Below are positions 1-64,000 of a stretch of DNA of 64,000 bases, in pieces (the first letter of the stretch is position 1; the number at the start of each line of letters is the position of its first letter). The notes beneath the pieces were generated by a model, which saw only the letters and a list, made by a program, of their open reading frames with translations, had not been told where the DNA came from and searched no databases. The DNA is taken from the IMG/VR virus record IMGVR_UViG_3300030061_001386, positions 28,722-92,721 of that record. The stretch is one strand, 5' to 3'. The DNA comes from a virus. A program made the position numbers and the translations under genes.

Positions 1-2217
1 TACCTTATGTAAGTATGAACCAAACTCTATGTTAGTTTCTTGAGATAATATCGAGTTTCTTTTATTCATTAAAACAAAGTTCACTGCCTTTATTCCTTTA
101 GTTAGTTCATTTACTAACCTACCTATATCTTTCTTGTCATCCACTGAACTCAAAAACTCTAACATTCTAGTCAAGTCTTCTAACTCAGTTGGTTTTACCA
201 TCATATATCCTGACCTGCCTTCTAGTGCTAACACCTTAAACAATGCAGTATCAGTTCTACCAGTTGCTAATGCTCTGAATATTCTTTGGGTTTTACTTGT
301 TTTAGTGTCGAACGGAAACTCATCATCGAATGGTTTGTTAGACCCACTAATTGCAACCACGAAATAATCTAAGACTTCTTGAATCAAATCATCAAACTCT
401 TCCCTTGCTTCTTCTATATCTGCTAAGTGGTCTTTTCTGTTTACTGTTCCTAATTGTGGTCTTGACTGTGGAGGCACACCATCACTAGAAGAACCGACTG
501 TGGCTTTAGCAGGAGCAGACGCTCTATCTAAATCATCACCCGCATCTAGTATTTTACTCAGGTTATCTAAAAACTCTCCAATATTCCTTAACCTATTGTT
601 AATTCCTCTTTCAGTATTCATGGCTTTATCGTCAGTATTCCAACTTTCTGTAACCATGAACCTATTCACTGTTTTTGTTAGTGGTAGATAATATGGGCCA
701 TTTCCTCCTCTAGCCATTGTCTTTTCTACTGCATCAACATATTCATTAATTTCGTCATCCATGTCAACACCCGTTGACATTTCTCTAGCCGCCCCTGCAC
801 TCAGCATTGCTTCCCTTAATGTGTTAATGTCATTTCTAAAAGCAACAGTATCTTTGAATGCTCCACTATCCTTTGTAAAAGCATGGTAGAAAAGAGGGTC
901 AACCTTTTGCGTAAGTCTTTCTAATTTAAGCCCAAACCTAGATAACTCTTCCATTTCTTTCTTGTTCTCTGCCGCCCTTACATTTCTTTCTTGAGTAACA
1001 GCATCATCAGAATCAAACGTTTCCCCGCCATCTTCTACGGTAATAGTCTCCTTGTAATCTCCACTATCTTTATCATAGTAGCCTTCTCTTCTAGCACTTC
1101 TATCATCAGAAGTATCCTTTAGATTATCTAATCCTACATCAGCAATAAACTTCTCATACAAGGCAAGTCCCTTGTGTCTCTTAAAGTAGGGTTCTAGTTC
1201 TTTAGGATTAATTTTCACAACATAGTCTAACTCACCATTATTGATAATAGACTTGAAAGAAAGGAACTTATCTATTACTTCTGCAATCTCCTGTTTGTCT
1301 TTATCGTCTTTATTTTCTTCTGTGTTTAACATATCTCTAATAGGAAGAAAGGCTTCATTACATGCATTATATGCTTCTTTGAAATCATTATACTTACCCT
1401 TATGACCTTTCCAAAAATTGTAAATCCTATTACGTCTATCTAATCTTTTAAGGTCAAGTTCACCAATTATTAGGTCAGCGTCTAAATGAATTATTTGTTC
1501 TTCTACCTCATCTAATGGTCTTAAAACTGAAAGTAGTGGCTGAAGTCTTCTTTGAATAGCAGGAGTTTGATTCTGAATAACATACTTCCATTTGTTAATC
1601 TCTCTCATGTTTACGTTTCTATTTCTAAGTGAAACTCTAGTTAGTCTCCTATCTCCTTCTATTGTATTCTCATACGTTAACATTTTACCATTTTCATCTA
1701 AGAAGTTCTTCAGAGTTTTATTTAGTAGTGCTTTGTCTCTTTGAATTGTTTTACTATCATCAATCTCATCTGTGTCTAAGTCGGTACTCTTAACGCCGCC
1801 TTTAACCTCTGATAGTTTTAATAATGTTTTAACCATTATATCTCTAGTAGATTTTGGAATCTCACTAAACCCTTTGTACTTATTGTTAATGTCTTCAACT
1901 AGAATATTAGTTAACTCACCCAGTTGTTTTCCTTTGAGTTGATATTTACTAGATAGAGTCTTCTTATCATTTCCAAAGAAGTCATTATCGTTGACTAAGA
2001 AAGTATGTAGAAACTCAGGTTTGAATCCATCATCATAATCATCAAGTCTATCGTCTGCTTCCATTTCTATTTTACTTTGTAAGTTTTTTAATTGTGTAGG
2101 TTTCAAATCCCTATATTCTTCAGACTCTTTAACTTTCTTTTCAGCAAAGTCTTCCATCGAATCAGGATTAACCATTAGTGTTTGGAATGCTTCGTATAGT
2201 TCAGTATCTTCTATCAT
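1..2217 (-). CDS. Large protein of unknown function, 3' end cut by window edge
   Basis: The minus-strand frame is open from an ATG at 2217 to the window edge, giving at least 739 codons with no stop, so the C-terminus is missing. The protein starts MIEDTELYEAF and is rich in Asp, Glu, Lys and Arg, with long predicted helices and no membrane segment. No family was recognised. Its start codon overlaps the stop of the upstream gene as ATGA, so it is the last visible gene of the tiled minus-strand operon that also encodes a terminase-like protein. A virion or head-assembly role is inferred from position only. Confidence 0.85.
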   Translation of the reverse strand, partial: MIEDTELYEAFQTLMVNPDSMEDFAEKKVKESEEYRDLKPTQLKNLQSKIEMEADDRLDDYDDGFKPEFLHTFLVNDNDFFGNDKKTLSSKYQLKGKQLGELTNILVEDINNKYKGFSEIPKSTRDIMVKTLLKLSEVKGGVKSTDLDTDEIDDSKTIQRDKALLNKTLKNFLDENGKMLTYENTIEGDRRLTRVSLRNRNVNMREINKWKYVIQNQTPAIQRRLQPLLSVLRPLDEVEEQIIHLDADLIIGELDLKRLDRRNRIYNFWKGHKGKYNDFKEAYNACNEAFLPIRDMLNTEENKDDKDKQEIAEVIDKFLSFKSIINNGELDYVVKINPKELEPYFKRHKGLALYEKFIADVGLDNLKDTSDDRSARREGYYDKDSGDYKETITVEDGGETFDSDDAVTQERNVRAAENKKEMEELSRFGLKLERLTQKVDPLFYHAFTKDSGAFKDTVAFRNDINTLREAMLSAGAAREMSTGVDMDDEINEYVDAVEKTMARGGNGPYYLPLTKTVNRFMVTESWNTDDKAMNTERGINNRLRNIGEFLDNLSKILDAGDDLDRASAPAKATVGSSSDGVPPQSRPQLGTVNRKDHLADIEEAREEFDDLIQEVLDYFVVAISGSNKPFDDEFPFDTKTSKTQRIFRALATGRTDTALFKVLALEGRSGYMMVKPTELEDLTRMLEFLSSVDDKKDIGRLVNELTKGIKAVNFVLMNKRNSILSQETNIEFGSYLHKV

Positions 2218-4004
2218 GCTCTACCACCTTCACTAGCAATCCATTGGTACGGTTGAGTTGCTCCCTTTTTATTATGTAGTATAGGCTTCTCCATAACCTC
2301 AGACATTTTCTCTTTTATTCTAGTTAGTAATTCTTTATGAATATTAGAATAAGTTTCAACTAATTCTTGTTTGAACTTGTCTATTCCTTCAGAGGTTCTC
2401 TCCTTTTTTAGTTTTCTTAGAGAGATTTGTAGGTTTCTATCACCTAACATGTATCCTTCTAGTTGTACTAACATAGTAAGTAAATCTGAAAATTGCAATG
2501 ATTGTTTAGATGACACCTTGAAGTCTTTCAACTTCTTTCGTGTGTCTCCTACTTGACCTAAATAATTACCAATTGGGTCATTATCAATATCCTCGAATAA
2601 AAATTGTAATGTTGGAATACGTTGTGGGTCAGTTATAGAAACAGTTCCTTCTGCTTTCTCTTCCATTTCTTTTAATGCCGCTAATATCTGTTCAGGTTCT
2701 CCAAACTCAACATCACCAACTCTCATGGTTTTTACAGAGCGTCTAACTCTAGAACCAAAAATATGCCCTAGTTCTTTTCTAACTAATTCTTGTTGTGGCT
2801 TTGTCGAACTTCCTTCCATTATAGCAACAAGTGCATCTCGCAAATCTGTCTTTAGAGTATATCTCCTAACTTGTGTTTTAGAAACTAATTCTTCATACTC
2901 CTTTCCTAGTTCTGCATTATACACTGCTGTTTTGAATTGACCATATCCTTTTGTTTGAGTTGGTGTAATACCTTTTTCACGTTGATATTTACTAGAAACC
3001 CCAGTCTTTACAAACTTATTATACAATGCAACAATCTCTGCGTTATCTACAAGACCATCTCTAATGTCCTGCATAAATTGCTTCTCTTGTAGGGACTGCT
3101 TAGTTTGAGTTTTAACAAATCCAACATCTAGATTCAAAGTATCATTATTCAAAATATAATCCAAAGCAGGATATATTCTACTAGTTGAGGCTGAACTTTT
3201 TTCTGCCCCAAAGAACTCTCGCTGTATGACTTGCATTGCCCTATTTACACTTTTAACATTTTCAAAATCAGTTAGGTTTGGCATAAATGGTTCTCTTGCT
3301 TGTCCTCTTATTGAACTAATAACCATCTTTAGATACTCTACTGCGAATGAATCTGATATAGTTGAAACATCTAACTTCTGAGAAGATATAACATCGTCTT
3401 CCTTATACTCATCAAGACCAAACACTTTTCCTAATACAGTTCTAACAATTTCTTTATCCGGTTTTCCACCTTGTAATAGTTTGGCCTGTTCAGGACTCAT
3501 AAACTCAGGAAGAGTGACCGTCAACTTGCTACCTGAAACAAATGAAAGACCTTCTAATTTATCAGTTTCAAATGTCAAAGGTAATTGTAGTTCTATACCA
3601 TCTGTAATATAGCCATAAAGTTCCGGCTTATCCTTGATGTAATTGAATATCTTTTCACCATTTTCTTCATCCCACCTAAGTAGCCTACTAGTCTTAGCAC
3701 CTGATTTAGCAGTTCCCTTTTCTAAGAAAGTAATTAGAGGTTTGTGATTACCTGCAAGAAAGTCCTCATATAATTTTATTTCTTTAGGATTCTTATAATC
3801 ATCATCTTTTTTTGAAGCACCTAACTTATCCAACAGAGGTTGAAACGCTTTCTCAGGCAAACCATCTTCTATCAAATTATTGACTGCCCTTCTAATTTGA
3901 GACTTACCATGATTAGCAAGTATCTCATCAAAGTTACCTGACTTTCTAGAAGCAACAATCTTATCACTGAGAGTTTGCCTTTTCAGAATCTCTGTCCAAT
4001 TCAT
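2214..4004 (-). CDS. Unknown 596-aa protein with N-terminal W-x-x-[VIM]-[LI]-[KR] motif
   Basis: The protein starts MNWTEILKRQT, carrying in residues 2-8 the short tryptophan motif shared by its operon neighbours. The rest is charged and probably helical, with no recognised domain, signal peptide or membrane segment. It overlaps both neighbours by 4 bp (ATGA), so it is co-translated with the 404-aa and >739-aa proteins. A structural or head-associated role is likely from context, but nothing in the sequence proves it. Confidence 0.85.
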   Translation of the reverse strand: MNWTEILKRQTLSDKIVASRKSGNFDEILANHGKSQIRRAVNNLIEDGLPEKAFQPLLDKLGASKKDDDYKNPKEIKLYEDFLAGNHKPLITFLEKGTAKSGAKTSRLLRWDEENGEKIFNYIKDKPELYGYITDGIELQLPLTFETDKLEGLSFVSGSKLTVTLPEFMSPEQAKLLQGGKPDKEIVRTVLGKVFGLDEYKEDDVISSQKLDVSTISDSFAVEYLKMVISSIRGQAREPFMPNLTDFENVKSVNRAMQVIQREFFGAEKSSASTSRIYPALDYILNNDTLNLDVGFVKTQTKQSLQEKQFMQDIRDGLVDNAEIVALYNKFVKTGVSSKYQREKGITPTQTKGYGQFKTAVYNAELGKEYEELVSKTQVRRYTLKTDLRDALVAIMEGSSTKPQQELVRKELGHIFGSRVRRSVKTMRVGDVEFGEPEQILAALKEMEEKAEGTVSITDPQRIPTLQFLFEDIDNDPIGNYLGQVGDTRKKLKDFKVSSKQSLQFSDLLTMLVQLEGYMLGDRNLQISLRKLKKERTSEGIDKFKQELVETYSNIHKELLTRIKEKMSEVMEKPILHNKKGATQPYQWIASEGGRA

Positions 4005-5215
4005 TCTTTCACCCCTATTAATTGACTAAACCATTCTAATGATTTCCTAAACTGGCTATTGTGTCGTTGTGCAGGAGTCATCCGTTGCCATCTCTGAGGA
4101 GAAATCGAGCGAGGTCTTCTAATTTGACTCTCATTAAGTCGTGAATGTCTTTCTTGCTTTTCGCTTCGTTGTTTTATAGCATCTGCCATTCTATTCATTT
4201 CTTCAGCATCAACCCATGTTGGGTCTTTTTTGACTTGTGCTATTGCGTTGGCTAACTCATATTGTAAACTTTTACGAACCCATTCATAATATCTTTTAAC
4301 TAATCTATCCATAGTTTCTCCGCCTGAAAAATACACAATCAATGAATTAATAGTTGATTCACGGTTTAAGTGTTCTAGCATTTTTTCATTATGCCTAGTT
4401 TGTAATGCCTCCAAAACTAACCTTTCATTTGATAGTATAGACTCTTTAAGATTTTCAGAATCCTTATATCTACCCTTGTATGCTTCATGTTCTTCAGGTA
4501 TATCAGGTGTAAACTGCTTTAGTGATTCTTCAAACCCTCTAACTCTATATGCAGATAAACTGTTATTTTTCATTACCTCTTGCGAAAACATTTCTTTTAT
4601 TCTACCAGTAAAATATTTTTTGAACTTGTCCTGAACTACATTTTCATCAGCATCCAAAAGTGCAAGTTTTTTTCCTTCTTCTAAAAAACGTTGATACTGT
4701 TGCATAGTTCTTTGATGCTTACCATATTTTCTTGGCTTGTTTGGATATTTCATACGCCCACTTGCTATTGTTTCTTTTCTAGGTGAAAAGAAATATTCTA
4801 CTGCATCAGGATATTCATTAGTAGTATCTTCCTGAATAGTTTTCCTAACTAAAGTAACGTGCCATTCAGGAAACTTTTCCCTTAGTTCACTTAATTTACC
4901 ACTTCCCATAGGTCTTTCTGTTATTAGACGAAGCCCTCTCCAAAGATATTTGCTCGAACCTCTTGGCGACTCACTAAACACTTCTTTACTTTCTCCATGC
5001 TTATCAGCAATAGTACGTCTAATTGATGGGTCTATTTCGCCTGTTTGGATTTTAAGGGCGGTAACATCTAAATCATATTCATTTAATCTTCTATCAAGTT
5101 CTTTGAGTTTTAACTCATATTCAGCCTCACGTTCAATGTCTGAACTTCTCATTGGTTGTTTTTTACCATCAGCCCCTACAACCATTGGCATTTTCAAAAC
5201 GCTAAACCAACTCAT
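4001..5215 (-). CDS. Unknown 404-aa basic protein with tryptophan motif at both ends
   Basis: The N-terminus reads MSWFSVLKMP, and the last residues (LEWFSQLIGVKE) give a second, looser version of the motif. A likely coiled coil rich in Glu, Lys and Arg covers about residues 25-60. The C-terminal third is very basic, with Arg-Pro and Gln-Arg runs, and could contact nucleic acid. No family was recognised. Both ends overlap neighbours by 4 bp. Possible roles are scaffold, internal virion protein or head protein; none can be chosen from sequence. Confidence 0.85.
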   Translation of the reverse strand: MSWFSVLKMPMVVGADGKKQPMRSSDIEREAEYELKLKELDRRLNEYDLDVTALKIQTGEIDPSIRRTIADKHGESKEVFSESPRGSSKYLWRGLRLITERPMGSGKLSELREKFPEWHVTLVRKTIQEDTTNEYPDAVEYFFSPRKETIASGRMKYPNKPRKYGKHQRTMQQYQRFLEEGKKLALLDADENVVQDKFKKYFTGRIKEMFSQEVMKNNSLSAYRVRGFEESLKQFTPDIPEEHEAYKGRYKDSENLKESILSNERLVLEALQTRHNEKMLEHLNRESTINSLIVYFSGGETMDRLVKRYYEWVRKSLQYELANAIAQVKKDPTWVDAEEMNRMADAIKQRSEKQERHSRLNESQIRRPRSISPQRWQRMTPAQRHNSQFRKSLEWFSQLIGVKE

Positions 5216-5805
5216 TGTAACTCCTCCAACTCAGGTTCTAAAATCTCCTTCTCATCTTCCTTCCTTCTTGAAGTTGAATCTTTAGGAGACTTATATCCTC
5301 TACCTCGTAAACCAGTTCCTTTTGATTTACCAGTTCTTTTAATGATATCAACCCAACTTTTTATTATTCCCATTCTTTTCATCCATTGTTGCTCACGATA
5401 AACGTCTTCAGGGCGTTTTTTTGGACTAAAAGTTTTACGAGAGTCTCTCAACATTTTTTCCCTCTCTTCCTTAAAATCTCTCGCTGCTATATTGATGGAT
5501 TGTTTGAAAGCACGATAGAGTTCTTCTTCTCCATCTCCTTGTTCTCCCATTTTTGAAGTGTACATCAAATGTGGCCCTTGAGCCATGTACAACTCCCCAT
5601 CACGAAACTTGAACTCATACACTGAACGTCTATCTTCACCCGCAATTTTTGACCTTAGAGTTAACTCAAAATCATCTCCCATTTTTCTGTTTATTCTTAT
5701 TATCATGGTTCTGTCGCCAAACTTTTCTATGCCTTCTCTTCTAGCAATATCCTTTAGCCTTGATTGCATAGGCGTTAACTGTTTTATTATATTGAACCAA
5801 CTCAT
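5212..5805 (-). CDS. Unknown 197-aa basic protein with two tryptophan motifs
   Basis: The motif appears at residues 2-8 (SWFNIIK) and again near residue 150 (SWVDIIKRTGKSKG). The C-terminal 50 residues are very basic and then end in an acidic tail. No domain was recognised. The ATG overlaps the stop of the terminase-like gene upstream, and the stop overlaps the start of the 404-aa gene. The pattern suggests a DNA- or capsid-contacting accessory protein. This is inference. Confidence 0.82.
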   Translation of the reverse strand: MSWFNIIKQLTPMQSRLKDIARREGIEKFGDRTMIIRINRKMGDDFELTLRSKIAGEDRRSVYEFKFRDGELYMAQGPHLMYTSKMGEQGDGEEELYRAFKQSINIAARDFKEEREKMLRDSRKTFSPKKRPEDVYREQQWMKRMGIIKSWVDIIKRTGKSKGTGLRGRGYKSPKDSTSRRKEDEKEILEPELEELQ

Positions 5806-6458
5806 TGTAACTTATCCTCCATTTGCTTTCTAACGTCTAACCAAACTTCAGGATGATTCTGTGCCAATACTTCTTTGATGATTTGCATTTGGTGAATAAT
5901 AACAGTGTCTTGTCTCTTGTGGACTAACTTACCCTTGAACTCCATTAGATACTTCAAAGATTCACGAACCTCTTTTGCTAACTTAGTTAGTGAATCTATG
6001 TACTTAGCATCCAAATCATCTGAATCCATGAGTTGGTCTAACTTACCTTCAAGCCTAGAGATGTTACCACTAAGAGTATCAATCTCATTTACTTCCTTAA
6101 CTGCTAGAATATGTGCGGCGGCTTTTTGGACTAGAGGTTGAGTGTGTTGTTTTATGTGTCTGACAACTTGCTCCTTAGAACTACCAACAATCTTAGCCGC
6201 TAAATCAGGAGTCATATCTCCACTGTAAAGTTCTTGCTCAATTTCTGAACGGTTCTCATATGTACATAGTTTACATCTTGGATTTGAAGCATCTGCATAT
6301 CCTTCCATGTGATTACGTTGATGTTTTGCACTTGTGCCACTAGGCCAATTCATTCTAATATCCAAATCATCAGGTGAACAAATCATAGTCTCCAAATCAG
6401 ATTCAAGGGATTCCCTGTCCTCATGATTACAAAGCCTACAACGTTTTCTTGTTACCAT
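5802..6458 (-). CDS. Putative small terminase-like DNA-binding protein, two zinc-HTH units
   Basis: The 218-aa protein has two copies of one unit. Each starts with a zinc knuckle (CRLCNHEDR near residue 6; CKLCTYENR near residue 62) followed by an Ile/Leu-rich helix, a short HTH (second unit AAKIVGSSKEQVVRHI) and a His pair. This Cys-x2-Cys / HTH / x-x-H layout is common in small terminase subunits and related phage DNA-binding proteins. The rest is predicted coiled coil, which would support oligomers. It lies in the packaging-side operon just after a 26-aa zinc ribbon gene, with the stop and start adjacent (TGA ATG). Another DNA-binding role is possible because no large terminase is seen next to it. 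Confidence 0.65.
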   Translation of the reverse strand: MVTRKRCRLCNHEDRESLESDLETMICSPDDLDIRMNWPSGTSAKHQRNHMEGYADASNPRCKLCTYENRSEIEQELYSGDMTPDLAAKIVGSSKEQVVRHIKQHTQPLVQKAAAHILAVKEVNEIDTLSGNISRLEGKLDQLMDSDDLDAKYIDSLTKLAKEVRESLKYLMEFKGKLVHKRQDTVIIHQMQIIKEVLAQNHPEVWLDVRKQMEDKLQ

Positions 6459-6539
6459 TCAATATTCACCACAATAAGGACACATAGTTCCTGACCAGTT
6501 ATCTTCATCAATTTTCTTTATTCCTCTACAACAACTCAT
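6459..6539 (-). CDS. 26-aa zinc-ribbon miniprotein
   Basis: The peptide begins MSCCRGIKK and ends MCPYCGEY, giving a CC plus CxxC metal site. Its ATG overlaps the stop of the 361-aa gene (ATGA), and its TGA touches the ATG of the terminase-like gene. This exact tiling supports translation despite the small size. Function unknown; probably a tiny zinc-bound adaptor. Confidence 0.55.
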   Translation of the reverse strand: MSCCRGIKKIDEDNWSGTMCPYCGEY

Positions 6540-7621
6540 AATCTCACCAACATATCTTGCCAATTATCAAACGACTTCTTCTGTTCATCGGGTTCAGGTC
6601 TTTCACCAAACTTGAGTGGACTTCTTGCCACATCTCCACTTGTCTGTTTGAAGTGCATTGCCATTCCTTTTGACTTGGCACGAATAACAGCCATCCTCTT
6701 AATCTGCCTTCTAGACAACTTGAACCAACATTCTTCAATTTCATTTGGGATATTCAGATTCTTCAATGTCTTAACAGCATCTGATTCCTTTTCATTTCTA
6801 ATATCAAAAGATTGATTTTTGAACATTCTATAAATGGTAGAATCAGGAAATGAACCTGTTGTACCCTTGCCTTTATCCAAAGCAGAATCAATTACCTGTC
6901 TGATAACTGATATTGTTAGAGCCGTAGTTGCAGCCTTCGCTCCTTCAATGGGTACGGGGTTATCTTTTCCAATAGTTAACTTGGCGTCATCTAAACGCTT
7001 TAACGCATTCTTAACAATAGTATGTAAACTAGGGGAATTGAAAGGTGAAGTATTGCCATCACCGTAAAGCACTTGCCACATTGGAGGTTCAGCAGTATTA
7101 GGACTAGTATTATACCATTCAGAATCTTTAGCAGGAACATCTTCATCTTTCAGTTCTCTAACTATTTCATATTGGTCAGTTCTGTAATGTCCATAAATAG
7201 GCTTAGTAGATATAACTGTCCCATTATCATCATCCCAATTACTAGGATTTGAAAATATAATATTTCTAGGGTCTGCTTTTGTTCCTTGAATACCATCCAT
7301 CACACTATCTAATGCTTTGAGTGCTGTCTCTTGTTCAGGACTCATAGAAGGAGAATTGAATATAGACTTTAGTGCTTTAAAAATCTGAACTCCGCCTTTA
7401 CCTTTTATCTTAGTTCCAGTCTTTCCCTTAACTCTACCTGCTATACCTTGATTCTTTACTAAATCTAGTAAACTCATTCCACTTGCTTCAGGACTTATCA
7501 TACCAATAGCATCACCAGTAAGACCTTCAGCCTTTCTTTCCCAAATCTCAAACTCTTGTCTAAATGACTTAGCCTGAATATCAGTAGTGGCCTTACTACC
7601 ATCAGGTAGTTTTACTGCCAT
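6536..7621 (-). CDS. Unknown 361-aa protein, C-terminal tryptophan motif
   Basis: A longer reading starts at 7660, but ATG 7621 (MAVKLPDGSKA) shortens the overlap with the upstream protease gene to 20 bp and has a purine-rich GAAAGG just before it. The protein has a basic Gly-Lys-rich patch around residues 65-80, a central Pro/Asn-rich part and a basic helix near the end. It closes with DNWQDMLVRL, matching the operon-wide tryptophan motif. No family recognised. Its stop overlaps the start of the 26-aa gene. Confidence 0.75.
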   Translation of the reverse strand: MAVKLPDGSKATTDIQAKSFRQEFEIWERKAEGLTGDAIGMISPEASGMSLLDLVKNQGIAGRVKGKTGTKIKGKGGVQIFKALKSIFNSPSMSPEQETALKALDSVMDGIQGTKADPRNIIFSNPSNWDDDNGTVISTKPIYGHYRTDQYEIVRELKDEDVPAKDSEWYNTSPNTAEPPMWQVLYGDGNTSPFNSPSLHTIVKNALKRLDDAKLTIGKDNPVPIEGAKAATTALTISVIRQVIDSALDKGKGTTGSFPDSTIYRMFKNQSFDIRNEKESDAVKTLKNLNIPNEIEECWFKLSRRQIKRMAVIRAKSKGMAMHFKQTSGDVARSPLKFGERPEPDEQKKSFDNWQDMLVRL

Positions 7622-8423
7622 ACCTTTCTTTTTTCTTACGGGCTTTTTTCTTGCTACCACGTTTTTTTCCCCCTCCTGTTTTATTGTTGAATAATGCCGA
7701 TGTTCCTGTTGCGGTAGTAGTAACTGCCCCTCCCATTCTTAGTATGTTAAACCAAGAATCATCATCGGCGTTTACTGAACCCTGCATAGTCGCACTATGA
7801 TGAAGACTATCAAACTTGCTAATATTAACATTAGTACCTTTATTCGATGCTTCTACAAACTCCCACATTTTCAATCTAGGAGTAATACCATGTTCTCTAG
7901 CCCATGCCATTGTTTTCATATCATTTTCTTTAGCCTTTGTTCTTAACTCACTAACAACCTTAGAAGCCGCTTCACGAATGTTTTCATCCACCGAATAGTG
8001 TTGAGACAAACCATCTAATGCTTGTATCTCTTTATCCATCATTCCATACGCAACTAGTTCCTGTGCATTTCCATCTTTTATTCTAGCATCTAAAAAATTA
8101 CTAGAATTAGCCTTTTTCCATTCTTGCCATTCTCTAGCGAATACAGGGTCTTCCATTGTTATTTTATGAAGATACTCATGGGTAAGAGTATCACTAAGTA
8201 AATCTACTACCTTTTCTTCAGAAACTTCAGGGTTATCCATTAATTTCTTAAACGCATTTAGAAAGATAGTGGTTTCACCAGTCTTAGGTTTGTAAACTCC
8301 GGCCATAGTTATAGGTGGTTTATTGATTTGTTTTAGAAACCAATTAACTCCACGCAATACTTTACCTGCTTTTCCTCCTAATTTAAATTGGAAGTCTTTT
8401 CTAATTGGGTCAAAGTAACTCAT
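7602..8423 (-). CDS. HEXXH zinc metalloprotease-like protein
   Basis: The 273-aa protein has HEYLH at residues 82-86 followed by QELVAYG with Glu at about 122, the layout of a gluzincin-type metalloprotease (two His, a catalytic Glu and a third Glu ligand). The motif SWFNILR is at 223-229, and a low-complexity tail very rich in Lys, Arg and Gly follows. Position among packaging or head genes suggests a maturation protease, but an HEXXH enzyme would be unusual in that role: HK97-like viruses normally use serine proteases. The basic tail may tether it to DNA. Start overlaps the upstream stop (ATGA). Confidence 0.65.
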   Translation of the reverse strand: MSYFDPIRKDFQFKLGGKAGKVLRGVNWFLKQINKPPITMAGVYKPKTGETTIFLNAFKKLMDNPEVSEEKVVDLLSDTLTHEYLHKITMEDPVFAREWQEWKKANSSNFLDARIKDGNAQELVAYGMMDKEIQALDGLSQHYSVDENIREAASKVVSELRTKAKENDMKTMAWAREHGITPRLKMWEFVEASNKGTNVNISKFDSLHHSATMQGSVNADDDSWFNILRMGGAVTTTATGTSALFNNKTGGGKKRGSKKKARKKKERYGSKTT

Positions 8424-8679
8424 TTCTTTCTCCCCTTCTTAGGTGTAAGTATGTTCCTTGCAGTTTGCGAACAGTACCTTATTTTCTGAGTTGATTCTAG
8501 TGTCCAAAAAGAATCTCTTTCTAAACCAAACTTATCTTCAATATGACAACATAACTCGCAAAATCGTCATCTATCTCTAAACCAAGAACAGGGCCAGTAG
8601 GATGAACTAACTTCTTATCTAACCAAACATACACATTACCCATGAATGCAATCAACTTTCTAATTAGCCACTGCTTCAT
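8420..8679 (-). CDS. Zinc-ribbon protein split by an apparent single-base frameshift
   Basis: Frame 1 starts at ATG 8679 (MKQWLIRKLIAFMG), runs through VLGLEIDDDF and soon stops. The next frame continues as FCELCHIEDKFGLERDSFW, then a region with another Cys and a basic PKKGRKK end, and stops in an ATGA overlap with the protease start. That second frame has no start codon of its own. The switch point is an AAAA run (TTTT on the coding strand) at 8560-8563; one more base there would give one protein of about 86 aa with a CxxC site. The cause could be an assembly error, a real mutation or recoding. The perfect operon tiling argues that the joined protein is the functional one. Confidence 0.55.
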
Positions 8680-8780
8680 TCTACATACGCCCCACAATAA
8701 GAACAGAAACAACCCTGACTTGAAAACTCTATCATTCTAACCCACTCACAAGTAAAACAAATACCAACAAACGGTTGCAT
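8676..8780 (-). CDS. 34-aa zinc-ribbon miniprotein
   Basis: Starts MQPFVGICFTCEWV and carries a second Cys group GCFCSYCGAY, so CxxC plus CxCxxC could bind one zinc. The start shares one base with the stop of the 213-aa gene upstream (TGATG), and its stop overlaps the next ATG. Too short for a family assignment. Confidence 0.6.
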   Translation of the reverse strand: MQPFVGICFTCEWVRMIEFSSQGCFCSYCGAYVE

Positions 8781-9421
8781 CAGTTACCACCTAATCTAGT
8801 TTCCCTATCGGTTAGTTGTTCTCTAGCATTCCAAGTCCCACTCCAAATGTCTCTGAAATTAGAACTGCCTTCTCTTTCTTTCCATTCCTTATACCCATGA
8901 ACACTATTAAGAATTAATACCTTTCTTAGAGGCGGATTCAGCCAACCATTAACGTCTTTAATTAATCCTTCAGTATTCAACGAATTAAGTAATTTAGTAG
9001 GTGTCAAATTAACGTCTGTTGCAAACTCAAGCCTTCGCTTAATATCTTGCACTGTATAGGAAAAGGTTGAATCTACATTTCCTTTACCTTCAGAGTCTTT
9101 ATCTCCTGCACTAACAAAAGCATCATACGTTCCGGCCATTAACCCTTTATTCTCAATAGCCACTATTGCATCTTTCAAAGGGTATTGTTTATGATTGCGT
9201 AATCTAGCATATTTTTTTGCTTGGCTATTAAAGTGCGGCCTGACGATAACCATCGTTCCACTTTTAGTTCTGAAGATATGACATTTGTCAAAGTTAGGCT
9301 TTACTTTATCTTCTAAGAAAAGAGTAGGTACAGCGAGAAAATTAGCCATCGGACTAACAGACCCATCATCCCCTGAGAACTTCAACACATCGAACCATGA
9401 CGGACTTATATCAAAGGGCAA
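8780..9421 (-). CDS. Unknown 213-aa protein, N-terminal tryptophan motif, TTG start
   Basis: The frame opens with TTG at 9421, preceded by a GGGGGT Shine-Dalgarno-like run 9 bases upstream; an in-frame stop just before leaves little choice. Residues 7-13 (SWFDVLK) carry the shared motif. A Gly/Asp-rich linker and a mixed alpha/beta body follow, with no recognised domain. It is the first substantial gene of the minus-strand operon that continues to the left edge. Confidence 0.78.
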   Translation of the reverse strand: MPFDISPSWFDVLKFSGDDGSVSPMANFLAVPTLFLEDKVKPNFDKCHIFRTKSGTMVIVRPHFNSQAKKYARLRNHKQYPLKDAIVAIENKGLMAGTYDAFVSAGDKDSEGKGNVDSTFSYTVQDIKRRLEFATDVNLTPTKLLNSLNTEGLIKDVNGWLNPPLRKVLILNSVHGYKEWKEREGSSNFRDIWSGTWNAREQLTDRETRLGGN

Positions 9422-9494
9422 AATGTTTTACCCCCTTCTTTTTCAAAAAATGGGCGGTAATTTTTTTACCACTAGCGAATTTTTTTTCGTCCAT
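9411..9494 (-). CDS. Possible 27-aa basic leader peptide
   Basis: MDEKKFASGKKITAH opens this Lys-rich frame after an AGGAT sequence. It overlaps the TTG start of the next gene by 11 bp and could couple translation to it. Nothing else supports it. Confidence 0.3.
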   Translation of the reverse strand: MDEKKFASGKKITAHFLKKKGVKHFAL

Positions 9495-9533
9495 TTTATC
9501 CTATTCCCAATATAAAAATCATAAGAGTGTTAT

Positions 9534-9746
9534 TTACTTAAAGTCTGTAAGTCTTGTTTGCCTAAACACCTTATCTAGTATCACGTTTGCTAATTCTTTT
9601 GTAGCCGATTTTATTGCAACAAGTTTTCTATCTAAAGAAGGCTCTAATCGGCCATGTGCCTTAATATCGTTGATTTCTTCTCGTATGCTAGACAGTATTG
9701 CATTGGCTTTTTCTAGCAATTCACGATTTAATGCCTCATCTGCCAT
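9534..9746 (-). CDS. Unknown 70-aa helical protein
   Basis: The frame can be read from 9815, but that ATG lies inside the palindromic promoter element. ATG 9746 (MADEALNRELLEKAN) starts a compact, strongly helical, charged protein. No domain recognised. It is transcribed from the side of palindrome copy 1 and is separated from the next operon by about 110 bp. Function unknown; a small regulator is possible. Confidence 0.6.
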   Translation of the reverse strand: MADEALNRELLEKANAILSSIREEINDIKAHGRLEPSLDRKLVAIKSATKELANVILDKVFRQTRLTDFK

Positions 9747-9811
9747 AGCCTTGGGTAAGGGGTTAAACAAATTAACTTTGTTAAGGCGTAGAGAAATAAA
9801 AAAATTGTAAA

Positions 9812-9838
9812 GCAAAGCATATGGTTGGAGTACTTTGT
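9812..9838. promoter_or_regulatory. Palindromic operator/promoter element, copy 1 (degenerate)
   Basis: GCAAAG, then GCATATGGTT, then TACTTTGT at 9831-9838. This is a weakened version of the repeated ACAAAGTA / ACCATATGGT / TACTTTGT element. It lies upstream of the 70-aa gene on the minus strand. Confidence 0.55.
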
Positions 9839-9879
9839 TACATAGACCACAAAGCCCTTTCGGGACAATGGGTTACGTC

Positions 9880-10611
9880 TCACTCTTCTTCTTGAGTGGC
9901 ATTACGAGCATCAATAGAGGCTTGCTTTCTCATTGCAATGATGTCGGGAGTACATTCAGATGTTGATAATGTCTCACATCTGAAATTGCAGTCAATGCCG
10001 ATAGGCTCAGTTATACCAAGAGCATCTTCAACTATACTCTGAATTAAACCAAGGTCAGCCAATGGTGCTTGAACCATAGTAGATTCAATAACTGCTTTCC
10101 TAGCAACTTTCTCGGTTTCCCAACGAGTAGTAAATGTAAGAATAAGACCATCAGAAGAATTACTCAGAGTAGGGGTCATAACAACCGAATCATCATAACA
10201 TAGTTTCAAGTAATCGTATGTTTTGTTTGTCTCAATCCCTAATGATTCATGCATATACATGGAAGACCCTCTAGGTTTAGCCCACACTTCTTTAGTTGTC
10301 TCAACCCTTTCAGTGGTATAATCACAATCGAAACCGTTCTCTGTCAATTGAGTTTTCCATGCTCTAGCATCTGAGCCGTATTTTGTAGTAATAGCATGTT
10401 TACCGTCTATTGAAACAAGAAAATTGGTTTTAGTATCCACTTCTTCAACTAAACCATATGTAACATTCGGAGGAGTACTGGTATAATGAGAAGAGGAGCA
10501 AAGAATCAAACCTTTCTCTGATAACTTTGAGGCTACCTTAGAGAAGGCTTTATCGCTCATCTTTTCTTCTGCATATATGTATTTGGCAACTTGCACGTAA
10601 CTAACTGACAT
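9880..10611 (-). CDS. Unknown 243-aa protein with possible N-terminal HTH
   Basis: Start chosen at ATG 10611 (MSVSYVQVAKYIY), not 10671, because a TATA box (TATATAG, 10634-10640) lies about 25 bp upstream and the mRNA would then be nearly leaderless, as usual in archaea. The first 60 residues look like a winged-helix or HTH unit (KAFSKVASKLSEKGLI). The rest is mixed alpha/beta with scattered Cys near the C-terminus. No family recognised. It has its own palindromic promoter, so it is probably regulated with the other small genes here. Confidence 0.75.
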   Translation of the reverse strand: MSVSYVQVAKYIYAEEKMSDKAFSKVASKLSEKGLILCSSSHYTSTPPNVTYGLVEEVDTKTNFLVSIDGKHAITTKYGSDARAWKTQLTENGFDCDYTTERVETTKEVWAKPRGSSMYMHESLGIETNKTYDYLKLCYDDSVVMTPTLSNSSDGLILTFTTRWETEKVARKAVIESTMVQAPLADLGLIQSIVEDALGITEPIGIDCNFRCETLSTSECTPDIIAMRKQASIDARNATQEEE

Positions 10612-10633
10612 GGTATATACTCTGAATAACTGG

Positions 10634-10690
10634 TATATAGGGTACTCGTTTAACAAAGTATCTCTTACCATATGGTTGTAATTACTTTGT
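10634..10690 (-). promoter_or_regulatory. Promoter with palindromic element, copy 2
   Basis: ACAAAGTA (10653-10660), ACCATATGGT (10667-10676) and TACTTTGT (10683-10690) form a full inverted repeat. On the minus strand the TATA box CCCTATATA follows about 15 bp further on, then the ATG at 10611. Confidence 0.75.
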
Positions 10691-10754
10691 GATTATGGAA
10701 ACCCCAAGGAGTAGAGGAGGCCATTTCTGACCCCCCCTACGGGGTTTTGCGTGT

Positions 10755-11291
10755 TTACTCGGTTGTTGAGGGTGCTTCGGGTGTTTCCACCACTTTTTGA
10801 ACAATTAAGTTCTTCAAAGCCTTACCCTTAACGTATTGATAGTCTTTTGAACTACCACGTATTGCGCTGTGAACTCTAGCATCAAAAGAAGCAAGTTCGT
10901 AATCTGCAAAGGTTTCAGCATCGGCGAAAACTCCTCCTCCGCCTCTCTTACTCCTTACTGCAAATCTTTGAAAGAAATTAGTATTCCAAAGAGTAATTAG
11001 AGCAGTTCGTGCTTCTGCTCTGCCTGAATTATAGTCTTCAAGAAGTTTCGAATCCATTGTTGTAGCCTTACCTGTTTTGAAAGGGCTAGTTGCTATATCC
11101 ATGAAGAGAGTTCGAACAGTAGACATAATTCTACTTCTTCGGTCTGCATTTTTCTTACCTTTCTTCATAAGAGTAGTCAGAGAATCCAAATCCTCTGAAT
11201 AGTTGTCATGACCTTCGTCATTCCAACCCTTATTGGCTTTCTGCCACGTTTTCACTGTTGTTTCAAAATTATTCCACTTATCATCTGTCAT
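10755..11291 (-). CDS. Unknown 178-aa protein, paralogue of the 157-aa protein at 12.7 kb
   Basis: MTDDKWNNFETTVKTWQK starts a helical protein. Residues ~42-75 (M-K-K-G-K-K-N-x-x-R-x-x-R-I-M-S-T-V-R) align with the protein at 12694-13167, which reads M-I-E-K-G-T-S-N-E-x-R-x-x-R-I-S-S-T-I-R, and both then have D-x-A-x-x-P-[FY]. A basic Arg-Gly patch is near 125. A TATA box at 11328-11333 and a GGAG before the ATG support the start. Function unknown; it belongs to the palindrome-controlled gene group. Confidence 0.75.
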   Translation of the reverse strand: MTDDKWNNFETTVKTWQKANKGWNDEGHDNYSEDLDSLTTLMKKGKKNADRRSRIMSTVRTLFMDIATSPFKTGKATTMDSKLLEDYNSGRAEARTALITLWNTNFFQRFAVRSKRGGGGVFADAETFADYELASFDARVHSAIRGSSKDYQYVKGKALKNLIVQKVVETPEAPSTTE

Positions 11292-11327
11292 AATGGGTGT
11301 CTCCTACTATATCTGACGTTTTGGGGG

Positions 11328-11383
11328 TATATAGGGTATTCAGATTCACAAAGTAGTTCATACCATATGGTAGGATACTTTGT
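11328..11383 (-). promoter_or_regulatory. Promoter with palindromic element, copy 3 (full)
   Basis: TATATA at 11328-11333, ACAAAGTA at 11348-11355, ACCATATGGT at 11362-11371 and TACTTTGT at 11376-11383. This is one of the most complete copies; the arms are perfect complements. It serves the 178-aa gene on the minus strand. Confidence 0.78.
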
Positions 11384-11409
11384 CATCATACCTGATGGGA
11401 GGAAGAGGC

Positions 11410-11571
11410 TCACTCTTCTTCTCCGCAATCATCAGGGTCACAAACTGAAATATCATATTCACTGTAATCATGCCCTTCATCAATAGTATTTCCACACTTA
11501 GAACATTCTTCAGTATAGAAAACCCAAGAGGGCAAACTATCCTCCGGTAATGCATTACTCCTATCACGCAT
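11410..11571 (-). CDS. 53-aa acidic zinc-ribbon protein
   Basis: Starts MRDRSNALPEDSLPSW and has ECSKCGN followed 18 residues later by CDPDDC, a CxxC...CxxxxC zinc site in a very acidic chain. It is the last gene of a seven-gene mini-operon starting near 12526, and its ATG overlaps the stop of the 21-aa gene. Function unknown. Confidence 0.6.
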   Translation of the reverse strand: MRDRSNALPEDSLPSWVFYTEECSKCGNTIDEGHDYSEYDISVCDPDDCGEEE

Positions 11572-11629
11572 AATTCCACCTCTCAAAAATATACTCTTCT
11601 GTTTCTACTCTCAAAACTAATTTCATCAT
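11564..11629 (-). CDS. 21-aa peptide in mini-operon
   Basis: MMKLVLRVETEEYIFERWNY fills the space between two genes with overlaps at both ends (ATGA upstream, 8 bp downstream). Tiling is the only support. Confidence 0.4.
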   Translation of the reverse strand: MMKLVLRVETEEYIFERWNYA

Positions 11630-11769
11630 TCCTCTTCACCTTCTTGTTTTACAAGTATTACCTCGACACCATCAACGAACCAAGTCATACGATGACCTCC
11701 CCTCAATAGTTGTTCAAAAATGTCGATATCATGTTCAGTAATTGTTAACGTTATTGTTTTATAACTCAT
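11626..11769 (-). CDS. Unknown 47-aa small protein
   Basis: MSYKTITLTITEHDIDIF starts a beta/alpha mini-domain ending in an acidic tail (KQEGEEE). Its ATG follows directly after the TAA of the 48-aa gene. No family recognised. Confidence 0.5.
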   Translation of the reverse strand: MSYKTITLTITEHDIDIFEQLLRGGHRMTWFVDGVEVILVKQEGEEE

Positions 11770-11916
11770 TTAATCAGCCTCCAATTCAGCAAGATATTCA
11801 TCAATCATTTGTGCTATATCATTGGGTATAGTTGCAATGCTTACTCTCTCGCCATTCTCTAATTCTGCATCAATACACCAACTCACTACTCTTAACAAGG
11901 TAAACACACTCCACAT
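11770..11916 (-). CDS. Unknown 48-aa acidic protein
   Basis: Starts MWSVFTLLRVVSW and ends in an acidic helix (IDEYLAELEAD). The 5' part overlaps the zinc-ribbon gene upstream by 25 bp in another frame, and the stop abuts the next ATG. Supported by tiling; role unknown. Confidence 0.5.
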   Translation of the reverse strand: MWSVFTLLRVVSWCIDAELENGERVSIATIPNDIAQMIDEYLAELEAD

Positions 11917-12035
11917 ATTTCATTACTGCACACATACCAAATCATAGTCATAGGTTTTCTAGTAATCATATTGAAATCCCTACGCTCAAACATATTGTCC
12001 TCATCAATTATAGTATTACATTCACCACATCTCAT
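11892..12035 (-). CDS. 47-aa zinc-ribbon protein
   Basis: MRCGECNT gives one CxxC and the C-terminal YVCSNEICGVCLPC gives several more Cys, enough for one or two zinc ions. It lies 5 bp after the 57-aa gene, behind the GGAGG-like sequence CGGAGGAG. Probably a small metal-binding regulator of the palindrome-controlled operon. Confidence 0.6.
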   Translation of the reverse strand: MRCGECNTIIDEDNMFERRDFNMITRKPMTMIWYVCSNEICGVCLPC

Positions 12036-12040
12036 TTTAA

Positions 12041-12214
12041 TCACTCCTCCGTATAGGAATCAAACCACATTCCACGCTTTTTCATATCTGAACAAGTCTC
12101 ACCACTTGTTTCAGGGTTTTGACAATGTTCTTGTGCTTCTTCAAGGGTTAACCCTTTCTTTATCGTTGTATGATTCCCATTAAATCTCTGTCTTATTATC
12201 TTATATCTTACCAT
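12041..12214 (-). CDS. Conserved phage-type small protein (TLEEAQxHC family)
   Basis: The 57-aa product has the pattern FNG...IKKGLTLEEAQEHCQNPETS ending in WFDSYTEE. From memory this pattern recurs in small proteins of many bacteriophages and prophages, where the function is also unknown. Its ATG is preceded by GGAGGAAT and overlaps the stop of the 103-aa gene. A phage-shared gene in an archaeal virus suggests exchange across host domains. Confidence 0.6.
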   Translation of the reverse strand: MVRYKIIRQRFNGNHTTIKKGLTLEEAQEHCQNPETSGETCSDMKKRGMWFDSYTEE

Positions 12215-12526
12215 TTATATTCCTCCACTGTTTTTATTTGTATATAGAGTAAACTCTGTCCTAAACCTCTTAGGTTGAAACTTAGGATTAGTACCAACTA
12301 ACAACTCTGAAAGTTTTTGAACTTGAGTATGAGTCATATCCATTTCATGTGCCATTTGTACCATCCATTCATAATGTCTTCTAGTAAAAAGAGTCGAAGA
12401 CGGTTTAGGATATGCTTTACCCTTAGTTCTTGCACCACATGAACACACGAACTCTATTAGACTATCAATATCGTCTATTTCTGTACTCTCTCCACACTTC
12501 CAACATTCGATTATACTTGTCTGCAT
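12215..12526 (-). CDS. 103-aa zinc-ribbon protein
   Basis: Residues 8-32 hold CWKCGES and CSCGART, a rubredoxin-like zinc ribbon. A basic helical part follows (RRHYEWMVQMAHEMDMTH) that could bind nucleic acid. It is the first gene of the seven-gene mini-operon. TATATA at 12551-12556 is about 25 bp upstream of the ATG, so the transcript should be leaderless. Confidence 0.68.
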   Translation of the reverse strand: MQTSIIECWKCGESTEIDDIDSLIEFVCSCGARTKGKAYPKPSSTLFTRRHYEWMVQMAHEMDMTHTQVQKLSELLVGTNPKFQPKRFRTEFTLYTNKNSGGI

Positions 12527-12550
12527 ACTCTATACCCCTAATAGTAGGTA

Positions 12551-12603
12551 TATATAGGGTTTTTACGACAAAGTGCCGAACCATATGGTAAGATGTACTT
12601 TGT
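12551..12603 (-). promoter_or_regulatory. Promoter with palindromic element, copy 4
   Basis: TATATAGGG (12551-12559), ACAAAGT (12568-12574), ACCATATGGT (12580-12589) and TACTTTGT (12596-12603). Minus-strand promoter of the seven-gene operon. A CCCCATATA box on the plus strand just beyond could allow transcription the other way too. Confidence 0.75.
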
Positions 12604-12630
12604 CACATCAACCCCATATACCCAAAGAGA

Positions 12631-12652
12631 TAGAGGAGAATTAACTCCTCTA
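12631..12652 (-). terminator. Hairpin downstream of the 157-aa gene
   Basis: TAGAGGAG and CTCCTCTA form a perfect 8-bp stem with a 6-base loop, about 40 bp after the 157-aa gene and just before the next promoter. It may end or stabilise the transcript. Confidence 0.45.
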
Positions 12653-12693
12653 CCTCTCAATAAGGTTGCTCAGAAGGGATGAGAACACCCACC

Positions 12694-13167
12694 TTATTCT
12701 TGACCTCCGTTAGAAGGTAAAGTAGATACAAGACTGTCATGAGTACCGTCCCAAGTGCCTGACTTAGACATACCAACAGCAACGCTGTTAATATTCTTCA
12801 GTACACTTGAAGCCCACGCCTGACCATTAGCATAGTGCTTAACTTTGCTTCTTTGGTTAGGTAGCATCAATGCTCTGATAGCATCTCCGCCATTATCGAA
12901 AGCCTCAGCCATTGCATTAACTGCTTCAGTTACTGAAGCAACAACTGCCTGACCCTCAGCAGGAAGAGAGTAACCTCTCTGTCCATAAGGAGCGTTTGCG
13001 TAGTCCCTTGCAATCTCTCTAATAGTAGAGGAAATGCGAACTTGCCTTGATTCGTTACTTGTTCCTTTTTCAATCATCTTGCGGATAGTTGCATTATCTG
13101 CTTTATCCACTGTCTTGTCTGCGTCTAGCCATGCTAGAGTAGTTCCTGTAAATTGCGTCCATTCCAT
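12694..13167 (-). CDS. Unknown 157-aa protein, paralogue of the 178-aa protein at 10.8 kb
   Basis: Starts MEWTQFTGTTLAWLDADK. The conserved block M-I-E-K-G-T-S-N-E...R-I-S-S-T-I-R...D-Y-A-N-A-P-Y matches the paralogue in order and spacing. The C-terminal half is Ala/Asn/Ser-rich and helical. The start is preceded by AGGTGATATAA. The two paralogues, each behind a palindromic promoter, suggest duplication of a whole promoter-gene cassette. Confidence 0.72.
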   Translation of the reverse strand: MEWTQFTGTTLAWLDADKTVDKADNATIRKMIEKGTSNESRQVRISSTIREIARDYANAPYGQRGYSLPAEGQAVVASVTEAVNAMAEAFDNGGDAIRALMLPNQRSKVKHYANGQAWASSVLKNINSVAVGMSKSGTWDGTHDSLVSTLPSNGGQE

Positions 13168-13236
13168 TTATATCACCTGTTAAGATAGATAGGTTTTCTC
13201 AAACCCTTCTAAGCAATATTATGTTGGTTATATCGG

Positions 13237-13290
13237 TATATGGGGTCTCTGCTACAAAGTGCCACAACCATATGGTAATAGAAATAAACG
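13237..13290 (-). promoter_or_regulatory. Promoter with palindromic element, copy 5, plus AATAGAAATAAAC box
   Basis: TATAT box at 13237-13241, ACAAAGT at 13254-13260 and ACCATATGGT at 13267-13276. The right arm is replaced by AATAGAAATAAACG (13277-13290), an element repeated elsewhere. It sits upstream of the 157-aa gene. Confidence 0.65.
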
Positions 13291-13332
13291 AAGGTTTGTG
13301 AAAAAACGACTGTCGGATGGCAAGAGGGAAAA

Positions 13333-13376
13333 TGTGTAAATATTTACACAAGCATATGGTTGGTACGTTACTTTGG
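13333..13376. promoter_or_regulatory. Perfect 18-bp palindrome plus element copy 6 (degenerate)
   Basis: TGTGTAAATATTTACACA (13333-13350) is a perfect palindrome lying directly beside GCATATGGT (13352-13360) and TACTTTGG (13369-13376). No gene starts here on either strand, so this is an operator array or protein-binding site in the 254-bp gap between the 157-aa and 86-aa genes. Confidence 0.55.
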
Positions 13377-13421
13377 GAAGTTAAACCCCAATAAGATGAC
13401 CCGAAGGCCAAATTATCGGAT

Positions 13422-13682
13422 TTAACTCCATCTGTCGTTAACGCTGAGTTCGGTAACTGAATAGGGTAGGTTAGTTAGTATATTTTCAATTTCTATCCTT
13501 CGTGGTCTACCACTTCCTCGCATTGCTCCGTTCAATGTTGCTAATTCCTTAGTTAGTAAAAGTATGACTCTATCATTGAGACGCTTGCATTCTGCTAATG
13601 CAACTCTTTCTCTCTGATACAACCCTCTCGATATTTTACCATCTTCAGTATTCTTATTCACCTGATATATCACGCTTGACAT
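13422..13682 (-). CDS. Unknown 86-aa basic protein
   Basis: MSSVIYQVNKNTEDGKIS starts a protein with a long Arg/Leu-rich helix (RERVALAECKRLNDRVILLL) and a Gly-Arg-Pro-Arg stretch like a DNA-contacting tail. TATATG at 13705-13710 is about 25 bp upstream, so the mRNA is leaderless. It is transcribed divergently from the 61-aa gene through one shared palindromic element. A regulator of this region is possible. Confidence 0.65.
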   Translation of the reverse strand: MSSVIYQVNKNTEDGKISRGLYQRERVALAECKRLNDRVILLLTKELATLNGAMRGSGRPRRIEIENILTNLPYSVTELSVNDRWS

Positions 13683-13704
13683 GGTATATACTACAAAAAA
13701 TAGG

Positions 13705-13776
13705 TATATGTAGGGTACTGTTCACAAAGTATTGTACCATATGGTGGGGCTACTTTGTCAGAATCACCCCATATAT
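13705..13776. promoter_or_regulatory. Bidirectional promoter around palindromic element, copy 7 (full)
   Basis: ACAAAGTA (13724-13731), ACCATATGGT (13736-13745) and TACTTTGT (13751-13758) lie midway between a minus-strand TATA (13705-13710) and a plus-strand TATA (ATATAT, 13771-13776). Each TATA is about 25 bp from its ATG (13682 and 13798). The symmetry of the element fits this two-way use. Confidence 0.78.
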
Positions 13777-13797
13777 CAGATAAGTGCGATATATAAT

Positions 13798-13983
13798 ATG
13801 TCAAGACTTATTGAAGGCAAGGTTTACCCTTATGAGTTAGAGGTTGGTCACTCTAAATCAGGTTCACACCAAGTATTAGTAATCAAAAGCCTAAAGGTCA
13901 AAGGTGATGACTTAGCCAAGGCATTAGAAGAGTTGCATTCAGCAATCAATGTATTCAATGAAATACTAAACCAAAATAATTAG
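13798..13983 (+). CDS. Unknown 61-aa small protein
   Basis: The frame can be extended upstream into the palindrome, but ATG 13798 (MSRLIEGKVYPYELEV) fits the TATA spacing and a leaderless start. It has a beta-rich first half and a helical end (LAKALEELHSAINVFNEIL). The only plus-strand gene of this cluster; function unknown. A CCCATATGGG hairpin follows the stop. Confidence 0.65.
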   Translation: MSRLIEGKVYPYELEVGHSKSGSHQVLVIKSLKVKGDDLAKALEELHSAINVFNEILNQNN

Positions 13984-14299
13984 ATTCCCATATGGGGCTG
14001 AAAGTGGATTGGATGAAATCACAGGATTTATCCCACTCTAGGATTTGTCAGAACGTTTGTTCTTGTATCCTCTCTAATCTCAACGACATATACTCACTAT
14101 TCTAGAACAGTTGTGTATAATTACTCGGTTGAGCATGATTGAACAACAAACTTCCCACTGCTTAGAGAACGAAAAAATATCACCGTTCACCGAAGCCCCA
14201 TATATTTCACATTCTTGGTAGACCAATTCGCCCTATAAACGGCCAGAACTTGGGACTACTACTTTCTGTAAATAACGTAATGAAAAAAGCGAAAACGCA

Positions 14300-14410
14300 G
14301 GTAATAGAGAGGTAGCCGAGTACACAATTTCGGTGTGTACCAAAACCGTAACCGAGGTTCTGAGTAAACGTAACTTGCTAGCGTAGACGTTTACAATAAG
14401 AACCGTCAAG
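14300..14410 (-). ncRNA. Candidate structured non-coding RNA with its own promoter
   Basis: Two strong hairpins lie in a stretch with no ORF. GTACACA / TGTGTAC (14320-14326 with 14334-14340) is a 7-bp stem. GGTTCT / AGAACC (14356-14361 with 14399-14404) encloses GTAAACGT / ACGTTTAC (14364-14371 with 14387-14394). The nearest promoter is palindrome copy 8 with a TATA at 14445-14450 facing left, so the RNA would be transcribed on the minus strand. GGGACTAC...TTTCT is repeated at about 14254 and 14416, flanking the hairpins. Family not recognised. Confidence 0.5.
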
Positions 14411-14444
14411 TCGTGGGACTACTTTCTATTAACTGTATTTTTAG

Positions 14445-14506
14445 TATATATGGGGATGCCGACAAAGTGGCCTACCATATGGTTGTAATTTTACAATAGA
14501 AATAAA
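14445..14506 (-). promoter_or_regulatory. Promoter with palindromic element, copy 8, without a downstream gene
   Basis: TATATA (14445-14450), ACAAAGT (14462-14468) and ACCATATGGT (14474-14483), then AATAGAAATAAACT (14493-14506). It has the same design as copy 5, but only the structured region lies downstream to the left. Confidence 0.6.
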
Positions 14507-14593
14507 CTCGGCGGAGGTGTTCGCAGAGGTGGCAGGGATATATATACCGAATCGGGGATTTTAGTATTGTCAGCGAGTGTCATTCATTCGCAT

Positions 14594-15062
14594 GTTTATC
14601 CTAATGATATATTTAATCAACACCTTATCTTAGATACACAACCTTTGACACCTACAAATCAATACAATTTATTGGGTATAAACTACCCTTCCCATATAGT
14701 ATAATATAATATACTAATATTAGTATGGTATAACATATAATTAATATCTATATTGTAACAGTCTCTGATTCTGCTTTCGTTTATCCTCGTTTATCTAGTC
14801 AAATGATAAATGGGAACGCTAGAAAAGTGGATTTCTGAGTCATATAGATAGATTTAGTATATTCATTTATCATTTATTATTATTATACATATATTATATC
14901 TCATACATTCACACTCAATATCTACTATCACCTACTACTATTATTATTATAGGAGCATGGTGATAAACGTGATAAACGATAGATGAATAGGAAAATCTGC
15001 GAATCCTAAATAATTTCGCAGAATAATGTTTATCATTGGCCTGTATAATTGGCCGATAAACG
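14594..15062. other. Putative replication origin: CGTTTATC iterons around an AT-rich core
   Basis: CGTTTATC occurs at 14778-14785 and 14788-14795, and its complement GATAAACG at 14962-14969, 14971-14978 and 15055-15062, with shorter GTTTATC copies at 14594 and 15028. The pairs face each other across a very AT-rich stretch; another AT-rich stretch at 14690-14740 contains the palindrome ATACTAATATTAGTAT. TCTGCGAA / TTCGCAGA (14996-15003 with 15015-15022) forms a hairpin inside. The region lies between mostly leftward and rightward genes. This is typical origin architecture; no initiator gene adjoins it. Confidence 0.5.
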
Positions 15063-15760
15063 ACATCACACTCAACAATTTATGGAAGACGAGAAATGCG
15101 TTTGGCATACTTAGCGGTATGTCATCTGACAAGCGAAGTAGTGACTTTAGGAGGACTACCATATCCGAATAGAGGAATGACGGAGTGACAGAGTATTGGC
15201 ATAAGTTGAGAATTGTAGGTTACTTACAGTAATTGAACAGATAGATACAGGAGTTCGCCCTTCAAACAAGATGAGGACAAGCCCTACTTCGGTAGGTGAG
15301 TTTGACTTTTGTGAGATTGAATACCTAACCCTTGGGAGTTGTCCTTGGGTTGCTTTGCGCTATAAAAAAGAGCAGTCGGTATTGCGGTAAATATCATCAA
15401 TGTGTTACTTCAGCATATTACATCACCTCCGAGTAAGACGGCATAGTACGTCTGTTCACCCTACACATCACACTCGCAAGAGTAAGGCGTTCAATTGCAT
15501 AAGTCCTGACGAGGCAATAAGAACTTAATGAAGACAAAACCAGTTGCGGTGCAAAGTTTTCACCTTATTCTCAACAGTAGAGTTTACTGAAATAAAAAAG
15601 ACAAATCGAGGTGGATTAGATTTCCATCCAAAGCAGTGATTAAATGACCTGCCCAATCTTGAATTAATTTTCGAGTATCAGTAATGTGGTTTTCGCCCAT
15701 GTCTTTCTCTACTATTCACACTCAAAGTACAAGGTTTTTACTTCCTAAAACTATATTTGA
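15063..15760. other. Non-coding stretch with several hairpins, no gene seen
   Basis: No ORF with a credible start. CCTAC-TTCG-GTAGG near 15282 is a UUCG-capped hairpin. GGACAA (~15271) can pair with TTGTCC (~15338), and AACCC with GGGTT around 15325-15350. ATCACCTCC near 15424 equals the anti-Shine-Dalgarno sequence of 16S rRNA. The stretch may hold one or more structured RNAs. Confidence 0.35.
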
Positions 15761-15902
15761 TTGGGGCTGATTACCCCAACTTAACTGAGGCTCAACCCGA
15801 CATCATGTGTCGGAAAATCCTATTCATAGGTCTTACTCAGAATAAGATAGTTTATCCTTGTGCGTACAAATGGTGTTGGGTAGCCCTCAGTTAGTTCTGC
15901 TA
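15761..15902 (+). ncRNA. Candidate multi-branched structured RNA
   Basis: A closing stem AACTGAGG (15783-15790) / CCTCAGTT (15895-15902) encloses CCGACA-TCATG-TGTCGG (15797-15813), CCTAT-TC-ATAGG (15819-15830) and TCTTA / TAAGA (15831-15847). TTGGGG / CCCCAA (15761-15779) precedes it. Four nested or adjacent perfect stems in 140 bases without an ORF suggest a functional RNA, perhaps the leader of the following gene. Strand is not certain because stems score on both. Confidence 0.5.
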
Positions 15903-16010
15903 GGGTAACATCTAAGAGTTGGGTTTTGATTAGGTAATAAATTATGGTCGATTGAGCATCGTAGGTAATTTTCCCAACTAATCACATTCAAAGAAAGGAG
16001 AGAAATAAAA

Positions 16011-16292
16011 ATGAAAATAAGTAAAAACGGATTTGTAGAAAACAAGACATACATACACATGATAACTGATAGGTATCATACTCACATGAAAGTGTCAGTA
16101 TTTGATTCGCCAAACTTAGGTGGAATGATTTTACATAAAGAACGGGATGTTACAACAAGTAACAAATCGAAGATATATAAATGGGCTAGAGAGAATGGAT
16201 ATCCTGTATATCATTGGAAACAGGAAGCATTCATGTCGCCCTATATTTATTCACCAAGTATCGCTGAACCAATTGACCCAAGGGGATATTGA
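16011..16292 (+). CDS. Unknown 93-aa protein
   Basis: First gene of the rightward cluster, behind AAGGAGAG and an ATG at 16011. The protein (MKISKNGFVENKTYIHM) is rich in Tyr, His and aromatic residues with a basic middle. No domain recognised. Its end overlaps or abuts the next gene. Confidence 0.7.
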   Translation: MKISKNGFVENKTYIHMITDRYHTHMKVSVFDSPNLGGMILHKERDVTTSNKSKIYKWARENGYPVYHWKQEAFMSPYIYSPSIAEPIDPRGY

Positions 16293-16294
16293 AA

Positions 16295-16825
16295 ATGAAC
16301 ATATTTGTATTAGACAACTGCCCTAGAGAAAGTGCTAGAATGATGGCAGACAAACACGTAGTAAAAATGCCAACTGAAAGTTTACAGATGATTTCAACAA
16401 TACTAAACTTGTATGGATTGAAGAGTCCTTACAAACCTGTAATGTTAAATCATCCTTGTACCATTTGGTCAAGAGAGACAAAACAGAATATGCAATTCTT
16501 ACTAGACCATGCAGATGAGTTGTGTAAAGAGTACACACGTAGATATGGTAAAGTTCACAAAGTCGAACTCTCAATGAAAGAGTTTGCAGAAGAAATAGAG
16601 AAGGTTCTAACCTTGTTACCTGATGATGGTTTAACCCCATTTGCAGTAGCAATCAGTGAGAATCAAAAATGCAGAAGTGCAGTGGAAAACTTTGATAGTT
16701 TATCAACTGTTGAGAAGTATAGAGCATATTACATTCACGACAAGTATTGGTTTGCAACATGGAGGTGGCCGTTAAATCCACCTTCTTGGTATGCCAAACA
16801 TGTGAATCAGTATGCTAGGTTTTAG
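16295..16825 (+). CDS. Phage-type conserved protein, possible pyrimidine-dimer glycosylase family
   Basis: The 176-aa product starts MNIFVLDNCPRESARMMADK and contains DKHVVKMPTESLQM, NHPCTIWSRETKQN and WPLNPPSWY. This set of motifs recurs in a marine phage and cyanophage family that is often labelled pyrimidine dimer DNA glycosylase (Pyr_excise). I recall the pattern but cannot confirm the enzyme activity. A TTG six bases earlier is also open; the ATG at 16295 matches the family start. DNA repair against UV damage would suit a surface-ocean virus. Confidence 0.6.
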   Translation: MNIFVLDNCPRESARMMADKHVVKMPTESLQMISTILNLYGLKSPYKPVMLNHPCTIWSRETKQNMQFLLDHADELCKEYTRRYGKVHKVELSMKEFAEEIEKVLTLLPDDGLTPFAVAISENQKCRSAVENFDSLSTVEKYRAYYIHDKYWFATWRWPLNPPSWYAKHVNQYARF

Positions 16826-16836
16826 GAGAGATAGTA

Positions 16837-17391
16837 ATGACACGATTTAATAAACATATGAATAGAAATGTAAACACTAAATTGCATCGTAAATCAGAAC
16901 GCTTTTGTTCGTATATCAAAGAAGATGGACATAGATGTAATACCCCTTTTGTGGGCTTTACACTTAAGCATATATTTTGTGATGAACACAAACCTGATGA
17001 TGCTGTTGATGACAATTCAACCGAACCTAAAAATCTAAGAAATAGATATGCAAGAAACACAAACACAGAGGAGATGAGACTTTTCATTGTTGATTTAATG
17101 AAAAGAGATTCAGAGGGTTTGTTGGGTAAAAGTAATGGTAGGTCTAAGGTCGAAAAGGAACTCAAGGAATTGAAGAAAGAGGTCAAGGAATTGAAGAATA
17201 TAGTCAAAGCCGTCAATAAAGAAAACAAGAAATTGAGAGAAGACAAAGATAGTGTGTCTTCAATACTAGAGAATATTGATGAGTTGAACAAGACAGTTGA
17301 AAAGTTTAGAAAAACAACCCTAGTTAATTCAGGGAGAATTAAGAACATTAGAGTTGATATTGACGCTCTTAAAGAAAAATGGGGTCTTTGA
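16837..17391 (+). CDS. 184-aa protein: N-terminal zinc finger and long coiled coil
   Basis: Residues 25-56 hold RFCSYIKEDGHRC...FCDEH, a CxnC...CxxH metal site. About residues 105-165 form a Lys/Glu/Leu-rich coiled coil (KKEVKELKNIVKAVNKENKK). Family not recognised; probably an oligomeric zinc protein. It has its own AGGAGAG before the ATG. A non-coding gap with inverted elements follows it. Confidence 0.7.
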   Translation: MTRFNKHMNRNVNTKLHRKSERFCSYIKEDGHRCNTPFVGFTLKHIFCDEHKPDDAVDDNSTEPKNLRNRYARNTNTEEMRLFIVDLMKRDSEGLLGKSNGRSKVEKELKELKKEVKELKNIVKAVNKENKKLREDKDSVSSILENIDELNKTVEKFRKTTLVNSGRIKNIRVDIDALKEKWGL

Positions 17392-17624
17392 CCCAAACAC
17401 AATCAAGTCGGTTTCCACAGTAATTAGTGAGATTCTCAAAAATCGTGGTGTTGCTCTCTCCGCATAATCACTTTCCGACATTAAATGTAATAGAAATAAA
17501 CTATTTTATGTAAAAAGCAGAAACAATGTGCTATTTTGTACAGTTTAAGTAGTCTCAGGATTTATTTTTCACAAGAATTAGTTTATTTCTATTATGAATG
17601 AGTTAAAGAGTAAGAGGAATTAAA
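17392..17624. promoter_or_regulatory. 233-bp gap with inverted AATAGAAATAAACT pair
   Basis: AATAGAAATAAACT (17489-17502) and its complement AGTTTATTTCTATT (17579-17592) face each other about 75 bp apart. The same inverted pair recurs near 46.87-46.97 kb. Between them is AT-rich sequence without an ORF. Likely a promoter or protein-binding region that starts the block at 17625. Confidence 0.5.
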
Positions 17625-17813
17625 ATGGTAATAAGTAACAATAAATTAAATAATAAAGAGTTTTACTGTAACATCTGTAATGACACAGAGCAAGTTGCGG
17701 TACAAACAAAGTATGGTGAATATGAAGTTGAAGAATGTCTTTGTGTTATGCAGAAGTTCTATGAGAGACATGGTATAGAGGTTGAAGACGATGACCAAGA
17801 AGATAATAGGTAG
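17625..17813 (+). CDS. 62-aa zinc-ribbon protein
   Basis: FYCNICND at about residue 13 and ECLCVMQ at about 37 give CxxC...CxC, a likely zinc site, followed by an acidic tail (EVEDDDQEDNR). It starts a rightward run of tiny overlapping genes. Function unknown. Confidence 0.6.
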   Translation: MVISNNKLNNKEFYCNICNDTEQVAVQTKYGEYEVEECLCVMQKFYERHGIEVEDDDQEDNR

Positions 17814-17901
17814 ATGTGAAATATGTCATGTCAGAAAGGCTATTTGGACTAATCAACCCAAAGATACATGTTACGACTGCTATCAGACCCTAACATGTTA
17901 G
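17791..17901 (+). CDS. 36-aa zinc-ribbon miniprotein
   Basis: MTKKIIGRCEICHVRKAIW then CYDC gives a compact CxxC...CxxC ribbon with basic residues. Overlaps the upstream gene by 23 bp and the next by 7 bp, matching the tight packing of the cluster. Confidence 0.55.
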   Translation: MTKKIIGRCEICHVRKAIWTNQPKDTCYDCYQTLTC

Positions 17902-18167
17902 AGAGAGACAAGCAGTATATTAGATTTAAGAATGCACTTCTTTCGGTGAAAGAGATTCAAGCATTTACTTGGTCTAATCTGAAAGAAACAGATGAAATGA
18001 ATAGGTTGTTCTATGGTGATAGATTAGGTGAACATGGAAGACCAAAGTACTACAAGGTAGTAGTCTTTCTTCGTGGAGGACAAAACTTTGTATCTGCTTG
18101 CACAAAGAAGAACCTTGACCATTTGATTAGAAGATTCAAGAGACAATGGTCTGATGAAGAGGAATAA
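17895..18167 (+). CDS. Unknown 90-aa protein
   Basis: Start set at ATG 17895 (MLERDKQYIRFKNALL), nine codons inside the longest frame, because it gives only a 7-bp overlap with the zinc miniprotein. The basic C-terminus (HLIRRFKRQWSDEEE) may bind nucleic acid. No family recognised. Confidence 0.6.
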   Translation: MLERDKQYIRFKNALLSVKEIQAFTWSNLKETDEMNRLFYGDRLGEHGRPKYYKVVVFLRGGQNFVSACTKKNLDHLIRRFKRQWSDEEE

Positions 18168-18169
18168 TA

Positions 18170-18370
18170 ATGACAGATAATATGAGAGATATAATAGCAG
18201 TCAATGTAGAGAAAATGAAGAATCATTACAATGGTATGGTTGAGGCATACGAGAAGTTGCCTGAACTTAAGCCTGTAAGAAAACAGATAATAGAAGATGC
18301 TATCTTAGTGATTGGGGTCACTATGGATGGTGTGATAAAAGAAATAATAGATGAAGGAGGAAGAATATAA
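18170..18370 (+). CDS. Unknown 66-aa helical protein
   Basis: MTDNMRDIIAVNVEKMKN begins an all-helical charged protein ending in IDEGGRI. It follows two bases after the previous stop, and its TAA overlaps the next ATG. Function unknown. Confidence 0.6.
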   Translation: MTDNMRDIIAVNVEKMKNHYNGMVEAYEKLPELKPVRKQIIEDAILVIGVTMDGVIKEIIDEGGRI

Positions 18371-18453
18371 TGTTTGGAATATTAAAAACGATGTATCAGA
18401 TAGCAACACCTTGGAACTGGACTAGTGACGGTACAGGGAACGATGACGTCTGA
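18370..18453 (+). CDS. 27-aa peptide
   Basis: MFGILKTMYQIATPWNWTSD starts in a TAATG overlap with the preceding gene. It has a hydrophobic, aromatic first half and an acidic end. Only the coupled start supports it. Confidence 0.4.
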   Translation: MFGILKTMYQIATPWNWTSDGTGNDDV

Positions 18454-18520
18454 GTGAATTAACAGCGAATGTAGAGTTTAAATACTCTCAGAAAGAATAA
18501 GAAATAAAGAGGAGAAAAAG

Positions 18521-18595
18521 ATGAAAATAGGAAAGATATACTACAATCAAGGTAGTATTTATTGGAGGAATGAAAATGATAAAACAAGAAACTAA
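18521..18595 (+). CDS. Possible 24-aa peptide
   Basis: GAGGAGAAAAAG lies in front of an ATG at 18521 giving MKIGKIYYNQGSIYWRN. It overlaps the 83-aa gene by 26 bp. Good ribosome site, otherwise unsupported. Confidence 0.3.
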   Translation: MKIGKIYYNQGSIYWRNENDKTRN

Positions 18596-18821
18596 TGTAG
18601 AGTTTAGGATGGTAAATGATGATGAAATGCCACCTATGGTAATAACGATGAATGATAATGATGAAGTTAAGGTAGTACTTAACCAACGCTTTTTAATTTG
18701 GCTATCGCTGAATAGAAAGACAATTGGTGGTTTACCTGAAGCACTGTATGGTAATATAGACATGCTTCTAGATGGATTCTTGAGAGAACAGAGAAACAAC
18801 GAAAGGATGGATTTAGAATGA
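18570..18821 (+). CDS. Unknown 83-aa protein
   Basis: GGAGGA precedes ATG 18570. The product (MKMIKQETNVEFRMVND) is beta then alpha, with a Met-rich acidic first half. No domain recognised. Its stop overlaps the next start (ATGA). Confidence 0.6.
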   Translation: MKMIKQETNVEFRMVNDDEMPPMVITMNDNDEVKVVLNQRFLIWLSLNRKTIGGLPEALYGNIDMLLDGFLREQRNNERMDLE

Positions 18822-19054
18822 GTGACGATATTAAAGATGATATTAAAGAGTTAACTGAGAAAATAACCACAGCAGTAGGTTTCCCTACACAAATAGCAAC
18901 TGAATGTATGGAGCATCTTATCAAAATTGATGCTATGATTCAGAAAACTGCTAAAGACTCAAGACACCTAACATTAGTAACTCTATCTAGAATACAAATG
19001 CTGATTACTGAGATGGGTGAAACTGTTCAAACCATTGGTGATTCAGATGAATGA
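18818..19054 (+). CDS. Unknown 78-aa helical protein
   Basis: MSDDIKDDIKELTEKITT begins an all-alpha, heptad-rich protein, probably a coiled-coil oligomer. It overlaps the 392-aa gene start by 8 bp. Function unknown. Confidence 0.6.
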   Translation: MSDDIKDDIKELTEKITTAVGFPTQIATECMEHLIKIDAMIQKTAKDSRHLTLVTLSRIQMLITEMGETVQTIGDSDE

Positions 19055-20225
19055 TATAGATAATGAAAGGAACTTAAAGAGAGGTAATAATTACCCTGCT
19101 TTAACTTCAAGATTGTTAGCATTGTCTGAGTCAGATGACTATGAGATAGCAAAGAAAGAATGGCGTATCACAGGTAATGTTTGGAAGAAGTCACCTATTG
19201 GAAGATATAGAGACATTATTCTAAATCATCCTAGTGGTCATCCACATAATTGTCTATGTGGTAAAGATATTGTTTATCACTTTGAAATAGAGAACACTGT
19301 AAACAATGTTAAGGAGATTGTTGGTTCAACATGTATCAACAATTGGATGGTTCTAAGACATATGTCTGAGACACTTAACATTCCTATTAGTGCTATCACT
19401 GAAGAAAAGATAGAAGAATGGAAGAACGTTGCTGTTCAGACTTTGATTAGAGAAGCATGGTGGGACGATGAAGGAGAAGAGTTTACCAAACTGTTTGATG
19501 AAATCAAAGACCTAGACTTGAGGCTTAACGTTAAGAAGACAGATAAGAAGTACTATGACACTGAACTCAAAGAATACCGCCCTGTAACTTACATTAGAAA
19601 AACAGGTTCAGGTAAGTTCGGTAGGGAGGACTATCAAATGGCTTCTATTGTTTGGAGATGGAATCATCCTGATAACAAGAGAGCGCAGAGTAAGACTAGA
19701 GGTTATCCTAATGATAAGTTGTTAGGTGATATGGACTTATTTTCAATATACATTGATGACTATCTAGAACAACTAGGTGTTGAGGACAAGTATGTAGAAG
19801 ACAGAAAAGCATTCCTAGAAAACTTAGACTTAGACATTAAGGATAAGATGAGTAAACTCAGAGAACATGATGTAACAGAACGTAGGTTCATGGAAGCATG
19901 TCTATACTTTGGTTTCCCTGTTTTTGATGCGTTTGAAGATGGTATTAATTCTTGGGAACGTGGTTTTCTGAGAGATATGAAGCGATTATTCACTAGAGGA
20001 GGCGAGCCAACAGTAAAGCAAGCCGAAAGGTTAAAGGAGATTTTACTAACACGTAAGACTACCAAGGCAACAGAGCCACAACTTAACTTTCTAAAAGGAT
20101 TAGGATACAAAGGGGATATGACATTACTCACTAAACAGCAAGCATCTAAGGAGATAGAAATATTAAAAAAAACTGATGCATGGCCGGTAGTGAGAAAAGG
20201 TACATGGAGGGAAGTTCATGAGTAA
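19047..20225 (+). CDS. 392-aa phage-type zinc protein with C-terminal TEPQLNFLKGLGY domain
   Basis: Start set at ATG 19047 (MNDIDNERNLKRGNN), ten codons inside the longest frame, for an 8-bp overlap. A motif around residue 60, HPHNCLCGKDIVYHFEIEN then VGSTCINNWM, recurs in many phage and bacterial proteins of unknown function and looks like a zinc site. The last 60 residues have TEPQLNFLKGLGYKGD...LTKQQASKEI, a small helical module seen at the ends of DNA-processing and single-strand-binding phage proteins. A role in DNA recombination or repair is likely but unproven. Confidence 0.65.
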   Translation: MNDIDNERNLKRGNNYPALTSRLLALSESDDYEIAKKEWRITGNVWKKSPIGRYRDIILNHPSGHPHNCLCGKDIVYHFEIENTVNNVKEIVGSTCINNWMVLRHMSETLNIPISAITEEKIEEWKNVAVQTLIREAWWDDEGEEFTKLFDEIKDLDLRLNVKKTDKKYYDTELKEYRPVTYIRKTGSGKFGREDYQMASIVWRWNHPDNKRAQSKTRGYPNDKLLGDMDLFSIYIDDYLEQLGVEDKYVEDRKAFLENLDLDIKDKMSKLREHDVTERRFMEACLYFGFPVFDAFEDGINSWERGFLRDMKRLFTRGGEPTVKQAERLKEILLTRKTTKATEPQLNFLKGLGYKGDMTLLTKQQASKEIEILKKTDAWPVVRKGTWREVHE

Positions 20226-20490
20226 GAAGAATAAAGAAACAAAAGAAGAAACTGAAGTAACAGAAGAAGTAGTGGTGGAGCAAACACCCGTAAACACATT
20301 GCAAGAAGATTTCAATCGTCTTCTAGAGTATGCTAAAGGTTTAGAAGGAACTATTCAAGCATTCAGACAGAAGGTTGAAGTTTACGAGTCAATGCAGATA
20401 CAACTCCTTGGTGATAAGAAGGAATTAAAATCCTACATTTCATCATTAGAGAACACGCTTAACCAAGCAAGACAGTCAACAGAGTCTTAA
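20218..20490 (+). CDS. 90-aa coiled-coil protein
   Basis: An acidic N-terminus (KKNKETKEETEVTEEVVVE) leads into a long coiled coil with heptad Leu/Ile/Val and a Ser-rich end. It overlaps the preceding stop by 8 bp. Probably oligomeric; role unknown. Confidence 0.6.
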   Translation: MSKKNKETKEETEVTEEVVVEQTPVNTLQEDFNRLLEYAKGLEGTIQAFRQKVEVYESMQIQLLGDKKELKSYISSLENTLNQARQSTES

Positions 20491-20523
20491 AAATAGTTGA
20501 ATAAAAAAAAAGAGGTAATGAAA

Positions 20524-20724
20524 ATGAAATTGCGAATAATGAATGAAACAGGCCACACTGAACTAGAAGTATCTAGTGCAGAGATGATTGAGCAGATAGC
20601 AGAACACCCAACTCATTGGGTTTATGTTAACGGTGATATGGTAAGCAGACAGAACATAACCAACATAGATTGGTCAACTGTTGATAATGTGAACCTAGTC
20701 CCTGCTATTGTCGGCGGCTATTAA
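20524..20724 (+). CDS. Putative ubiquitin-like (beta-grasp) modifier ending Gly-Gly-Tyr
   Basis: From ATG 20524 the product is 66 aa, starting MKLRIMNETGHTELEV and ending NLVPAIVGGY. The order (beta hairpin, acidic helix SSAEMIEQIAEHP, beta strand WVYVNGDMV, short turn, final strand NLVPAIV then Gly-Gly) matches ThiS, MoaD and ubiquitin in length and layout. The Gly-Gly is followed by one Tyr, which would have to be removed before activation, as ubiquitin precursors are trimmed. An E1-like enzyme, a JAMM protease and an E2-like protein lie within 7 kb. Earlier in-frame starts add up to nine residues. A sulfur-carrier role is the alternative. Confidence 0.55.
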   Translation: MKLRIMNETGHTELEVSSAEMIEQIAEHPTHWVYVNGDMVSRQNITNIDWSTVDNVNLVPAIVGGY

Positions 20725-20890
20725 TTCGATAAATAAAACAAGTCGGATTTTCAAGAAACCCCTTGTGGTATATACACTTGGGAGATAACTACTATATGCT
20801 GTATCACGCACGTTTGTAGTCCTAGCATCGGGGCAGATGTCAAGTAGGTGAAATGCCTACTAAAAACACTTATTAAAGGAGAGAAGGAAA
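20725..20890 (+). promoter_or_regulatory. Structured leader before the ribonucleotide reductase
   Basis: About 165 bp without an ORF. GTGGTATATACAC (~20766) holds a TATA-like box in a small stem, and AGTAGG / CCTACT (about 20845-20863) forms a perfect stem shortly before the GGAGAGAAGG ribosome site. It could be a promoter plus an attenuator or metabolite-sensing leader. The cobalamin riboswitch B12 box is not visible. Confidence 0.45.
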
Positions 20891-22792
20891 ATGAAATTAG
20901 GAAATGAAGTACTAGCAGAAACCGTAGAGAATATGAAGTATGCTAAGTGGCTAGAAACAGAACAACGAAAAGAAACATGGGATGAGATTTGCGATAGAAA
21001 TCGGGATATGCATCTTAAACATATTAAACAAAAATTAGACTTAGATACAGATAATTCTGTTGTTGTTGCAACTAAATTATATGAAGTGTATGAAGACTTT
21101 GTTAAGACTCGAAAGATACTTCCATCAATGCGTTCAATGCAGTTTGGCGGAAAGCCAATAGAAGTATCTCCAAATAGAATATACAATTGTGCATTCTTAC
21201 CAGTAGATAGTACGCTATCTTTTAGTGAAGCAATGTTCTTACTATTAGGTGGAACAGGAGTTGGCTTCTCGGTACAGAAACATCACATTGACAAACTACC
21301 TGTTGTTAGAAAGCCTAGTACTGAAAGAACTTACAGATACAAAGTAGCAGACACAATAGAAGGTTGGGCTGAAGCGATTAGAGTACTCTTTGATAGTTAC
21401 ACAGGTAAGAGAACAACCATGCCTAGATTCGACTATTCTGATGTTAGACCTAAAGGTGCTAGACTCAAAACAACAGGTGGAAATGCACCCGGCCCTGAAC
21501 CACTAAAGAAATGTATTGTTATCATTCAAGGAATGTTCAACGAGATGGAAGAAGGTCATAAGATTAAACCAATCGAAGCACATGATATGATGTGCTATAT
21601 TGCTGATACTGTTTTATCAGGCGGTATTCGCCGTTCTGCTTTAATCAGTTTATTCAGTGCTGATGATAGAGAGATGATTAATGCTAAAGCAGGTAACTTT
21701 GCAGAAGAAGGTAATGCTCAAAGATATAGAGCAAACAATTCAGCAGTTGTATTAAGGCATAGAGTTACTGAAGATTTCTTCAAAGAACTAATGTCTAATG
21801 TTGCTAATAGTTTCTCAGGCGAACCCGGAGTTTATCTAACCAATGACAAAGATTGGGGTACAAATCCTTGTGTAGAAATTGGACTACGCCCGTATCAGTT
21901 CTGCAATCTTTGCGAGGTTAATGTATCCAATATTGAAAATGAAAATGATTTACTACAACGTGTAGAAGCGGCTACATTCTTAGGAACAGTACAAGCAACA
22001 TATACTGACTTTCATTATCTTAGAGAAGTTTGGAGAAGAAACACCGAGAAAGACGCTCTTATTGGTATTGGTATGACAGGTATTGCTAGTAACAAAGTAG
22101 AAGGTTCTTGGTATAATAAAGCGGCAATGTTAGTTAAGACAACTAATGCTACTTACGCTAAGATGCTTGGTATTAACGAAGCCGCTAGAACTACATGCGT
22201 TAAACCCGCAGGAACAACTAGTTGTGTTTTAGGTACTTCTAGTGGTATTCATGCATGGTATGGTAAGTACTACATTAGGTCAGTTCGTGTAGGTAAGAGT
22301 GAAGCAATTTATCCTTACTTGTTAGACAAACTTCCTGATTTGGTTGAAGATGAAATAGGTAAAGAGGATGAGAGTGCAGTACTGTCTATACCACAAACTA
22401 TTCCATACGACTATGTGACTACAAGAGCAGATGAAACTGCTTTGGAGATGTTAGAACGAGTAAAGTTTGTTTCTGAGAATTGGGTTAAAACAGGTCATCG
22501 TAGAGGAAACAATGGTCACAATGTTTCAGCAACTGTTTTTGTTAAACCAACAGAATGGAAAGAAGTAACTCAATGGTTATGGGATAATAGACATTCATAC
22601 AATGGTATGTCTTTCCTACCTTATGATGGAGGAGAATACCCACAAGCCCCATTCGAAGAAATAGATGAAGAAAGATATAACGAAATGGTCAAAAAACTAC
22701 ATCCAATAGATTTGACTGAAGTAGTAGAATTGGAGGATACCACCAACCTTCAGGGCGAAATAGCCTGTGCAGGTGGAGCATGTGAAGTATAG
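20891..22792 (+). CDS. nrdJ: Class II (adenosylcobalamin-dependent) ribonucleoside triphosphate reductase
   Basis: Makes deoxynucleotides from ribonucleotides, using a thiyl radical generated with coenzyme B12. The 633-aa chain has the class II set: Cys100 (YNCAFLP) and Cys338 (QFCNLC) as the redox pair, Cys327 and Glu329 in NPCVEI as radical and acid residues, and a C-terminal Cys626/Cys631 (CAGGAC) that would re-reduce the site. LLGGTGVGFSVQ near 118-129 is typical of the monomeric Lactobacillus-type enzyme. It is shorter than that enzyme (about 740 aa). It starts the nucleotide-supply part of the early region. The host must provide B12. Confidence 0.93.
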   Translation: MKLGNEVLAETVENMKYAKWLETEQRKETWDEICDRNRDMHLKHIKQKLDLDTDNSVVVATKLYEVYEDFVKTRKILPSMRSMQFGGKPIEVSPNRIYNCAFLPVDSTLSFSEAMFLLLGGTGVGFSVQKHHIDKLPVVRKPSTERTYRYKVADTIEGWAEAIRVLFDSYTGKRTTMPRFDYSDVRPKGARLKTTGGNAPGPEPLKKCIVIIQGMFNEMEEGHKIKPIEAHDMMCYIADTVLSGGIRRSALISLFSADDREMINAKAGNFAEEGNAQRYRANNSAVVLRHRVTEDFFKELMSNVANSFSGEPGVYLTNDKDWGTNPCVEIGLRPYQFCNLCEVNVSNIENENDLLQRVEAATFLGTVQATYTDFHYLREVWRRNTEKDALIGIGMTGIASNKVEGSWYNKAAMLVKTTNATYAKMLGINEAARTTCVKPAGTTSCVLGTSSGIHAWYGKYYIRSVRVGKSEAIYPYLLDKLPDLVEDEIGKEDESAVLSIPQTIPYDYVTTRADETALEMLERVKFVSENWVKTGHRRGNNGHNVSATVFVKPTEWKEVTQWLWDNRHSYNGMSFLPYDGGEYPQAPFEEIDEERYNEMVKKLHPIDLTEVVELEDTTNLQGEIACAGGACEV

Positions 22793-23116
22793 ATGTTAAT
22801 TAAAGAAAAAGATTTCCTTAACTTTGAGTATGTTATTAGGACTAGTGTAACTATCCCTCAAAGGGTTTGGTTAGATAAGAGTTTCAAACTATACAAGAGT
22901 GGTAATCTCAGATACAGTAAGTTGTATTATTCTATGGAACGTGCTGTTGTAGGAGGGCATAGTTCTTTCAAATCAATGGAAGAACTTGCCTCTCACATAG
23001 AAAGAGACGCATGGTATTTACACAATTATGGTGATGCCAAACATTGGGAAAAAGAAAATAAAAAGGTGAATAAAAATGGTAAAAATAAAAGTAATAATTC
23101 CCTCAGTGGGAGATGA
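22793..23116 (+). CDS. Unknown 107-aa protein
   Basis: The ATG touches the stop of the reductase gene. MLIKEKDFLNFEYVIRTS begins a mixed alpha/beta protein with a Lys/Asn-rich tail. It overlaps the 438-aa gene by 41 bp, so the two are probably translated together. No family recognised. Confidence 0.6.
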   Translation: MLIKEKDFLNFEYVIRTSVTIPQRVWLDKSFKLYKSGNLRYSKLYYSMERAVVGGHSSFKSMEELASHIERDAWYLHNYGDAKHWEKENKKVNKNGKNKSNNSLSGR

Positions 23117-24392
23117 CACAAGAAATTACACAACTAGTAGTTTTTTATTGAGGTCTTCAAAGAAACAATTGTTTCGTAGTATTTGGACTCCAAATCCCCC
23201 AACACATACAAATAAGTTTAGAACTCATAGAAATAGTGTAAATCAATTTGGGGAATTACAGTGGCAAGTAACTAGGCCAAGTCTATCAAATGTTAGAGGT
23301 GAACAAGACCCTATACTAACAAAAACTTCTACACTAATATCTAACACATTGTTAACTAAAGTACAGAATGAAAACTTCTTGAACACTATGACTTTCAAAT
23401 ACCATAACGGTGAAAGCATTATTGTTTATGGTCGAAAAGGTAGTGGACACCATATTGATGGAGTTAGGGTAAGTAAGAAAGACCTCGCAGTTGTTCTATC
23501 CAAGATAATAATACGTGGTGCGTTTGTAAGAGACGTACTTGTAATGGATGATTATATTGAAAAGGTTGTTCACTATCCACCTAATGTTCTTCATGCTATT
23601 GAGAATAGAAGTAATTACAACTTTTATCATGTAGGTGAAAAGCATGAGGTGTTGATTAACACTAAAGTTATCAGTGAGACTGAATGTGCATTAGAGATTT
23701 CAGAAGGTGTTTGGGGTGCTATTACTCTTAAGGATTTGAATGTCTTCATTAATACATTTAGATTTGGTCAATCAAAGTCCAAAACTTGGTACAGAGCAGA
23801 CCCCTCAAAACTATGGCGATTACTAATGGGTAATATGCCTAGTCCAACAGAACTAAAGTTATGTGTAGCATGGTTAATGCAAAACAGAAAGCAGAATATG
23901 GTTGAAGACAGAGCAACAAAACTACTACATGATATGGATGCTGAATACCCAAACATTAGATTGGTTCAATTCAGAAACCCAATGAACAAGGCTCTATTCG
24001 TTAGAGGTAAAGTTGCTGATTGGGTTGTTGTTGATGAGAGGAAAGGTATGAAACTTGGTCATCAGAATGTTAACACATACTTGATTAATGGTAAAGATTC
24101 AGACAATTCTAAAACTTGGAAAGGTCATTCACTCACTGGGCCAATATGTATTGATAATATCCATAGGAACTCAAGCATTGGCGACCAACTAACTGCTAGA
24201 GCATTAGCACTAATGAATGATGAAACATCTGCCAAGAGTATCTATACTATTGTTGATTACGTGAAGAAAGCATCTGAAAGAAACTTAGTAAACCCTGATA
24301 ATTACCGTATGGATATGTCCAAACTAAACTCTTGGTCTAAACAGAAAGAACAGGACTATGCGGCAAAGAAAGCATTGGAGGCTAAAGCGTGA
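23076..24392 (+). CDS. 438-aa protein with an E2-like C-terminal domain (tentative)
   Basis: The first 270 residues are not recognised. From about 275 the predicted order is helix (RATKLLHDMDAEYPN), beta strands (IRLVQF, ALFVRG, DWVVVDE), then HSLTGPICID with His351 and Cys358, then two helices (QLTARALALM and IVDYVKKAS). This resembles the UBC fold, where a His and G-x-I-C-[LI]-D surround the catalytic Cys. The classical HPN motif is absent and there is an insertion before the His. It lies between the Ubl and E1 genes, and its stop overlaps the TFB start. The E2 reading is inference. Confidence 0.42.
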   Translation: MVKIKVIIPSVGDDTRNYTTSSFLLRSSKKQLFRSIWTPNPPTHTNKFRTHRNSVNQFGELQWQVTRPSLSNVRGEQDPILTKTSTLISNTLLTKVQNENFLNTMTFKYHNGESIIVYGRKGSGHHIDGVRVSKKDLAVVLSKIIIRGAFVRDVLVMDDYIEKVVHYPPNVLHAIENRSNYNFYHVGEKHEVLINTKVISETECALEISEGVWGAITLKDLNVFINTFRFGQSKSKTWYRADPSKLWRLLMGNMPSPTELKLCVAWLMQNRKQNMVEDRATKLLHDMDAEYPNIRLVQFRNPMNKALFVRGKVADWVVVDERKGMKLGHQNVNTYLINGKDSDNSKTWKGHSLTGPICIDNIHRNSSIGDQLTARALALMNDETSAKSIYTIVDYVKKASERNLVNPDNYRMDMSKLNSWSKQKEQDYAAKKALEAKA

Positions 24393-25267
24393 AGTGTATG
24401 GAGTGTGGCTCAACTGAATCATCGTTTGATGATAGGTTGGGCTACCACATATGTTCTGATTGTGGTCTTGTGCTTAATGTCGAGATATTCGAGGAAACAT
24501 CTAGTGCAATGGAATCAGATTCTAAATATGCTATGGGCAGTACAATACAATTCGGTAATAGAAGTAAAACGTCTGTAAAACATAGTCTAAGACTCAACCA
24601 TATTAAGACTGAGGCAAAGAGTAAGTTTTGGTCAGAAGGAGATATAGCAACTCACAATACATGTATGATGTATCTATCTCCTTACAAACCGTATAAACTC
24701 TCATTAAGAAGAGAGGTAGAACACTACTATCAAGAGTTACAACGAAATAGAGTATTAGTTGGTCTACCAATAGAAGTTAGAGCGGCAGGTTTAGCATACT
24801 TCATTCTAAAGGATGAAAGTATTTTCGTATCGCTCAAGTCTTTACAGAAAACAACAGGAGTTCATAGAAGTAAGATAATGAGGGCTTCTAAAAAGATAGC
24901 CAAGTTCTATCGTAAGTCTCATATCTTTGGTGTTAGAAACGTTCATGATGTAGTGACTGTATGTTTAGATAAGTCAGGGGCAGATATCAAAGACAGAAAA
25001 CCTGTTTATACATTCGTTGACTATGTATCTAACTATTATGAAACTGTTAACGTTAGAGTGGGTAATGGTGAAATCGCAGGAGCAGTATATATTGCATGTA
25101 AAATGTTAGATTACCCTGTATTACAGAGAGAACTAGCATCAACAGTCAATATTAGTGAAGTAACATTAAGAATACACATAAAAAAAATATGTGAACTAAT
25201 ACAGATAGAAAGAACTATCTTGAATAAATATAATGTAAATAAAATAATTGGAGGAATAAGAGAATGA
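24389..25267 (+). CDS. tfb: Transcription initiation factor B (TFB/TFIIB family)
   Basis: Directs archaeal RNA polymerase to promoters by binding TBP and the BRE element. The 292-aa product has an N-terminal zinc ribbon (Cys3, Cys6, Cys22, Cys25), a charged linker and two cyclin-like repeats: residues ~105-190, and ~205-285 including GEIAGAVYIACKMLDYPVLQRELA. The GTG start at 24389 overlaps the preceding TGA; starting at the following ATG would lose Cys3. A viral TFB can reprogram the host polymerase toward viral promoters. It may recognise the AAACCC sequence found before the TATA boxes at 10-14 kb (inference). Confidence 0.93.
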   Translation: MKCMECGSTESSFDDRLGYHICSDCGLVLNVEIFEETSSAMESDSKYAMGSTIQFGNRSKTSVKHSLRLNHIKTEAKSKFWSEGDIATHNTCMMYLSPYKPYKLSLRREVEHYYQELQRNRVLVGLPIEVRAAGLAYFILKDESIFVSLKSLQKTTGVHRSKIMRASKKIAKFYRKSHIFGVRNVHDVVTVCLDKSGADIKDRKPVYTFVDYVSNYYETVNVRVGNGEIAGAVYIACKMLDYPVLQRELASTVNISEVTLRIHIKKICELIQIERTILNKYNVNKIIGGIRE

Positions 25268-25854
25268 GAAAAGTAATGATAATAGGAACAGGTGGAATTG
25301 GAAGTTATTTAGTTGACTTCCTATCGAGAATTGGTATTTATGACATAACAGTATTTGATGACGATAAGTTAGAAGAGAAGAATCTAACATATCAAAACTT
25401 CATGGCGGATATGGTAGGGCAGACAAAGGTTAATGCTCTCAATAATAGATTGAAGGTAAATGGGTTAAAACCTGTAAAGCCTCAACCGTATCAAGTATTA
25501 GTAGAGAAGCAATTGAAAGGGTATGACCTAGTAGTTTGTTGTGCTGATAACCTAGCAGTAAGGCGATTATTATATCGTCAAGGTTATGGTGATGATGCTA
25601 AAACTAAGTGGTTAGACTTGAGAGCGCAAGGCCGTAATGCGGCATTAATCTCTTACAAGGTTAACGCTAATCTCGTTGATGATTTGTTAGCAGGTGCAGA
25701 AGGTTCATTCAGTTGTCAAGGCGGAGATTGGGATGGTAGTCCTGAACAAGTAAACTGTATGCAAGTTGCAATTGCAGGTATTGCAGTACAGTGGATTCAA
25801 AGATGGTGGCAAGACAATGAGAACGTTGCTGATAAAATGGTGGTGAATGTTTGA
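25264..25854 (+). CDS. E1-like (ThiF/MoeB/UbaA family) adenylyltransferase
   Basis: Would activate the C-terminal Gly-Gly of a ubiquitin-like protein by adenylation. The 196-aa chain has the Rossmann loop GTGGIGS (8-14), the acidic ATP site FDDDKLEEKNLTYQNF (31-46), the helix GQTKVNALNNRL (52-63) and VVCCADN (90-96), which matches the conserved Asp-Asn near the reactive site. Possible thiol residues are Cys151 and Cys165. It lacks the two CxxC zinc motifs of ThiF/MoeB, and the Arg of the usual NLNRQ is replaced by Tyr43. It is a short, single-domain form. ATGA overlap with TFB. Confidence 0.85.
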   Translation: MRKVMIIGTGGIGSYLVDFLSRIGIYDITVFDDDKLEEKNLTYQNFMADMVGQTKVNALNNRLKVNGLKPVKPQPYQVLVEKQLKGYDLVVCCADNLAVRRLLYRQGYGDDAKTKWLDLRAQGRNAALISYKVNANLVDDLLAGAEGSFSCQGGDWDGSPEQVNCMQVAIAGIAVQWIQRWWQDNENVADKMVVNV

Positions 25855-26081
25855 GAGCCGCTTCTAAGATACATGTCGAGTATGAAGTACTGAAGCATCT
25901 TATGGATAGAATAGACTTAACAGAATTAGAAGAGAAGATGTGTCCTTCAGGTGACAAGACAGCAGAGAAAAGATTCTTGGATGGGGCTGACTCTGTTTCT
26001 TCTCTTATCAATAATATGATGAGTAGAAGATTACATAGATTACCAAAGACACATTCTGCATACAAGGAGAAAGGAGAATGA
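25851..26081 (+). CDS. Unknown 76-aa helical protein
   Basis: A TTG start overlaps the E1 stop (TTGA). MRAASKIHVEYEVLKHLM begins an all-alpha, charged protein ending YKEKGE, with one Cys. Its coupling to the E1 gene makes it a candidate accessory or substrate-adaptor, which is inference from position. Confidence 0.55.
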   Translation: MRAASKIHVEYEVLKHLMDRIDLTELEEKMCPSGDKTAEKRFLDGADSVSSLINNMMSRRLHRLPKTHSAYKEKGE

Positions 26082-26350
26082 AATACATCTGCTTTTCAAT
26101 ATTAGGAAAGACTCTTTGTGGTAAAGAGGATGAGCCTGTTCCCGAACACTTGGCAGATAGCAGAAGGTTCTGCAATGACTGTGTTCAAGTAATGTGGAGA
26201 GAACAGTACAGGCGAAGAATAAAGAGTGGTGTAAGTGCTTTTAGTAAAACTACAACAGTAGTAGAATCTAAAACAGAAACCAAGGTCGAGAGTAAACAAA
26301 TACTCAGGCCAATAAAAACATTAAGACATTATATGAAGGTGAAAATATGA
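26078..26350 (+). CDS. 90-aa protein with N-terminal Cys cluster
   Basis: Cys residues in KYICFSILGKTLCGK and RRFCNDCVQ could form one zinc site within the first 36 residues; a basic Lys-rich tail follows. Overlaps both neighbours (ATGA). Its place between E1 and JAMM raises the idea of a zinc-finger adaptor, but nothing specific supports it. Confidence 0.55.
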   Translation: MKYICFSILGKTLCGKEDEPVPEHLADSRRFCNDCVQVMWREQYRRRIKSGVSAFSKTTTVVESKTETKVESKQILRPIKTLRHYMKVKI

Positions 26351-26586
26351 GTGATGAAGAGAATATAGAAGACATAGATGAACAAATGATTGACGAAGTT
26401 ATGAATGTAATTTCAACAGACGGATATTACCAACAAGCAGAGATAGTAAAGGTTACTTGTCCTGTTTGTGGTGAGGAGTTCTTAGGAACTAAAAGACATG
26501 CAGGTGGATTCATTGCGGGTCATCGAGCCTATCATGAGTTTGTTAACAGTCAAGATATAATTATAGATAATATGGGGGGAATATAA
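26347..26586 (+). CDS. 79-aa C2H2-type zinc-finger protein
   Basis: After an acidic N-terminus, VTCPVCGEEFLGTKRHAGG...HRAYH forms a CxxC...HxxxH finger at residues ~37-62. Probably a small DNA- or protein-binding regulator. ATGA overlap upstream, TAATG overlap downstream. Confidence 0.65.
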   Translation: MSDEENIEDIDEQMIDEVMNVISTDGYYQQAEIVKVTCPVCGEEFLGTKRHAGGFIAGHRAYHEFVNSQDIIIDNMGGI

Positions 26587-26729
26587 TGGGAAAGATGGGA
26601 AGAAAGTTTCAAGAGATGCGTGATGATTATGAGCAAGCATTACTTGATGGAAAAATAAATGAAAGTCTAACGTTTTCTAATTGGATTCAATTAGAGAGAG
26701 CGTCAGCAAAGAAAAATGAGGAGGAATAA
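26586..26729 (+). CDS. Unknown 47-aa protein
   Basis: MGKMGRKFQEMRDDYEQA starts a helical peptide with an acidic end. It shares one base with the previous stop and ends two bases before the JAMM gene; its own last codons form the GAGGAGGAA ribosome site of that gene. Confidence 0.5.
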   Translation: MGKMGRKFQEMRDDYEQALLDGKINESLTFSNWIQLERASAKKNEEE

Positions 26730-26731
26730 AA

Positions 26732-27241
26732 ATGGAAAAAGAAGTAACAGAAAATGAAAAGGCAATGAAGGAGTTTGATTGGAAACAGCACATAAGAGAT
26801 GTGCATAATGATATGGCAGATGATATAGAATATCTCTTCCCTAACAATTCCACTGAAGCCTTCTTGACAGCAATATGGAAAATGTCAATAGATACATTAG
26901 AAGGAATGGAAGTACAAGTAATTGTTGATGATAAAGATGATTTATACATCAGTAGTGGCGACCCATCCTATGTATCATTCGAAGGACATGAAGATGAACT
27001 AGTAAACGGCGCACCGATGAGAATACCAATTAAGTGTTGGATTCACACTCATCCTTTTGGTCAGGCTTATTTCAGTTCAACTGATTGGTCAACAATTAAC
27101 ACTTGGAAACCTATACTAAAGTCTGCTATTGTTCTTGGTGATAACCAATATCTAGCATTCAATCCTGAAACTATTGTAGCAAAGAAAGTTTTCTATGGGC
27201 TATTAGAACAACAGAGTTCATACAGTGGGGAAGAAGAATGA
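26732..27241 (+). CDS. JAB/JAMM-family metalloprotease (deubiquitinase-like)
   Basis: Zinc isopeptidase or precursor protease of the family that removes ubiquitin-like tags. The 169-aa chain has His105-Thr-His107 then seven residues to Ser115 and Asp118 (IHTHPFGQAYFSSTDW), an exact HxHx7SxxD motif; the catalytic Glu is upstream, possibly near 57 or 84. Flanking strands (VQVIVDD, KCWIHTH, AIVLGDNQYLAF) fit the JAMM fold. With the E1 and Ubl it could trim the Tyr after Gly-Gly or reverse conjugation. Strong GGAGGAAT ribosome site. Confidence 0.85.
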   Translation: MEKEVTENEKAMKEFDWKQHIRDVHNDMADDIEYLFPNNSTEAFLTAIWKMSIDTLEGMEVQVIVDDKDDLYISSGDPSYVSFEGHEDELVNGAPMRIPIKCWIHTHPFGQAYFSSTDWSTINTWKPILKSAIVLGDNQYLAFNPETIVAKKVFYGLLEQQSSYSGEEE

Positions 27242-27468
27242 GATTGATTAGTCTAGTAACTAATTCAGGTGTCACTACTCTAAAGGTAGATGATATTAGT
27301 GGGTATTGTGTTAATGAAGAAGCACAAGGTATGTTGAAGAAAAACACATATCTCACTGATATTCATATGATTAGTGGTACTATATTTACTAGTCATATGA
27401 CTGAAGCACAACTTCATGCGTTTGAAGATGTGATGCACGAAAGAAGGAAGGCGAAAGAAGATGAGTGA
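27238..27468 (+). CDS. Unknown 76-aa protein
   Basis: Overlaps the JAMM stop (ATGA). MRLISLVTNSGVTTLKVDD begins a small beta-rich protein with a basic/acidic helical end (ERRKAKEDE). No family recognised. Confidence 0.58.
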   Translation: MRLISLVTNSGVTTLKVDDISGYCVNEEAQGMLKKNTYLTDIHMISGTIFTSHMTEAQLHAFEDVMHERRKAKEDE

Positions 27469-27646
27469 AATAGAAGAGATAGTAATAGGAAAGTTAAGGC
27501 AACGAGCCGAAATAGGTAAGAGGAAGTATAATACTACTATGGAAAGAAAAGACTTGACTCGAAAAGCATGGTTAATCCATGCTCAGGAAGAGGCTTTGGA
27601 TTTAGCAGTATATCTACAAAAATGTATAATATTGGAGGAAGAATAA
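27461..27646 (+). CDS. Small MazG/DUF-type phage protein
   Basis: The 61-aa product has the pattern RAEIGKRKYNTTMERKDLT then WLIHAQEEALDLAVYLQ, recurring in small phage proteins related to all-alpha NTP pyrophosphohydrolases. The EE...D helix could bind Mg2+. It may help control nucleotide pools, but the chain is shorter than known active MazG enzymes. Overlaps the upstream gene by 8 bp. Confidence 0.55.
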   Translation: MSEIEEIVIGKLRQRAEIGKRKYNTTMERKDLTRKAWLIHAQEEALDLAVYLQKCIILEEE

Positions 27647-28006
27647 ATGAATAGAAGAACGGGATTGATAGATAAAAAATTGATAGAAGATGCGAATGAT
27701 GTAGCGAAGAATGTTAAAACACTAGTAAAACATAACACGGAACTGTTAGACCTTGTTTGTTTTATGAGGAAAATGTTGGATGACTGTATGATTACCAAGA
27801 ATGGTATGACTGAACAGATTGATTTCTCTAACAAGAAATTAGATAGGGCATTTACTATTATGATGGAAGTACAACACGAAAAAGACATACTTAAGGAATT
27901 AAAACGCCAAGAAAAGACTGATAACCTACATGTTGAAGGGGTAATTGCATTTGATGGTGGCTCAGAGCCTACCATTGATGCTTTTTATGACGAGGAAGAA
28001 ATATGA
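27647..28006 (+). CDS. Unknown 119-aa helical protein
   Basis: MNRRTGLIDKKLIEDANDV begins an all-alpha chain with coiled-coil stretches (residues ~10-50 and 62-95) and an acidic tail. GGAGGAAGA precedes the ATG, and the stop overlaps the lipoprotein start. No family recognised. Confidence 0.6.
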   Translation: MNRRTGLIDKKLIEDANDVAKNVKTLVKHNTELLDLVCFMRKMLDDCMITKNGMTEQIDFSNKKLDRAFTIMMEVQHEKDILKELKRQEKTDNLHVEGVIAFDGGSEPTIDAFYDEEEI

Positions 28007-28494
28007 GTGATGAAAGATTAACTATGGAAAACAGCAGACAAACAACTCTTAAGGAGTTTGGATTTGTATTCTTAATTCTTACAACTTTGTTAGCAGGATG
28101 TACAATCCCTACACCTGATGAAGTGTTTGATGAAGAAGCAGAAGCACCCAAAGAATGGACAACCATTAATGGTACGTTCACATTTTTAATTAACGACAGT
28201 AATAACTCAACACAGCAAACTGTTTGGTTGGATGTTAATACTACTTATGGGTTGATTGAGTTAGATTATTTTCATTATAATGTAACCCATCTTAGTTTTG
28301 ATATTGTGAATAACTCTGTTATATTTAACAACTATTCATTTAACATTGAAGGTCATTTACTACAAGATAGTCTACTATGGAATACAGGATACGCACCACA
28401 ATTTGGGAATGCAACACTTATGTTTGCTACTTTCCCATTCGATGTAACAGTTGAATATGAAGTAAAATATCGTGTATGGAATGGTAGAGAATGA
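28003..28494 (+). CDS. Putative surface lipoprotein rich in N-glycosylation sequons
   Basis: A hydrophobic stretch ends in LTTLLAGC (Cys near residue 32), a lipobox-like signal for export and lipid attachment. The outer part (~130 aa) contains about nine N-x-[ST] sequons, such as NGT, NNS, NST, NTT, NVT, NYS and NAT. Archaeal surface proteins are often N-glycosylated at such sites. The protein would sit on the infected cell's outer face; superinfection exclusion or receptor masking are possible roles (inference). No enzymatic motif is seen. Confidence 0.65.
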   Translation: MSDERLTMENSRQTTLKEFGFVFLILTTLLAGCTIPTPDEVFDEEAEAPKEWTTINGTFTFLINDSNNSTQQTVWLDVNTTYGLIELDYFHYNVTHLSFDIVNNSVIFNNYSFNIEGHLLQDSLLWNTGYAPQFGNATLMFATFPFDVTVEYEVKYRVWNGRE

Positions 28495-28892
28495 AAAAGA
28501 AAGCAGTAACTGTTCAGTTCCCTGCTCCGCTTCCTGCGGAGATAGAGTGTCCTATTTGTTTAGGCAACAAATGTATTGTTTGTGAAATGAGTGGTAAAAT
28601 AAAACTAGTAGTTGATGCTAAAGTCCCAATACAAAAGGCATTGATAATAAAGTATGTTGCTAACAACATTAACTCAATAAGTTCAGAACTATCTAAGAAC
28701 TATGGTTTAGTTCCTGAGATAGAAACTATGGAAGTTTTTGAACATCCTGAGAATAGAACATATGAGATAATTAAGATTAGTAGTTTAGGGGGCGTGGTGT
28801 ATATCGCCACAAGAGTAGATGACGTTGAAGGAATTAGAACGTTCACCTCTCTAAAAGATTTGAATAGATTTAAGGAAGGTTGGTACGAATGA
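28491..28892 (+). CDS. 133-aa protein with DnaJ-like zinc knuckle
   Basis: Residues ~19-36 read ECPICLGNKCIVCEMSGK, a CxxCxGxxCxxCxxxGK pattern like one DnaJ zinc unit. The remainder is mixed alpha/beta with a helix (KALIIKYVANNINSISSEL). No J-domain is present, so it is a zinc protein rather than a chaperone. Overlaps both neighbours by 4 bp. Confidence 0.6.
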   Translation: MKKKAVTVQFPAPLPAEIECPICLGNKCIVCEMSGKIKLVVDAKVPIQKALIIKYVANNINSISSELSKNYGLVPEIETMEVFEHPENRTYEIIKISSLGGVVYIATRVDDVEGIRTFTSLKDLNRFKEGWYE

Positions 28893-29119
28893 GTAAAGAA
28901 TTAGAAACGGTATTAAGAATACCAAGAAATGCGACAATGGAAATGATAGTAAAGAAAGGACAATACTACAAAATAGATGTAGTAGATGTTAGGTGGTACA
29001 CTAATGGTAAACCGTCTAGAAAAGGAATCCGAATGAACATGGATGAACTAGATGTTTTACTGAAAGGTTTGACTAAGATTAATGATAATTATAAGGTGAA
29101 CTCCGATGAGTCTAATTAG
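28889..29119 (+). CDS. PC4-like single-strand DNA-binding / transcription coactivator
   Basis: The 76-aa product from ATG 28889 (MSKELETVLRIPRNAT) has KIDVVDVRWYTNGKPSRKGI then MNMDELDVLLKGL. This matches the PC4/Sub1 layout: a beta sheet carrying [VI]-D-[VI]-R-x-[YW], a K-x-x-x-x-K-G-[IV] turn and a final helix. PC4-like proteins bind single-stranded DNA and affect transcription or replication, and archaea and viruses have short forms of this size. Next to ligase; a family search should settle it. Confidence 0.5.
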   Translation: MSKELETVLRIPRNATMEMIVKKGQYYKIDVVDVRWYTNGKPSRKGIRMNMDELDVLLKGLTKINDNYKVNSDESN

Positions 29120-30656
29120 ATTTGCAAGAATGTGCGAAGCAATAGAACAACAGAATAGAACAACAGACAAGATTAGAATACTAGATGAGTCACTTAGTTC
29201 ATTTAGTAACCCTAATGTTGTATTAGATATTCTATCACTGAATCTTGAGACTAATAACATTGGTAACAAGAGAGCAGTTACATGGATTGCTAACTCATTA
29301 CAGATGTTTGAAGACGAGGTTAAATCACAAGCAGGTATGTGGAGTGATTTAGGTGAAGGAATATACAAGTTTCTAGATGGTGAGTGGAACAAAGATTCTA
29401 ACTATACAATTAGAAATATGTATTCGCTCCTAACATTAGATTGTTCTTCTATCAATAGTAATTCATACACTATGATTAATGAAGCATTGAATGAAATGTC
29501 AGCATTAGAAGTTAAGTGGTTTATTCGCTATTGGCTTAGACACCCTAGAAACGGTATCGGAGAAAAGGCTCTCGCTTCTCTATTGAAGCGTAGGTTCAAC
29601 ACTCAATTTCGTGAAGAATATCTCAAACTACATTCACCTTCTGAAGTGTTTAGGTATCTATCTAGTGGTAATACACCACCAACACATTCAGGAGTTGGTA
29701 AGTATATTCAGTGTTCACTAGCGAAGAAGTTTAAGACCCCGTATGTAACACCTGATAATTATCTAATTGATTACAAGTATGATGGTAATAGGTATCAGAT
29801 TCATCGAGACAGGGATAACGTAATTATATTCAACAGGAAAGGTAAGGTAGTCACTAGACAATATCCTGACATAGTTGAGTTGGCTAAAACGTTTAATGCT
29901 AGTACCTTTATTTTAGATACTGAGATTTACCCCGTAGAAAGAGTAGGTAGTACAGCACCTGCTGACCATAAGAAACTAGCAACAAGAGTTCATTCTAAAG
30001 ACATTGAAACTGCGGTGGAAACATGTCCTGTACACTTAGTTATCTTTGACATATTATATTACATGGGTCATAGTTTGATAGAACAAAAATACAAAGAACG
30101 TTTAATTCATATGCCTGACTTTCCTTCTATTAATAGAGCAATATCCTTTACAGATAAAGACATTGAAAGAGCCTATAACATGGCTATCAACGAAGGTTTT
30201 GAAGGTATTATGATAAAAGATTTAGACGCTACTTATCAGGCAGGAAGAAGAACTAGTGCTATGGTAAAACACAAACCACCTAGAATTGATTTAGATGTAG
30301 TGATTACTTCTGCTAAGTATGGTGATGGTAAAAGAAGTAATGTCTTTGGTACGTTTGGTATTTCAGTTAAAGATGACTCTTCTCCTACTGGTTATCTATC
30401 AGTGGGTTCAGTAGGAACAGGATTGTCTGATGGTGATTTAATGTTCTTAACAACTGAACTAAAGAAGATTATTGAGAAGTTCAATGCTGAAGTTTTCCAT
30501 GTACTACCTAGAGTTGTATTAGAAGTTACTTGTGACTTAATATCAAGGGATGCAGAAGGTAATTATGGACTGCGTTTTCCTAGAGTTCTAAGGATTAGAA
30601 ACGATAAGTTCGCTAAGGAATGTAACTCTATTTTAGACTTGCAGATGATGGCTTAG
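29106..30656 (+). CDS. lig: ATP-dependent DNA ligase (archaeal/eukaryal type)
   Basis: Seals nicks in DNA using ATP. The 516-aa chain has an N-terminal helical DNA-binding domain (~1-200), the adenylation motif KYDGNR with catalytic Lys224 (motif I), LDTEIYPVE (motif III), EGFEGIMIKD (motif IV), MVKHKPP (motif V) and a C-terminal OB domain ending ISRDAEGNYGLRFPRVLRIR (motif VI region). Length is close to archaeal Lig1. It overlaps the PC4-like gene by 14 bp and would finish Okazaki fragments made by the viral polymerase. Confidence 0.93.
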   Translation: MSLIRFARMCEAIEQQNRTTDKIRILDESLSSFSNPNVVLDILSLNLETNNIGNKRAVTWIANSLQMFEDEVKSQAGMWSDLGEGIYKFLDGEWNKDSNYTIRNMYSLLTLDCSSINSNSYTMINEALNEMSALEVKWFIRYWLRHPRNGIGEKALASLLKRRFNTQFREEYLKLHSPSEVFRYLSSGNTPPTHSGVGKYIQCSLAKKFKTPYVTPDNYLIDYKYDGNRYQIHRDRDNVIIFNRKGKVVTRQYPDIVELAKTFNASTFILDTEIYPVERVGSTAPADHKKLATRVHSKDIETAVETCPVHLVIFDILYYMGHSLIEQKYKERLIHMPDFPSINRAISFTDKDIERAYNMAINEGFEGIMIKDLDATYQAGRRTSAMVKHKPPRIDLDVVITSAKYGDGKRSNVFGTFGISVKDDSSPTGYLSVGSVGTGLSDGDLMFLTTELKKIIEKFNAEVFHVLPRVVLEVTCDLISRDAEGNYGLRFPRVLRIRNDKFAKECNSILDLQMMA

Positions 30657-30693
30657 GGTAAATGGTTATGTACCTATTCGCATAGGGCTAATC

Positions 30694-31149
30694 GTGTGGA
30701 ATACAGCGTCAGTTGTTGGATTGAACAAAGATGTTATTTCAGGTGTATGTGCAATATTAGCAAAGCCTGTGGTTGTTATCAATAGAGATAGTAATCATGA
30801 TTTGGGGTATAAGGTTAAACTCTCAATTGTAATGAGAGGAGATATGCACTTACTAACTAAAGTACAACGGGTATTTATGCAGAATGGTATCTACTGTAAT
30901 ATCAAAGAAGTAGAGTCTAAAGTAAGACCTAGACCAATATTGAGGATAGGAAGATTGGAACATATTAGAAACTTTCAATCAACCTATCTTCAAAATGCTT
31001 TAGATGAAGATAATGCTCTTTACATTGGGGATGAAGGTAGTAGAGATGTATGGCTAAAGTTTCTATTGATACTTGCTAATGTTGAAGGAAAGAAACATCT
31101 TACATCAGAAGGTCTTGATGAGATATTGAAACTCAAAGGGGTACTCTGA
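30694..31149 (+). CDS. Degenerate LAGLIDADG-like protein, catalytic residues lost (tentative)
   Basis: A GTG start opens a 151-aa protein. VISGVCAILAKPVVVINRD takes the place of the LAGLIDADG helix and first strand, followed by YKVKLSIVMRGDMHLLTKVQRVFMQNGIYCNIKEV and PILRIGRLEHIRNF, which resemble the beta-strand and 'L-x-x-[IV]-x-x-x-L' pattern of homing endonucleases. The acidic catalytic residue is missing, so it would bind DNA without cutting. It lies directly after the ligase gene. Identification rests on pattern only. Confidence 0.38.
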   Translation: MWNTASVVGLNKDVISGVCAILAKPVVVINRDSNHDLGYKVKLSIVMRGDMHLLTKVQRVFMQNGIYCNIKEVESKVRPRPILRIGRLEHIRNFQSTYLQNALDEDNALYIGDEGSRDVWLKFLLILANVEGKKHLTSEGLDEILKLKGVL

Positions 31150-31487
31150 TGTTATGCTCTAGATGTAATCATAGAGAATCTGAACATAACAGAGATGTAT
31201 GTTCCGTTTGTTCTATTAATTTAGTAGGTCAAAAAATAGAATCCTTTGGTGTTGGTGAAACAAAAGAAGATATGTCTGATTTTGAGATAGTAAGACACCA
31301 CACTGTTAGGATGTTAATGGATGGATGTAGAGAATGCGGAAACAAAGACTTCGGTTTTGAGGTCGGAGTTAAAGAAGAAAGCGAATTAAAATGGTATGTA
31401 GCGCACATACACTGTGGAAATTGCCACACACAATATAAAGAAATAATGGAAGTGAGAATAAATGAGTCTGATAAAGACAGCAAATGA
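31149..31487 (+). CDS. 112-aa double zinc-ribbon protein
   Basis: The first ribbon is LCSRCNHRE with VCSVCSIN (residues ~2-22). The second is CRECGNKDF with HCGNCHTQY (residues ~58-93). The second half resembles the C-terminal ribbon of TFS/RPB9-type transcription factors, but the acidic D-E tip of TFS is not present. May act in transcription or as an adaptor. Shares one base with the preceding stop. Confidence 0.6.
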   Translation: MLCSRCNHRESEHNRDVCSVCSINLVGQKIESFGVGETKEDMSDFEIVRHHTVRMLMDGCRECGNKDFGFEVGVKEESELKWYVAHIHCGNCHTQYKEIMEVRINESDKDSK

Positions 31488-32313
31488 ACATATGAATAAC
31501 AAACCAATGATAATAGTAGGTAACACTAAACTAGACAAGATGGACAAAGCGTTGTCTTTCGTGTCTAACAATCCTATTGTGATGTATGCTAACGAATATA
31601 CTATTGATGATAATTATAGCATCCCTAGTGATAGAGGTATTATTATTGACGAAGTACACTACAAACCTAATACTGCCTTAATCAAAAAGACGATGTTAGA
31701 GTATAGAGGACAAGTTATATTAGTTTCTGATAATCAAAAATCAGTACCTAAAGAATTGTTTTCATTATGTAAATTGAAGAGAGCAGGTAAGAAAATAGAA
31801 CATGAAGTAGAATCACCTAGAGCAGATGATGCTAAAGAGTATGATATTGACATGTATCCTATGATAAGAGAGTATTTGAAAAACCCTAATCGAGATGAGA
31901 TAGCATCAATGTTGAAGTTATCTAAACCTAGTGATATTCATTTCTTATCGTGGTTAGTTCCTAACCTACATCCTAACAAGTTGTCATTTGTAGATTTCTC
32001 AGTTAAGAGGCGTTGGCCTAGTTCATATTTTTATGAAATGCTTGCATATACACATGATGGCAGATTAAACCGTAAGATGCAAATGCCTAAACGTGGTAGT
32101 TATTCTAAACTACCCAATTTAGCATCAAGGTTAGGATTAAAACGTCATGAGTGTTATCTACTCACTGACTTACTTAAGGATGATAAGTTTGCAGAATATG
32201 CTAAAACTAAACTAAACAATGGCGAATGTAGACTATTGGGTTTAGGAGAAAAGAAAAGAAGAAAGAAAACAGATAGAATAGTACCACAACAAGGATTGGG
32301 AGAGTGGTTTTAA
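31462..32313 (+). CDS. Divergent clamp-loader large-subunit-like AAA+ protein with PIP box
   Basis: The 283-aa chain has a decayed P-loop (IIVGNTKLDKM, residues 17-27, keeping Lys26 but lacking the Gly before it and the Ser/Thr after it), an intact hhhhDE Walker B (GIIIDEVH, 59-66), a sensor-1-like strand (QVILVSDN, 84-91) and a basic tail ending QQGLGEWF (276-283), a consensus PCNA-interacting peptide. Archaeal RfcL ends with such a peptide. It lies close to the small clamp-loader gene. I infer a degenerate RfcL partner, similar in logic to phage T4 gp62, though about 150 aa shorter than normal RfcL. Confidence 0.55.
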   Translation: MSLIKTANEHMNNKPMIIVGNTKLDKMDKALSFVSNNPIVMYANEYTIDDNYSIPSDRGIIIDEVHYKPNTALIKKTMLEYRGQVILVSDNQKSVPKELFSLCKLKRAGKKIEHEVESPRADDAKEYDIDMYPMIREYLKNPNRDEIASMLKLSKPSDIHFLSWLVPNLHPNKLSFVDFSVKRRWPSSYFYEMLAYTHDGRLNRKMQMPKRGSYSKLPNLASRLGLKRHECYLLTDLLKDDKFAEYAKTKLNNGECRLLGLGEKKRRKKTDRIVPQQGLGEWF

Positions 32314-32414
32314 TGGATAAGATATGCTTATCCTGTTTACACGTTTTACCTCACGTTAGAACAAGAAGAGGTAACTTAGTCTGCAAAAGATGTGGACACC
32401 GTACAAAGGAGTAA
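32313..32414 (+). CDS. 33-aa zinc-ribbon miniprotein
   Basis: MDKICLSCLHVLPHVRTRRG and then VCKRCGHRT give CxxC...CxxC with many basic residues. TAATG overlap with the preceding gene. Resembles the detached ribbon of ribosomal or transcription proteins; function unknown. Confidence 0.58.
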   Translation: MDKICLSCLHVLPHVRTRRGNLVCKRCGHRTKE

Positions 32415-32420
32415 AAATAA

Positions 32421-33215
32421 ATGTATAATAATAAGAAAAATAGAAATGTAAAAAATAAGAAAAGTAAAAAACTTTACACTAATAGAATGTGGCTTGAAGA
32501 ACAGTATGTATTAAAAGATAAGTCTGCTAAAGAAATAAGTGATATGTTTAATGTTCCTGTTGGGACTATAATCAAATATATTGAAATGTTTAATTTAGAA
32601 CTTGAACATAATAGAGAAGAACAACAAGTTAAGGAATACTTCGAAACTGTAAGCAAACCTAAGAAGGTTGAGAAGAAAAAAGTTTGGGGGTCAAAGCCTA
32701 AGAAAAAACCTAAAACACAGAAATACAAATCTAAGACTGTTCTTAAGAGATTGTTCTATGATGAAAATATGCCTATTTATCAGATGGCAAAACAATTCGG
32801 TGTATCTGAAGCAGTAGTAAGATATTGGTTAAAAAAATATGGATTAACAAAATCAGGTAAAGCCGCATATAGAACACGAAAAGAGGATAGGTTTCTGTTA
32901 GCACAACAACAAACTATTGCCCCTAGAACTGTTCAAGTAAACCCCTATTCTAAACCTACACCTAGTAATATTACAAAGAATAGAAAGGCATATAGTACTA
33001 TTAGAAACTATGAAACAGGGTTGTATGATGTTGTTGGTGTTATAGAACATGAACATGGCTATCATCATCTTGAACATGGTATGTTCTTAGAGTTAACAAA
33101 AGAAGTTGCTTCTGAATTAGCAGTTAATATGAATAGAACAATGGGTCTTAAGGACTCTGAAGCAAATATGATTATTCTATCTTCATTAGGTTGGGATAAA
33201 AAGGTGAGACAATGA
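32421..33215 (+). CDS. DNA-binding protein with two helix-turn-helix motifs
   Basis: The first HTH is KSAKEISDMFNVPVGTIIKYI (about residues 35-55). The second is MPIYQMAKQFGVSEAVVRYW (about 115-135). They are joined by a long Lys-rich linker. The C-terminal part (His-rich GVIEHEHGYHHLEHG, then a helical end) is not recognised. Probably a viral transcription regulator binding two half-sites. It lies between the two clamp-loader genes, and its stop overlaps the RfcS start. Confidence 0.68.
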   Translation: MYNNKKNRNVKNKKSKKLYTNRMWLEEQYVLKDKSAKEISDMFNVPVGTIIKYIEMFNLELEHNREEQQVKEYFETVSKPKKVEKKKVWGSKPKKKPKTQKYKSKTVLKRLFYDENMPIYQMAKQFGVSEAVVRYWLKKYGLTKSGKAAYRTRKEDRFLLAQQQTIAPRTVQVNPYSKPTPSNITKNRKAYSTIRNYETGLYDVVGVIEHEHGYHHLEHGMFLELTKEVASELAVNMNRTMGLKDSEANMIILSSLGWDKKVRQ

Positions 33216-34129
33216 GCGAATTATGGACAGAGAAATATAGACCAAATAGATTGAGTGAGATAGTAGGACAACTAAGTTTTGTATTAGATGCAGAACATTG
33301 GGTTACATCAGGTAATATGCCTAATGTATTGTTTTACGGTGTAGCAGGTACAGGTAAAACTGCGGCTTCTGTTGCGTTAGTCAATGAATTACTAGGTGAT
33401 AATAAACAAGGTAACTTCTTTGAGATTAATGCGTCTGATGATAGGAAACTAGAAACTGTCAGAACCAAGATTAAGGAAATTGCATCTACCAAAGTTATCG
33501 GTGATGCTCCTTTCAAGATTATACTTCTTGATGAGATGGATGGTATGACTAAAGATGCTCAGAATGCATTGAAGAGAGTCATGGAAAGGTATGCTGATAA
33601 TTGTAGGTTCATTATTACATGTAATGAGAGACACAAGATTATTCATCCTCTACAATCTAGATGTGCCAACTACCAATTTAAGAGAGTCAACCCCACAAGT
33701 ATGTTAGATATTTTCACAAAAATCTTGGCTGAAGAAGGTGTGAATCAGTATTCTGACGAAGAGTTGCAAAGGTTTATTACCTATTTGCAGGGTGATTTGA
33801 GACGAGGGATTAACGAATTACAGGCATCCTCATCGAGTAATCGAAGCCTACAAAACCAAATAGACAGAAGTTTAGAACCGTACTCTGAAATAATGAAAAT
33901 GATAAATGAAAATGACTATAATAATGCTTTAGAGAAGGTGCATAAATTGATTTACGATTCTACTGATATGAAGACTATATGCATTAATTTGCACGATATT
34001 ATATTAAAGATGGATTCTTCGCACCAATCCAAGTTCAAGATGCTCCGTGTAGTAGGAGAGGCTGAGTGGAGAAGTAGTAATATGACTCCAAAAGTATTAG
34101 CATCTTGGATGATAGGACAGATGGTGTAA
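33212..34129 (+). CDS. rfcS: Replication factor C small subunit (clamp loader ATPase)
   Basis: Loads PCNA onto primed DNA. The 305-aa chain starts with the RFC box (WTEKYRPNRLSEIVGQ), then Walker A GVAGTGKT (43-50), Walker B IILLDEMD (103-110), sensor 1 FIITCN (133-138) and the arginine-finger SRC motif QSRC (148-151). These are all typical archaeal RfcS features; the collar domain follows. Length fits the family (about 315 aa). It likely works with the viral PCNA and the degenerate large-subunit-like protein. Confidence 0.94.
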   Translation: MSELWTEKYRPNRLSEIVGQLSFVLDAEHWVTSGNMPNVLFYGVAGTGKTAASVALVNELLGDNKQGNFFEINASDDRKLETVRTKIKEIASTKVIGDAPFKIILLDEMDGMTKDAQNALKRVMERYADNCRFIITCNERHKIIHPLQSRCANYQFKRVNPTSMLDIFTKILAEEGVNQYSDEELQRFITYLQGDLRRGINELQASSSSNRSLQNQIDRSLEPYSEIMKMINENDYNNALEKVHKLIYDSTDMKTICINLHDIILKMDSSHQSKFKMLRVVGEAEWRSSNMTPKVLASWMIGQMV

Positions 34130-34212
34130 TGGAAGGAGTAGCAGTTTTACTTGGGTTTATTGTATTGAGATTTTTAATGAGAATGGATAAACGAGGTAGG
34201 AGGAGATGGTAA
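34129..34212 (+). CDS. 27-aa single-pass membrane peptide
   Basis: MEGVAVLLGFIVLRFLMRM then a very basic end (DKRGRRRW). A hydrophobic helix followed by positive charges fits a tiny inner-leaflet-facing membrane peptide. One-base overlaps with both neighbours support it. Confidence 0.5.
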   Translation: MEGVAVLLGFIVLRFLMRMDKRGRRRW

Positions 34213-34475
34213 TGAGTAAATTAGATATTAATGAAGACGGCGTAGTGGATATTGAAGATGTTAAACATCTACTACTACGCTATGAGATAATAGCGTTAGG
34301 CGGTGCGTTGCTGATAGTACTGCCTGTACTAAACACGCTAAATTATATCAGCGTAGATTCTAATTTCTTTTGGATATTGTGTGGCGTAGTCATGCTGACA
34401 GAAGGATTAGTGGAAATAAGACACGAAAGAAAAAGAATGAAAACCCCAAAAGGAGGAAAAATAAATGAAAAATGA
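34212..34475 (+). CDS. 87-aa membrane protein with EF-hand/dockerin-like calcium loop
   Basis: Start set at ATG 34212 (MSKLDINEDGVVDIEDV) behind AGGAGGAG. DINEDGVVDIED is a canonical D-x-[DN]-x-D-G-x-[VI]-D-x-x-[DE] calcium-binding loop. Two hydrophobic segments follow (~residues 26-48 and 53-70), then a basic tail. The calcium loop would lie at the membrane surface. Function unknown; may pair with the 27-aa peptide. Confidence 0.6.
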   Translation: MSKLDINEDGVVDIEDVKHLLLRYEIIALGGALLIVLPVLNTLNYISVDSNFFWILCGVVMLTEGLVEIRHERKRMKTPKGGKINEK

Positions 34476-35706
34476 AAATGAAATAAAGGAAATGATAGCG
34501 AAAACAGCGTCTGCAATCGGTCTAACCGAAGCAGAAGCACTAGCGAAGTTCGATGACATATGTCAGAAGAACAACGTTAGTGTCCAAGATGAAGGCATGT
34601 TATGTCTCAACTTGTGGAAAGAGTTCTACAACAGTGCGTTAAGAGCGCAAAAGAACAGTATGAACACCAATGCAACAACAAGTGGTGGCGGATTTTACAA
34701 GCAAGCATTTGGTTTCTTTGCATCACTAGATGAAGCAAGAGATATGTTAGCAAGAAAGAATGAAGCAGTTATTACTGATTATAGAAGAGATAAAGATACG
34801 TCTTTCTCTACTGGTCAAGTAGCAGTGTTCACTGAAGTTGATGGTAAGTACGAAGGTAGAATGATGAGAGATGGTGAAGAGTTAGTTAAGACTATGGATA
34901 AACTACCTGCTAACCATACTGACATGGATGACGGTACATACGTTACTCCTCTTGACACAAACGATGCTGATTGGAATAAAGCAAGATATGGTAAACCACT
35001 TGCTGTTTCAGAATGGAGACGCTCAGGTGTTTTTATCGGAGAAGTTGATGGTAAGTTCGGTAAGTTCTTCTTTAACTACAAAGGAGAGTCTACAAAAGAC
35101 TTCACCCCTAAGACCTTTGAGTTTGTACACTTTGATTGTATCTTAAACTCGAATGATGGTACTAAGATACATGGTGGAAAAGCAAGAACTCTAGAGTCTC
35201 TTGTTGTAAACAGTTCTCTTGCTGATGATGACCCTCGTAAAGAGAATACATCTGACATAAACATGCAAGACGCTTTAATGGAATACAGCGAAGCAAACTT
35301 CTGTCCTATTGTTGATTTAGGACAAGCACATAGTATGGTTATGGATAAAGACTACAATGATAGGTTTGTATTTACTGATGGTGATGTTACTACTGTTAAC
35401 ATGAATCAGACAAAGAATGGTAATAGATACTTTGTTCTAGCAGACTTCAATTCGGAGTTTTCTCTAGATGATGATAACCTAACATGTTGGACACCACCGC
35501 ACATAGAAATAGACTTTGGTATTGGGTCAAAGGTTGTTGTTGTTGGTAGAACTTCACAAGGTACTGATGATGAAGGTAATTTAAGACCTATTTCATTAAA
35601 TGTTAATGGAATACTAGTGACAAAGGCTAGAGGCGGCAGTCCTGACGAAATCACCCATATAGAGGATGACTCTGATGGGTTTGATGACGATTGGATGCCA
35701 GTCTAA
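34465..35706 (+). CDS. Putative single-stranded DNA-binding protein with acidic C-terminal tail
   Basis: The 413-aa chain is beta-rich in the middle with OB-like stretches (GQVAVFTEVDGKYEGRM, RRSGVFIGEVDGKFGKFFF, GSKVVVVGRTSQG). It ends in a strongly acidic tail, DDSDGFDDDWMPV, like the protein-binding tails of SSB and phage gp2.5/gp32. It lies between clamp loader and RecA-like/PCNA genes, where a viral RPA or SSB is expected. No classical RPA zinc finger is visible. A GGAGGAAAAATAA site precedes the ATG. Confidence 0.58.
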   Translation: MKNENEIKEMIAKTASAIGLTEAEALAKFDDICQKNNVSVQDEGMLCLNLWKEFYNSALRAQKNSMNTNATTSGGGFYKQAFGFFASLDEARDMLARKNEAVITDYRRDKDTSFSTGQVAVFTEVDGKYEGRMMRDGEELVKTMDKLPANHTDMDDGTYVTPLDTNDADWNKARYGKPLAVSEWRRSGVFIGEVDGKFGKFFFNYKGESTKDFTPKTFEFVHFDCILNSNDGTKIHGGKARTLESLVVNSSLADDDPRKENTSDINMQDALMEYSEANFCPIVDLGQAHSMVMDKDYNDRFVFTDGDVTTVNMNQTKNGNRYFVLADFNSEFSLDDDNLTCWTPPHIEIDFGIGSKVVVVGRTSQGTDDEGNLRPISLNVNGILVTKARGGSPDEITHIEDDSDGFDDDWMPV

Positions 35707-35743
35707 TTATTGTAACCGTGTAACCATACACATATTGTTGGTC

Positions 35744-35764
35744 TTAGGGGTGCAACGCCCCTAA
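35744..35764 (+). terminator. Intercistronic hairpin
   Basis: TTAGGGG / CCCCTAA, a perfect 7-bp stem with a 7-base loop, between the SSB-like gene and the AAGGAGG site of the next gene. It may limit read-through or protect the upstream mRNA end. Confidence 0.5.
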
Positions 35765-35783
35765 CTCTTAAGGAGGAAATTAA

Positions 35784-36095
35784 ATGAATAAAGGATACTA
35801 TAATGAATACACGATAACTTCGTATGCTGATGATGATGATATAATTCATGGTCAGTCATATGCGATAAGGGTTAGTAACATTGATTTTGTTACTTGGAAA
35901 CCCAATAACGAACTTAAAAACGAGATTTGGATGAAGTTACACACTAAATCCGGTAAAGAAATAAGAGTAAAGGTAGATAGAGATGGACTAAATGAAATAC
36001 TAGCAACAGTTGGTAATGATTTAGTACAATTTGAAGATAATAATAGGAATAGGAATGAATATGAGTTGGAACACAGGAAAAAGTACAGAAACTAA
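35784..36095 (+). CDS. Unknown 103-aa beta-rich protein
   Basis: MNKGYYNEYTITSYADDDD starts a mostly beta chain with a basic, Asn/Arg-rich end. AAGGAGG precedes the ATG. It overlaps the RecA-like gene by about 41 bp. Small nucleic-acid-binding role possible; no family recognised. Confidence 0.6.
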   Translation: MNKGYYNEYTITSYADDDDIIHGQSYAIRVSNIDFVTWKPNNELKNEIWMKLHTKSGKEIRVKVDRDGLNEILATVGNDLVQFEDNNRNRNEYELEHRKKYRN

Positions 36096-36900
36096 GACGT
36101 TTGAAGAACGAAAGAAAGAAAGACTTGAAAAAATCAAGCATAAGGCAGAAGTAGCACAGTCATATATGTGTCTAGGCATTTGGGGAGAACCTAAATCTGC
36201 TAAGTCAGCAATATCGTTAGATATTTTAACTGATGAAGACATTAAAAACGATATGAAAGTATATGTTTTTGATTTTGATAACAGGGCTATTGATGTAAAA
36301 AGAAACCACTATGGTAATATAGATAATATTGTTGTAGACAACCCTATCGAAAGAGAGGATAATAGTTTGGTTAACTTTGAAGCAACTATGGCTAATGCAA
36401 GAACTTTTTACGAGATGGCAATGGAATGTCTAGAGGAAGGTAAACTAAAGGCCGTAATTGTAGATGGTGCAGATAAACTACTTACAGATGTTTGTGAAAC
36501 TCACATGAGAAACAAACACAAGATGGATGCAGATACTGTTATCAAACAACCGCCGTATGTTTGGGGAGATAGAAATACTCCTTACAAGAACTTCTTACAT
36601 AAGCAAGTTCTAGAAATGGCTTGCCATAGAATAGTGATTGCTCATTCTAAGGATAAGTATGCGGGAAACCCTAACCCTGTTGGTGTTATTGCTAATTGGC
36701 ATGACTCAACAGAAGATATCTTTACTGCTACAATTCGTATGCAGAGAGACTTAAGAAAAGGTGGAGCAGAATATACTGCCTTGTTTGAAGCAAGTGCAAG
36801 AAAGCCTGAACTGATTGGTAGTAGAAGAAAGGTACTAGTTATCAAAGACGGTAATGTTGATTGGACAGGCGTTGAAGAAATAAAAACAGGCGAACTTTAA
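36055..36900 (+). CDS. RecA-like ATPase (Sak4/RadA-type)
   Basis: The 281-aa product from ATG 36055 (MNMSWNTGKSTETK) has a Walker A variant GIWGEPKSAKSAIS (Ala replaces the second Gly), a second strand KVYVFDFDNR, Walker B KAVIVDGADKL, a GDRNTPYKNFLHKQV segment and a strand HRIVIAHSK with a conserved Gln/His-like position. This layout fits phage Sak4-type annealing ATPases and the RecA core without extra domains. It probably promotes single-strand annealing or recombination-dependent replication. The earlier ATG at 36031 lacks a ribosome site. Confidence 0.68.
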   Translation: MNMSWNTGKSTETKTFEERKKERLEKIKHKAEVAQSYMCLGIWGEPKSAKSAISLDILTDEDIKNDMKVYVFDFDNRAIDVKRNHYGNIDNIVVDNPIEREDNSLVNFEATMANARTFYEMAMECLEEGKLKAVIVDGADKLLTDVCETHMRNKHKMDADTVIKQPPYVWGDRNTPYKNFLHKQVLEMACHRIVIAHSKDKYAGNPNPVGVIANWHDSTEDIFTATIRMQRDLRKGGAEYTALFEASARKPELIGSRRKVLVIKDGNVDWTGVEEIKTGEL

Positions 36901-36912
36901 GGAGATAATAAT

Positions 36913-37692
36913 ATGGTAATAACAATAGAAATAGAAGTAAGCGAGTTCAAAGACTTGATAGAAAGTGTAGCGTTGAAAGGCAAATACAATAGTGGAGATG
37001 CTAGTAAGAATGGTCAGTTGAGTAATTATGCTTGGCTTATCAGTGACGGTGAACACCTTCATGCCTACAATGCAGATACTACAACCATATGTGCCGCAAG
37101 AGTGCCGAATGAGGGTATTGCGACTGCTTCTTGGATAGTTGATATTGAGAAGACAGTTAAATATCTTAAAGCGTTTAGTGGTGAAGTAACGTTACTTGTT
37201 GGTGATTACTTAACAATAACACAAACAGAAACACAAACTGCTACTGCTAAAGTACCATTAGTTTCTGAACACCCTCACAATGATTACATTGGTAGGATTG
37301 TTACATTTACAAATGATATGAGAAGTGACACTCCTTCTTGGGGTGATGAGTTACCTATCTTTGGTAAGACTCAGTTCGAAGCAGAGATAGTAATATCAGA
37401 AGATGAGTTAGCAAGAGCAAGTTCTGTATGTGATGTAGTTAACATTGCTAGATACAAGTTTAACTTTGATGATGAAGTATTAACAATGTCGAGTACTAAG
37501 ACAATGAACGAGACTATTGATACTAATGTAGAGTACACTATTGCAGAAGGCGATAGTGCTACTGTTGAGTTCAATGGACAGTTTGCAAAGTTCTTGAATG
37601 GTGCAGTTAGACTGTACCTCAAGGATGATGCTCCTGTTCTTTTCGTAACAACAAACAGACTACTGTTGAAAGCACCATATCTTAACAGGTGA
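36913..37692 (+). CDS. pcn: Sliding clamp (PCNA)
   Basis: The 259-aa chain has PCNA length and layout: N-terminal VSEFKDLIESVALKG, central interdomain linker region with acidic residues (TPSWGDELP), and C-terminal GAVRLYLKDDAPVLFVTTNRLLLKAPYLN, equivalent to the 'YLKDDFPV...L.APR' end of archaeal PCNA. It forms the ring that holds PolB, RFC and other PIP-box proteins on DNA. Two such peptides are visible here (PolB C-part and the RfcL-like protein). It sits directly before the polymerase gene. Confidence 0.85.
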   Translation: MVITIEIEVSEFKDLIESVALKGKYNSGDASKNGQLSNYAWLISDGEHLHAYNADTTTICAARVPNEGIATASWIVDIEKTVKYLKAFSGEVTLLVGDYLTITQTETQTATAKVPLVSEHPHNDYIGRIVTFTNDMRSDTPSWGDELPIFGKTQFEAEIVISEDELARASSVCDVVNIARYKFNFDDEVLTMSSTKTMNETIDTNVEYTIAEGDSATVEFNGQFAKFLNGAVRLYLKDDAPVLFVTTNRLLLKAPYLNR

Positions 37693-37696
37693 GTAT

Positions 37697-37798
37697 ATGG
37701 ATGAAAGAATAAAGTTGTTTTGGTTAGAAACTTGCGGAACAGGAACTACAACAGATGACGAGCGTTTAATATCCGGTTTTAATATAGAAGAGGAATAA
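37697..37798 (+). CDS. 33-aa acidic peptide before polymerase
   Basis: MDERIKLFWLETCGTGTTTD fills the gap between PCNA and PolB; its last codons form the GAAGAGGAATAA ribosome site of PolB. Tiling supports it; no domain. Confidence 0.42.
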   Translation: MDERIKLFWLETCGTGTTTDDERLISGFNIEEE

Positions 37799-37800
37799 TA

Positions 37801-39492
37801 ATGATAATATGTAAAACAGAAAATGGAATAGGATTAAGATGGAGAGAAGGAGATGAGACACAAAGTAAGATTGTGTCTCACTCCGACTTTCAACCTTACA
37901 TGTATGCAAATAAAGCACACTCTGCCCTACCATTTACTTTCAAGTGTAAGGATAACTTAGGTACATTTCAAATTAAAGTAATGTTTGAAAGTACAGATGA
38001 GGTTAACCTAAACGGTGACAAACTTCACAAAGTAACTTGGCAACCTAAACATCCTAAATATGCTAAAGATGTAAGACTAGTTCTAGAGGCTAGAGGTATG
38101 AAAACATATGAGGGTGATGTTCAACATCATTATAGATATGCAGTTGATGAAGTAAAAGAAATACCTGAACAAAACTTACGTAGATGGTATTGGGATATGG
38201 AATGGCAACAAGGTGGTAAGTATGATGAAGCAATTACTTGTATTGTAATATACGATAACTATGATGATGAGTATCATGTATTTGCTTGGTATCCTGATGA
38301 GGCTAGGAGTATAGTATTGAAAGATAATGATAACTTCATCCTTCATAGATATACAGGAGAGCATAATATGCTTACAGGGTTTCTAGCATTTGCTATGGAA
38401 AAAGAACCTGATATGCTTATCTCATGGTTCGGATGGAAGTTCGACATACCTGTATTATTCACTAGAATGGTACATCATGGAATAGACCCAAGACTACTAT
38501 CTCCATTTGATGAGATAACTGGTATTGGTTGGAAGAAGAACAAGCCAACTATATGGAAGTCAAGAGTAGAAGGTTACTCTCCTGTATCTCAACCAATTAA
38601 AGGTATGATTACAGTAGCACTTGATTTAGTGTTTGAGCGACAATGGAATGATGCTCAACGTGGAACTTTACCTTCACTCTCTTTGGACTATGTTTCAGAA
38701 AGTGTACTTGGTGATGTTAAGTTAGTGAGTGAGAAGTTTCCTGATAAGAATGAGTTCTTTAGAAGGGCATGGTTAGAAGATTCAGATACCTATCTAGAAT
38801 ATGCTTTCAAGGATGTTGAGTTAATCAAAAGAATTGATGAAGAGAATCATTGTGTTGACGCTGTTTTATCATTACAACGATTACTGAAAGCACCATTTGA
38901 TGCATGTTTCTATGCAAGCAACATGGGAGGAATATATTTCATGCGTAATGCTACTTGGAAAGCCCCTACGGGGGAGAAAGGTGAGCGTAAGGAGTATGAG
39001 GGGGCAATGATATACAACCCTCTCAGTGAAGGTACAAATGGCCTTCATCAGAACGTTGCCGCATTTGATTTTGCAGGGCTATATCCTTCGATGATAATTT
39101 CACGTAATATATCTTGGGAGACTATTTCAGAAGAACCAACAGACTTTGCTGTTAACCTAGCAATACCTAGAGATTTTAGTGAAGTTAAAAGAGAAGAGAT
39201 GATGTATTTCAAAACAGATAAGTTAGGTTTACTACCTAAAGCAGTACTTGACTTAAAAGAGTTAAGAGACGAATATAAGAAGAAGATGAAACAAGCAACA
39301 ACTAAAGATGAATACGCTAAGTGGAATAATAATCAGTTAGCAGTAAAAAGACTCTCTGCGTCTTTCTATGGTATAATTGCGTATCAGGGATTTGGTTGGG
39401 CCAATGTTGATTTAGCCGCTAGTATTACTGCTAGTGCTAGAGAAGCAATCAGAGCCGCCGCTTTCAAAGTGAGGGATATAAATGCCAATTAA
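37801..39492 (+). CDS. polB: DNA polymerase B, N-terminal part (exonuclease, palm motifs A and B)
   Basis: Copies viral DNA. The 563-aa part holds the 3'-5' exonuclease motifs WYWDME (Asp132, Glu134), GWKFDIP and YAFKD, then polymerase motif A DFAGLYPS (Asp423) and motif B AVKRLSASFYG (~514). The chain stops about 40 residues after motif B, where an uninterrupted enzyme would run on to motif C. The rest of the palm is encoded by a separate gene at 39700, with a 73-aa membrane-type gene between them. Splits near this point are known in some archaea and T4-like phages. Confidence 0.93.
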   Translation: MIICKTENGIGLRWREGDETQSKIVSHSDFQPYMYANKAHSALPFTFKCKDNLGTFQIKVMFESTDEVNLNGDKLHKVTWQPKHPKYAKDVRLVLEARGMKTYEGDVQHHYRYAVDEVKEIPEQNLRRWYWDMEWQQGGKYDEAITCIVIYDNYDDEYHVFAWYPDEARSIVLKDNDNFILHRYTGEHNMLTGFLAFAMEKEPDMLISWFGWKFDIPVLFTRMVHHGIDPRLLSPFDEITGIGWKKNKPTIWKSRVEGYSPVSQPIKGMITVALDLVFERQWNDAQRGTLPSLSLDYVSESVLGDVKLVSEKFPDKNEFFRRAWLEDSDTYLEYAFKDVELIKRIDEENHCVDAVLSLQRLLKAPFDACFYASNMGGIYFMRNATWKAPTGEKGERKEYEGAMIYNPLSEGTNGLHQNVAAFDFAGLYPSMIISRNISWETISEEPTDFAVNLAIPRDFSEVKREEMMYFKTDKLGLLPKAVLDLKELRDEYKKKMKQATTKDEYAKWNNNQLAVKRLSASFYGIIAYQGFGWANVDLAASITASAREAIRAAAFKVRDINAN

Positions 39493-39703
39493 AACAGCAA
39501 AGATAGATGTAGAACAACTACAAGAAGAAGTTGAAGAAATGAATAGAAAGATGATAGAAGAGTTTGCTCCATCTAGAGCCGAAAAGATTCAGAGACTAAC
39601 AATAGAGTTGGTTGAAGATGGTTATGTTATTCTAAAGTATTTTGCAGTAGGTGTATTCTTCTATGGTTTAATATCTCTATTGCAGGATGTGAATATAGTA
39701 TGA
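39482..39703 (+). CDS. 73-aa single-pass membrane protein inserted between polymerase halves
   Basis: A charged coiled-coil first half (EEVEEMNRKMIEEF) leads to one hydrophobic segment (YVILKYFAVGVFFYGLISLL). It overlaps the PolB N-part by 11 bp and the C-part start by 4 bp. It has no homing endonuclease motif. It may be a remnant of an element that split the gene or a real membrane anchor for replication. Confidence 0.65.
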   Translation: MPIKTAKIDVEQLQEEVEEMNRKMIEEFAPSRAEKIQRLTIELVEDGYVILKYFAVGVFFYGLISLLQDVNIV

Positions 39704-40617
39704 AAGTAGTTTATGGACATACAGATTCTATCTATGTTAAGATGGAAGATGACAGTGTTGAAAAAGCACAACTAGTATTAGATGAGTTGAACGAACACGT
39801 TAGAGAAATATTTCCTAATGTTCTAGGTTTAGAAGAACATCCTGTAACACTTGAGTTTGAGAAGTTCTTCAAGACTTTAGGTGTAGGATGTAAGAAAAAC
39901 AGAAACGCAGGTTTAATCTCATGGAAAGATGGTAAGCACCTAGATGATTTGGAGTTTACTATGACGGGTTTTACTGCTAAGAGAGTAGCAATTACTCCAT
40001 TAGCAAAGAAGATTCAACTAGAGGTTTTAGATAGGTGGGTTAAGGAAGAGTCTGAAGAAGACATTACTAACTATTTACACGAAGAATACTTTAAGGTTCT
40101 TAATGGTGATATTGATAAATCAATGTTAGCCCAACGTAGTAGGTTTAGAGAAGAACGTTTTCAGGTAAAGTGTTCTACTTGTATTCGTTTGTTTAGTAAA
40201 ACATCTAAGTATCACCTACATGAACTTGCTAACATTGTTGATGGTAAAAGATTCCCATGTTGTAATAAGCCTAGTTTCATAACTATGAAAGGTAAAAGAC
40301 CAACAATAGGTTCAGGTATTGAAGGTGTATTATATCATAATACAAAGAACCCTGATAATATGATTGATGATTCTTATCTGTATCTACGAGTCAAAGACTT
40401 GAACGATACTTACTTTCATCCTCTTAATAGAAATGACGTAGTTCCTAACTATGTGTCTGCAATGACATTAGAAGGATTATCTAGTTATACACCTGATTAC
40501 AGGCATTATGCTAGTTCTATTATTAGCAAGGCAGAACCTATTTATGAAGCAATGGGTTGGGATATAACCCAAATATACCGAGATAGAAAACAAAGTAGTG
40601 TGGAGGATTGGTTTTGA
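39700..40617 (+). CDS. polB: DNA polymerase B, C-terminal part (palm motif C, thumb) with PIP box
   Basis: The 305-aa part begins MKVVYGHTDSIYVKM. This is motif C (usually YGDTDS) with His in place of the first Asp; the second, metal-binding Asp is kept. FTMTGFTAKRVAITP contains the KxY-like region, and a thumb follows with four Cys (CSTC and CC pairs) that may bind zinc. The end QSSVEDWF is a PCNA-interacting peptide. Together with the N-part it gives 868 aa, a normal PolB length, so the two products likely assemble. Confidence 0.92.
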   Translation: MKVVYGHTDSIYVKMEDDSVEKAQLVLDELNEHVREIFPNVLGLEEHPVTLEFEKFFKTLGVGCKKNRNAGLISWKDGKHLDDLEFTMTGFTAKRVAITPLAKKIQLEVLDRWVKEESEEDITNYLHEEYFKVLNGDIDKSMLAQRSRFREERFQVKCSTCIRLFSKTSKYHLHELANIVDGKRFPCCNKPSFITMKGKRPTIGSGIEGVLYHNTKNPDNMIDDSYLYLRVKDLNDTYFHPLNRNDVVPNYVSAMTLEGLSSYTPDYRHYASSIISKAEPIYEAMGWDITQIYRDRKQSSVEDWF

Positions 40618-40943
40618 GAAGTAGATTTTACAGGAGTTTATCTTGGTCTAACAAGCGTAGGGCTGATAAAATGCTCGCTCTCTATAATAAGTACTTCAAT
40701 AAAGAAGAAGAAAGAGATGACGTAGTTGAACTAAAAGAGGATTTCATAGCACAAACCGTATTGTTCAATGAACCTAAGTTTGTCTTGGGTTATTCCGTAT
40801 ATGTAGAAAACGGAATGCCTAAGATGAACGTAATAGAAACCCCTCCACCTGAACATGGTAGAGACTGTAAGTGTGATAAGTGTATCATTGCTAACATAGA
40901 AGAAGTAGAAAAAATAATTAAAAAGAGGAATAAAAATGAGTAG
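40614..40943 (+). CDS. Unknown 109-aa protein with Cys cluster
   Basis: A TTG start overlaps the PolB stop (TTGA) seven bases after GGAGG. The chain is basic at first and has GRDCKCDKCIIAN near the end (CxCxxC), a possible metal site. No family recognised; translationally linked to the polymerase. Confidence 0.55.
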   Translation: MRSRFYRSLSWSNKRRADKMLALYNKYFNKEEERDDVVELKEDFIAQTVLFNEPKFVLGYSVYVENGMPKMNVIETPPPEHGRDCKCDKCIIANIEEVEKIIKKRNKNE

Positions 40944-41823
40944 ACCTGCAAGCAACACAAAAGAATATACATATCAGTGGAACGCCCAAACATATGGAGA
41001 CGATAGTCTTCCTATATTGAAGATAAGTAAATCTTCGTTTGGTTCTTTTCAGTGGTGTCCTAAGAAATATCAGTTCAATTACATTGAGCAAAAACCACAG
41101 GACACAACTGAAGCAATGTACAAAGGTACTATTGCACATAATGCAAGAGAGGCATTCTTTGATGAGTTTGATATATCTAAAGCAGAAAATATGACCCATG
41201 ATGAATTAACTAATTATTGTTATACATTATATCCTTTAGACGAGATGAGCCATGTTTATGAGACTATGGCAACCTATGAAGCAAAGAGATTCATGGATGC
41301 AAAGGAAGAGGGAACATTAGACAATTTCTTACCCGTAATTAACGAAGCAACAATAGATGCTAAAATTACAATACGAAGAGAAGACTATCCTTCTATTAGG
41401 TTGGAAAGAGATTATGTTGTTCACCTTCAAGGTATCATTGATAGAATGTTTCAGGAAGGAGAAGCGTATATTCCAATGGAATTGAAGACTGGTCAATGGA
41501 AGGAATACAAGAAAACTATGATGAGAAAAGAAATGGCTTTCTATAAACTTCTATTCGAAAATTGTCCTGATGAACGTATTGAAGAACTAGGTTTAACTAG
41601 AGATAATGAGATAACTCATTGGGCTTGGTATTATCCTCTTTCTAATCATATGTACGTGGAAGAGGCTAAGAAGTCAAGTGTAACCGCAGTATTGAAGGGG
41701 ATTGCTAATTTGATTCATGCTTATGAGAGAAATATATTCCCTACAAAGTATAGTGCTAGGACTTGTCCAACATGTAGTTATTATTCAATATGTGATACTG
41801 CTAGTGAAGATGGGTGGCTATAA
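40936..41823 (+). CDS. Cas4/RecB-family nuclease with iron-sulfur cluster motif
   Basis: PD-(D/E)XK exonuclease. Residues ~33-46 SFGSFQWCPKKYQF give the first Cys, GIIDRMF...YIPMELKTGQWK the Asp and E-x-K core, and CPTCSYYSIC near the C-terminus the other three Cys (CxxCx5C) of a 4Fe-4S site. HNAREAFFDE may supply the upstream His. Length (295 aa) fits stand-alone viral Cas4-like enzymes used in end resection and recombination. No CRISPR elements are present, so this is a replication gene. Confidence 0.85.
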   Translation: MSRPASNTKEYTYQWNAQTYGDDSLPILKISKSSFGSFQWCPKKYQFNYIEQKPQDTTEAMYKGTIAHNAREAFFDEFDISKAENMTHDELTNYCYTLYPLDEMSHVYETMATYEAKRFMDAKEEGTLDNFLPVINEATIDAKITIRREDYPSIRLERDYVVHLQGIIDRMFQEGEAYIPMELKTGQWKEYKKTMMRKEMAFYKLLFENCPDERIEELGLTRDNEITHWAWYYPLSNHMYVEEAKKSSVTAVLKGIANLIHAYERNIFPTKYSARTCPTCSYYSICDTASEDGWL

Positions 41824-41894
41824 TGAAATGGGCTATTCGTATAATATATTTTATAGGTTCTGTATCTACTATGGTTAAGAGGTGGAAAAAATGA
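41823..41894 (+). CDS. 23-aa basic hydrophobic peptide
   Basis: MKWAIRIIYFIGSVSTMVKR starts one base into the preceding stop (TAATG) and overlaps the next ATG (ATGA). Possibly membrane-associated. Confidence 0.38.
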   Translation: MKWAIRIIYFIGSVSTMVKRWKK

Positions 41895-41956
41895 AGTGGA
41901 AAGAATATTTTAGAAGAAAGAAAGCATATAGAGAGAGGAATAAAAATGAAAGATAA
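41891..41956 (+). CDS. 21-aa very basic peptide
   Basis: MKWKEYFRRKKAYRERNKN overlaps both neighbours, and its last codons form the GAGAGGAAT ribosome site of the next gene. May be a translational coupler only. Confidence 0.35.
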   Translation: MKWKEYFRRKKAYRERNKNER

Positions 41957-42326
41957 AGTAGAAAAAATATTAAGTTCTAGAGAATGGACTTTTGCTGATT
42001 TAACTAATATGAATCAGTTAGTAAAAGACTTTTCAGAAGAAATATATACTCAGTTAGATGCTAAGGAAAAACTAACTATTGTATGGGAAAGAGACATATC
42101 TGATATACAATCATTTGGAAGTTTCTTTCAAAATCTAGTAACAGAACAAATACAATTAGAAGTAGCAAGCATACTTCAAGAACAACTACTGAATGCAAAT
42201 GTAAACTTTGGTAATAATAAAAATGAGGAGGATGAAACAAATGAGGTTTCCGAGAGTAGTGTGGGCGGGGAGTCATCTCCCGAACGCTCCGCAGATGAGA
42301 AGAAGAGTAGTAAAAACAAAAAGTGA
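41946..42326 (+). CDS. Unknown 126-aa helical protein with disordered tail
   Basis: Helical residues 1-85 (KVEKILSSREWTFADLTNM) are followed by an acidic, Ser/Glu/Lys-rich tail. Its 3' part overlaps the primase gene by 86 bp in another frame. It may be a small partner of the primase. No family recognised. Confidence 0.6.
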   Translation: MKDKVEKILSSREWTFADLTNMNQLVKDFSEEIYTQLDAKEKLTIVWERDISDIQSFGSFFQNLVTEQIQLEVASILQEQLLNANVNFGNNKNEEDETNEVSESSVGGESSPERSADEKKSSKNKK

Positions 42327-43239
42327 ATATATTGATTGGTTTAACCAATACAATGGTAAAATGAATTGTTATACTACTGTATATGATTTTGAAGATATTA
42401 ATGACAATACTCAGATTGATTCTTCTGTTATTCTTGACAGAATGTTTCTAGATTTTGATGCTCACGATAAACCACTAGAATTAGCCCACCAAGACTTTGT
42501 ATCAGTTGCTAAAAGGCTAGAAGAACAAGACATCTTGTTCAGAAGTTATTTCAGTGGTAAGGGTTTCCATATCATTGCCAAAGGAGAACGAGTCACTGAT
42601 ATTAGAAGCATTCAACAGTATTATTCCGAATTGGCTAAAGATTATCCTACACTTGATAGGACTGGTATTCAGATAACTAGATTGCGTAGAATACCTAACT
42701 CTATGAATCTAAGTAGTACTTACGGTGATGATAAATCTTACTTCTGTATTCCTGTTAATTACAAGTTAGAAGATTTAGGTTTGATACTTGAAACTGCAAA
42801 GACCATGACTCCTATTGATATAGAATATGGTTCAAAGAAGATAGTGTTCCCATCTGTTAAACCAATAGAAGTATCAGACATAGAAGTTGAAATGCCTAAG
42901 CCTATTGGGAAGATACCAATATTACCGTGTTTGAATAATGCAATTATGGTAGAGAACCCTAGTCATTATGCTAGAGTATATCTTATTCAATGGTATAGAG
43001 ATTTACTTAGTGGTAGAGAGAGAAACTTACCATTAGAACAACAGACTGAACTGATTGATACTGTTATGTCTGAACTAAATACTATCGCTAGTCAAGATGA
43101 GATATGGTTAGATTGGGATGAACCGATTACTAGAAAGTACGTTACAGGAATAGTTTCAAAGGGTTATCATGCCCCTAGTTGTAAGACACTAATACCTCAA
43201 GGGTATTGTATCGGAAAATGTTGGAGGTATTGTGAATGA
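42241..43239 (+). CDS. priS: AEP-type DNA primase (PriS-like) with C-terminal Cys cluster
   Basis: Makes primers for PolB. ATG 42241 was chosen because GAGGAGGATG lies seven bases upstream; the longer frame begins inside the previous gene. The 332-aa chain has FLDFDAHD (metal-binding Asp71 and Asp73) and YFSGKGFHI (SGKGFH, 105-110), the first two AEP motifs. The end, Cys314-x8-Cys323-x3-Cys327-x3-Cys331, looks like the iron-sulfur or zinc module found at the end of the primase large subunit, so one chain may combine both roles. No separate PriL gene was seen. Confidence 0.82.
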   Translation: MRFPRVVWAGSHLPNAPQMRRRVVKTKSEYIDWFNQYNGKMNCYTTVYDFEDINDNTQIDSSVILDRMFLDFDAHDKPLELAHQDFVSVAKRLEEQDILFRSYFSGKGFHIIAKGERVTDIRSIQQYYSELAKDYPTLDRTGIQITRLRRIPNSMNLSSTYGDDKSYFCIPVNYKLEDLGLILETAKTMTPIDIEYGSKKIVFPSVKPIEVSDIEVEMPKPIGKIPILPCLNNAIMVENPSHYARVYLIQWYRDLLSGRERNLPLEQQTELIDTVMSELNTIASQDEIWLDWDEPITRKYVTGIVSKGYHAPSCKTLIPQGYCIGKCWRYCE

Positions 43240-43382
43240 ATTACTTAAGAAAATATACTTGTAAATTATGTGGAGAAACCTTTCAGGGGTTTGGACATAT
43301 GTTATCTAAAGGTGGTTATTGTTGCGACGAATGTAATTATACAAAAGTATTACCTGCTAGATTTAGAGGTGAGCATTTATGA
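43236..43382 (+). CDS. 48-aa zinc-finger protein
   Basis: YTCKLCGETFQGFGH...YCCDEC gives CxxC, a possible His, and CCxxC, one zinc site in a classic-finger start. Four-base overlaps with the primase and nuclease genes. Likely a small DNA-binding accessory. Confidence 0.6.
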   Translation: MNYLRKYTCKLCGETFQGFGHMLSKGGYCCDECNYTKVLPARFRGEHL

Positions 43383-44077
43383 AACTAATAATAGATAGCA
43401 GAGAAAACTCAGAACTTACAGAGAAAGTAATTGAAAAGGCTCAAGAATATAATATTCAATATGAAAAGCAATTCATAGAAATTGGAGATTATGTATTCAA
43501 TGACGTATGTTTTGAAGCAAAGTCATCCTTTGATTTCCTACAATCTATTGTAAATAATAGGTTGTGGAATCAAATGGATAATATGGATAGAGCCTTTACC
43601 AATAACTTAGTTATTGTATATGGTTCGTTCGATGCGGCGTTCAGGAAACATTCTGATTACAGTAAATCAACAATGAACAAGGCAACTCAAAGAGTTATAC
43701 TAAAGAAAAAGTTTTACGGTGCTATGGGTAAAATTATACTTGACACTGATTGTGCTTTACTTTGGTTTAAGGATGCATTAACTGCGGCTGACATGATAGC
43801 AGTTGTTTGTAAGATGCAACCGCATGATAGGGATGTTTATACTCCCAAATTAGTAAAAAAGAGAAAGATTAGTACCGCAGACTTGCGACTTGATGTACTA
43901 ACCATGATAAAAGGGCTAAGTGAGAAGAAAGCAAAGATGCTTTTGGATGAGTTTGGCTCTATTATGGAAATAGGAGAAGCAACGTCTAATGAATTGTGTG
44001 CATTAGATGGAATAGGTAATGTATTAGCAAAAAGAATACATGACACACTAAATAAAGAAGAAAAAATGGAGTTATAA
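43379..44077 (+). CDS. ERCC4-type nuclease (XPF/Mus81 family) with HhH domain
   Basis: Structure-specific DNA endonuclease. The 232-aa chain has DSREN (Asp6, Arg8, Glu9), GDYV (Asp37) and EAKSSFD (Glu46, Lys48, Asp52), the variant of the family GDxnERKxxxD motif with Ala for Arg. A helix-hairpin-helix pair follows (MIKGLSEKKAKMLLDEFG and ALDGIGNVLAKRIHD). No helicase domain is fused, as in crenarchaeal XPF. Likely cuts forks or flaps during viral replication; it may bind the viral PCNA, but no PIP box is visible. Confidence 0.9.
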   Translation: MKLIIDSRENSELTEKVIEKAQEYNIQYEKQFIEIGDYVFNDVCFEAKSSFDFLQSIVNNRLWNQMDNMDRAFTNNLVIVYGSFDAAFRKHSDYSKSTMNKATQRVILKKKFYGAMGKIILDTDCALLWFKDALTAADMIAVVCKMQPHDRDVYTPKLVKKRKISTADLRLDVLTMIKGLSEKKAKMLLDEFGSIMEIGEATSNELCALDGIGNVLAKRIHDTLNKEEKMEL

Positions 44078-44078
44078 T

Positions 44079-45650
44079 ATGAATAATAAAGAAGATGAAA
44101 TGATAATAAGCGATAATCCTGAATTAGAAGCAGAAATAGATAGAATGTACTATGAATCTCTAGAAGAAGGAAGAGAATACACTAAAACTAGTAAAATACC
44201 TAAAGTTGTAGAGAAATATGTGACAAGTGCAGTAGAAGTTTCATTAAATAACGAAGTTCCTGCAATGTTATCGTATTATAATCTACTAGGACAGATATGC
44301 AAAGACTTTGTATGTATTCCGTCAGGTAGAAGAAGGATAGATACTAGATTACAAGTAATTGTTATGCAGACTAGTGGTACAGGTAAGACAGAACTGTACA
44401 ATTTTTTTGGGCCAATAGCAAAAGAAGTGTTTAAGCAGTTAAATGAAAGGTATCCGGTAGTACATAGAGATGACCAAGTAGGAGATTATGGTTGGCAAAA
44501 CATTAGAACAGGTACTAGGTTTTCTGTTGCTGAGATTAAAGATACTACCGATGCAGGTTTAATTGGTTCTATGGGAACAGAAGAACAAGTTGTAGTTGAT
44601 GATGAAACAGGTAGAGAGCGAAGAGTAGAAGTTCCTGTACAAATATATGGTGAATTAGAAGGTGGTGGTTTATTAGTTTATGATGAGTTTGCAGACTCAG
44701 GAATATTCAAACAGAGCCAACATCAGAACAAAGTTGTTTTGTATATTAACACTTTTATGAATACCTTATGGGGTCAGAATTGGGTAATTACCAAGAGATT
44801 ACTAAAGGGTGGTTTAATGGAGTGCAGAAGTAGCCGTTCAATGTGGGCTACTACATATATACCAAAAACATTGACCCATGCTATTACTGAAACAGGTGCA
44901 ATGCAACGTTCTTTAATTTACATTAGAGAAGTTCCAATCAGTGAACAGAATTATGTTAGAAATAAAATAGCAGATTCTTATGGGGTTATAGACGATGCAC
45001 AAACACCTATTGATGGTTTTGCAGGTTCTTTCGTTAAGATATATGAAACACTAAAAAAGCATTATGAAGAAACGGGAGAAGACCCACTAAGAACAATTAG
45101 ATTTGGTAAAGGATTCAATGATGCTGTTAAGAATGAAACTTGGAAGTTCCAAAACTTCGTACAAGGTAGCAGACCTGCGGTTATGGAGATAGCAAACAAC
45201 TTTATCACTAGAATGCAAGGGATGATGGTTAAACTAGCAGTGTTATCATGTATTGCTGAATCAGGTACTACTATCAAAAAGAAAGAAAACCGTTTTATTG
45301 TAACAGAAAGACATGTTACCCAAGGTGCTTATATTACTCGACAGTGTTATAAATCGCTTGTATCGTGGCTTGACTTAGCACTTAAGGCAGACCACAAGAG
45401 TATTCAAGACAGAGCAAAGGTAGGAGAGTTCAAGAAAGCGTTTAATGATTTAGTTAAAACGCCAAATGCTAGGACAATTGACGGAGAAAAATGGGTGAAT
45501 AAAACTATCATGTTAGCACACGTTATGAAAAAAGCAAGAAGAGGACAAGCCCAAGTATATAGAAATTACAAACAGATATCGGAGAACTTTGATGAAAAGA
45601 GAGTAGGCAGATATGGTTATGTAAAATTAAAAAGGAGTGATGAAAAATGA
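44079..45650 (+). CDS. Putative replicative helicase (P-loop ATPase, DUF3987-like)
   Basis: The 523-aa chain has Walker A VIVMQTSGTGKTELYNF (~residues 91-107), a long insert with GYGWQ-like and acidic stretches, Walker B GGGLLVYDEFADS (~200) and a sensor-like CRSSRSMWATTYIP segment. The order (helical lead, P-loop, ELEGGGLLVYDEF, ATTY) resembles the DUF3987-type helicase domain fused to phage primases, not MCM. Its place next to primase and ERCC4 nuclease fits a replicative helicase. No viral MCM is seen, so this is the best candidate. Confidence 0.65.
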   Translation: MNNKEDEMIISDNPELEAEIDRMYYESLEEGREYTKTSKIPKVVEKYVTSAVEVSLNNEVPAMLSYYNLLGQICKDFVCIPSGRRRIDTRLQVIVMQTSGTGKTELYNFFGPIAKEVFKQLNERYPVVHRDDQVGDYGWQNIRTGTRFSVAEIKDTTDAGLIGSMGTEEQVVVDDETGRERRVEVPVQIYGELEGGGLLVYDEFADSGIFKQSQHQNKVVLYINTFMNTLWGQNWVITKRLLKGGLMECRSSRSMWATTYIPKTLTHAITETGAMQRSLIYIREVPISEQNYVRNKIADSYGVIDDAQTPIDGFAGSFVKIYETLKKHYEETGEDPLRTIRFGKGFNDAVKNETWKFQNFVQGSRPAVMEIANNFITRMQGMMVKLAVLSCIAESGTTIKKKENRFIVTERHVTQGAYITRQCYKSLVSWLDLALKADHKSIQDRAKVGEFKKAFNDLVKTPNARTIDGEKWVNKTIMLAHVMKKARRGQAQVYRNYKQISENFDEKRVGRYGYVKLKRSDEK

Positions 45651-45904
45651 GCAAGACAACATATGAAAACCAATTTTTGGTATTTGACGTAAGAGATGGC
45701 CCAAAGGTAATTATTGAACAACTTAATGCCTTTGGTCAAGATGGTTGGGTATTATCCACCATGTTGAACGTAGGTGACACGCAGATTGTTGCGTTCCTAA
45801 CAAAAGGAAACGTAAAAGATGCACCTAACCCAAAGCAGTCAGAACAACAAAAGATTGCTAACTTATGGACTATTGGCGATAAATCAGACAAGGATGAAGA
45901 GTAG
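45647..45904 (+). CDS. 85-aa DUF4177-like small protein
   Basis: The pattern YENQFLVFDV...IIEQLNAFGQDGWVLSTML...VAFLTKG resembles the DUF4177 fold (a strand, 'lN..g..GWel' helix, and a final strand), found next to many phage and bacterial genes. Followed by a polar tail. ATGA overlap with the helicase. Confidence 0.5.
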   Translation: MSKTTYENQFLVFDVRDGPKVIIEQLNAFGQDGWVLSTMLNVGDTQIVAFLTKGNVKDAPNPKQSEQQKIANLWTIGDKSDKDEE

Positions 45905-46501
45905 ATGAGTTCAGTTTTAGCAATTGACTTAGAGACTAAGAACTTCTCTTATGAAATAGGCGGTTGGGACAACACTCACATGTTTCTCGTATCAACAGTT
46001 TGTACTTGGGATGGAGATAAAGGTACAATATACATTGACAAATCTGTTGATGACTTAGCAAAAAGTAATGTTCAGATTAAACCATTGGCTCAACTTAAGT
46101 TTGATTTAGATGACCACTTTGAAAAAGGTGGTAAACTACTTGGTCATAATATCAGAAACTTTGACTTGCCTGTATTGAAAAATGCTATGGATATATACTG
46201 TATAAAAAAGTATTTTGACAGTGAAGCATATATTGATACTAGTGCAATCCTTTCTAAAGAACACAAGGAAAGATATAGTTTGAACAACTTAGTTCATCAT
46301 ACTCTTGGTACTGAGAAACTAATGGATAGTGCTGATGCCCCAATAGTTTGGAAAGCAGGTGGTTATTCTGAAGTAGCAAAATACTGTTTGAGTGACTGTG
46401 AATTAGTATATGACCTATGGAAACATGGTGTTAACAACAAAATGGTTAAAGGTTTCTCCCTAGAGGAAGAAATAGTAAAGGACTTGGAGGTTGAGTGGTA
46501 A
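45905..46501 (+). CDS. DEDDy 3'-5' exonuclease
   Basis: The 198-aa chain has AIDLETK (Asp and Glu of Exo I), LLGHNIRNFDLPVL (Exo II Asp) and AKYCLSDCEL (Tyr-x3-Asp, Exo III), the full DEDDy set. It could proofread, trim ends or degrade host DNA. PolB has its own intact exonuclease, so this one is additional. Its ATG follows directly after the preceding stop. Confidence 0.88.
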   Translation: MSSVLAIDLETKNFSYEIGGWDNTHMFLVSTVCTWDGDKGTIYIDKSVDDLAKSNVQIKPLAQLKFDLDDHFEKGGKLLGHNIRNFDLPVLKNAMDIYCIKKYFDSEAYIDTSAILSKEHKERYSLNNLVHHTLGTEKLMDSADAPIVWKAGGYSEVAKYCLSDCELVYDLWKHGVNNKMVKGFSLEEEIVKDLEVEW

Positions 46502-46663
46502 ATGGATACTTTTGAAATTATTGCATGGTTTGTTTTTGTTATTGTTATCTCATTACTTTTCTTTGCGGCATTCGGAAATAGTAAATATTCCGAAGAAAGC
46601 ATTGAAGAATATATGGATAAATTAATTGCAGAAGAACGGGGCAGAGGAAATGGCCCTGCGTGA
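46502..46663 (+). CDS. 53-aa single-pass membrane protein
   Basis: MDTFEIIAWFVFVIVISLL has one strong N-terminal hydrophobic helix (residues 4-24), followed by an acidic/basic soluble tail. The ATG overlaps TAA by one base upstream and the next gene by 14 bp. Type of insertion and role unknown. Confidence 0.55.
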   Translation: MDTFEIIAWFVFVIVISLLFFAAFGNSKYSEESIEEYMDKLIAEERGRGNGPA

Positions 46664-46787
46664 ACTTTGTAAATATTGTAATCAAACAACAATAGCAAGA
46701 CGCATTAAAGGCGTTTATGTCGGTAGCCTTGATGAAATCAAGATATGGCAGTGCAGAGAATGTAAAGCATTATGGTCGGAAAATTAA
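46650..46787 (+). CDS. 45-aa zinc-ribbon protein
   Basis: ELCKYCNQ and IWQCRECKAL form CxxC...CxxC. Last clear gene of the rightward replication block. Function unknown. Confidence 0.58.
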   Translation: MALRELCKYCNQTTIARRIKGVYVGSLDEIKIWQCRECKALWSEN

Positions 46788-47205
46788 TTCCGGCCATAGT
46801 GCCTCTTTTTTTTATCGCAAAAATCTCATTCAGGAACTAAAGCATACTCTCTATTATTTTATTAATTGAAATAAACTTTTATTTTGTAAAAGTAAAAATA
46901 AACAGCACCGGATAACGCCTCGGCTGCGAAACTTTTCAAAAGTAGTAGTTTATTTCTATTAAGTGCAAAAAGTAAATTAACCTTCGGTGTATTTTTTACA
47001 CTTGTGGGAGAGAGGGGAGTAATGACGAACAGCATTATCTCTGCTTTACTTTCAATGTTCGAGTCGGAGGATGATATTTTTGAATAGGTTTACAGCACCA
47101 TTTGACCTTTTATTTAGTATTCTTGCTTGGGGGAGACTTAGATTGTAATTCGCAGTAGTACTGCGTATTCGTTATATTTTATTTGTGTATAAGGGGGGGT
47201 ATTTA
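46788..47205. promoter_or_regulatory. Intergenic region with inverted GAAATAAACT elements and small ORFs
   Basis: TTGAAATAAACT near 46867 and AGTTTATTTCTATTA near 46949 form an inverted pair about 75-80 bp apart, as at 17.49-17.59 kb. Two weak peptides are possible: MTNSIISALLSMFESED (47022-47087, behind GAGGGGAG) and a hydrophobic TTG-start peptide (47080-47148). CGCAGTA / TACTGCG at 47151-47165 is a perfect palindrome. No other gene seen. Confidence 0.42.
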
Positions 47206-47286
47206 GTGGAAAAAAGAAAACATCACAATGGTTCATGTAAAATGTGGAAAGCATTCATGGAAGAAGCGTTTGAAGATTGGAATTAG
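47206..47286 (+). CDS. 26-aa peptide with GTG start
   Basis: AGGGGGGG lies six bases before GTG 47206. Sequence MEKRKHHNGSCKMWKAFMEE. Stop is one base before the next ATG. Supported only by the ribosome site. Confidence 0.38.
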   Translation: MEKRKHHNGSCKMWKAFMEEAFEDWN

Positions 47287-47287
47287 T

Positions 47288-47416
47288 ATGGATGAAGATT
47301 ATTGGGATGCACAAATAGAAGGTTTTGAACAAGCATTCAAGAAACCTATTTGGAGAGATTACTTAGAAACTCAACGTAAGTTGTTAGACGAAGTATTTTC
47401 TTTAGGTTTAGATTAA
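47288..47416 (+). CDS. Unknown 42-aa acidic protein
   Basis: MDEDYWDAQIEGFEQAFKK starts right after the previous stop; the frame can also be read from 47228. Aromatic and acidic. Its 3' end overlaps the tail operon's last gene by 9 bp tail-to-tail, marking the switch from rightward to leftward transcription. Confidence 0.5.
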   Translation: MDEDYWDAQIEGFEQAFKKPIWRDYLETQRKLLDEVFSLGLD

Positions 47417-47695
47417 CCACTCAGGTAAAACCGGAAAATTATCTGCCGCTTCATTAGCCCCCGTAGATTCATCATCTACATCAAAGTAGTCTGTAATATC
47501 TCTCCACTTTTGCCTATATTCTAACAACTCTTGTTGTTGTTCAGTAGTATATAATGCAAACCTATCTGTTAACATAAATTGGTCTGTAAAAGTTAAAAAT
47601 GCTTCTCTCTCAAGACTAATCCCTCCCCAAGTCCAATCTTCTTCTTCTATGTGAGTAACATTACCGTTACCGTCTTGAAATACCTGTTTTTTCAT
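47408..47695 (-). CDS. Putative tail-fibre assembly chaperone
   Basis: The 95-aa product has the pattern REAFLTFTDQFMLTDRFA...QQELLEYRQKWRDIT, matching the 'R-x-x-L-L-x-x-x-D...Y-R-x-x-L-R-D-I' core of phage tail-fibre assembly proteins. It ends the tail operon, after the fibres, where such chaperones usually lie. It would help fold or assemble the long fibres upstream. Confidence 0.65.
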   Translation of the reverse strand: MKKQVFQDGNGNVTHIEEEDWTWGGISLEREAFLTFTDQFMLTDRFALYTTEQQQELLEYRQKWRDITDYFDVDDESTGANEAADNFPVLPEWLI

Positions 47696-47701
47696 TTTTA
47701 A

Positions 47702-48427
47702 TCACCCGAATGTATTTATTACTCTTACATTAACCCAAGGAATAGCACCTATTTGGTCTGTAATATCATTTAATGCTGATGATTGGTTACTAGTGCTTGT
47801 AGATGTTTGTGTAACCAATGTGTTAGCAGTTTCACCGTAATTACCTATTTCTCTTAACACACTACAATAGGTATCGTTTTGGTTATCCTCAAAATAGTGT
47901 GGTAAAGTATTCGCAGGTTTACACCATAAATTAGTAGTATTACTATCACTCCAAACCAAACCTATGAAGTACCAAGTATTTGCATCCATTTCATAAGTCT
48001 GATTAGCATTACCTGCGGCATTCTTTAATTGTGCTAGTATTGCGCTTGTTGATGAGAAAGTTATCGATGTCTGAGCCACTAAACTGTCGGGGTAAGGCGC
48101 ACCACCAACAGCCGCTTTAGAATCATAAACTCCTATTTTCATAGTTGCATTACTGTTTGCTGTTGATGCTCTCATTGAAATGTAATCTATTGTTCCTCCT
48201 TGATAAGACCACATTGGAATCATAGAAACATAATTCATAGCAGTACACGCATTGTATGTTTGAGTCCTTATACCCATCATTCTTGAAGGAACTCTATACT
48301 TTACCGTACCAAAAGCAGATATTCCATTTGTAGATGCTCCATAATGGTCATTCTTACTTGCACCTCCGCCTGTTCCGTCATCTATCGTTCCATCACTCTT
48401 TGTTCTTCTAAAAGGTTGTCTTACCAT
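47702..48427 (-). CDS. Putative receptor-binding or fibre-tip protein
   Basis: 241 aa, rich in Ser, Thr, Asn and aromatic residues; mostly beta, with a jelly-roll-like middle (IDYISMRASTANSNATMKIG). Last protein before the assembly chaperone and directly after the fibres, so a tip or host-recognition role is likely. Sequence itself gives no family. Basic N-terminus (MVRQPFRRTKSDG). Confidence 0.6.
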   Translation of the reverse strand: MVRQPFRRTKSDGTIDDGTGGGASKNDHYGASTNGISAFGTVKYRVPSRMMGIRTQTYNACTAMNYVSMIPMWSYQGGTIDYISMRASTANSNATMKIGVYDSKAAVGGAPYPDSLVAQTSITFSSTSAILAQLKNAAGNANQTYEMDANTWYFIGLVWSDSNTTNLWCKPANTLPHYFEDNQNDTYCSVLREIGNYGETANTLVTQTSTSTSNQSSALNDITDQIGAIPWVNVRVINTFG

Positions 48428-48436
48428 TTAATCACC

Positions 48437-49939
48437 TCATGTATTATTCTGCATTGTAATTGCGTAAAAGGTTGCAGTTAAGGTTGCAGTTGAACCCTGT
48501 TTATTTTGATATCTTATTCTAATTGTATCATCACCCGAATCATAATCTGCCGCAAGTGTTCCTATTCTTGCAGAACCATCAAACAATATAGCCCATTCAG
48601 TAAAGTTAACTGCTCTTGCAGTAGTTCCCAATACTGTTTTTTCTGATGCCTGAACTAATGCTTTGAAGGATTCTACCTCTTGATTAGTTTCATCCTCTAT
48701 CTGAACTGTTAGTTCTATCGTCTGTAATCCACTTGCTCCTGTAATTGCATCTAAATCCATATTCATTAATTCAATATATCCATTGTTTGCTGTTGAAGCA
48801 CTACTAACTTCACCTGCAACTATACCTGCTTCATTGTTAGCACCGAAGTATATTCCTGATGTTGTTCCACTTGTTCCTGAACCTATTGTTACATCGGTAA
48901 TAGTTTCAAATGCCTCACTGGCCACTGTTGCCCAAGATAGATTGCCACTACCATCTGTTTGTAATACTTGATTTGCACTACCATCTGCATTTGGTAATAT
49001 AAGAGTGTAGTTAGTTGAAATAGTGGATGGTGCATCTATGGCTACATAGTGTGAAGAATCATCATCATAGTAGCGTATCATGTTGCTATTTGAACCACCG
49101 AGTTTAACATGTCCCGAACCATCTTCAAGAATGATAGTTCCTGTCGTTGAGATATCTCCACTAACGCTGAGTTTGTTTGCACTTGGCCTGTATGCTAAAC
49201 CTGTATCTGTTTTCAACTGTTGACTACCTGTTGCAGATGCAACAAATGGAATGCTGAACCAATCTCCACTACCGTTTTCTGCGGCAGTCACAACATTGGT
49301 AGCGGAAACATCTTCCCAAGCAACACCACTACCTGTTGAAGTTAGAACTTGACCATCACTACCTTGACCACCATTTACTTTGAAGTTTTCAGCATCAACT
49401 AATCCAAAGAAAGAATCCTTAAACTTTAAAGATGAAGTTCCTAAATCAACATCATTATTAACAGGTGGATAAATAGCACCATCTGTAATGTAAAGTTGGT
49501 CTGCACTATTTGCTTGAAGACGCATTTGATTACTACTAATCATGTAAGTAATTCTTCCCTTTAGAGCCGCACCGTTAGCGTTATAGAAATCAATAGAATG
49601 GTTATTGCCTCCTTTGAAATTAAGTCTACCATAAGTATTGTTAAGATTTACTTCAGAAGAAAATGACTTAGTGCCTGTAAATGTCTGTGTTCCCGCTAAT
49701 GTAGCATCACCCGCAGTAACCCAACCAAGATTACCACTACCATCAGTCTTCAACGCTTGACCAGTTGAACCATCAGCATTAGGTAAAACCCATATCTTAT
49801 CGGCAGAAAGAGCAGGGGCTTCAAACCCTACATAATTAGCCCCTTCATAAAATCTTAATTCTTTGTTAGAACCTTTAAGAGAAACATCTCCATCAAATAT
49901 ATCTAATCCTTTCTTTATTACAAAATTACTATCTGTCAT
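48437..49939 (-). CDS. Tail fibre protein
   Basis: 500 aa, repetitive and beta-rich. The unit NADGSTGQALKTDGSGNLGW near residue 55 recurs as NADGSANQVLQTDGSGNLSW near 315, and a DGQVLTSTGSGVAWEDV variant lies near 195. These units are typical of marine phage tail fibres and are also found in the 3414-aa neighbour, showing a common origin. The C-terminal 150 residues are less repetitive (ELTVQIEDETNQEVESFK) and may form the tip. Confidence 0.8.
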   Translation of the reverse strand: MTDSNFVIKKGLDIFDGDVSLKGSNKELRFYEGANYVGFEAPALSADKIWVLPNADGSTGQALKTDGSGNLGWVTAGDATLAGTQTFTGTKSFSSEVNLNNTYGRLNFKGGNNHSIDFYNANGAALKGRITYMISSNQMRLQANSADQLYITDGAIYPPVNNDVDLGTSSLKFKDSFFGLVDAENFKVNGGQGSDGQVLTSTGSGVAWEDVSATNVVTAAENGSGDWFSIPFVASATGSQQLKTDTGLAYRPSANKLSVSGDISTTGTIILEDGSGHVKLGGSNSNMIRYYDDDSSHYVAIDAPSTISTNYTLILPNADGSANQVLQTDGSGNLSWATVASEAFETITDVTIGSGTSGTTSGIYFGANNEAGIVAGEVSSASTANNGYIELMNMDLDAITGASGLQTIELTVQIEDETNQEVESFKALVQASEKTVLGTTARAVNFTEWAILFDGSARIGTLAADYDSGDDTIRIRYQNKQGSTATLTATFYAITMQNNT

Positions 49940-50003
49940 ATTTAATCACCATAACTTCACTGTCCATTATGCTTTAACCTTCCTAAACCGTCCTACCTTA
50001 TTA

Positions 50004-53000
50004 TTATGCTTCAGGGAACAACGTTAAATCCCACCAAATTGTAAGACCCGTACCTACATCTCCACCAGTATTGTTTACTATTTTTAATTGCATATCATCA
50101 CTAGATATTTCATCCCAACTGATATAGTAAGGAAAGTCACTCCTTCCTTCGAATACAGCATTTGAAGAAACAAAGGCCCAAGTTCCGCTTCCGTCTCTAT
50201 CATTAGCAATGAAGTCTTGAGTCAAAACAAAATTACCTGAACCTGATATTCCTGCGTCAATATGTACAGTTCCTCTAATACCTCTATACGAACAGTTACT
50301 ACCATGTACTGCTCCAGTAGGTAAAACCGTAATATTCACACCTGAACCATTTGATAAAGCAGAAGATAAAGGTGCTACTCTACCTTGTATTTTAGTTATA
50401 CCTCTTTTCTGAGCATATGATAAACCACTTAAAGCAAGGTTGCTTGCAGTAGAAGTATGTGCAGTTTCAGTTATATCAAACTGCGTACCTGTTTTTTGTA
50501 TTGGGGAACTAAGCATTACTGTTCCAGTTGAAGTACCATCAGTACCAATAACAACATTCCCATTACCATGTGGGCTTAATGAAATATTACCATTACTACC
50601 AGTAGTTGAGATTGACAACCCAGTATCATTTTTTAGGTTATCAGTTTTAACGAAGTTATTTGTACCTGAAAGATTAATCCCTTGATTATTACCAGTTATG
50701 TTTATTCCATTAGTAGCACTTATTAAATTACTAGCAGTTAAGTTTGTTGCAGAAACAATAGGAACATATAACGTATCTTGTGACGGGTTGAAGTATAACG
50801 CTGTATCTGTTTCTAATCCTAAACTACCGAAAGCCGCCGCATTTGCAGCAAAGGTAAGATAGTTATTTTCATCAGTAGAATTGTTTGCCGAAACAGTTGA
50901 AGTTGCAGAATTACCTGCTATGTTAAGAGTCGGAGTAAAAGTGAAATCACCACTAGTATCATCATATACTAAATTACCGCCAGTACCCGTAGCACCACCG
51001 ACTATAACACTAATATCATCTAATGCTATTCCACTGGAAACAGGAGCAACCCAAGTGAAACCTGTGGTATCGTGGTCATAACTCAAAAGATAATTATCTT
51101 CAGATGCAGACGGAGTATTTGTTACTTTAAGGTCTACTTCAGATATTGAGTTGTTAGTAATTGTTGCTGACGCTACTGTATCAAGAGTAGCCAATGCTCC
51201 TAACCCCAATGCAGTTCTTGCCGCCGCTTGGTCTGCCGCAGTAATTACACCAACCATAGGGGCAGTCGTAGACCCTGTTCCACCACTTGAAACAGGAACA
51301 GTCCCACCAGTAATCTGTTGCCCTGAAATACTGAGATAATTTGTATTTGCTAAAGTAACCGCATTATGTAATTGACTTGTTAATGCAACTGTTCCATCTG
51401 CGTTAGGTAGAAGAATTGTTTTATCATTACCACTGACTGCTCCTCCCTTCAGTGTGATTTCAGTACCAGCATTACCTGAGCCTTCAAACACCACACCATT
51501 ACTCGTACTTACAGTTTCCACGTTTTCAGTAGTGACTGTTCCTGTGACATTTAGATTTCCCCCAACAGAAACATGACCTGTAAAGGTAGCAGTATCACTA
51601 CTTTGATTTCCTATTGTGAAATTACCACCTAAATCTGAGTTTAATAATGTAATTATCTCTACTGCGGTTTGGTCAGCAGTTGCGCTTGCTTCAATGCCAT
51701 CTAACTTATCATGATGAGTAGTTGACATTAATCCGGCAATACTACCAGTTGCTTCACCGATTACTACATTGTTTCCAGTGCTACTTGTAATAGTAATTTG
51801 ACCAGTAGCGGTTGTTTTTCCTAAGTTTGTTCCTACGTGTGGAGAACTGTTAGTGATAGTTACAACACCACTTGATTCTGCTAAAGTAATGTCATTACCT
51901 TTCTTTATCATTAGAGTTTCAGTTCCTCCTAATGTATTATCAGCAGTTCCATCACCATTTGTATCAACTGTGACTGTTCTAAATGTATTAGCGATAGTAT
52001 CGTTAGGAAGTGTAATCGCCATTACATACGGGTCGCTTGTTGTGCCTGAACCTGTTACATTAGTCCCTGCTGTCCCTGTTGCCGCAGTGAACTTGATGTA
52101 TTTATTTTCAGTAACGGTTACATCATCATCGTCATCATCTCTAAGTTTGAAACCATCACCCATATCTACGGTATCAGTAGTAGAGTATGTTCCTGATAAA
52201 TCGGGTATGTCTCCGGCTACTAATGCCCTAAATGCAGGTGCGGAGGCACTGCCTGTTGTTGGCCCTGCATATACAACATTAGCATTTGCAGTTCCGGCAA
52301 GGTTAGTAGCAGTAGCCACATTATCGCCTGTTAATGCTAATGTCCCTCCCGTAGCGGGTAAAGTAATAGTATGATTACCGCTAAATGATGAATGAGCAGG
52401 TGCTTGTAATCTCGCATAATGTGAATTACCTGATTCACAATAGAAATCAATATTAGATTGTGAACCACTATTTTTAATTGAAATAGAACCTGAACCAAGC
52501 GTTACTCCACTTGAACCTCCAACAGTAAGAGCATTTGTCAAATCCCAAGTATCATCAGTATCATCAAAGATAAGAGATGCTTGAGTTACACCATTACCAC
52601 GATAAACGCTTATACCGCTTGTAGTCGCAGTAGCAGTATCAGGAGTACCTTGTGTAGTATTCAATTGTAGAATGTTATCTTCTACTTCAACAGTAGCAGT
52701 ATTAATTGTGCTTGTTGTTCCGCTAACTATTAAATCCCCTGCAACAGTTAAGTCATTACCTACTGTAATTGTTCCTCCGTTTGTTCCTAGAGTATAACTT
52801 TCTACACTATTCAACAAGGAAGTAATCTCAGAAGCAGTTTGGTCAGCCGTTGCTGATGCTTCTATACCATCTAGTTTATCAAACATTTCATCAGACATAA
52901 CACCCCAATTATTTGTATCTGCTAAAGGTAGTTCGGCATTATCACCGTCAGATGATACAACATGTAATTTAGTTCCATCTCTACTCACTGATAAGTTAGT

Positions 53001-56000
53001 AGATACATTAGGAGAAGTATTTGCAAAAGTAATCTTATCTCCACTACGAGCAACACTTAATCCAGTACCCGCTTCAAGTACTACATCATCAGTACTAGAA
53101 TCACTACCAGTTAATCGAATCTTTTCTTCATCAGTGTTATCACCATCAACAGCAGAAATACCGTAAGTAGTATTACCACTGTCAGTAACAGTTTCAGTAG
53201 CAGAAACAATTCCAGTAACATGTCCATTACTATCAAGAGTAATATCCTGTATGTATGTTCTACCACTATTATCTACTGAAGTAGCCGCACTAATGTTAGG
53301 GTGTGCTGTTAGATATGCAGTTGAGTTGAATGCGTTAGAACCGAATAGTTCTGAAGATAGTTTTCTCTTTTGGACACCATTATCCAATACTACAAACTCA
53401 TCTTCTGATGCTGTCCAATCTTCTGTCATATCAGTCAATTCAGACAAGTCAACATCCAACGCATTGCCGTTTAAGTCCAATAATGCTCCTGCGGTTCTTT
53501 GAGTATCTGTTGTGAATGTTAATGCGTTTTGCATATAGGATTGTAGGACACTAACATCCATTCTCTTTAGTGTTCCATCATCACTAAGTACTAATTCATC
53601 TGTTGATGCTAAACCACTTGTTAATGCAGACTGTCCTGTTATATCTCCAACAACAAAGTTAGACGCACCACTAGATGCAAAGTTCTGTGCCGCTATATAA
53701 TCAAAGACAACATCTCCTGTTACTAACCCTGCATTACCGTTAGCAACTGCACCTGTACCTGATAATGTTGATGCTGTTCCTAATCCTAATTCTGTTCTCG
53801 CCGCACCCGCATTAGCGGCAGTAACTACTCCAATCATTGGTGCAGAAGTTGCCCCTGTTCCTCCACTTGATATTGCTAATGTTGATGAAAGTCCTGCCGC
53901 AGTTCCTGTTGTGTTTTGGCTCAATGTTCCACTAGTAATTTTTCCTGCTCCTATATTTGGAATATCAGAAGCAGATAACCCACCATCAAGTATGTTTAAT
54001 TCTGTTAATGATGCAGTAATACCTAAGTTATCTAATGCATATCCTTGTTGTGTAGAAGATAAACCTTGGTTGTTAACATCAATTCTTAGTCTGTTACCTA
54101 AAGCAGTAGTAATACCAGTAATATCTGAATCGTTAGACTGTAAAGCAACTGCTAGTTCATTTAGAGTATCTAAAGCAGAAGGAGCAGAAGCAACTAAATT
54201 AGCAACTGAAGTATCAACATATGTTTTAATTGACTGTTGACTAGCCGCAGAAGTAGCACTATTAGCAGATAAAGTACCATCGTTTAATAGGTTTAGATTA
54301 GTGTTGGTATCAGTCCAAGGGACGTTAACAAACATCTGACCTGATGATAGTTCAACTGGGTAATTCTTACCCGATTCAGTGTAGCCAATCTTAACTAGAC
54401 CTAAGTCGGAACTTGTTGCTTCACTGTAAGTAGTGTCAGAGTTAGTTGTTTTAGCATCGTTTAGTGCTACTCTCTTTTCTAACTTGCCAAACGCCACCAG
54501 TATAGAATCAGATGAGGCAACTGCTCCACCTGTTGCTGTGCTTAAACCTGTTAAAGTCTTAGCAATTACTTGAGCATCAGATAGTTGAGTATTAGTATCA
54601 GTTGAAGATAGTGTTAGTGTTCCCGCAGTATCATCATATGTACTAGTTATATTTGTTCCCGCAGTAATCATTGCCGCAATGAAATCTTCTATTTGTTCCT
54701 CTGTTGTGTAAGATGGTGTAGCCCAAGAAGCAGTACCCGAAGAACTGTACTTTAGGAATTGTCCTGCTGAACCTCCTGTTGGAATATGGTTGTTCCCTGC
54801 TCCCGTTGGATGAACATAGTTATTCCAATTAGAATCATTATTGAAGTAAGACAGTTTAATCTCTGAAGCCGCCTTTCTAGATTCAGTAGTTCCATCTTGT
54901 ATGATAAACTCAGTAGTTCCTGCTATGTCTCCTGTCATATCTGTTAGTTCAGAGAAGTCTAAGTTTAGTGTTGCATCACCAGTAGTTGCTCCCCCACTCA
55001 AACCTACTCCGGCATAAACAGCAGTAATATCTCCATCACCTGTTCCCACACCATATCCATAAGACAGAATCTTATCTTCAATGGCGGCAGAAGTCATAAG
55101 ACTTGTATCGTTATTATTGAATGATTCAGAACTTAATTGTAATGCACTTCCTGCTAATTGTGCAACACCTAATCCTGATACACTTATTGTAGCAGTGTAA
55201 TTTCCTGCTGTTGTATTACTTTGAGATACTGTTATTGCGTCTCCTGCTGTAATATCAACACCAGTCATATCTCCTGAACCTGCTCCTGCAAACTGAGCAT
55301 CCACATAGGTTTTGATAGCCTTAGCAGAAGCAAGGGTATCATCACTACCACTAACTGAACTTATATCAGTATCAAGTGAAGCAATATCAGATAAATCTGC
55401 AACCGCTAATGATACATTACTGTTTAATAATGTAGAAATGGATGTTAACCCAGTACCACCATTTGCCGCAGTTAATGTTCCTGTTAAGTTGTTTATTGGT
55501 ATGTTAATGTCGGCTGAACCGTTGAACGAAACTCCTGCTATTGTTCTAGCAGTTGCCAAAGTACTTGCAGTTGTAGCGTTACCTGTTAAACCACCTTCAA
55601 AAGTAGCGGCTACTAATGTACCTAAAGTAAAACCACTTGTTGTATTAACCGTAGTAGTAGGGGCGGCATGAGTATTACCTGTATCAGTAAATAACTTCCA
55701 CTTGTTACTATCTGATGTATCTCTAAACAACCCTGTATATTTGATAGTACTACCATCAACATATTTACCATAGAAACCTAAGTCAACTGCATCTGCGGTA
55801 TTATTACTTCCTAAAGCAATTAAAGGGTCTTCTACTGTTAAAGTAGAAGTGTTCATTGTTATAGTATCCCCACTAACAATTAAATCTGCACCAACTGTAA
55901 GAGAACCACTTACTGTTAGAGTATCATCAGCCTGACTACCTATTGTATAATCTCCACCAAAATCAGAGTTTAGTCTAGTCTTTAGGTTATCAATTGATAC

Positions 56001-59000
56001 ATCATCGTTGGCTGTTCCTGCAATACTTAGTGAACCTGCACTACCTGCATTATCTGTATATTGTACAGTTATATTACTACCTGCTGTAATTAACCCACTA
56101 ACGTAATCTTCAACTTCTTCTTGAGTTAGATGAGTATCTGTATCAGTAGAAGTAATAGTAATTGTATCAGAACCTGCTGTTGTAGTTATGTTTACATTAG
56201 CACCACCTACTAGTGTTAGTGTATCAGTATTTGAATCTGCAACAATGTTGTCTTGCCCACTAACCGCTATTGTTTTGAATATATTTTGTGCAGAACCTAA
56301 GTCTGTATTAGTGATAGTTACATTGCCAGTTGCACCACTAACCCCAATACCTGTACCTGCTACATTAGAAAGAACACCAGTATTAACTAATGTAAGGTCA
56401 AATGGGTCAGTTGATGCTCCACTGTTAGTGTCAGTCCATGTTGCAGTAATACCTGTTCCTTGTGCAAACTGAACAAACTTACCATCTGTAACATTGACAG
56501 TAGTTCCAACGCCGTCTTTAATATTGAAAGAATTGAATGAACCTCCTCCTCCATTAGCATCTACATATGCTTTAATTGCTTTAGCAGACGCTAAACTATC
56601 GTGTGATGCACTAACACTACTCAAATCAGTATCAAATGCGTTAACATCTGAAAGCCCAGTTACTGACAAAGAGGTTAGATATGTATTAGTGTCAACAGTG
56701 TAATTTCCTGCTCCTATTCTTTTCATGAATCCGTTACTAGTAAAGTCTCCATCCATTACAGCCCCTGCCGCCGTAACATTAGTTGCATCTGTTACATCTG
56801 CTGACGCTTCAATGCCTGACAGTTTAGTTCTCTCTGTTGAACTAATTACCGTCCCACTACCTAAATCAGTAAGCCCTGTTATCTTACCAACTGTAACTGC
56901 TCCATCAGCAATACTATCTGTTTGCACCGCATCATCAGCAAGTTTAGCATTAGTAACTGCATTACTTGCTAACTTAGCAGTGGTTACAGCACTTGCATTA
57001 ATCTTACTTGTTAAGACAGCGTTAGTACCAATCTTTGCACTAGTTATAGCAGTTGATGCTATCATCCCATTAGAGATAGTCCCAGTGTCTGCTGATGTAA
57101 TTAGAGTACCTGTTATGTCAGGAAGAGTTATTGTTCTATCAGCAGTTGGTTCTGCAATAGATAGAGTGGTTTCAAAATCATTATCAACAGCACCTTCAAA
57201 CACAAACGCATTCTGTACATTAACTTCAGTTTGATTTACAGTAGTAGTAGTTCCTAAAACATTCAAATTACCTCTAATGTTAACAGTAGTATCATTATCT
57301 GTATCTCCTATATTCAGAGTTTCTGTTCCATTATAACTAGCAAGAATAGGAGACAGCGTTGACTTACTTAACGTGCTACCTGTGTTAGTAAGAGTAAGGG
57401 TATTACTTTCTGCATTTCTTGAGATACCAAGACCTGCTCCCATTGCTAAATGGAATACACTACCCGTACCACTAGTGTTATCTGTTAATCTAATTGTTTT
57501 AACCGCAGGGTCATTATTACCACTACCATCTAAACCATTCTCAGTTACTATTGAATAAGTAGTGTCAACAGTTGCCTTTGCATCAACATATGTTTTAACC
57601 GCTAGTGTACTTGGTATTCCACTTCCTGAAGCACCACTGCTTATGCTTGTATCAAAAGAACTAACATCTGTTAATCCGGTTAATGCAAGTGAACTTAATT
57701 TAGAGTTAAGTTGGGTTTGTATGGAAGAAGTAACACCATCTAAGTGTCCTATCTCAGTAGAACTTACACCACTAACACCATCTAGTATGTTTAGTTCAGC
57801 CGCAGAAGCAGTAATACTCAAGTCGCTTAAGTTCTCTACCTTTGAGTTAAGAGCAGTTGTTAATCCAGTAACTTTACTTTGTGCTATATCATCTAACTTA
57901 GAGTTAGCAATACTACCTGCAAGATGAGCATTAGTAACTGAACCTGTGGTTAGAGAAAAGTTGTTAGCATTAGCGGCTACACCGACTAACTTATCATAAA
58001 GAGCAGTTGTAAAGTTCTTTTGTGATAAGCCACCATCACCTACTGTGTATGTTGTGTTTGTATAATTAGAGGCATGAATAGTACCTGCCCCATTAGCAGT
58101 CCAATCAATTATCTGATTACCACTTGGTATTGTTGGTTTGTTTAATATCTGCGAATCTCCACTGCCTGAGTTCCAATCTGCATTAACATTCACTTCCGCC
58201 CCTGCTTCAATACCTGAAAGTTTTGATTCTAGAGTGCTTGTGAATACTTTATTAGTAGTTCCTGATGCAATCTTATCTGCACTAATATTAGCCCCATTGC
58301 TTATATCTGCATTTACTATTTGTGTTCCAACTGCTCTATATGCTCCACTTAGACTAGGGATATCACTAGCAGTTAGTTTACTAAATATGTTTGCTAGGTT
58401 TACCTTTTTCAACCCAACAGAATTATCATGGAAAGCAACGAAATCAGCAGTTCTATCAATTCCGTTTTCATTAGATAAACCTGATATATCTAACTTTAAG
58501 GTAGCACCAGTTCTATCAAGACCATCACTAATTGTGAGAGAGGGTTCTTTACCACTAAGAGCAGATACTAACCCATCAATTTTACTCTGAGCAATAGCCG
58601 CATTAGAATCTACTTTAACGTTAGTAATCGCATTATCAGCAATCTTTGATGTTGTTACTGCGCTGTTATTTATTTTAGCAGTTGTTACGGCGTTATTTGC
58701 AATAGTAGTAGCGCCGTCTGCACTAGATGTTACATCTCCACTATGGTTAGGATGAACATATGTATTAGCATCAGTAGAACCAGTATATCCTAAATCTGCT
58801 AGAGATAAAGTTCTAGTTCCCATTGCTGTAATATGTCCTGTATTGTTTGTAGTAATACTATCTACTATTACTGCTCCACTAGTGTTTATGTTAGTTGTTG
58901 AGTAACTAGGATGAGTATATGGATTTGCTAGTTCAGATGTAACAGGTATGTTAAAGTAATTACTACCATCATTAGTGAAAGTCCATCTATCAGAAGTTTC

Positions 59001-60248
59001 ATTCCACTTTAGTTGTACATTAGCATAGTTTCCTCTTTCAACTTCTATACCTGCATCTGTTGTAGAATCGCCTGCTTGATTCTTATTCAGAATTACTGTG
59101 TTATCTTCTACGGCTAGGTTAGCAACGTTAAGAGTAGTTGTAGCCCCGCTTACAGTTAAGTCTCCTGTAACTGTTAAATCCCCGCCTGTTGTTATAGCAA
59201 CGCCATTACCAATAGTGGTAGCAGTGTTTATCTGAGCAAGTCTAGTTTCTAAATTACTTACACTTACATCAACATCTGTTGTAGTTAATGTCAAATCAAT
59301 AGTCCCATCACTGCTTTGATATACTGCATCTATTCCTGTTTCAGTGTTACCACTAAACATAGCACCTACAATTCCTTGAACTGTGCTTGTTGCTAATTGT
59401 GTGTTAGTATTAGTAGCAGATAAAACTCCACTACCATCTATACTGAGATTACTTCCTACCTTTATTCCACCAAGAGTATTAGCGGCGGCAGTGGGTAATG
59501 TGAAAGCGTTTGCACTTGCTTCAATGTTAGTTAGTTTAGTTTTTTCCGCATCTGTAAACACATTAGAATCACTAGCAGAACTAACTAACGACTTAATAGC
59601 ATCAGCATCAGAATCACTTGCTGTTTTCGCTATGGTAGTTCCAGTAAGTGCTATTGTTCCTGTTGTGGAAGGTAGGGTTAATGTTCCTGAACCTTTTGTG
59701 ATAGTTCCTTCTTTATTTATTCGTATAGTTTCAGTATTGTTATCTATTATACTAAGCCCTTGATTTGTTTGTTCATATCCTAAATATTGTACTTTTCTAG
59801 TAACAGCATCAGGCGCACTATTACCTGCTATTTCTATTACCGCTATTGGTATATCATCATTAGTTAAGGGGGCTACTTTGTCTTTAATAGTGTGATTTCT
59901 AATAGCAAGTGTGTTATTTGCGGCAATCACTAATACAGCATATGTGTTATCACTAGTGCTTTGCATGTTTACTGTTTGATTAGTATGTACACCATTTGCA
60001 ATTTGTGTCAATATTCCATCTCTTAGAAAGAAGTTATTATTACCCAGTGTATATCTTGTATAAGTATCTGCATCACTTAGCGTAATGTCAAACCCTCTAA
60101 CTATTCTATTGCCACCACTAGCAATGTTAAGACTGTTGATAATAGCACTGTGAATGTTATCAGTACCATCTGTCAATCTATCTTGGCTACTAGCAGTTAA
60201 AGTAAGAGTGCTAATAAAATTAGGATTAGTCCTTACACTTGTAGTCAT
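50004..60248 (-). CDS. Giant modular tail fibre (3414 aa)
   Basis: The N-terminus (MTTSVRTNPNFISTL) probably attaches to the tail. The body is built of repeats: 'LTVSG-TTT-N...VEDN...LN' units near residues ~365, ~1000, ~1460, ~2510 and ~2910; 'K-x-Y-V-D' units near ~885, ~1225, ~1645 and ~2010; and 'T-A-K-[IL]...N-A-V-T' tandem segments. The C-terminal ~150 residues differ and end WWDLTLFPEA. Such modules are typical of long trimeric beta-helical fibres in marine bacteriophages. The gene uses 10 kb, about 16 percent of the window. Internal repeats may be prone to assembly collapse. Confidence 0.88.
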   Translation of the reverse strand: MTTSVRTNPNFISTLTLTASSQDRLTDGTDNIHSAIINSLNIASGGNRIVRGFDITLSDADTYTRYTLGNNNFFLRDGILTQIANGVHTNQTVNMQSTSDNTYAVLVIAANNTLAIRNHTIKDKVAPLTNDDIPIAVIEIAGNSAPDAVTRKVQYLGYEQTNQGLSIIDNNTETIRINKEGTITKGSGTLTLPSTTGTIALTGTTIAKTASDSDADAIKSLVSSASDSNVFTDAEKTKLTNIEASANAFTLPTAAANTLGGIKVGSNLSIDGSGVLSATNTNTQLATSTVQGIVGAMFSGNTETGIDAVYQSSDGTIDLTLTTTDVDVSVSNLETRLAQINTATTIGNGVAITTGGDLTVTGDLTVSGATTTLNVANLAVEDNTVILNKNQAGDSTTDAGIEVERGNYANVQLKWNETSDRWTFTNDGSNYFNIPVTSELANPYTHPSYSTTNINTSGAVIVDSITTNNTGHITAMGTRTLSLADLGYTGSTDANTYVHPNHSGDVTSSADGATTIANNAVTTAKINNSAVTTSKIADNAITNVKVDSNAAIAQSKIDGLVSALSGKEPSLTISDGLDRTGATLKLDISGLSNENGIDRTADFVAFHDNSVGLKKVNLANIFSKLTASDIPSLSGAYRAVGTQIVNADISNGANISADKIASGTTNKVFTSTLESKLSGIEAGAEVNVNADWNSGSGDSQILNKPTIPSGNQIIDWTANGAGTIHASNYTNTTYTVGDGGLSQKNFTTALYDKLVGVAANANNFSLTTGSVTNAHLAGSIANSKLDDIAQSKVTGLTTALNSKVENLSDLSITASAAELNILDGVSGVSSTEIGHLDGVTSSIQTQLNSKLSSLALTGLTDVSSFDTSISSGASGSGIPSTLAVKTYVDAKATVDTTYSIVTENGLDGSGNNDPAVKTIRLTDNTSGTGSVFHLAMGAGLGISRNAESNTLTLTNTGSTLSKSTLSPILASYNGTETLNIGDTDNDTTVNIRGNLNVLGTTTTVNQTEVNVQNAFVFEGAVDNDFETTLSIAEPTADRTITLPDITGTLITSADTGTISNGMIASTAITSAKIGTNAVLTSKINASAVTTAKLASNAVTNAKLADDAVQTDSIADGAVTVGKITGLTDLGSGTVISSTERTKLSGIEASADVTDATNVTAAGAVMDGDFTSNGFMKRIGAGNYTVDTNTYLTSLSVTGLSDVNAFDTDLSSVSASHDSLASAKAIKAYVDANGGGGSFNSFNIKDGVGTTVNVTDGKFVQFAQGTGITATWTDTNSGASTDPFDLTLVNTGVLSNVAGTGIGVSGATGNVTITNTDLGSAQNIFKTIAVSGQDNIVADSNTDTLTLVGGANVNITTTAGSDTITITSTDTDTHLTQEEVEDYVSGLITAGSNITVQYTDNAGSAGSLSIAGTANDDVSIDNLKTRLNSDFGGDYTIGSQADDTLTVSGSLTVGADLIVSGDTITMNTSTLTVEDPLIALGSNNTADAVDLGFYGKYVDGSTIKYTGLFRDTSDSNKWKLFTDTGNTHAAPTTTVNTTSGFTLGTLVAATFEGGLTGNATTASTLATARTIAGVSFNGSADINIPINNLTGTLTAANGGTGLTSISTLLNSNVSLAVADLSDIASLDTDISSVSGSDDTLASAKAIKTYVDAQFAGAGSGDMTGVDITAGDAITVSQSNTTAGNYTATISVSGLGVAQLAGSALQLSSESFNNNDTSLMTSAAIEDKILSYGYGVGTGDGDITAVYAGVGLSGGATTGDATLNLDFSELTDMTGDIAGTTEFIIQDGTTESRKAASEIKLSYFNNDSNWNNYVHPTGAGNNHIPTGGSAGQFLKYSSSGTASWATPSYTTEEQIEDFIAAMITAGTNITSTYDDTAGTLTLSSTDTNTQLSDAQVIAKTLTGLSTATGGAVASSDSILVAFGKLEKRVALNDAKTTNSDTTYSEATSSDLGLVKIGYTESGKNYPVELSSGQMFVNVPWTDTNTNLNLLNDGTLSANSATSAASQQSIKTYVDTSVANLVASAPSALDTLNELAVALQSNDSDITGITTALGNRLRIDVNNQGLSSTQQGYALDNLGITASLTELNILDGGLSASDIPNIGAGKITSGTLSQNTTGTAAGLSSTLAISSGGTGATSAPMIGVVTAANAGAARTELGLGTASTLSGTGAVANGNAGLVTGDVVFDYIAAQNFASSGASNFVVGDITGQSALTSGLASTDELVLSDDGTLKRMDVSVLQSYMQNALTFTTDTQRTAGALLDLNGNALDVDLSELTDMTEDWTASEDEFVVLDNGVQKRKLSSELFGSNAFNSTAYLTAHPNISAATSVDNSGRTYIQDITLDSNGHVTGIVSATETVTDSGNTTYGISAVDGDNTDEEKIRLTGSDSSTDDVVLEAGTGLSVARSGDKITFANTSPNVSTNLSVSRDGTKLHVVSSDGDNAELPLADTNNWGVMSDEMFDKLDGIEASATADQTASEITSLLNSVESYTLGTNGGTITVGNDLTVAGDLIVSGTTSTINTATVEVEDNILQLNTTQGTPDTATATTSGISVYRGNGVTQASLIFDDTDDTWDLTNALTVGGSSGVTLGSGSISIKNSGSQSNIDFYCESGNSHYARLQAPAHSSFSGNHTITLPATGGTLALTGDNVATATNLAGTANANVVYAGPTTGSASAPAFRALVAGDIPDLSGTYSTTDTVDMGDGFKLRDDDDDDVTVTENKYIKFTAATGTAGTNVTGSGTTSDPYVMAITLPNDTIANTFRTVTVDTNGDGTADNTLGGTETLMIKKGNDITLAESSGVVTITNSSPHVGTNLGKTTATGQITITSSTGNNVVIGEATGSIAGLMSTTHHDKLDGIEASATADQTAVEIITLLNSDLGGNFTIGNQSSDTATFTGHVSVGGNLNVTGTVTTENVETVSTSNGVVFEGSGNAGTEITLKGGAVSGNDKTILLPNADGTVALTSQLHNAVTLANTNYLSISGQQITGGTVPVSSGGTGSTTAPMVGVITAADQAAARTALGLGALATLDTVASATITNNSISEVDLKVTNTPSASEDNYLLSYDHDTTGFTWVAPVSSGIALDDISVIVGGATGTGGNLVYDDTSGDFTFTPTLNIAGNSATSTVSANNSTDENNYLTFAANAAAFGSLGLETDTALYFNPSQDTLYVPIVSATNLTASNLISATNGINITGNNQGINLSGTNNFVKTDNLKNDTGLSISTTGSNGNISLSPHGNGNVVIGTDGTSTGTVMLSSPIQKTGTQFDITETAHTSTASNLALSGLSYAQKRGITKIQGRVAPLSSALSNGSGVNITVLPTGAVHGSNCSYRGIRGTVHIDAGISGSGNFVLTQDFIANDRDGSGTWAFVSSNAVFEGRSDFPYYISWDEISSDDMQLKIVNNTGGDVGTGLTIWWDLTLFPEA

Positions 60249-60589
60249 TATGCCATCTCCATCTCAATTGTAAAGGTCAAAGTATCCGCCGAAGCCAACA
60301 CTCCTGTATTTGTGAAGGTGACTCGGCTCAATAGTGTATCGTCTGAAGCCTTGAATATTCCTAGTTCTGCTACACCTTCATTACCTATTTCAGAACCAGT
60401 AAACTCAGCAACCCAAGAAATTGTTCCATTTGCTCTATTAACAGAAGGAACAACTGTCTTTTGCGCTACAAAAGAATCTAATGTTGCATCAGAAAAAGAA
60501 GTAGGAGAACCACCTGTTCCTATTTTCACTTTAGTATATTGTGCTACAATGTAATCTGCTACATCTAATAATCCGTTTATTGGTGTCAT
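60248..60589 (-). CDS. Putative tail-fibre adaptor or baseplate protein
   Basis: Start set at ATG 60589 (MTPINGLLDVADYIVAQ) behind GAGGAGAG; the longer frame starts from a TTG inside the previous gene. 113 aa, beta-rich: KVKIGTGGSP, TISWVAEFTGSEIGN, ELGIF, LLSRVTF, LTFTIEMEM. This pattern resembles small phage 'tail collar/fibre' proteins that sit between baseplate and fibre. Its stop overlaps the giant fibre's start. Confidence 0.6.
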   Translation of the reverse strand: MTPINGLLDVADYIVAQYTKVKIGTGGSPTSFSDATLDSFVAQKTVVPSVNRANGTISWVAEFTGSEIGNEGVAELGIFKASDDTLLSRVTFTNTGVLASADTLTFTIEMEMA

Positions 60590-60600
60590 ATTATCTCTCC

Positions 60601-63600
60601 TCAATCAAAACTTTCTCTATATTCCTTCTTTACTGCACTTATACCTGTAAAGGTAGTTTCAAACCCAACAGTTTCTGTAAACCCAAGTATATCGTCAAAA
60701 CCCATGTTAGCATTGCGTGTCTCCCCCACTACCTTGTACTCTATCGAAGAAACCCTTAACTTCAAGTTATCGAATAGTGAATTGCCGCTTGTTGCCGCAA
60801 TAGCGTCAACTGTCAGTAAGTGTGAAGTATCATTTCTACTTGCTTCGGTTATTTCCGATAATCTTTCTGCAATGCCTTTACTATATGTACCAACTGTCAT
60901 TGTTAGTATCATACCTAGTACGTTTTCTATTTCAAATATTACATATTCTCCATATGGTATATTGTAGGTTGGGAAGTCTAATACTACTATATCACCCGCT
61001 TCTAACAACTCAAATCCTTCTTTGTTAATTTGTAGTGTTATCTTTCTTGCTTCTCCACTGTGAAGTTGTAGTTTTTTACTTGCTTCTATTATTGCTTCTT
61101 CTTGTGTTTTAATAGTAGAATCATTTACTGTTAGTGTTTTCATATTCCTAACTTTATTACTAATCATTGTATGAGATACACCGTCTCCATTAACAATTAC
61201 TTTACTTACTTTATCAAAGAGAGAAGTATTATTTTGTATTGGTTCTATTCCTGCTAGATTCTCAAACTTAATCTGTTTTATCTTCAACCCTGTTTTATCA
61301 TCAGAGTCTCTAAATATTATTTTCTTTCCTTTTATCTTATAGTCCAAACCTTTCTTATTAGTCAAGGAATTAATTGCTCCATACAAGTCTGTATTATTAA
61401 ATGTCAAATTAGTAACGAATGTTTTCTTATTGTATTTTATGATAGCAGAATATTGAGGAGGAGAATAGTATTTTCCACCGGAAGCGAAGGTTATTGTTTG
61501 GTTATTTATTGATAATATTTCACCAATTAAATGTCCTTCTTGAGTGTATATTACATCTCCACTATCCAAACCAACTACACTATCTAAACAGACAACTGTA
61601 TTTGTTCCATTACTATTTACTATATTAGTGGTAAATACAGAAGTACTCTTTGTTTCATCATATTCCAATCCTGCACTTTTTACTATGTTTGCTAACTCAG
61701 TATCAATATTAGAACCAATATCATATGTAGTTCCAATATAGCATCTTTTCACATTTTGCAGTTTAGGTTTCTTACCTATCGTGACATCAAATATTTCACC
61801 ACAAGATACTACCCCATTACCTGTCAAATCTCCCTCATAAGTTAAAACTAAACATTCTTCAGTAGCATTACTGAGTTTTTTATTTCTAGTTAACGAGACT
61901 GTCATTTGTTTTCTTTGTTTATGTACACCATCTGTAACAAAAACATCTATTACTTCTCCGTCAACAAATCCCCTAACTGCATTAGAAGTTGCTCTAGAAT
62001 CAATAAAAGGGTCAGCAGTGCTAATAGTATTGTCAACATCTAGTTTTAGATACATCGAATATACTGCCTCTTGGAAGGTTTTATTGTTAGTTGTGTCCTT
62101 ACTATCACCACTACCCTTTCTAAAATTAACTGGGAAAGTTGCATATTTTAATCCACTATCATTCATTACATTAAACTCTATTTTTTCAGGAGTATCCTCA
62201 AACGTTGTTTCTGATATTCTCATTAAACGATACTTTGCTCCGTGTGTAGGTGCTTCACCATTACCTATCGTTGACCCATTTTTTAGATTTAAATCTAATT
62301 CAATAGTGTGGGTTTCATAGTTGCTAGTACTAGGAGCAGTGCTTATTGTATGGCTAATTATTTTACCTATGTATGCAGGGACTCCATGATGAGAAGCATT
62401 GCTTAGTGTATCACCATCAACAAACTTCTCAGAGACTAAATAATACCCTTTCAAATCAGGCATAAAACTTAACCAAGTGTGTGTGGAACTATCATCCAAT
62501 GTGAAGGTAATAGTCTTGTTGTTAGTATAAACCACAACTCCTGTATTCCCTGTTAAATCAAAGGTAGGCTTTACAATATATTGTGATGAATACATTTTTC
62601 CCGTATTAATAGTACCAGTATGGTGATTTAATGCTCTATTACCACTACTATCTCTATCATAATTTGCTATTTTATCAAAAGCATATGCTTTGGTTTTAGT
62701 ACCTAATAACGATACTTTATAATTTGTTGATTCTGTTATTTCTGTTCCTTCTTCCCTAATAAGACTATTAGCAATGAATAAATTACGTTCAGTATTAGTA
62801 AAATCATAAACTCTAGTTGTAGGAGTATGTTGGTCTTTAGCGGCACTAATATCGCTTGCAGGTGTGCCTCCATTAGTCATACTGTATAGAGAAAACTCAG
62901 TTTTAGTGTCATTATATTCTCTACTAGCAGAACCACCATAGGCAGAAAAACCCATTGGTGAACTTGTTAGAGTTACATCGGTAGGCCATATATCTGAAGA
63001 TGACGAACTTGATTCCTTTACTTCTTTGAAAAGACCAATACAATTGTCATATACATGGGTTCTACCAATACCTAATGCTTCTGCATCGGCTTTAGTAATA
63101 TCAGGAGTATTCAACCCAAACGAATTATCAACCATAGCACTTACAACTCTAGACATGTGTAATCTAACAATGTCCTCATCGTCAGCCAAATCACTTGCAT
63201 CGGTATCATCCCAACCATCTATATTGTGAGCAGGTGAAAATCTCATATCTCTTTTGTTACTACTAGCAGATTTATTTTCTAACATCAATGGTAGAATCAC
63301 ATTCATAGGGTCGTAAAAAGTAGAACCACTGCTAGTTCTCTTTAGTATTTGATGACTAAACACGCCTGTATTGACAGGAGGATGTAGTAAAAATCCTCTA
63401 TGAAAGTTAATGTTTCTAAATCCATTACTCCTATCAAAGTAAAACTCTATATCTGAGGTTGTTTCTAAGAAATCTAAAGTATTATCACTAGAAGAAAATA
63501 GTCTAAATCTTTCAACTCCGTTTATTCTTACATTGTTTACTACATCACCATCAAATTTTAATATGTTACTAGCGGGTGTTGAGGAAAATAAAGTCCCGTG

Positions 63601-64000
63601 ATTATTACTTAAAGCACCATTATATGCTAAATTATTTCCATTATATGCTAAAGCAAACCCTGATGTTACCCCATCCACTTTTAATGAAGCATTAGTTTCA
63701 CTACTGTTAGTCCCAATTTCATTTATTTTGTGAACTACATCTCCGGTTGTTAGTTGCCCTGCTAATGTACCAGTTAAATTTCCACCACTAATAGTAGCAG
63801 TAAAACCATTTAAAGTACTAGGAGGGGCTACCATAACATAATCAAAATATTTCAAACTAGGTATTTCTGAAGGTAGTCTCAACGATTCAAAATCAACTGG
63901 GTTAAAATGCCAATCGAAAGTTGCTTCGACTAATCGTATTATTCCCCATCGTCTCATTTCAGAAGTGTTTTTACTACTGCCTTTGATTACTCCTGTTTCA
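60601..64000 (-). CDS. Large tail/baseplate protein, 5' end cut by window edge
   Basis: The first ATG in the window gives 1118 aa, but the frame stays open upstream to base 64000 (another 14 codons without stop), so the true start probably lies outside. The first part has fibre-like GGNLTGTLAGQLTTGDVVHK. The C-terminal third, including DYKIKGKKIIFRDSDDKTGLK and LQLHSGEARKITLQINKEGFELLEAGDIVVLDF, resembles phage tail hub or tip proteins of the gp27/J-type. It lies upstream of the adaptor and fibres, as expected for a baseplate hub. Confidence 0.75.
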   Translation of the reverse strand, partial: ETGVIKGSSKNTSEMRRWGIIRLVEATFDWHFNPVDFESLRLPSEIPSLKYFDYVMVAPPSTLNGFTATISGGNLTGTLAGQLTTGDVVHKINEIGTNSSETNASLKVDGVTSGFALAYNGNNLAYNGALSNNHGTLFSSTPASNILKFDGDVVNNVRINGVERFRLFSSSDNTLDFLETTSDIEFYFDRSNGFRNINFHRGFLLHPPVNTGVFSHQILKRTSSGSTFYDPMNVILPLMLENKSASSNKRDMRFSPAHNIDGWDDTDASDLADDEDIVRLHMSRVVSAMVDNSFGLNTPDITKADAEALGIGRTHVYDNCIGLFKEVKESSSSSSDIWPTDVTLTSSPMGFSAYGGSASREYNDTKTEFSLYSMTNGGTPASDISAAKDQHTPTTRVYDFTNTERNLFIANSLIREEGTEITESTNYKVSLLGTKTKAYAFDKIANYDRDSSGNRALNHHTGTINTGKMYSSQYIVKPTFDLTGNTGVVVYTNNKTITFTLDDSSTHTWLSFMPDLKGYYLVSEKFVDGDTLSNASHHGVPAYIGKIISHTISTAPSTSNYETHTIELDLNLKNGSTIGNGEAPTHGAKYRLMRISETTFEDTPEKIEFNVMNDSGLKYATFPVNFRKGSGDSKDTTNNKTFQEAVYSMYLKLDVDNTISTADPFIDSRATSNAVRGFVDGEVIDVFVTDGVHKQRKQMTVSLTRNKKLSNATEECLVLTYEGDLTGNGVVSCGEIFDVTIGKKPKLQNVKRCYIGTTYDIGSNIDTELANIVKSAGLEYDETKSTSVFTTNIVNSNGTNTVVCLDSVVGLDSGDVIYTQEGHLIGEILSINNQTITFASGGKYYSPPQYSAIIKYNKKTFVTNLTFNNTDLYGAINSLTNKKGLDYKIKGKKIIFRDSDDKTGLKIKQIKFENLAGIEPIQNNTSLFDKVSKVIVNGDGVSHTMISNKVRNMKTLTVNDSTIKTQEEAIIEASKKLQLHSGEARKITLQINKEGFELLEAGDIVVLDFPTYNIPYGEYVIFEIENVLGMILTMTVGTYSKGIAERLSEITEASRNDTSHLLTVDAIAATSGNSLFDNLKLRVSSIEYKVVGETRNANMGFDDILGFTETVGFETTFTGISAVKKEYRESFD

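What the first reader, a model, noticed from the sequence alone, without database searches (positions are those of the whole stretch)
20524..27241. A ubiquitin-like conjugation system scattered in an archaeal virus early region
Within 6.7 kb on one strand the sequence shows a beta-grasp protein ending Gly-Gly-Tyr (20524-20724), an E1/ThiF enzyme with GxGGxG and a D-D-D ATP site (25264-25854), an exact JAMM motif HxHx7SxxD (26732-27241) and a possible E2 (23076-24392). In archaea, SAMP proteins, UbaA and JAMM proteases do related work with no E2; bacterial Bil and PRTRC systems combine Ubl, E1, JAMM and sometimes E2. To my knowledge such a set is not a described part of tailed archaeal virus genomes. 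It may tag viral or host proteins (capsid, replication proteins, or proteasome targets), replace host SAMPylation, or act in tail assembly as proposed for some phage systems. The parts are split by the reductase and TFB genes, which could explain why automatic operon searches miss them.
Basis: partly seen in the sequence, partly recalled or inferred. Interest (0 to 1): 0.93.

Follow-up and report, generated by a model that had tools for sequence, protein, structure and literature searches.

The report
Ubiquitin-like tagging operon in marine virus
A widespread group of ocean viruses that probably infect archaea carries its own compact, strictly conserved gene set for activating and clipping a ubiquitin-like protein tag, plus a second, zinc-finger protein with the same kind of Gly-Gly tail, so these viruses probably tag proteins during infection.

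Summary
The Ubl (20524-20724) is predicted as a beta-grasp resembling ubiquitin; Gly-Gly is invariant in 70 non-redundant relatives and is followed by a variable tail. The E1 (25264-25854) is a clear ThiF/E1 with an invariant cysteine. The JAMM (26732-27241) keeps E, HxH, S and D in all 87 relatives. The "E2" (23076-24392) has an invariant Cys358 and a UBC-like order of secondary structure, but sequence and fold tests are inconclusive. The set is not scattered: E2 candidate, TFB and E1 overlap by 4 bases, and the order Ubl>E2?>TFB>E1>JAMM held in all 50 complete E1-fetched loci. The virus is magrovirus-like. New here: a zinc-finger protein encoded between E1 and JAMM (26347-26586) also ends Gly-Gly plus one residue, in 54 of 54 relatives fetched without using the tail. 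Closest relatives are E1 and JAMM of crAss-like phages and plasmid PRTRC E1. Best reading: a self-contained viral system that matures, activates, conjugates and removes a Ubl. Conjugation and targets are unshown. The open magrovirus papers searched do not mention it; two key papers were not held.

The parts
20524..20724 (+). Ubl: beta-grasp ubiquitin-like protein ending Gly-Gly-Tyr (alternative TTG start at 20497)
   Evidence: AF2 beta-grasp; Foldseek PDB nearly all ubiquitin/Ubl folds; Gly-Gly 100% of 70 non-redundant relatives; variable tail of 0-9 residues
23076..24392 (+). E2 candidate: 438 aa protein with invariant Cys358; identity as E2 unproven
   Evidence: C358 in 105/105 relatives; AF2 UBC-like order of elements; weak E2 hits in Foldseek; no sequence match; present in 113/113 loci with room
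24389..25267 (+). TFB-like transcription factor gene, overlapping E2 candidate and E1 by 4 bases
   Evidence: Pfam TFIIB zinc ribbon E 7e-8; 119/119 loci with room
25264..25854 (+). E1/ThiF-family activating enzyme with invariant Cys151
   Evidence: Pfam ThiF E 3.8e-18; invariant ATP-site residues and Cys; whole-length profile match to PRTRC ThiF and match to crAss gp76
26347..26586 (+). CCHH zinc-finger protein ending Gly-Gly-Ile; optional second Gly-Gly client of the system
   Evidence: 50 of 60 relatives end GG+1; 54/54 in a scan that did not use the tail, 51/54 with E1 and/or JAMM nearby
26732..27241 (+). JAMM/MPN+ metalloprotease
   Evidence: exact HxHx7SxxD, E60/H105/H107/S115/D118 in 87/87 relatives; AMSH-LP and Rpn11-like profile hits; 120/120 loci with room

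Best explanation
A self-contained ubiquitin-like (Ubl) system of a marine, magrovirus-like tailed virus. The JAMM clips the variable tail off the Ubl precursor to expose Gly-Gly; the E1 adenylates Gly-Gly and probably takes the Ubl onto Cys151; the 438 aa protein with Cys358 probably accepts it and passes it to target proteins; the JAMM can also remove it. The zinc-finger protein with the same Gly-Gly + 1 ending is a second client of the JAMM and perhaps of the E1. Shown by sequence or model: Ubl fold and invariant Gly-Gly, E1 and JAMM active-site conservation, invariant linkage. Inferred: tail clipping, thioester transfer, conjugation. Unknown: targets. My favoured guess is transcription or replication proteins early in infection, because the viral TFB gene overlaps the system genes.
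For: Beta-grasp Ubl with invariant Gly-Gly and a tail of no fixed sequence. E1 with all ATP-site residues and a Cys that aligns with the PRTRC E1 Cys. JAMM with the full catalytic set and DUB-type profile hits. Five genes together in one order in 50/50 complete loci; with room: Ubl 102/104, E2 candidate 113/113, JAMM 120/120. Tree places the E1 with PRTRC and crAss E1s, apart from MoeB. The second protein keeps Gly-Gly + 1 in 54/54 while the rest of its tail varies.
Against: No experiment. E2 identity is not supported by sequence and only weakly by fold. 11 of 110 Ubls end bare in Gly-Gly, so clipping of the Ubl is not needed in all. The MoeB-type Arg in N-x-x-R-Q is Tyr43 here. All loci are related viruses, so the constant linkage is not a count of independent events; neighbouring replication genes are equally constant.
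Confidence: 0.65

Rival explanations
1. Sulfur carrier: the Ubl is a ThiS/MoaD-like protein that the E1 activates for thiocarboxylation in tRNA or cofactor sulfuration.
For: The only Pfam/NCBIfam hints for the Ubl are ThiS (E 0.0044 and 0.043), and the best NCBIfam score of the E1 is ThiF.
Against: A constant JAMM and C-terminal tails, neither part of classical thiamine or molybdopterin pathways according to PMC1779556; no sulfur-metabolism gene among the neighbours annotated here; E1 groups with PRTRC and crAss E1s.
Confidence: 0.1
2. Processing only: the Ubl and zinc-finger protein are clipped (and perhaps activated) to build or regulate a viral complex, as proposed for the lambda TAPI/TAPK pair, without tagging other proteins.
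For: A Ubl + JAB pair exists in lambda-type tail modules; both Gly-Gly proteins carry short tails; E2 unproven.
Against: A constant E1, which the lambda pair lacks; the set lies among replication-side genes, not tail genes; no NlpC/P60 domain reported for the JAMM.
Confidence: 0.13
3. Anti-host or anti-rival weapon: the set is a defence-type conjugation module (like Cap2/Cap3 of CBASS, or Bil) used against host immunity or competing viruses.
For: The E1 matches the E1 part of PADLOC E1-E2 models (E 1.9e-14); prokaryotic Ubl-type conjugation is known in defence (PMC10097602 abstract).
Against: No PADLOC match for Ubl, JAMM or E2 candidate; no cyclase found among the neighbours annotated; near-universal conservation in the group is unlike patchy defence cargo.
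Confidence: 0.12

Closest known systems
crAss-like phage genes gp76 (ThiF) and gp77 (JAB) of Bacteroides phage crAss001 and relatives
   Same: Virus-encoded E1 and JAMM side by side near replication genes; profile matches E 6e-22 for E1 and 7e-7 for JAMM
   Different: E1 has an N-terminal extension and JAMM a long C-terminal part; no detectable match for the E2 candidate or Ubl; bacterial host; separate E1 clade
PRTRC plasmid system (row 6d of Iyer et al. 2006, PMC1779556)
   Same: Ubl, E1, JAMM and a Cys-bearing E2 candidate in one gene cluster; E1 aligned over its whole length, catalytic Cys included
   Different: E1, JAMM and E2 candidate do not reach PRTRC models; Ubl does not match PRTRC C; TFB instead of ParB; Ubl ends Gly-Gly
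Archaeal SAMP / UbaA / JAMM system
   Same: Ubl with C-terminal Gly-Gly, one E1, JAMM deconjugase
   Different: UbaA model matched at 45.7 bits against a cut-off of 450; viral set has its own Cys358 protein and tailed Ubl precursors
Lambda TAPI/TAPK tail-assembly pair
   Same: Viral Ubl with conserved C-terminal Gly and a JAB protease
   Different: Lambda pair lacks E1 and lies among tail genes; here an E1 is constant and the set lies among replication-side genes

Membership tests
Ubiquitin-like beta-grasp modifiers | Beta-grasp fold | tested here: met
   AF2 model and Foldseek
Ubiquitin-like beta-grasp modifiers | Conserved C-terminal Gly-Gly, free or exposed by clipping | tested here: met
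   70/70 relatives; tails 0-9 aa
Ubiquitin-like beta-grasp modifiers | Isopeptide conjugation to proteins | not testable with these tools
   needs experiment
E1/ThiF superfamily | Rossmann ATP site and family score | tested here: met
   Pfam ThiF 66 bits against cut-off 28.1; invariant residues
JAMM/MPN+ proteases | E plus HxHx7SxxD | tested here: met
   87/87 relatives
JAMM/MPN+ proteases | Curated family score (Pfam Prok-JAB 25 bits) | tested here: not met
   17.4 bits; but profile hits to solved JAMM proteins
E2/UBC fold | Catalytic Cys after a four-stranded meander | tested here: inconclusive
   C358 invariant, element order fits; Foldseek E >= 0.09
E2/UBC fold | Sequence-profile match to an E2 family | tested here: inconclusive
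   no match above noise; the positive control pair PRTRC_B and Prok-E2_B also fails
PRTRC system | PRTRC ThiF, A, B and C models reached | tested here: not met
   ThiF 51.1 against 144.75 bits, others no match
Archaeal SAMP system | UbaA equivalog score | tested here: not met
   45.7 against 450 bits
CBASS type II | CD-NTase with Cap2/Cap3 | tested here: inconclusive
   E1 part matches only the E1 region of E1-E2 models, JAMM and E2 candidate no match; no cyclase found in annotated neighbours, but not every ORF was scanned
Magrovirales | Split PolB, TFB, RFC, ATP-dependent ligase, genome of about 90-100 kb | tested here: met
   against PMC10768690
Magrovirales | Capsid and terminase phylogeny; Poseidoniales host | not tested
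   no reference genomes in the collections

The most novel reading that the evidence does not exclude
Marine archaeal tailed viruses carry a complete E1-E2-JAMM conjugation system with two structurally unrelated Gly-Gly modifiers, a beta-grasp Ubl and a zinc-finger protein, both matured by the same JAMM and activated by the same E1. A protein modifier that is not a beta-grasp would be a new kind of client for an E1/JAMM pair.
Probability: 0.22. Interest if true: 0.93.

Novelty: new variant of a known kind. Interest (0 to 1): 0.8.

Why it matters
Ubl systems in prokaryotes are known from plasmids, defence islands and archaeal SAMPs. Here one is a near-universal part of a large group of ocean viruses, so it probably does something important in infection. 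It offers a small, testable Ubl-E1-JAMM set with a possible new E2 family and an unexpected second Gly-Gly protein, and it points to a parallel, little-noticed E1/JAMM pair in crAss-like phages of the human gut.

Tried and rejected
E2 identity by sequence: Pfam, PHROGs, NCBIfam, PADLOC and PDB, with single sequences and with profiles of the whole protein and of the C-terminal part: nothing. hhalign to PRTRC_B and Prok-E2_B: best alignments pair Cys358 with the E2 Cys, but scores lie within the noise of unrelated viral families, so not used as evidence. PRTRC_F as a relative of the E2 candidate: none. 'AIVGG' in crAss001 gp76 resembled the viral Ubl end but is not supported in other crAss rows. 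Gly-Gly ends of structural-side proteins: lost at 49% identity for 2214-4004, or too few relatives. Named magrovirus records ON649702 and PP497040 are not in the collections. The single cellular hit, a contig of a Maricaulis MAG, is most likely a mis-binned virus; not examined further.
Full report
What is there. The window is 64 kb of a 92,721 bp IMG/VR virus record. The E2 candidate (23076-24392), a TFB gene (24389-25267), the E1 (25264-25854) and the next ORF (from 25851) overlap by four bases each, so the set is a compact gene cluster rather than scattered; only the Ubl is set apart, by a ribonucleotide reductase gene that was not found in 28 of 106 relatives with room.

Ubl. Pfam ThiS is sub-threshold (E 0.0044), but the AF2 model (pLDDT 86) has the beta-grasp order with a floppy C-terminus, and the Foldseek PDB list consists almost wholly of ubiquitin, NEDD8, SUMO, ISG15 and other Ubl chains (best E 4e-3, probability 0.98). 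In 70 non-redundant relatives Gly64-Gly65 never change. After them come 0 to 9 residues of no fixed sequence (Y, C, NQ, SL, Q, NY and others); 11 of 110 unique sequences end bare. That is the pattern expected of a tail that is cut off.

E1. ThiF family E 3.8e-18. G8, G10, G11, G13, D32, D34, N40, K55, D95, R100 and C151 are invariant in 86 non-redundant relatives. Aligned over its whole length with PRTRC ThiF (99.6%, E 9e-24), its SC-Cys meets the invariant Cys of PRTRC E1. In a tree of 36 ThiF domains the viral E1s form one clade (99/98) within a group that also holds crAss gp76 and PRTRC E1, apart from MoeB, Cap2 and multi-ubiquitin E1s (93/93; few outgroups and no UbaA). The Arg of MoeB N-x-x-R-Q is Tyr43 here.

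JAMM. HxHx7SxxD is exact; E60, H105, H107, S115 and D118 are invariant in 87 relatives. The profile finds AMSH-LP (E 2.4e-4), STAMBP and Rpn11-like proteins.

E2 candidate. Cys358 is invariant in 105 relatives, mostly within G-P-I-C-I-D-N. The AF2 model (pLDDT 81, pTM 0.55) predicts helix 273-290, strands between 294 and 357, Cys358, then helices 368-380 and 390-402, the order of a UBC domain. Foldseek PDB gives nothing below E 0.09; the two listed hits with the highest probability are E2s (UbcH5B 0.35, UBE2G2 0.21). Sequence profiles do not decide: scores are within the noise of unrelated viral families, and PRTRC_B and Prok-E2_B, both accepted E2s, fail to match each other in the same test. 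I rate it about 45% likely to be an E2.

Linkage. Of 122 distinct E1 loci, those with room hold Ubl 102/104, E2 candidate 113/113, TFB 119/119 and JAMM 120/120. Among 66 distinct loci fetched by E1, all 50 that are complete have the same five genes in the same order on the same strand; the others are cut by contig ends. The loci are related viruses, so these are not independent events, and other genes nearby (ligase 91/92, a 402 aa gene 96/98) are equally constant. The set is nearly confined to viruses: a scan of 84,980 species genomes with the E2 candidate gave one contig, in a Maricaulis MAG.

Second Gly-Gly protein. Between E1 and JAMM lies a 79 aa protein with invariant C38, C41, H59 and H63 that ends Met-Gly-Gly-Ile. 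Fifty of 60 relatives end Gly-Gly plus exactly one residue; the ten that do not are a divergent group. In 21 sequences below 80% identity the two glycines are the only invariant positions among the last 14. To test this without bias I scanned IMG/VR with patterns from the zinc-binding core: all 54 distinct proteins end Gly-Gly + 1, and 51 of 54 have E1 and/or JAMM on the same stretch (two of the other three lie near its edge). As a control, the Gly-Gly near the end of the protein at 2214-4004 is lost at 49% identity. The zinc-finger gene was found in 57 of 121 loci, so it is an optional client, not a constant part. It could be a second modifier, a JAMM substrate or a competitor; I cannot tell which.

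Which virus. Split PolB (37801-39492 and 39700-40617), TFB, an RFC-like AAA protein (33212-34129), ATP-dependent ligase (29106-30656) and record size match the ICTV description of Aoguangviridae, order Magrovirales, predicted viruses of marine archaea. Capsid relationship and host were not tested.

What is known. The prokaryotic Ubl/E1/E2/JAB sets of Iyer et al. (PMC1779556) include row 6d, which I identify with PRTRC, and the lambda TAPI/TAPK pair. The viral set shares the logic but meets none of the NCBIfam cut-offs for PRTRC or the SAMP E1. Its nearest viral relatives by profile are crAss001 gp76 (E1, E 6e-22) and gp77 (JAMM, E 7e-7), annotated as thiamine biosynthesis protein and metalloprotease. 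PMC10160649, PMC8651126, PMC7318539 and PMC5628999 do not mention ThiF, JAB or ubiquitin in their main text, and the figure legend of PMC10768690 lists no such gene. Philosof 2017 and Zhou 2023 were not available, so earlier annotation cannot be excluded.

Mechanism. Most likely the JAMM clips the Ubl, the E1 adenylates Gly-Gly and loads Cys151, the Cys358 protein transfers it, and the JAMM can reverse it. A sulfur-carrier role is less likely because of the constant JAMM, the tails and the absence of sulfur genes among annotated neighbours. [quoted passage not shown] with a viral TFB gene overlapping this set, tagging of the transcription apparatus is an attractive but untested guess.

Noticed in passing
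window 26347-26586; alignment A11; loci L322-L398: Small CCHH zinc-finger protein between E1 and JAMM whose relatives all end Gly-Gly plus one variable residue; linked to the E1/JAMM genes.
   Followed up: yes
L031 2244-7463 (crAss001 gp79-gp75); L281-L294: crAss-like phages carry an E1 (gp76), a JAMM (gp77), a possibly beta-grasp protein (gp79) and conserved unknowns gp78 and gp75 next to a DNA primase; looks like a parallel phage Ubl cluster.
   Followed up: partly
L088, L259, L260 (about 3.1-3.6 kb after E1): Loci without the zinc-finger gene hold another small Cys-rich protein ending KKKGG plus Leu or Met; too few sequences to judge.
   Followed up: no
L097, L100, L101 (about 0.9 kb before E1): In three close relatives a 312 aa protein at the TFB position ends IGGQ; possibly chance.
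   Followed up: no
window 28491-28892: 133 aa protein with a CPICLGNKCIVC zinc motif, in 105 of 116 loci shortly after the JAMM; possible adaptor, function unknown.
   Followed up: no
window 19017-20225: 402 aa protein of unknown function just before the Ubl region, in 96 of 98 loci; no Pfam match.
   Followed up: no
window 50004-60248, minus strand: A single ORF of 3,414 aa, very large for a 93 kb virus; not examined.
   Followed up: no
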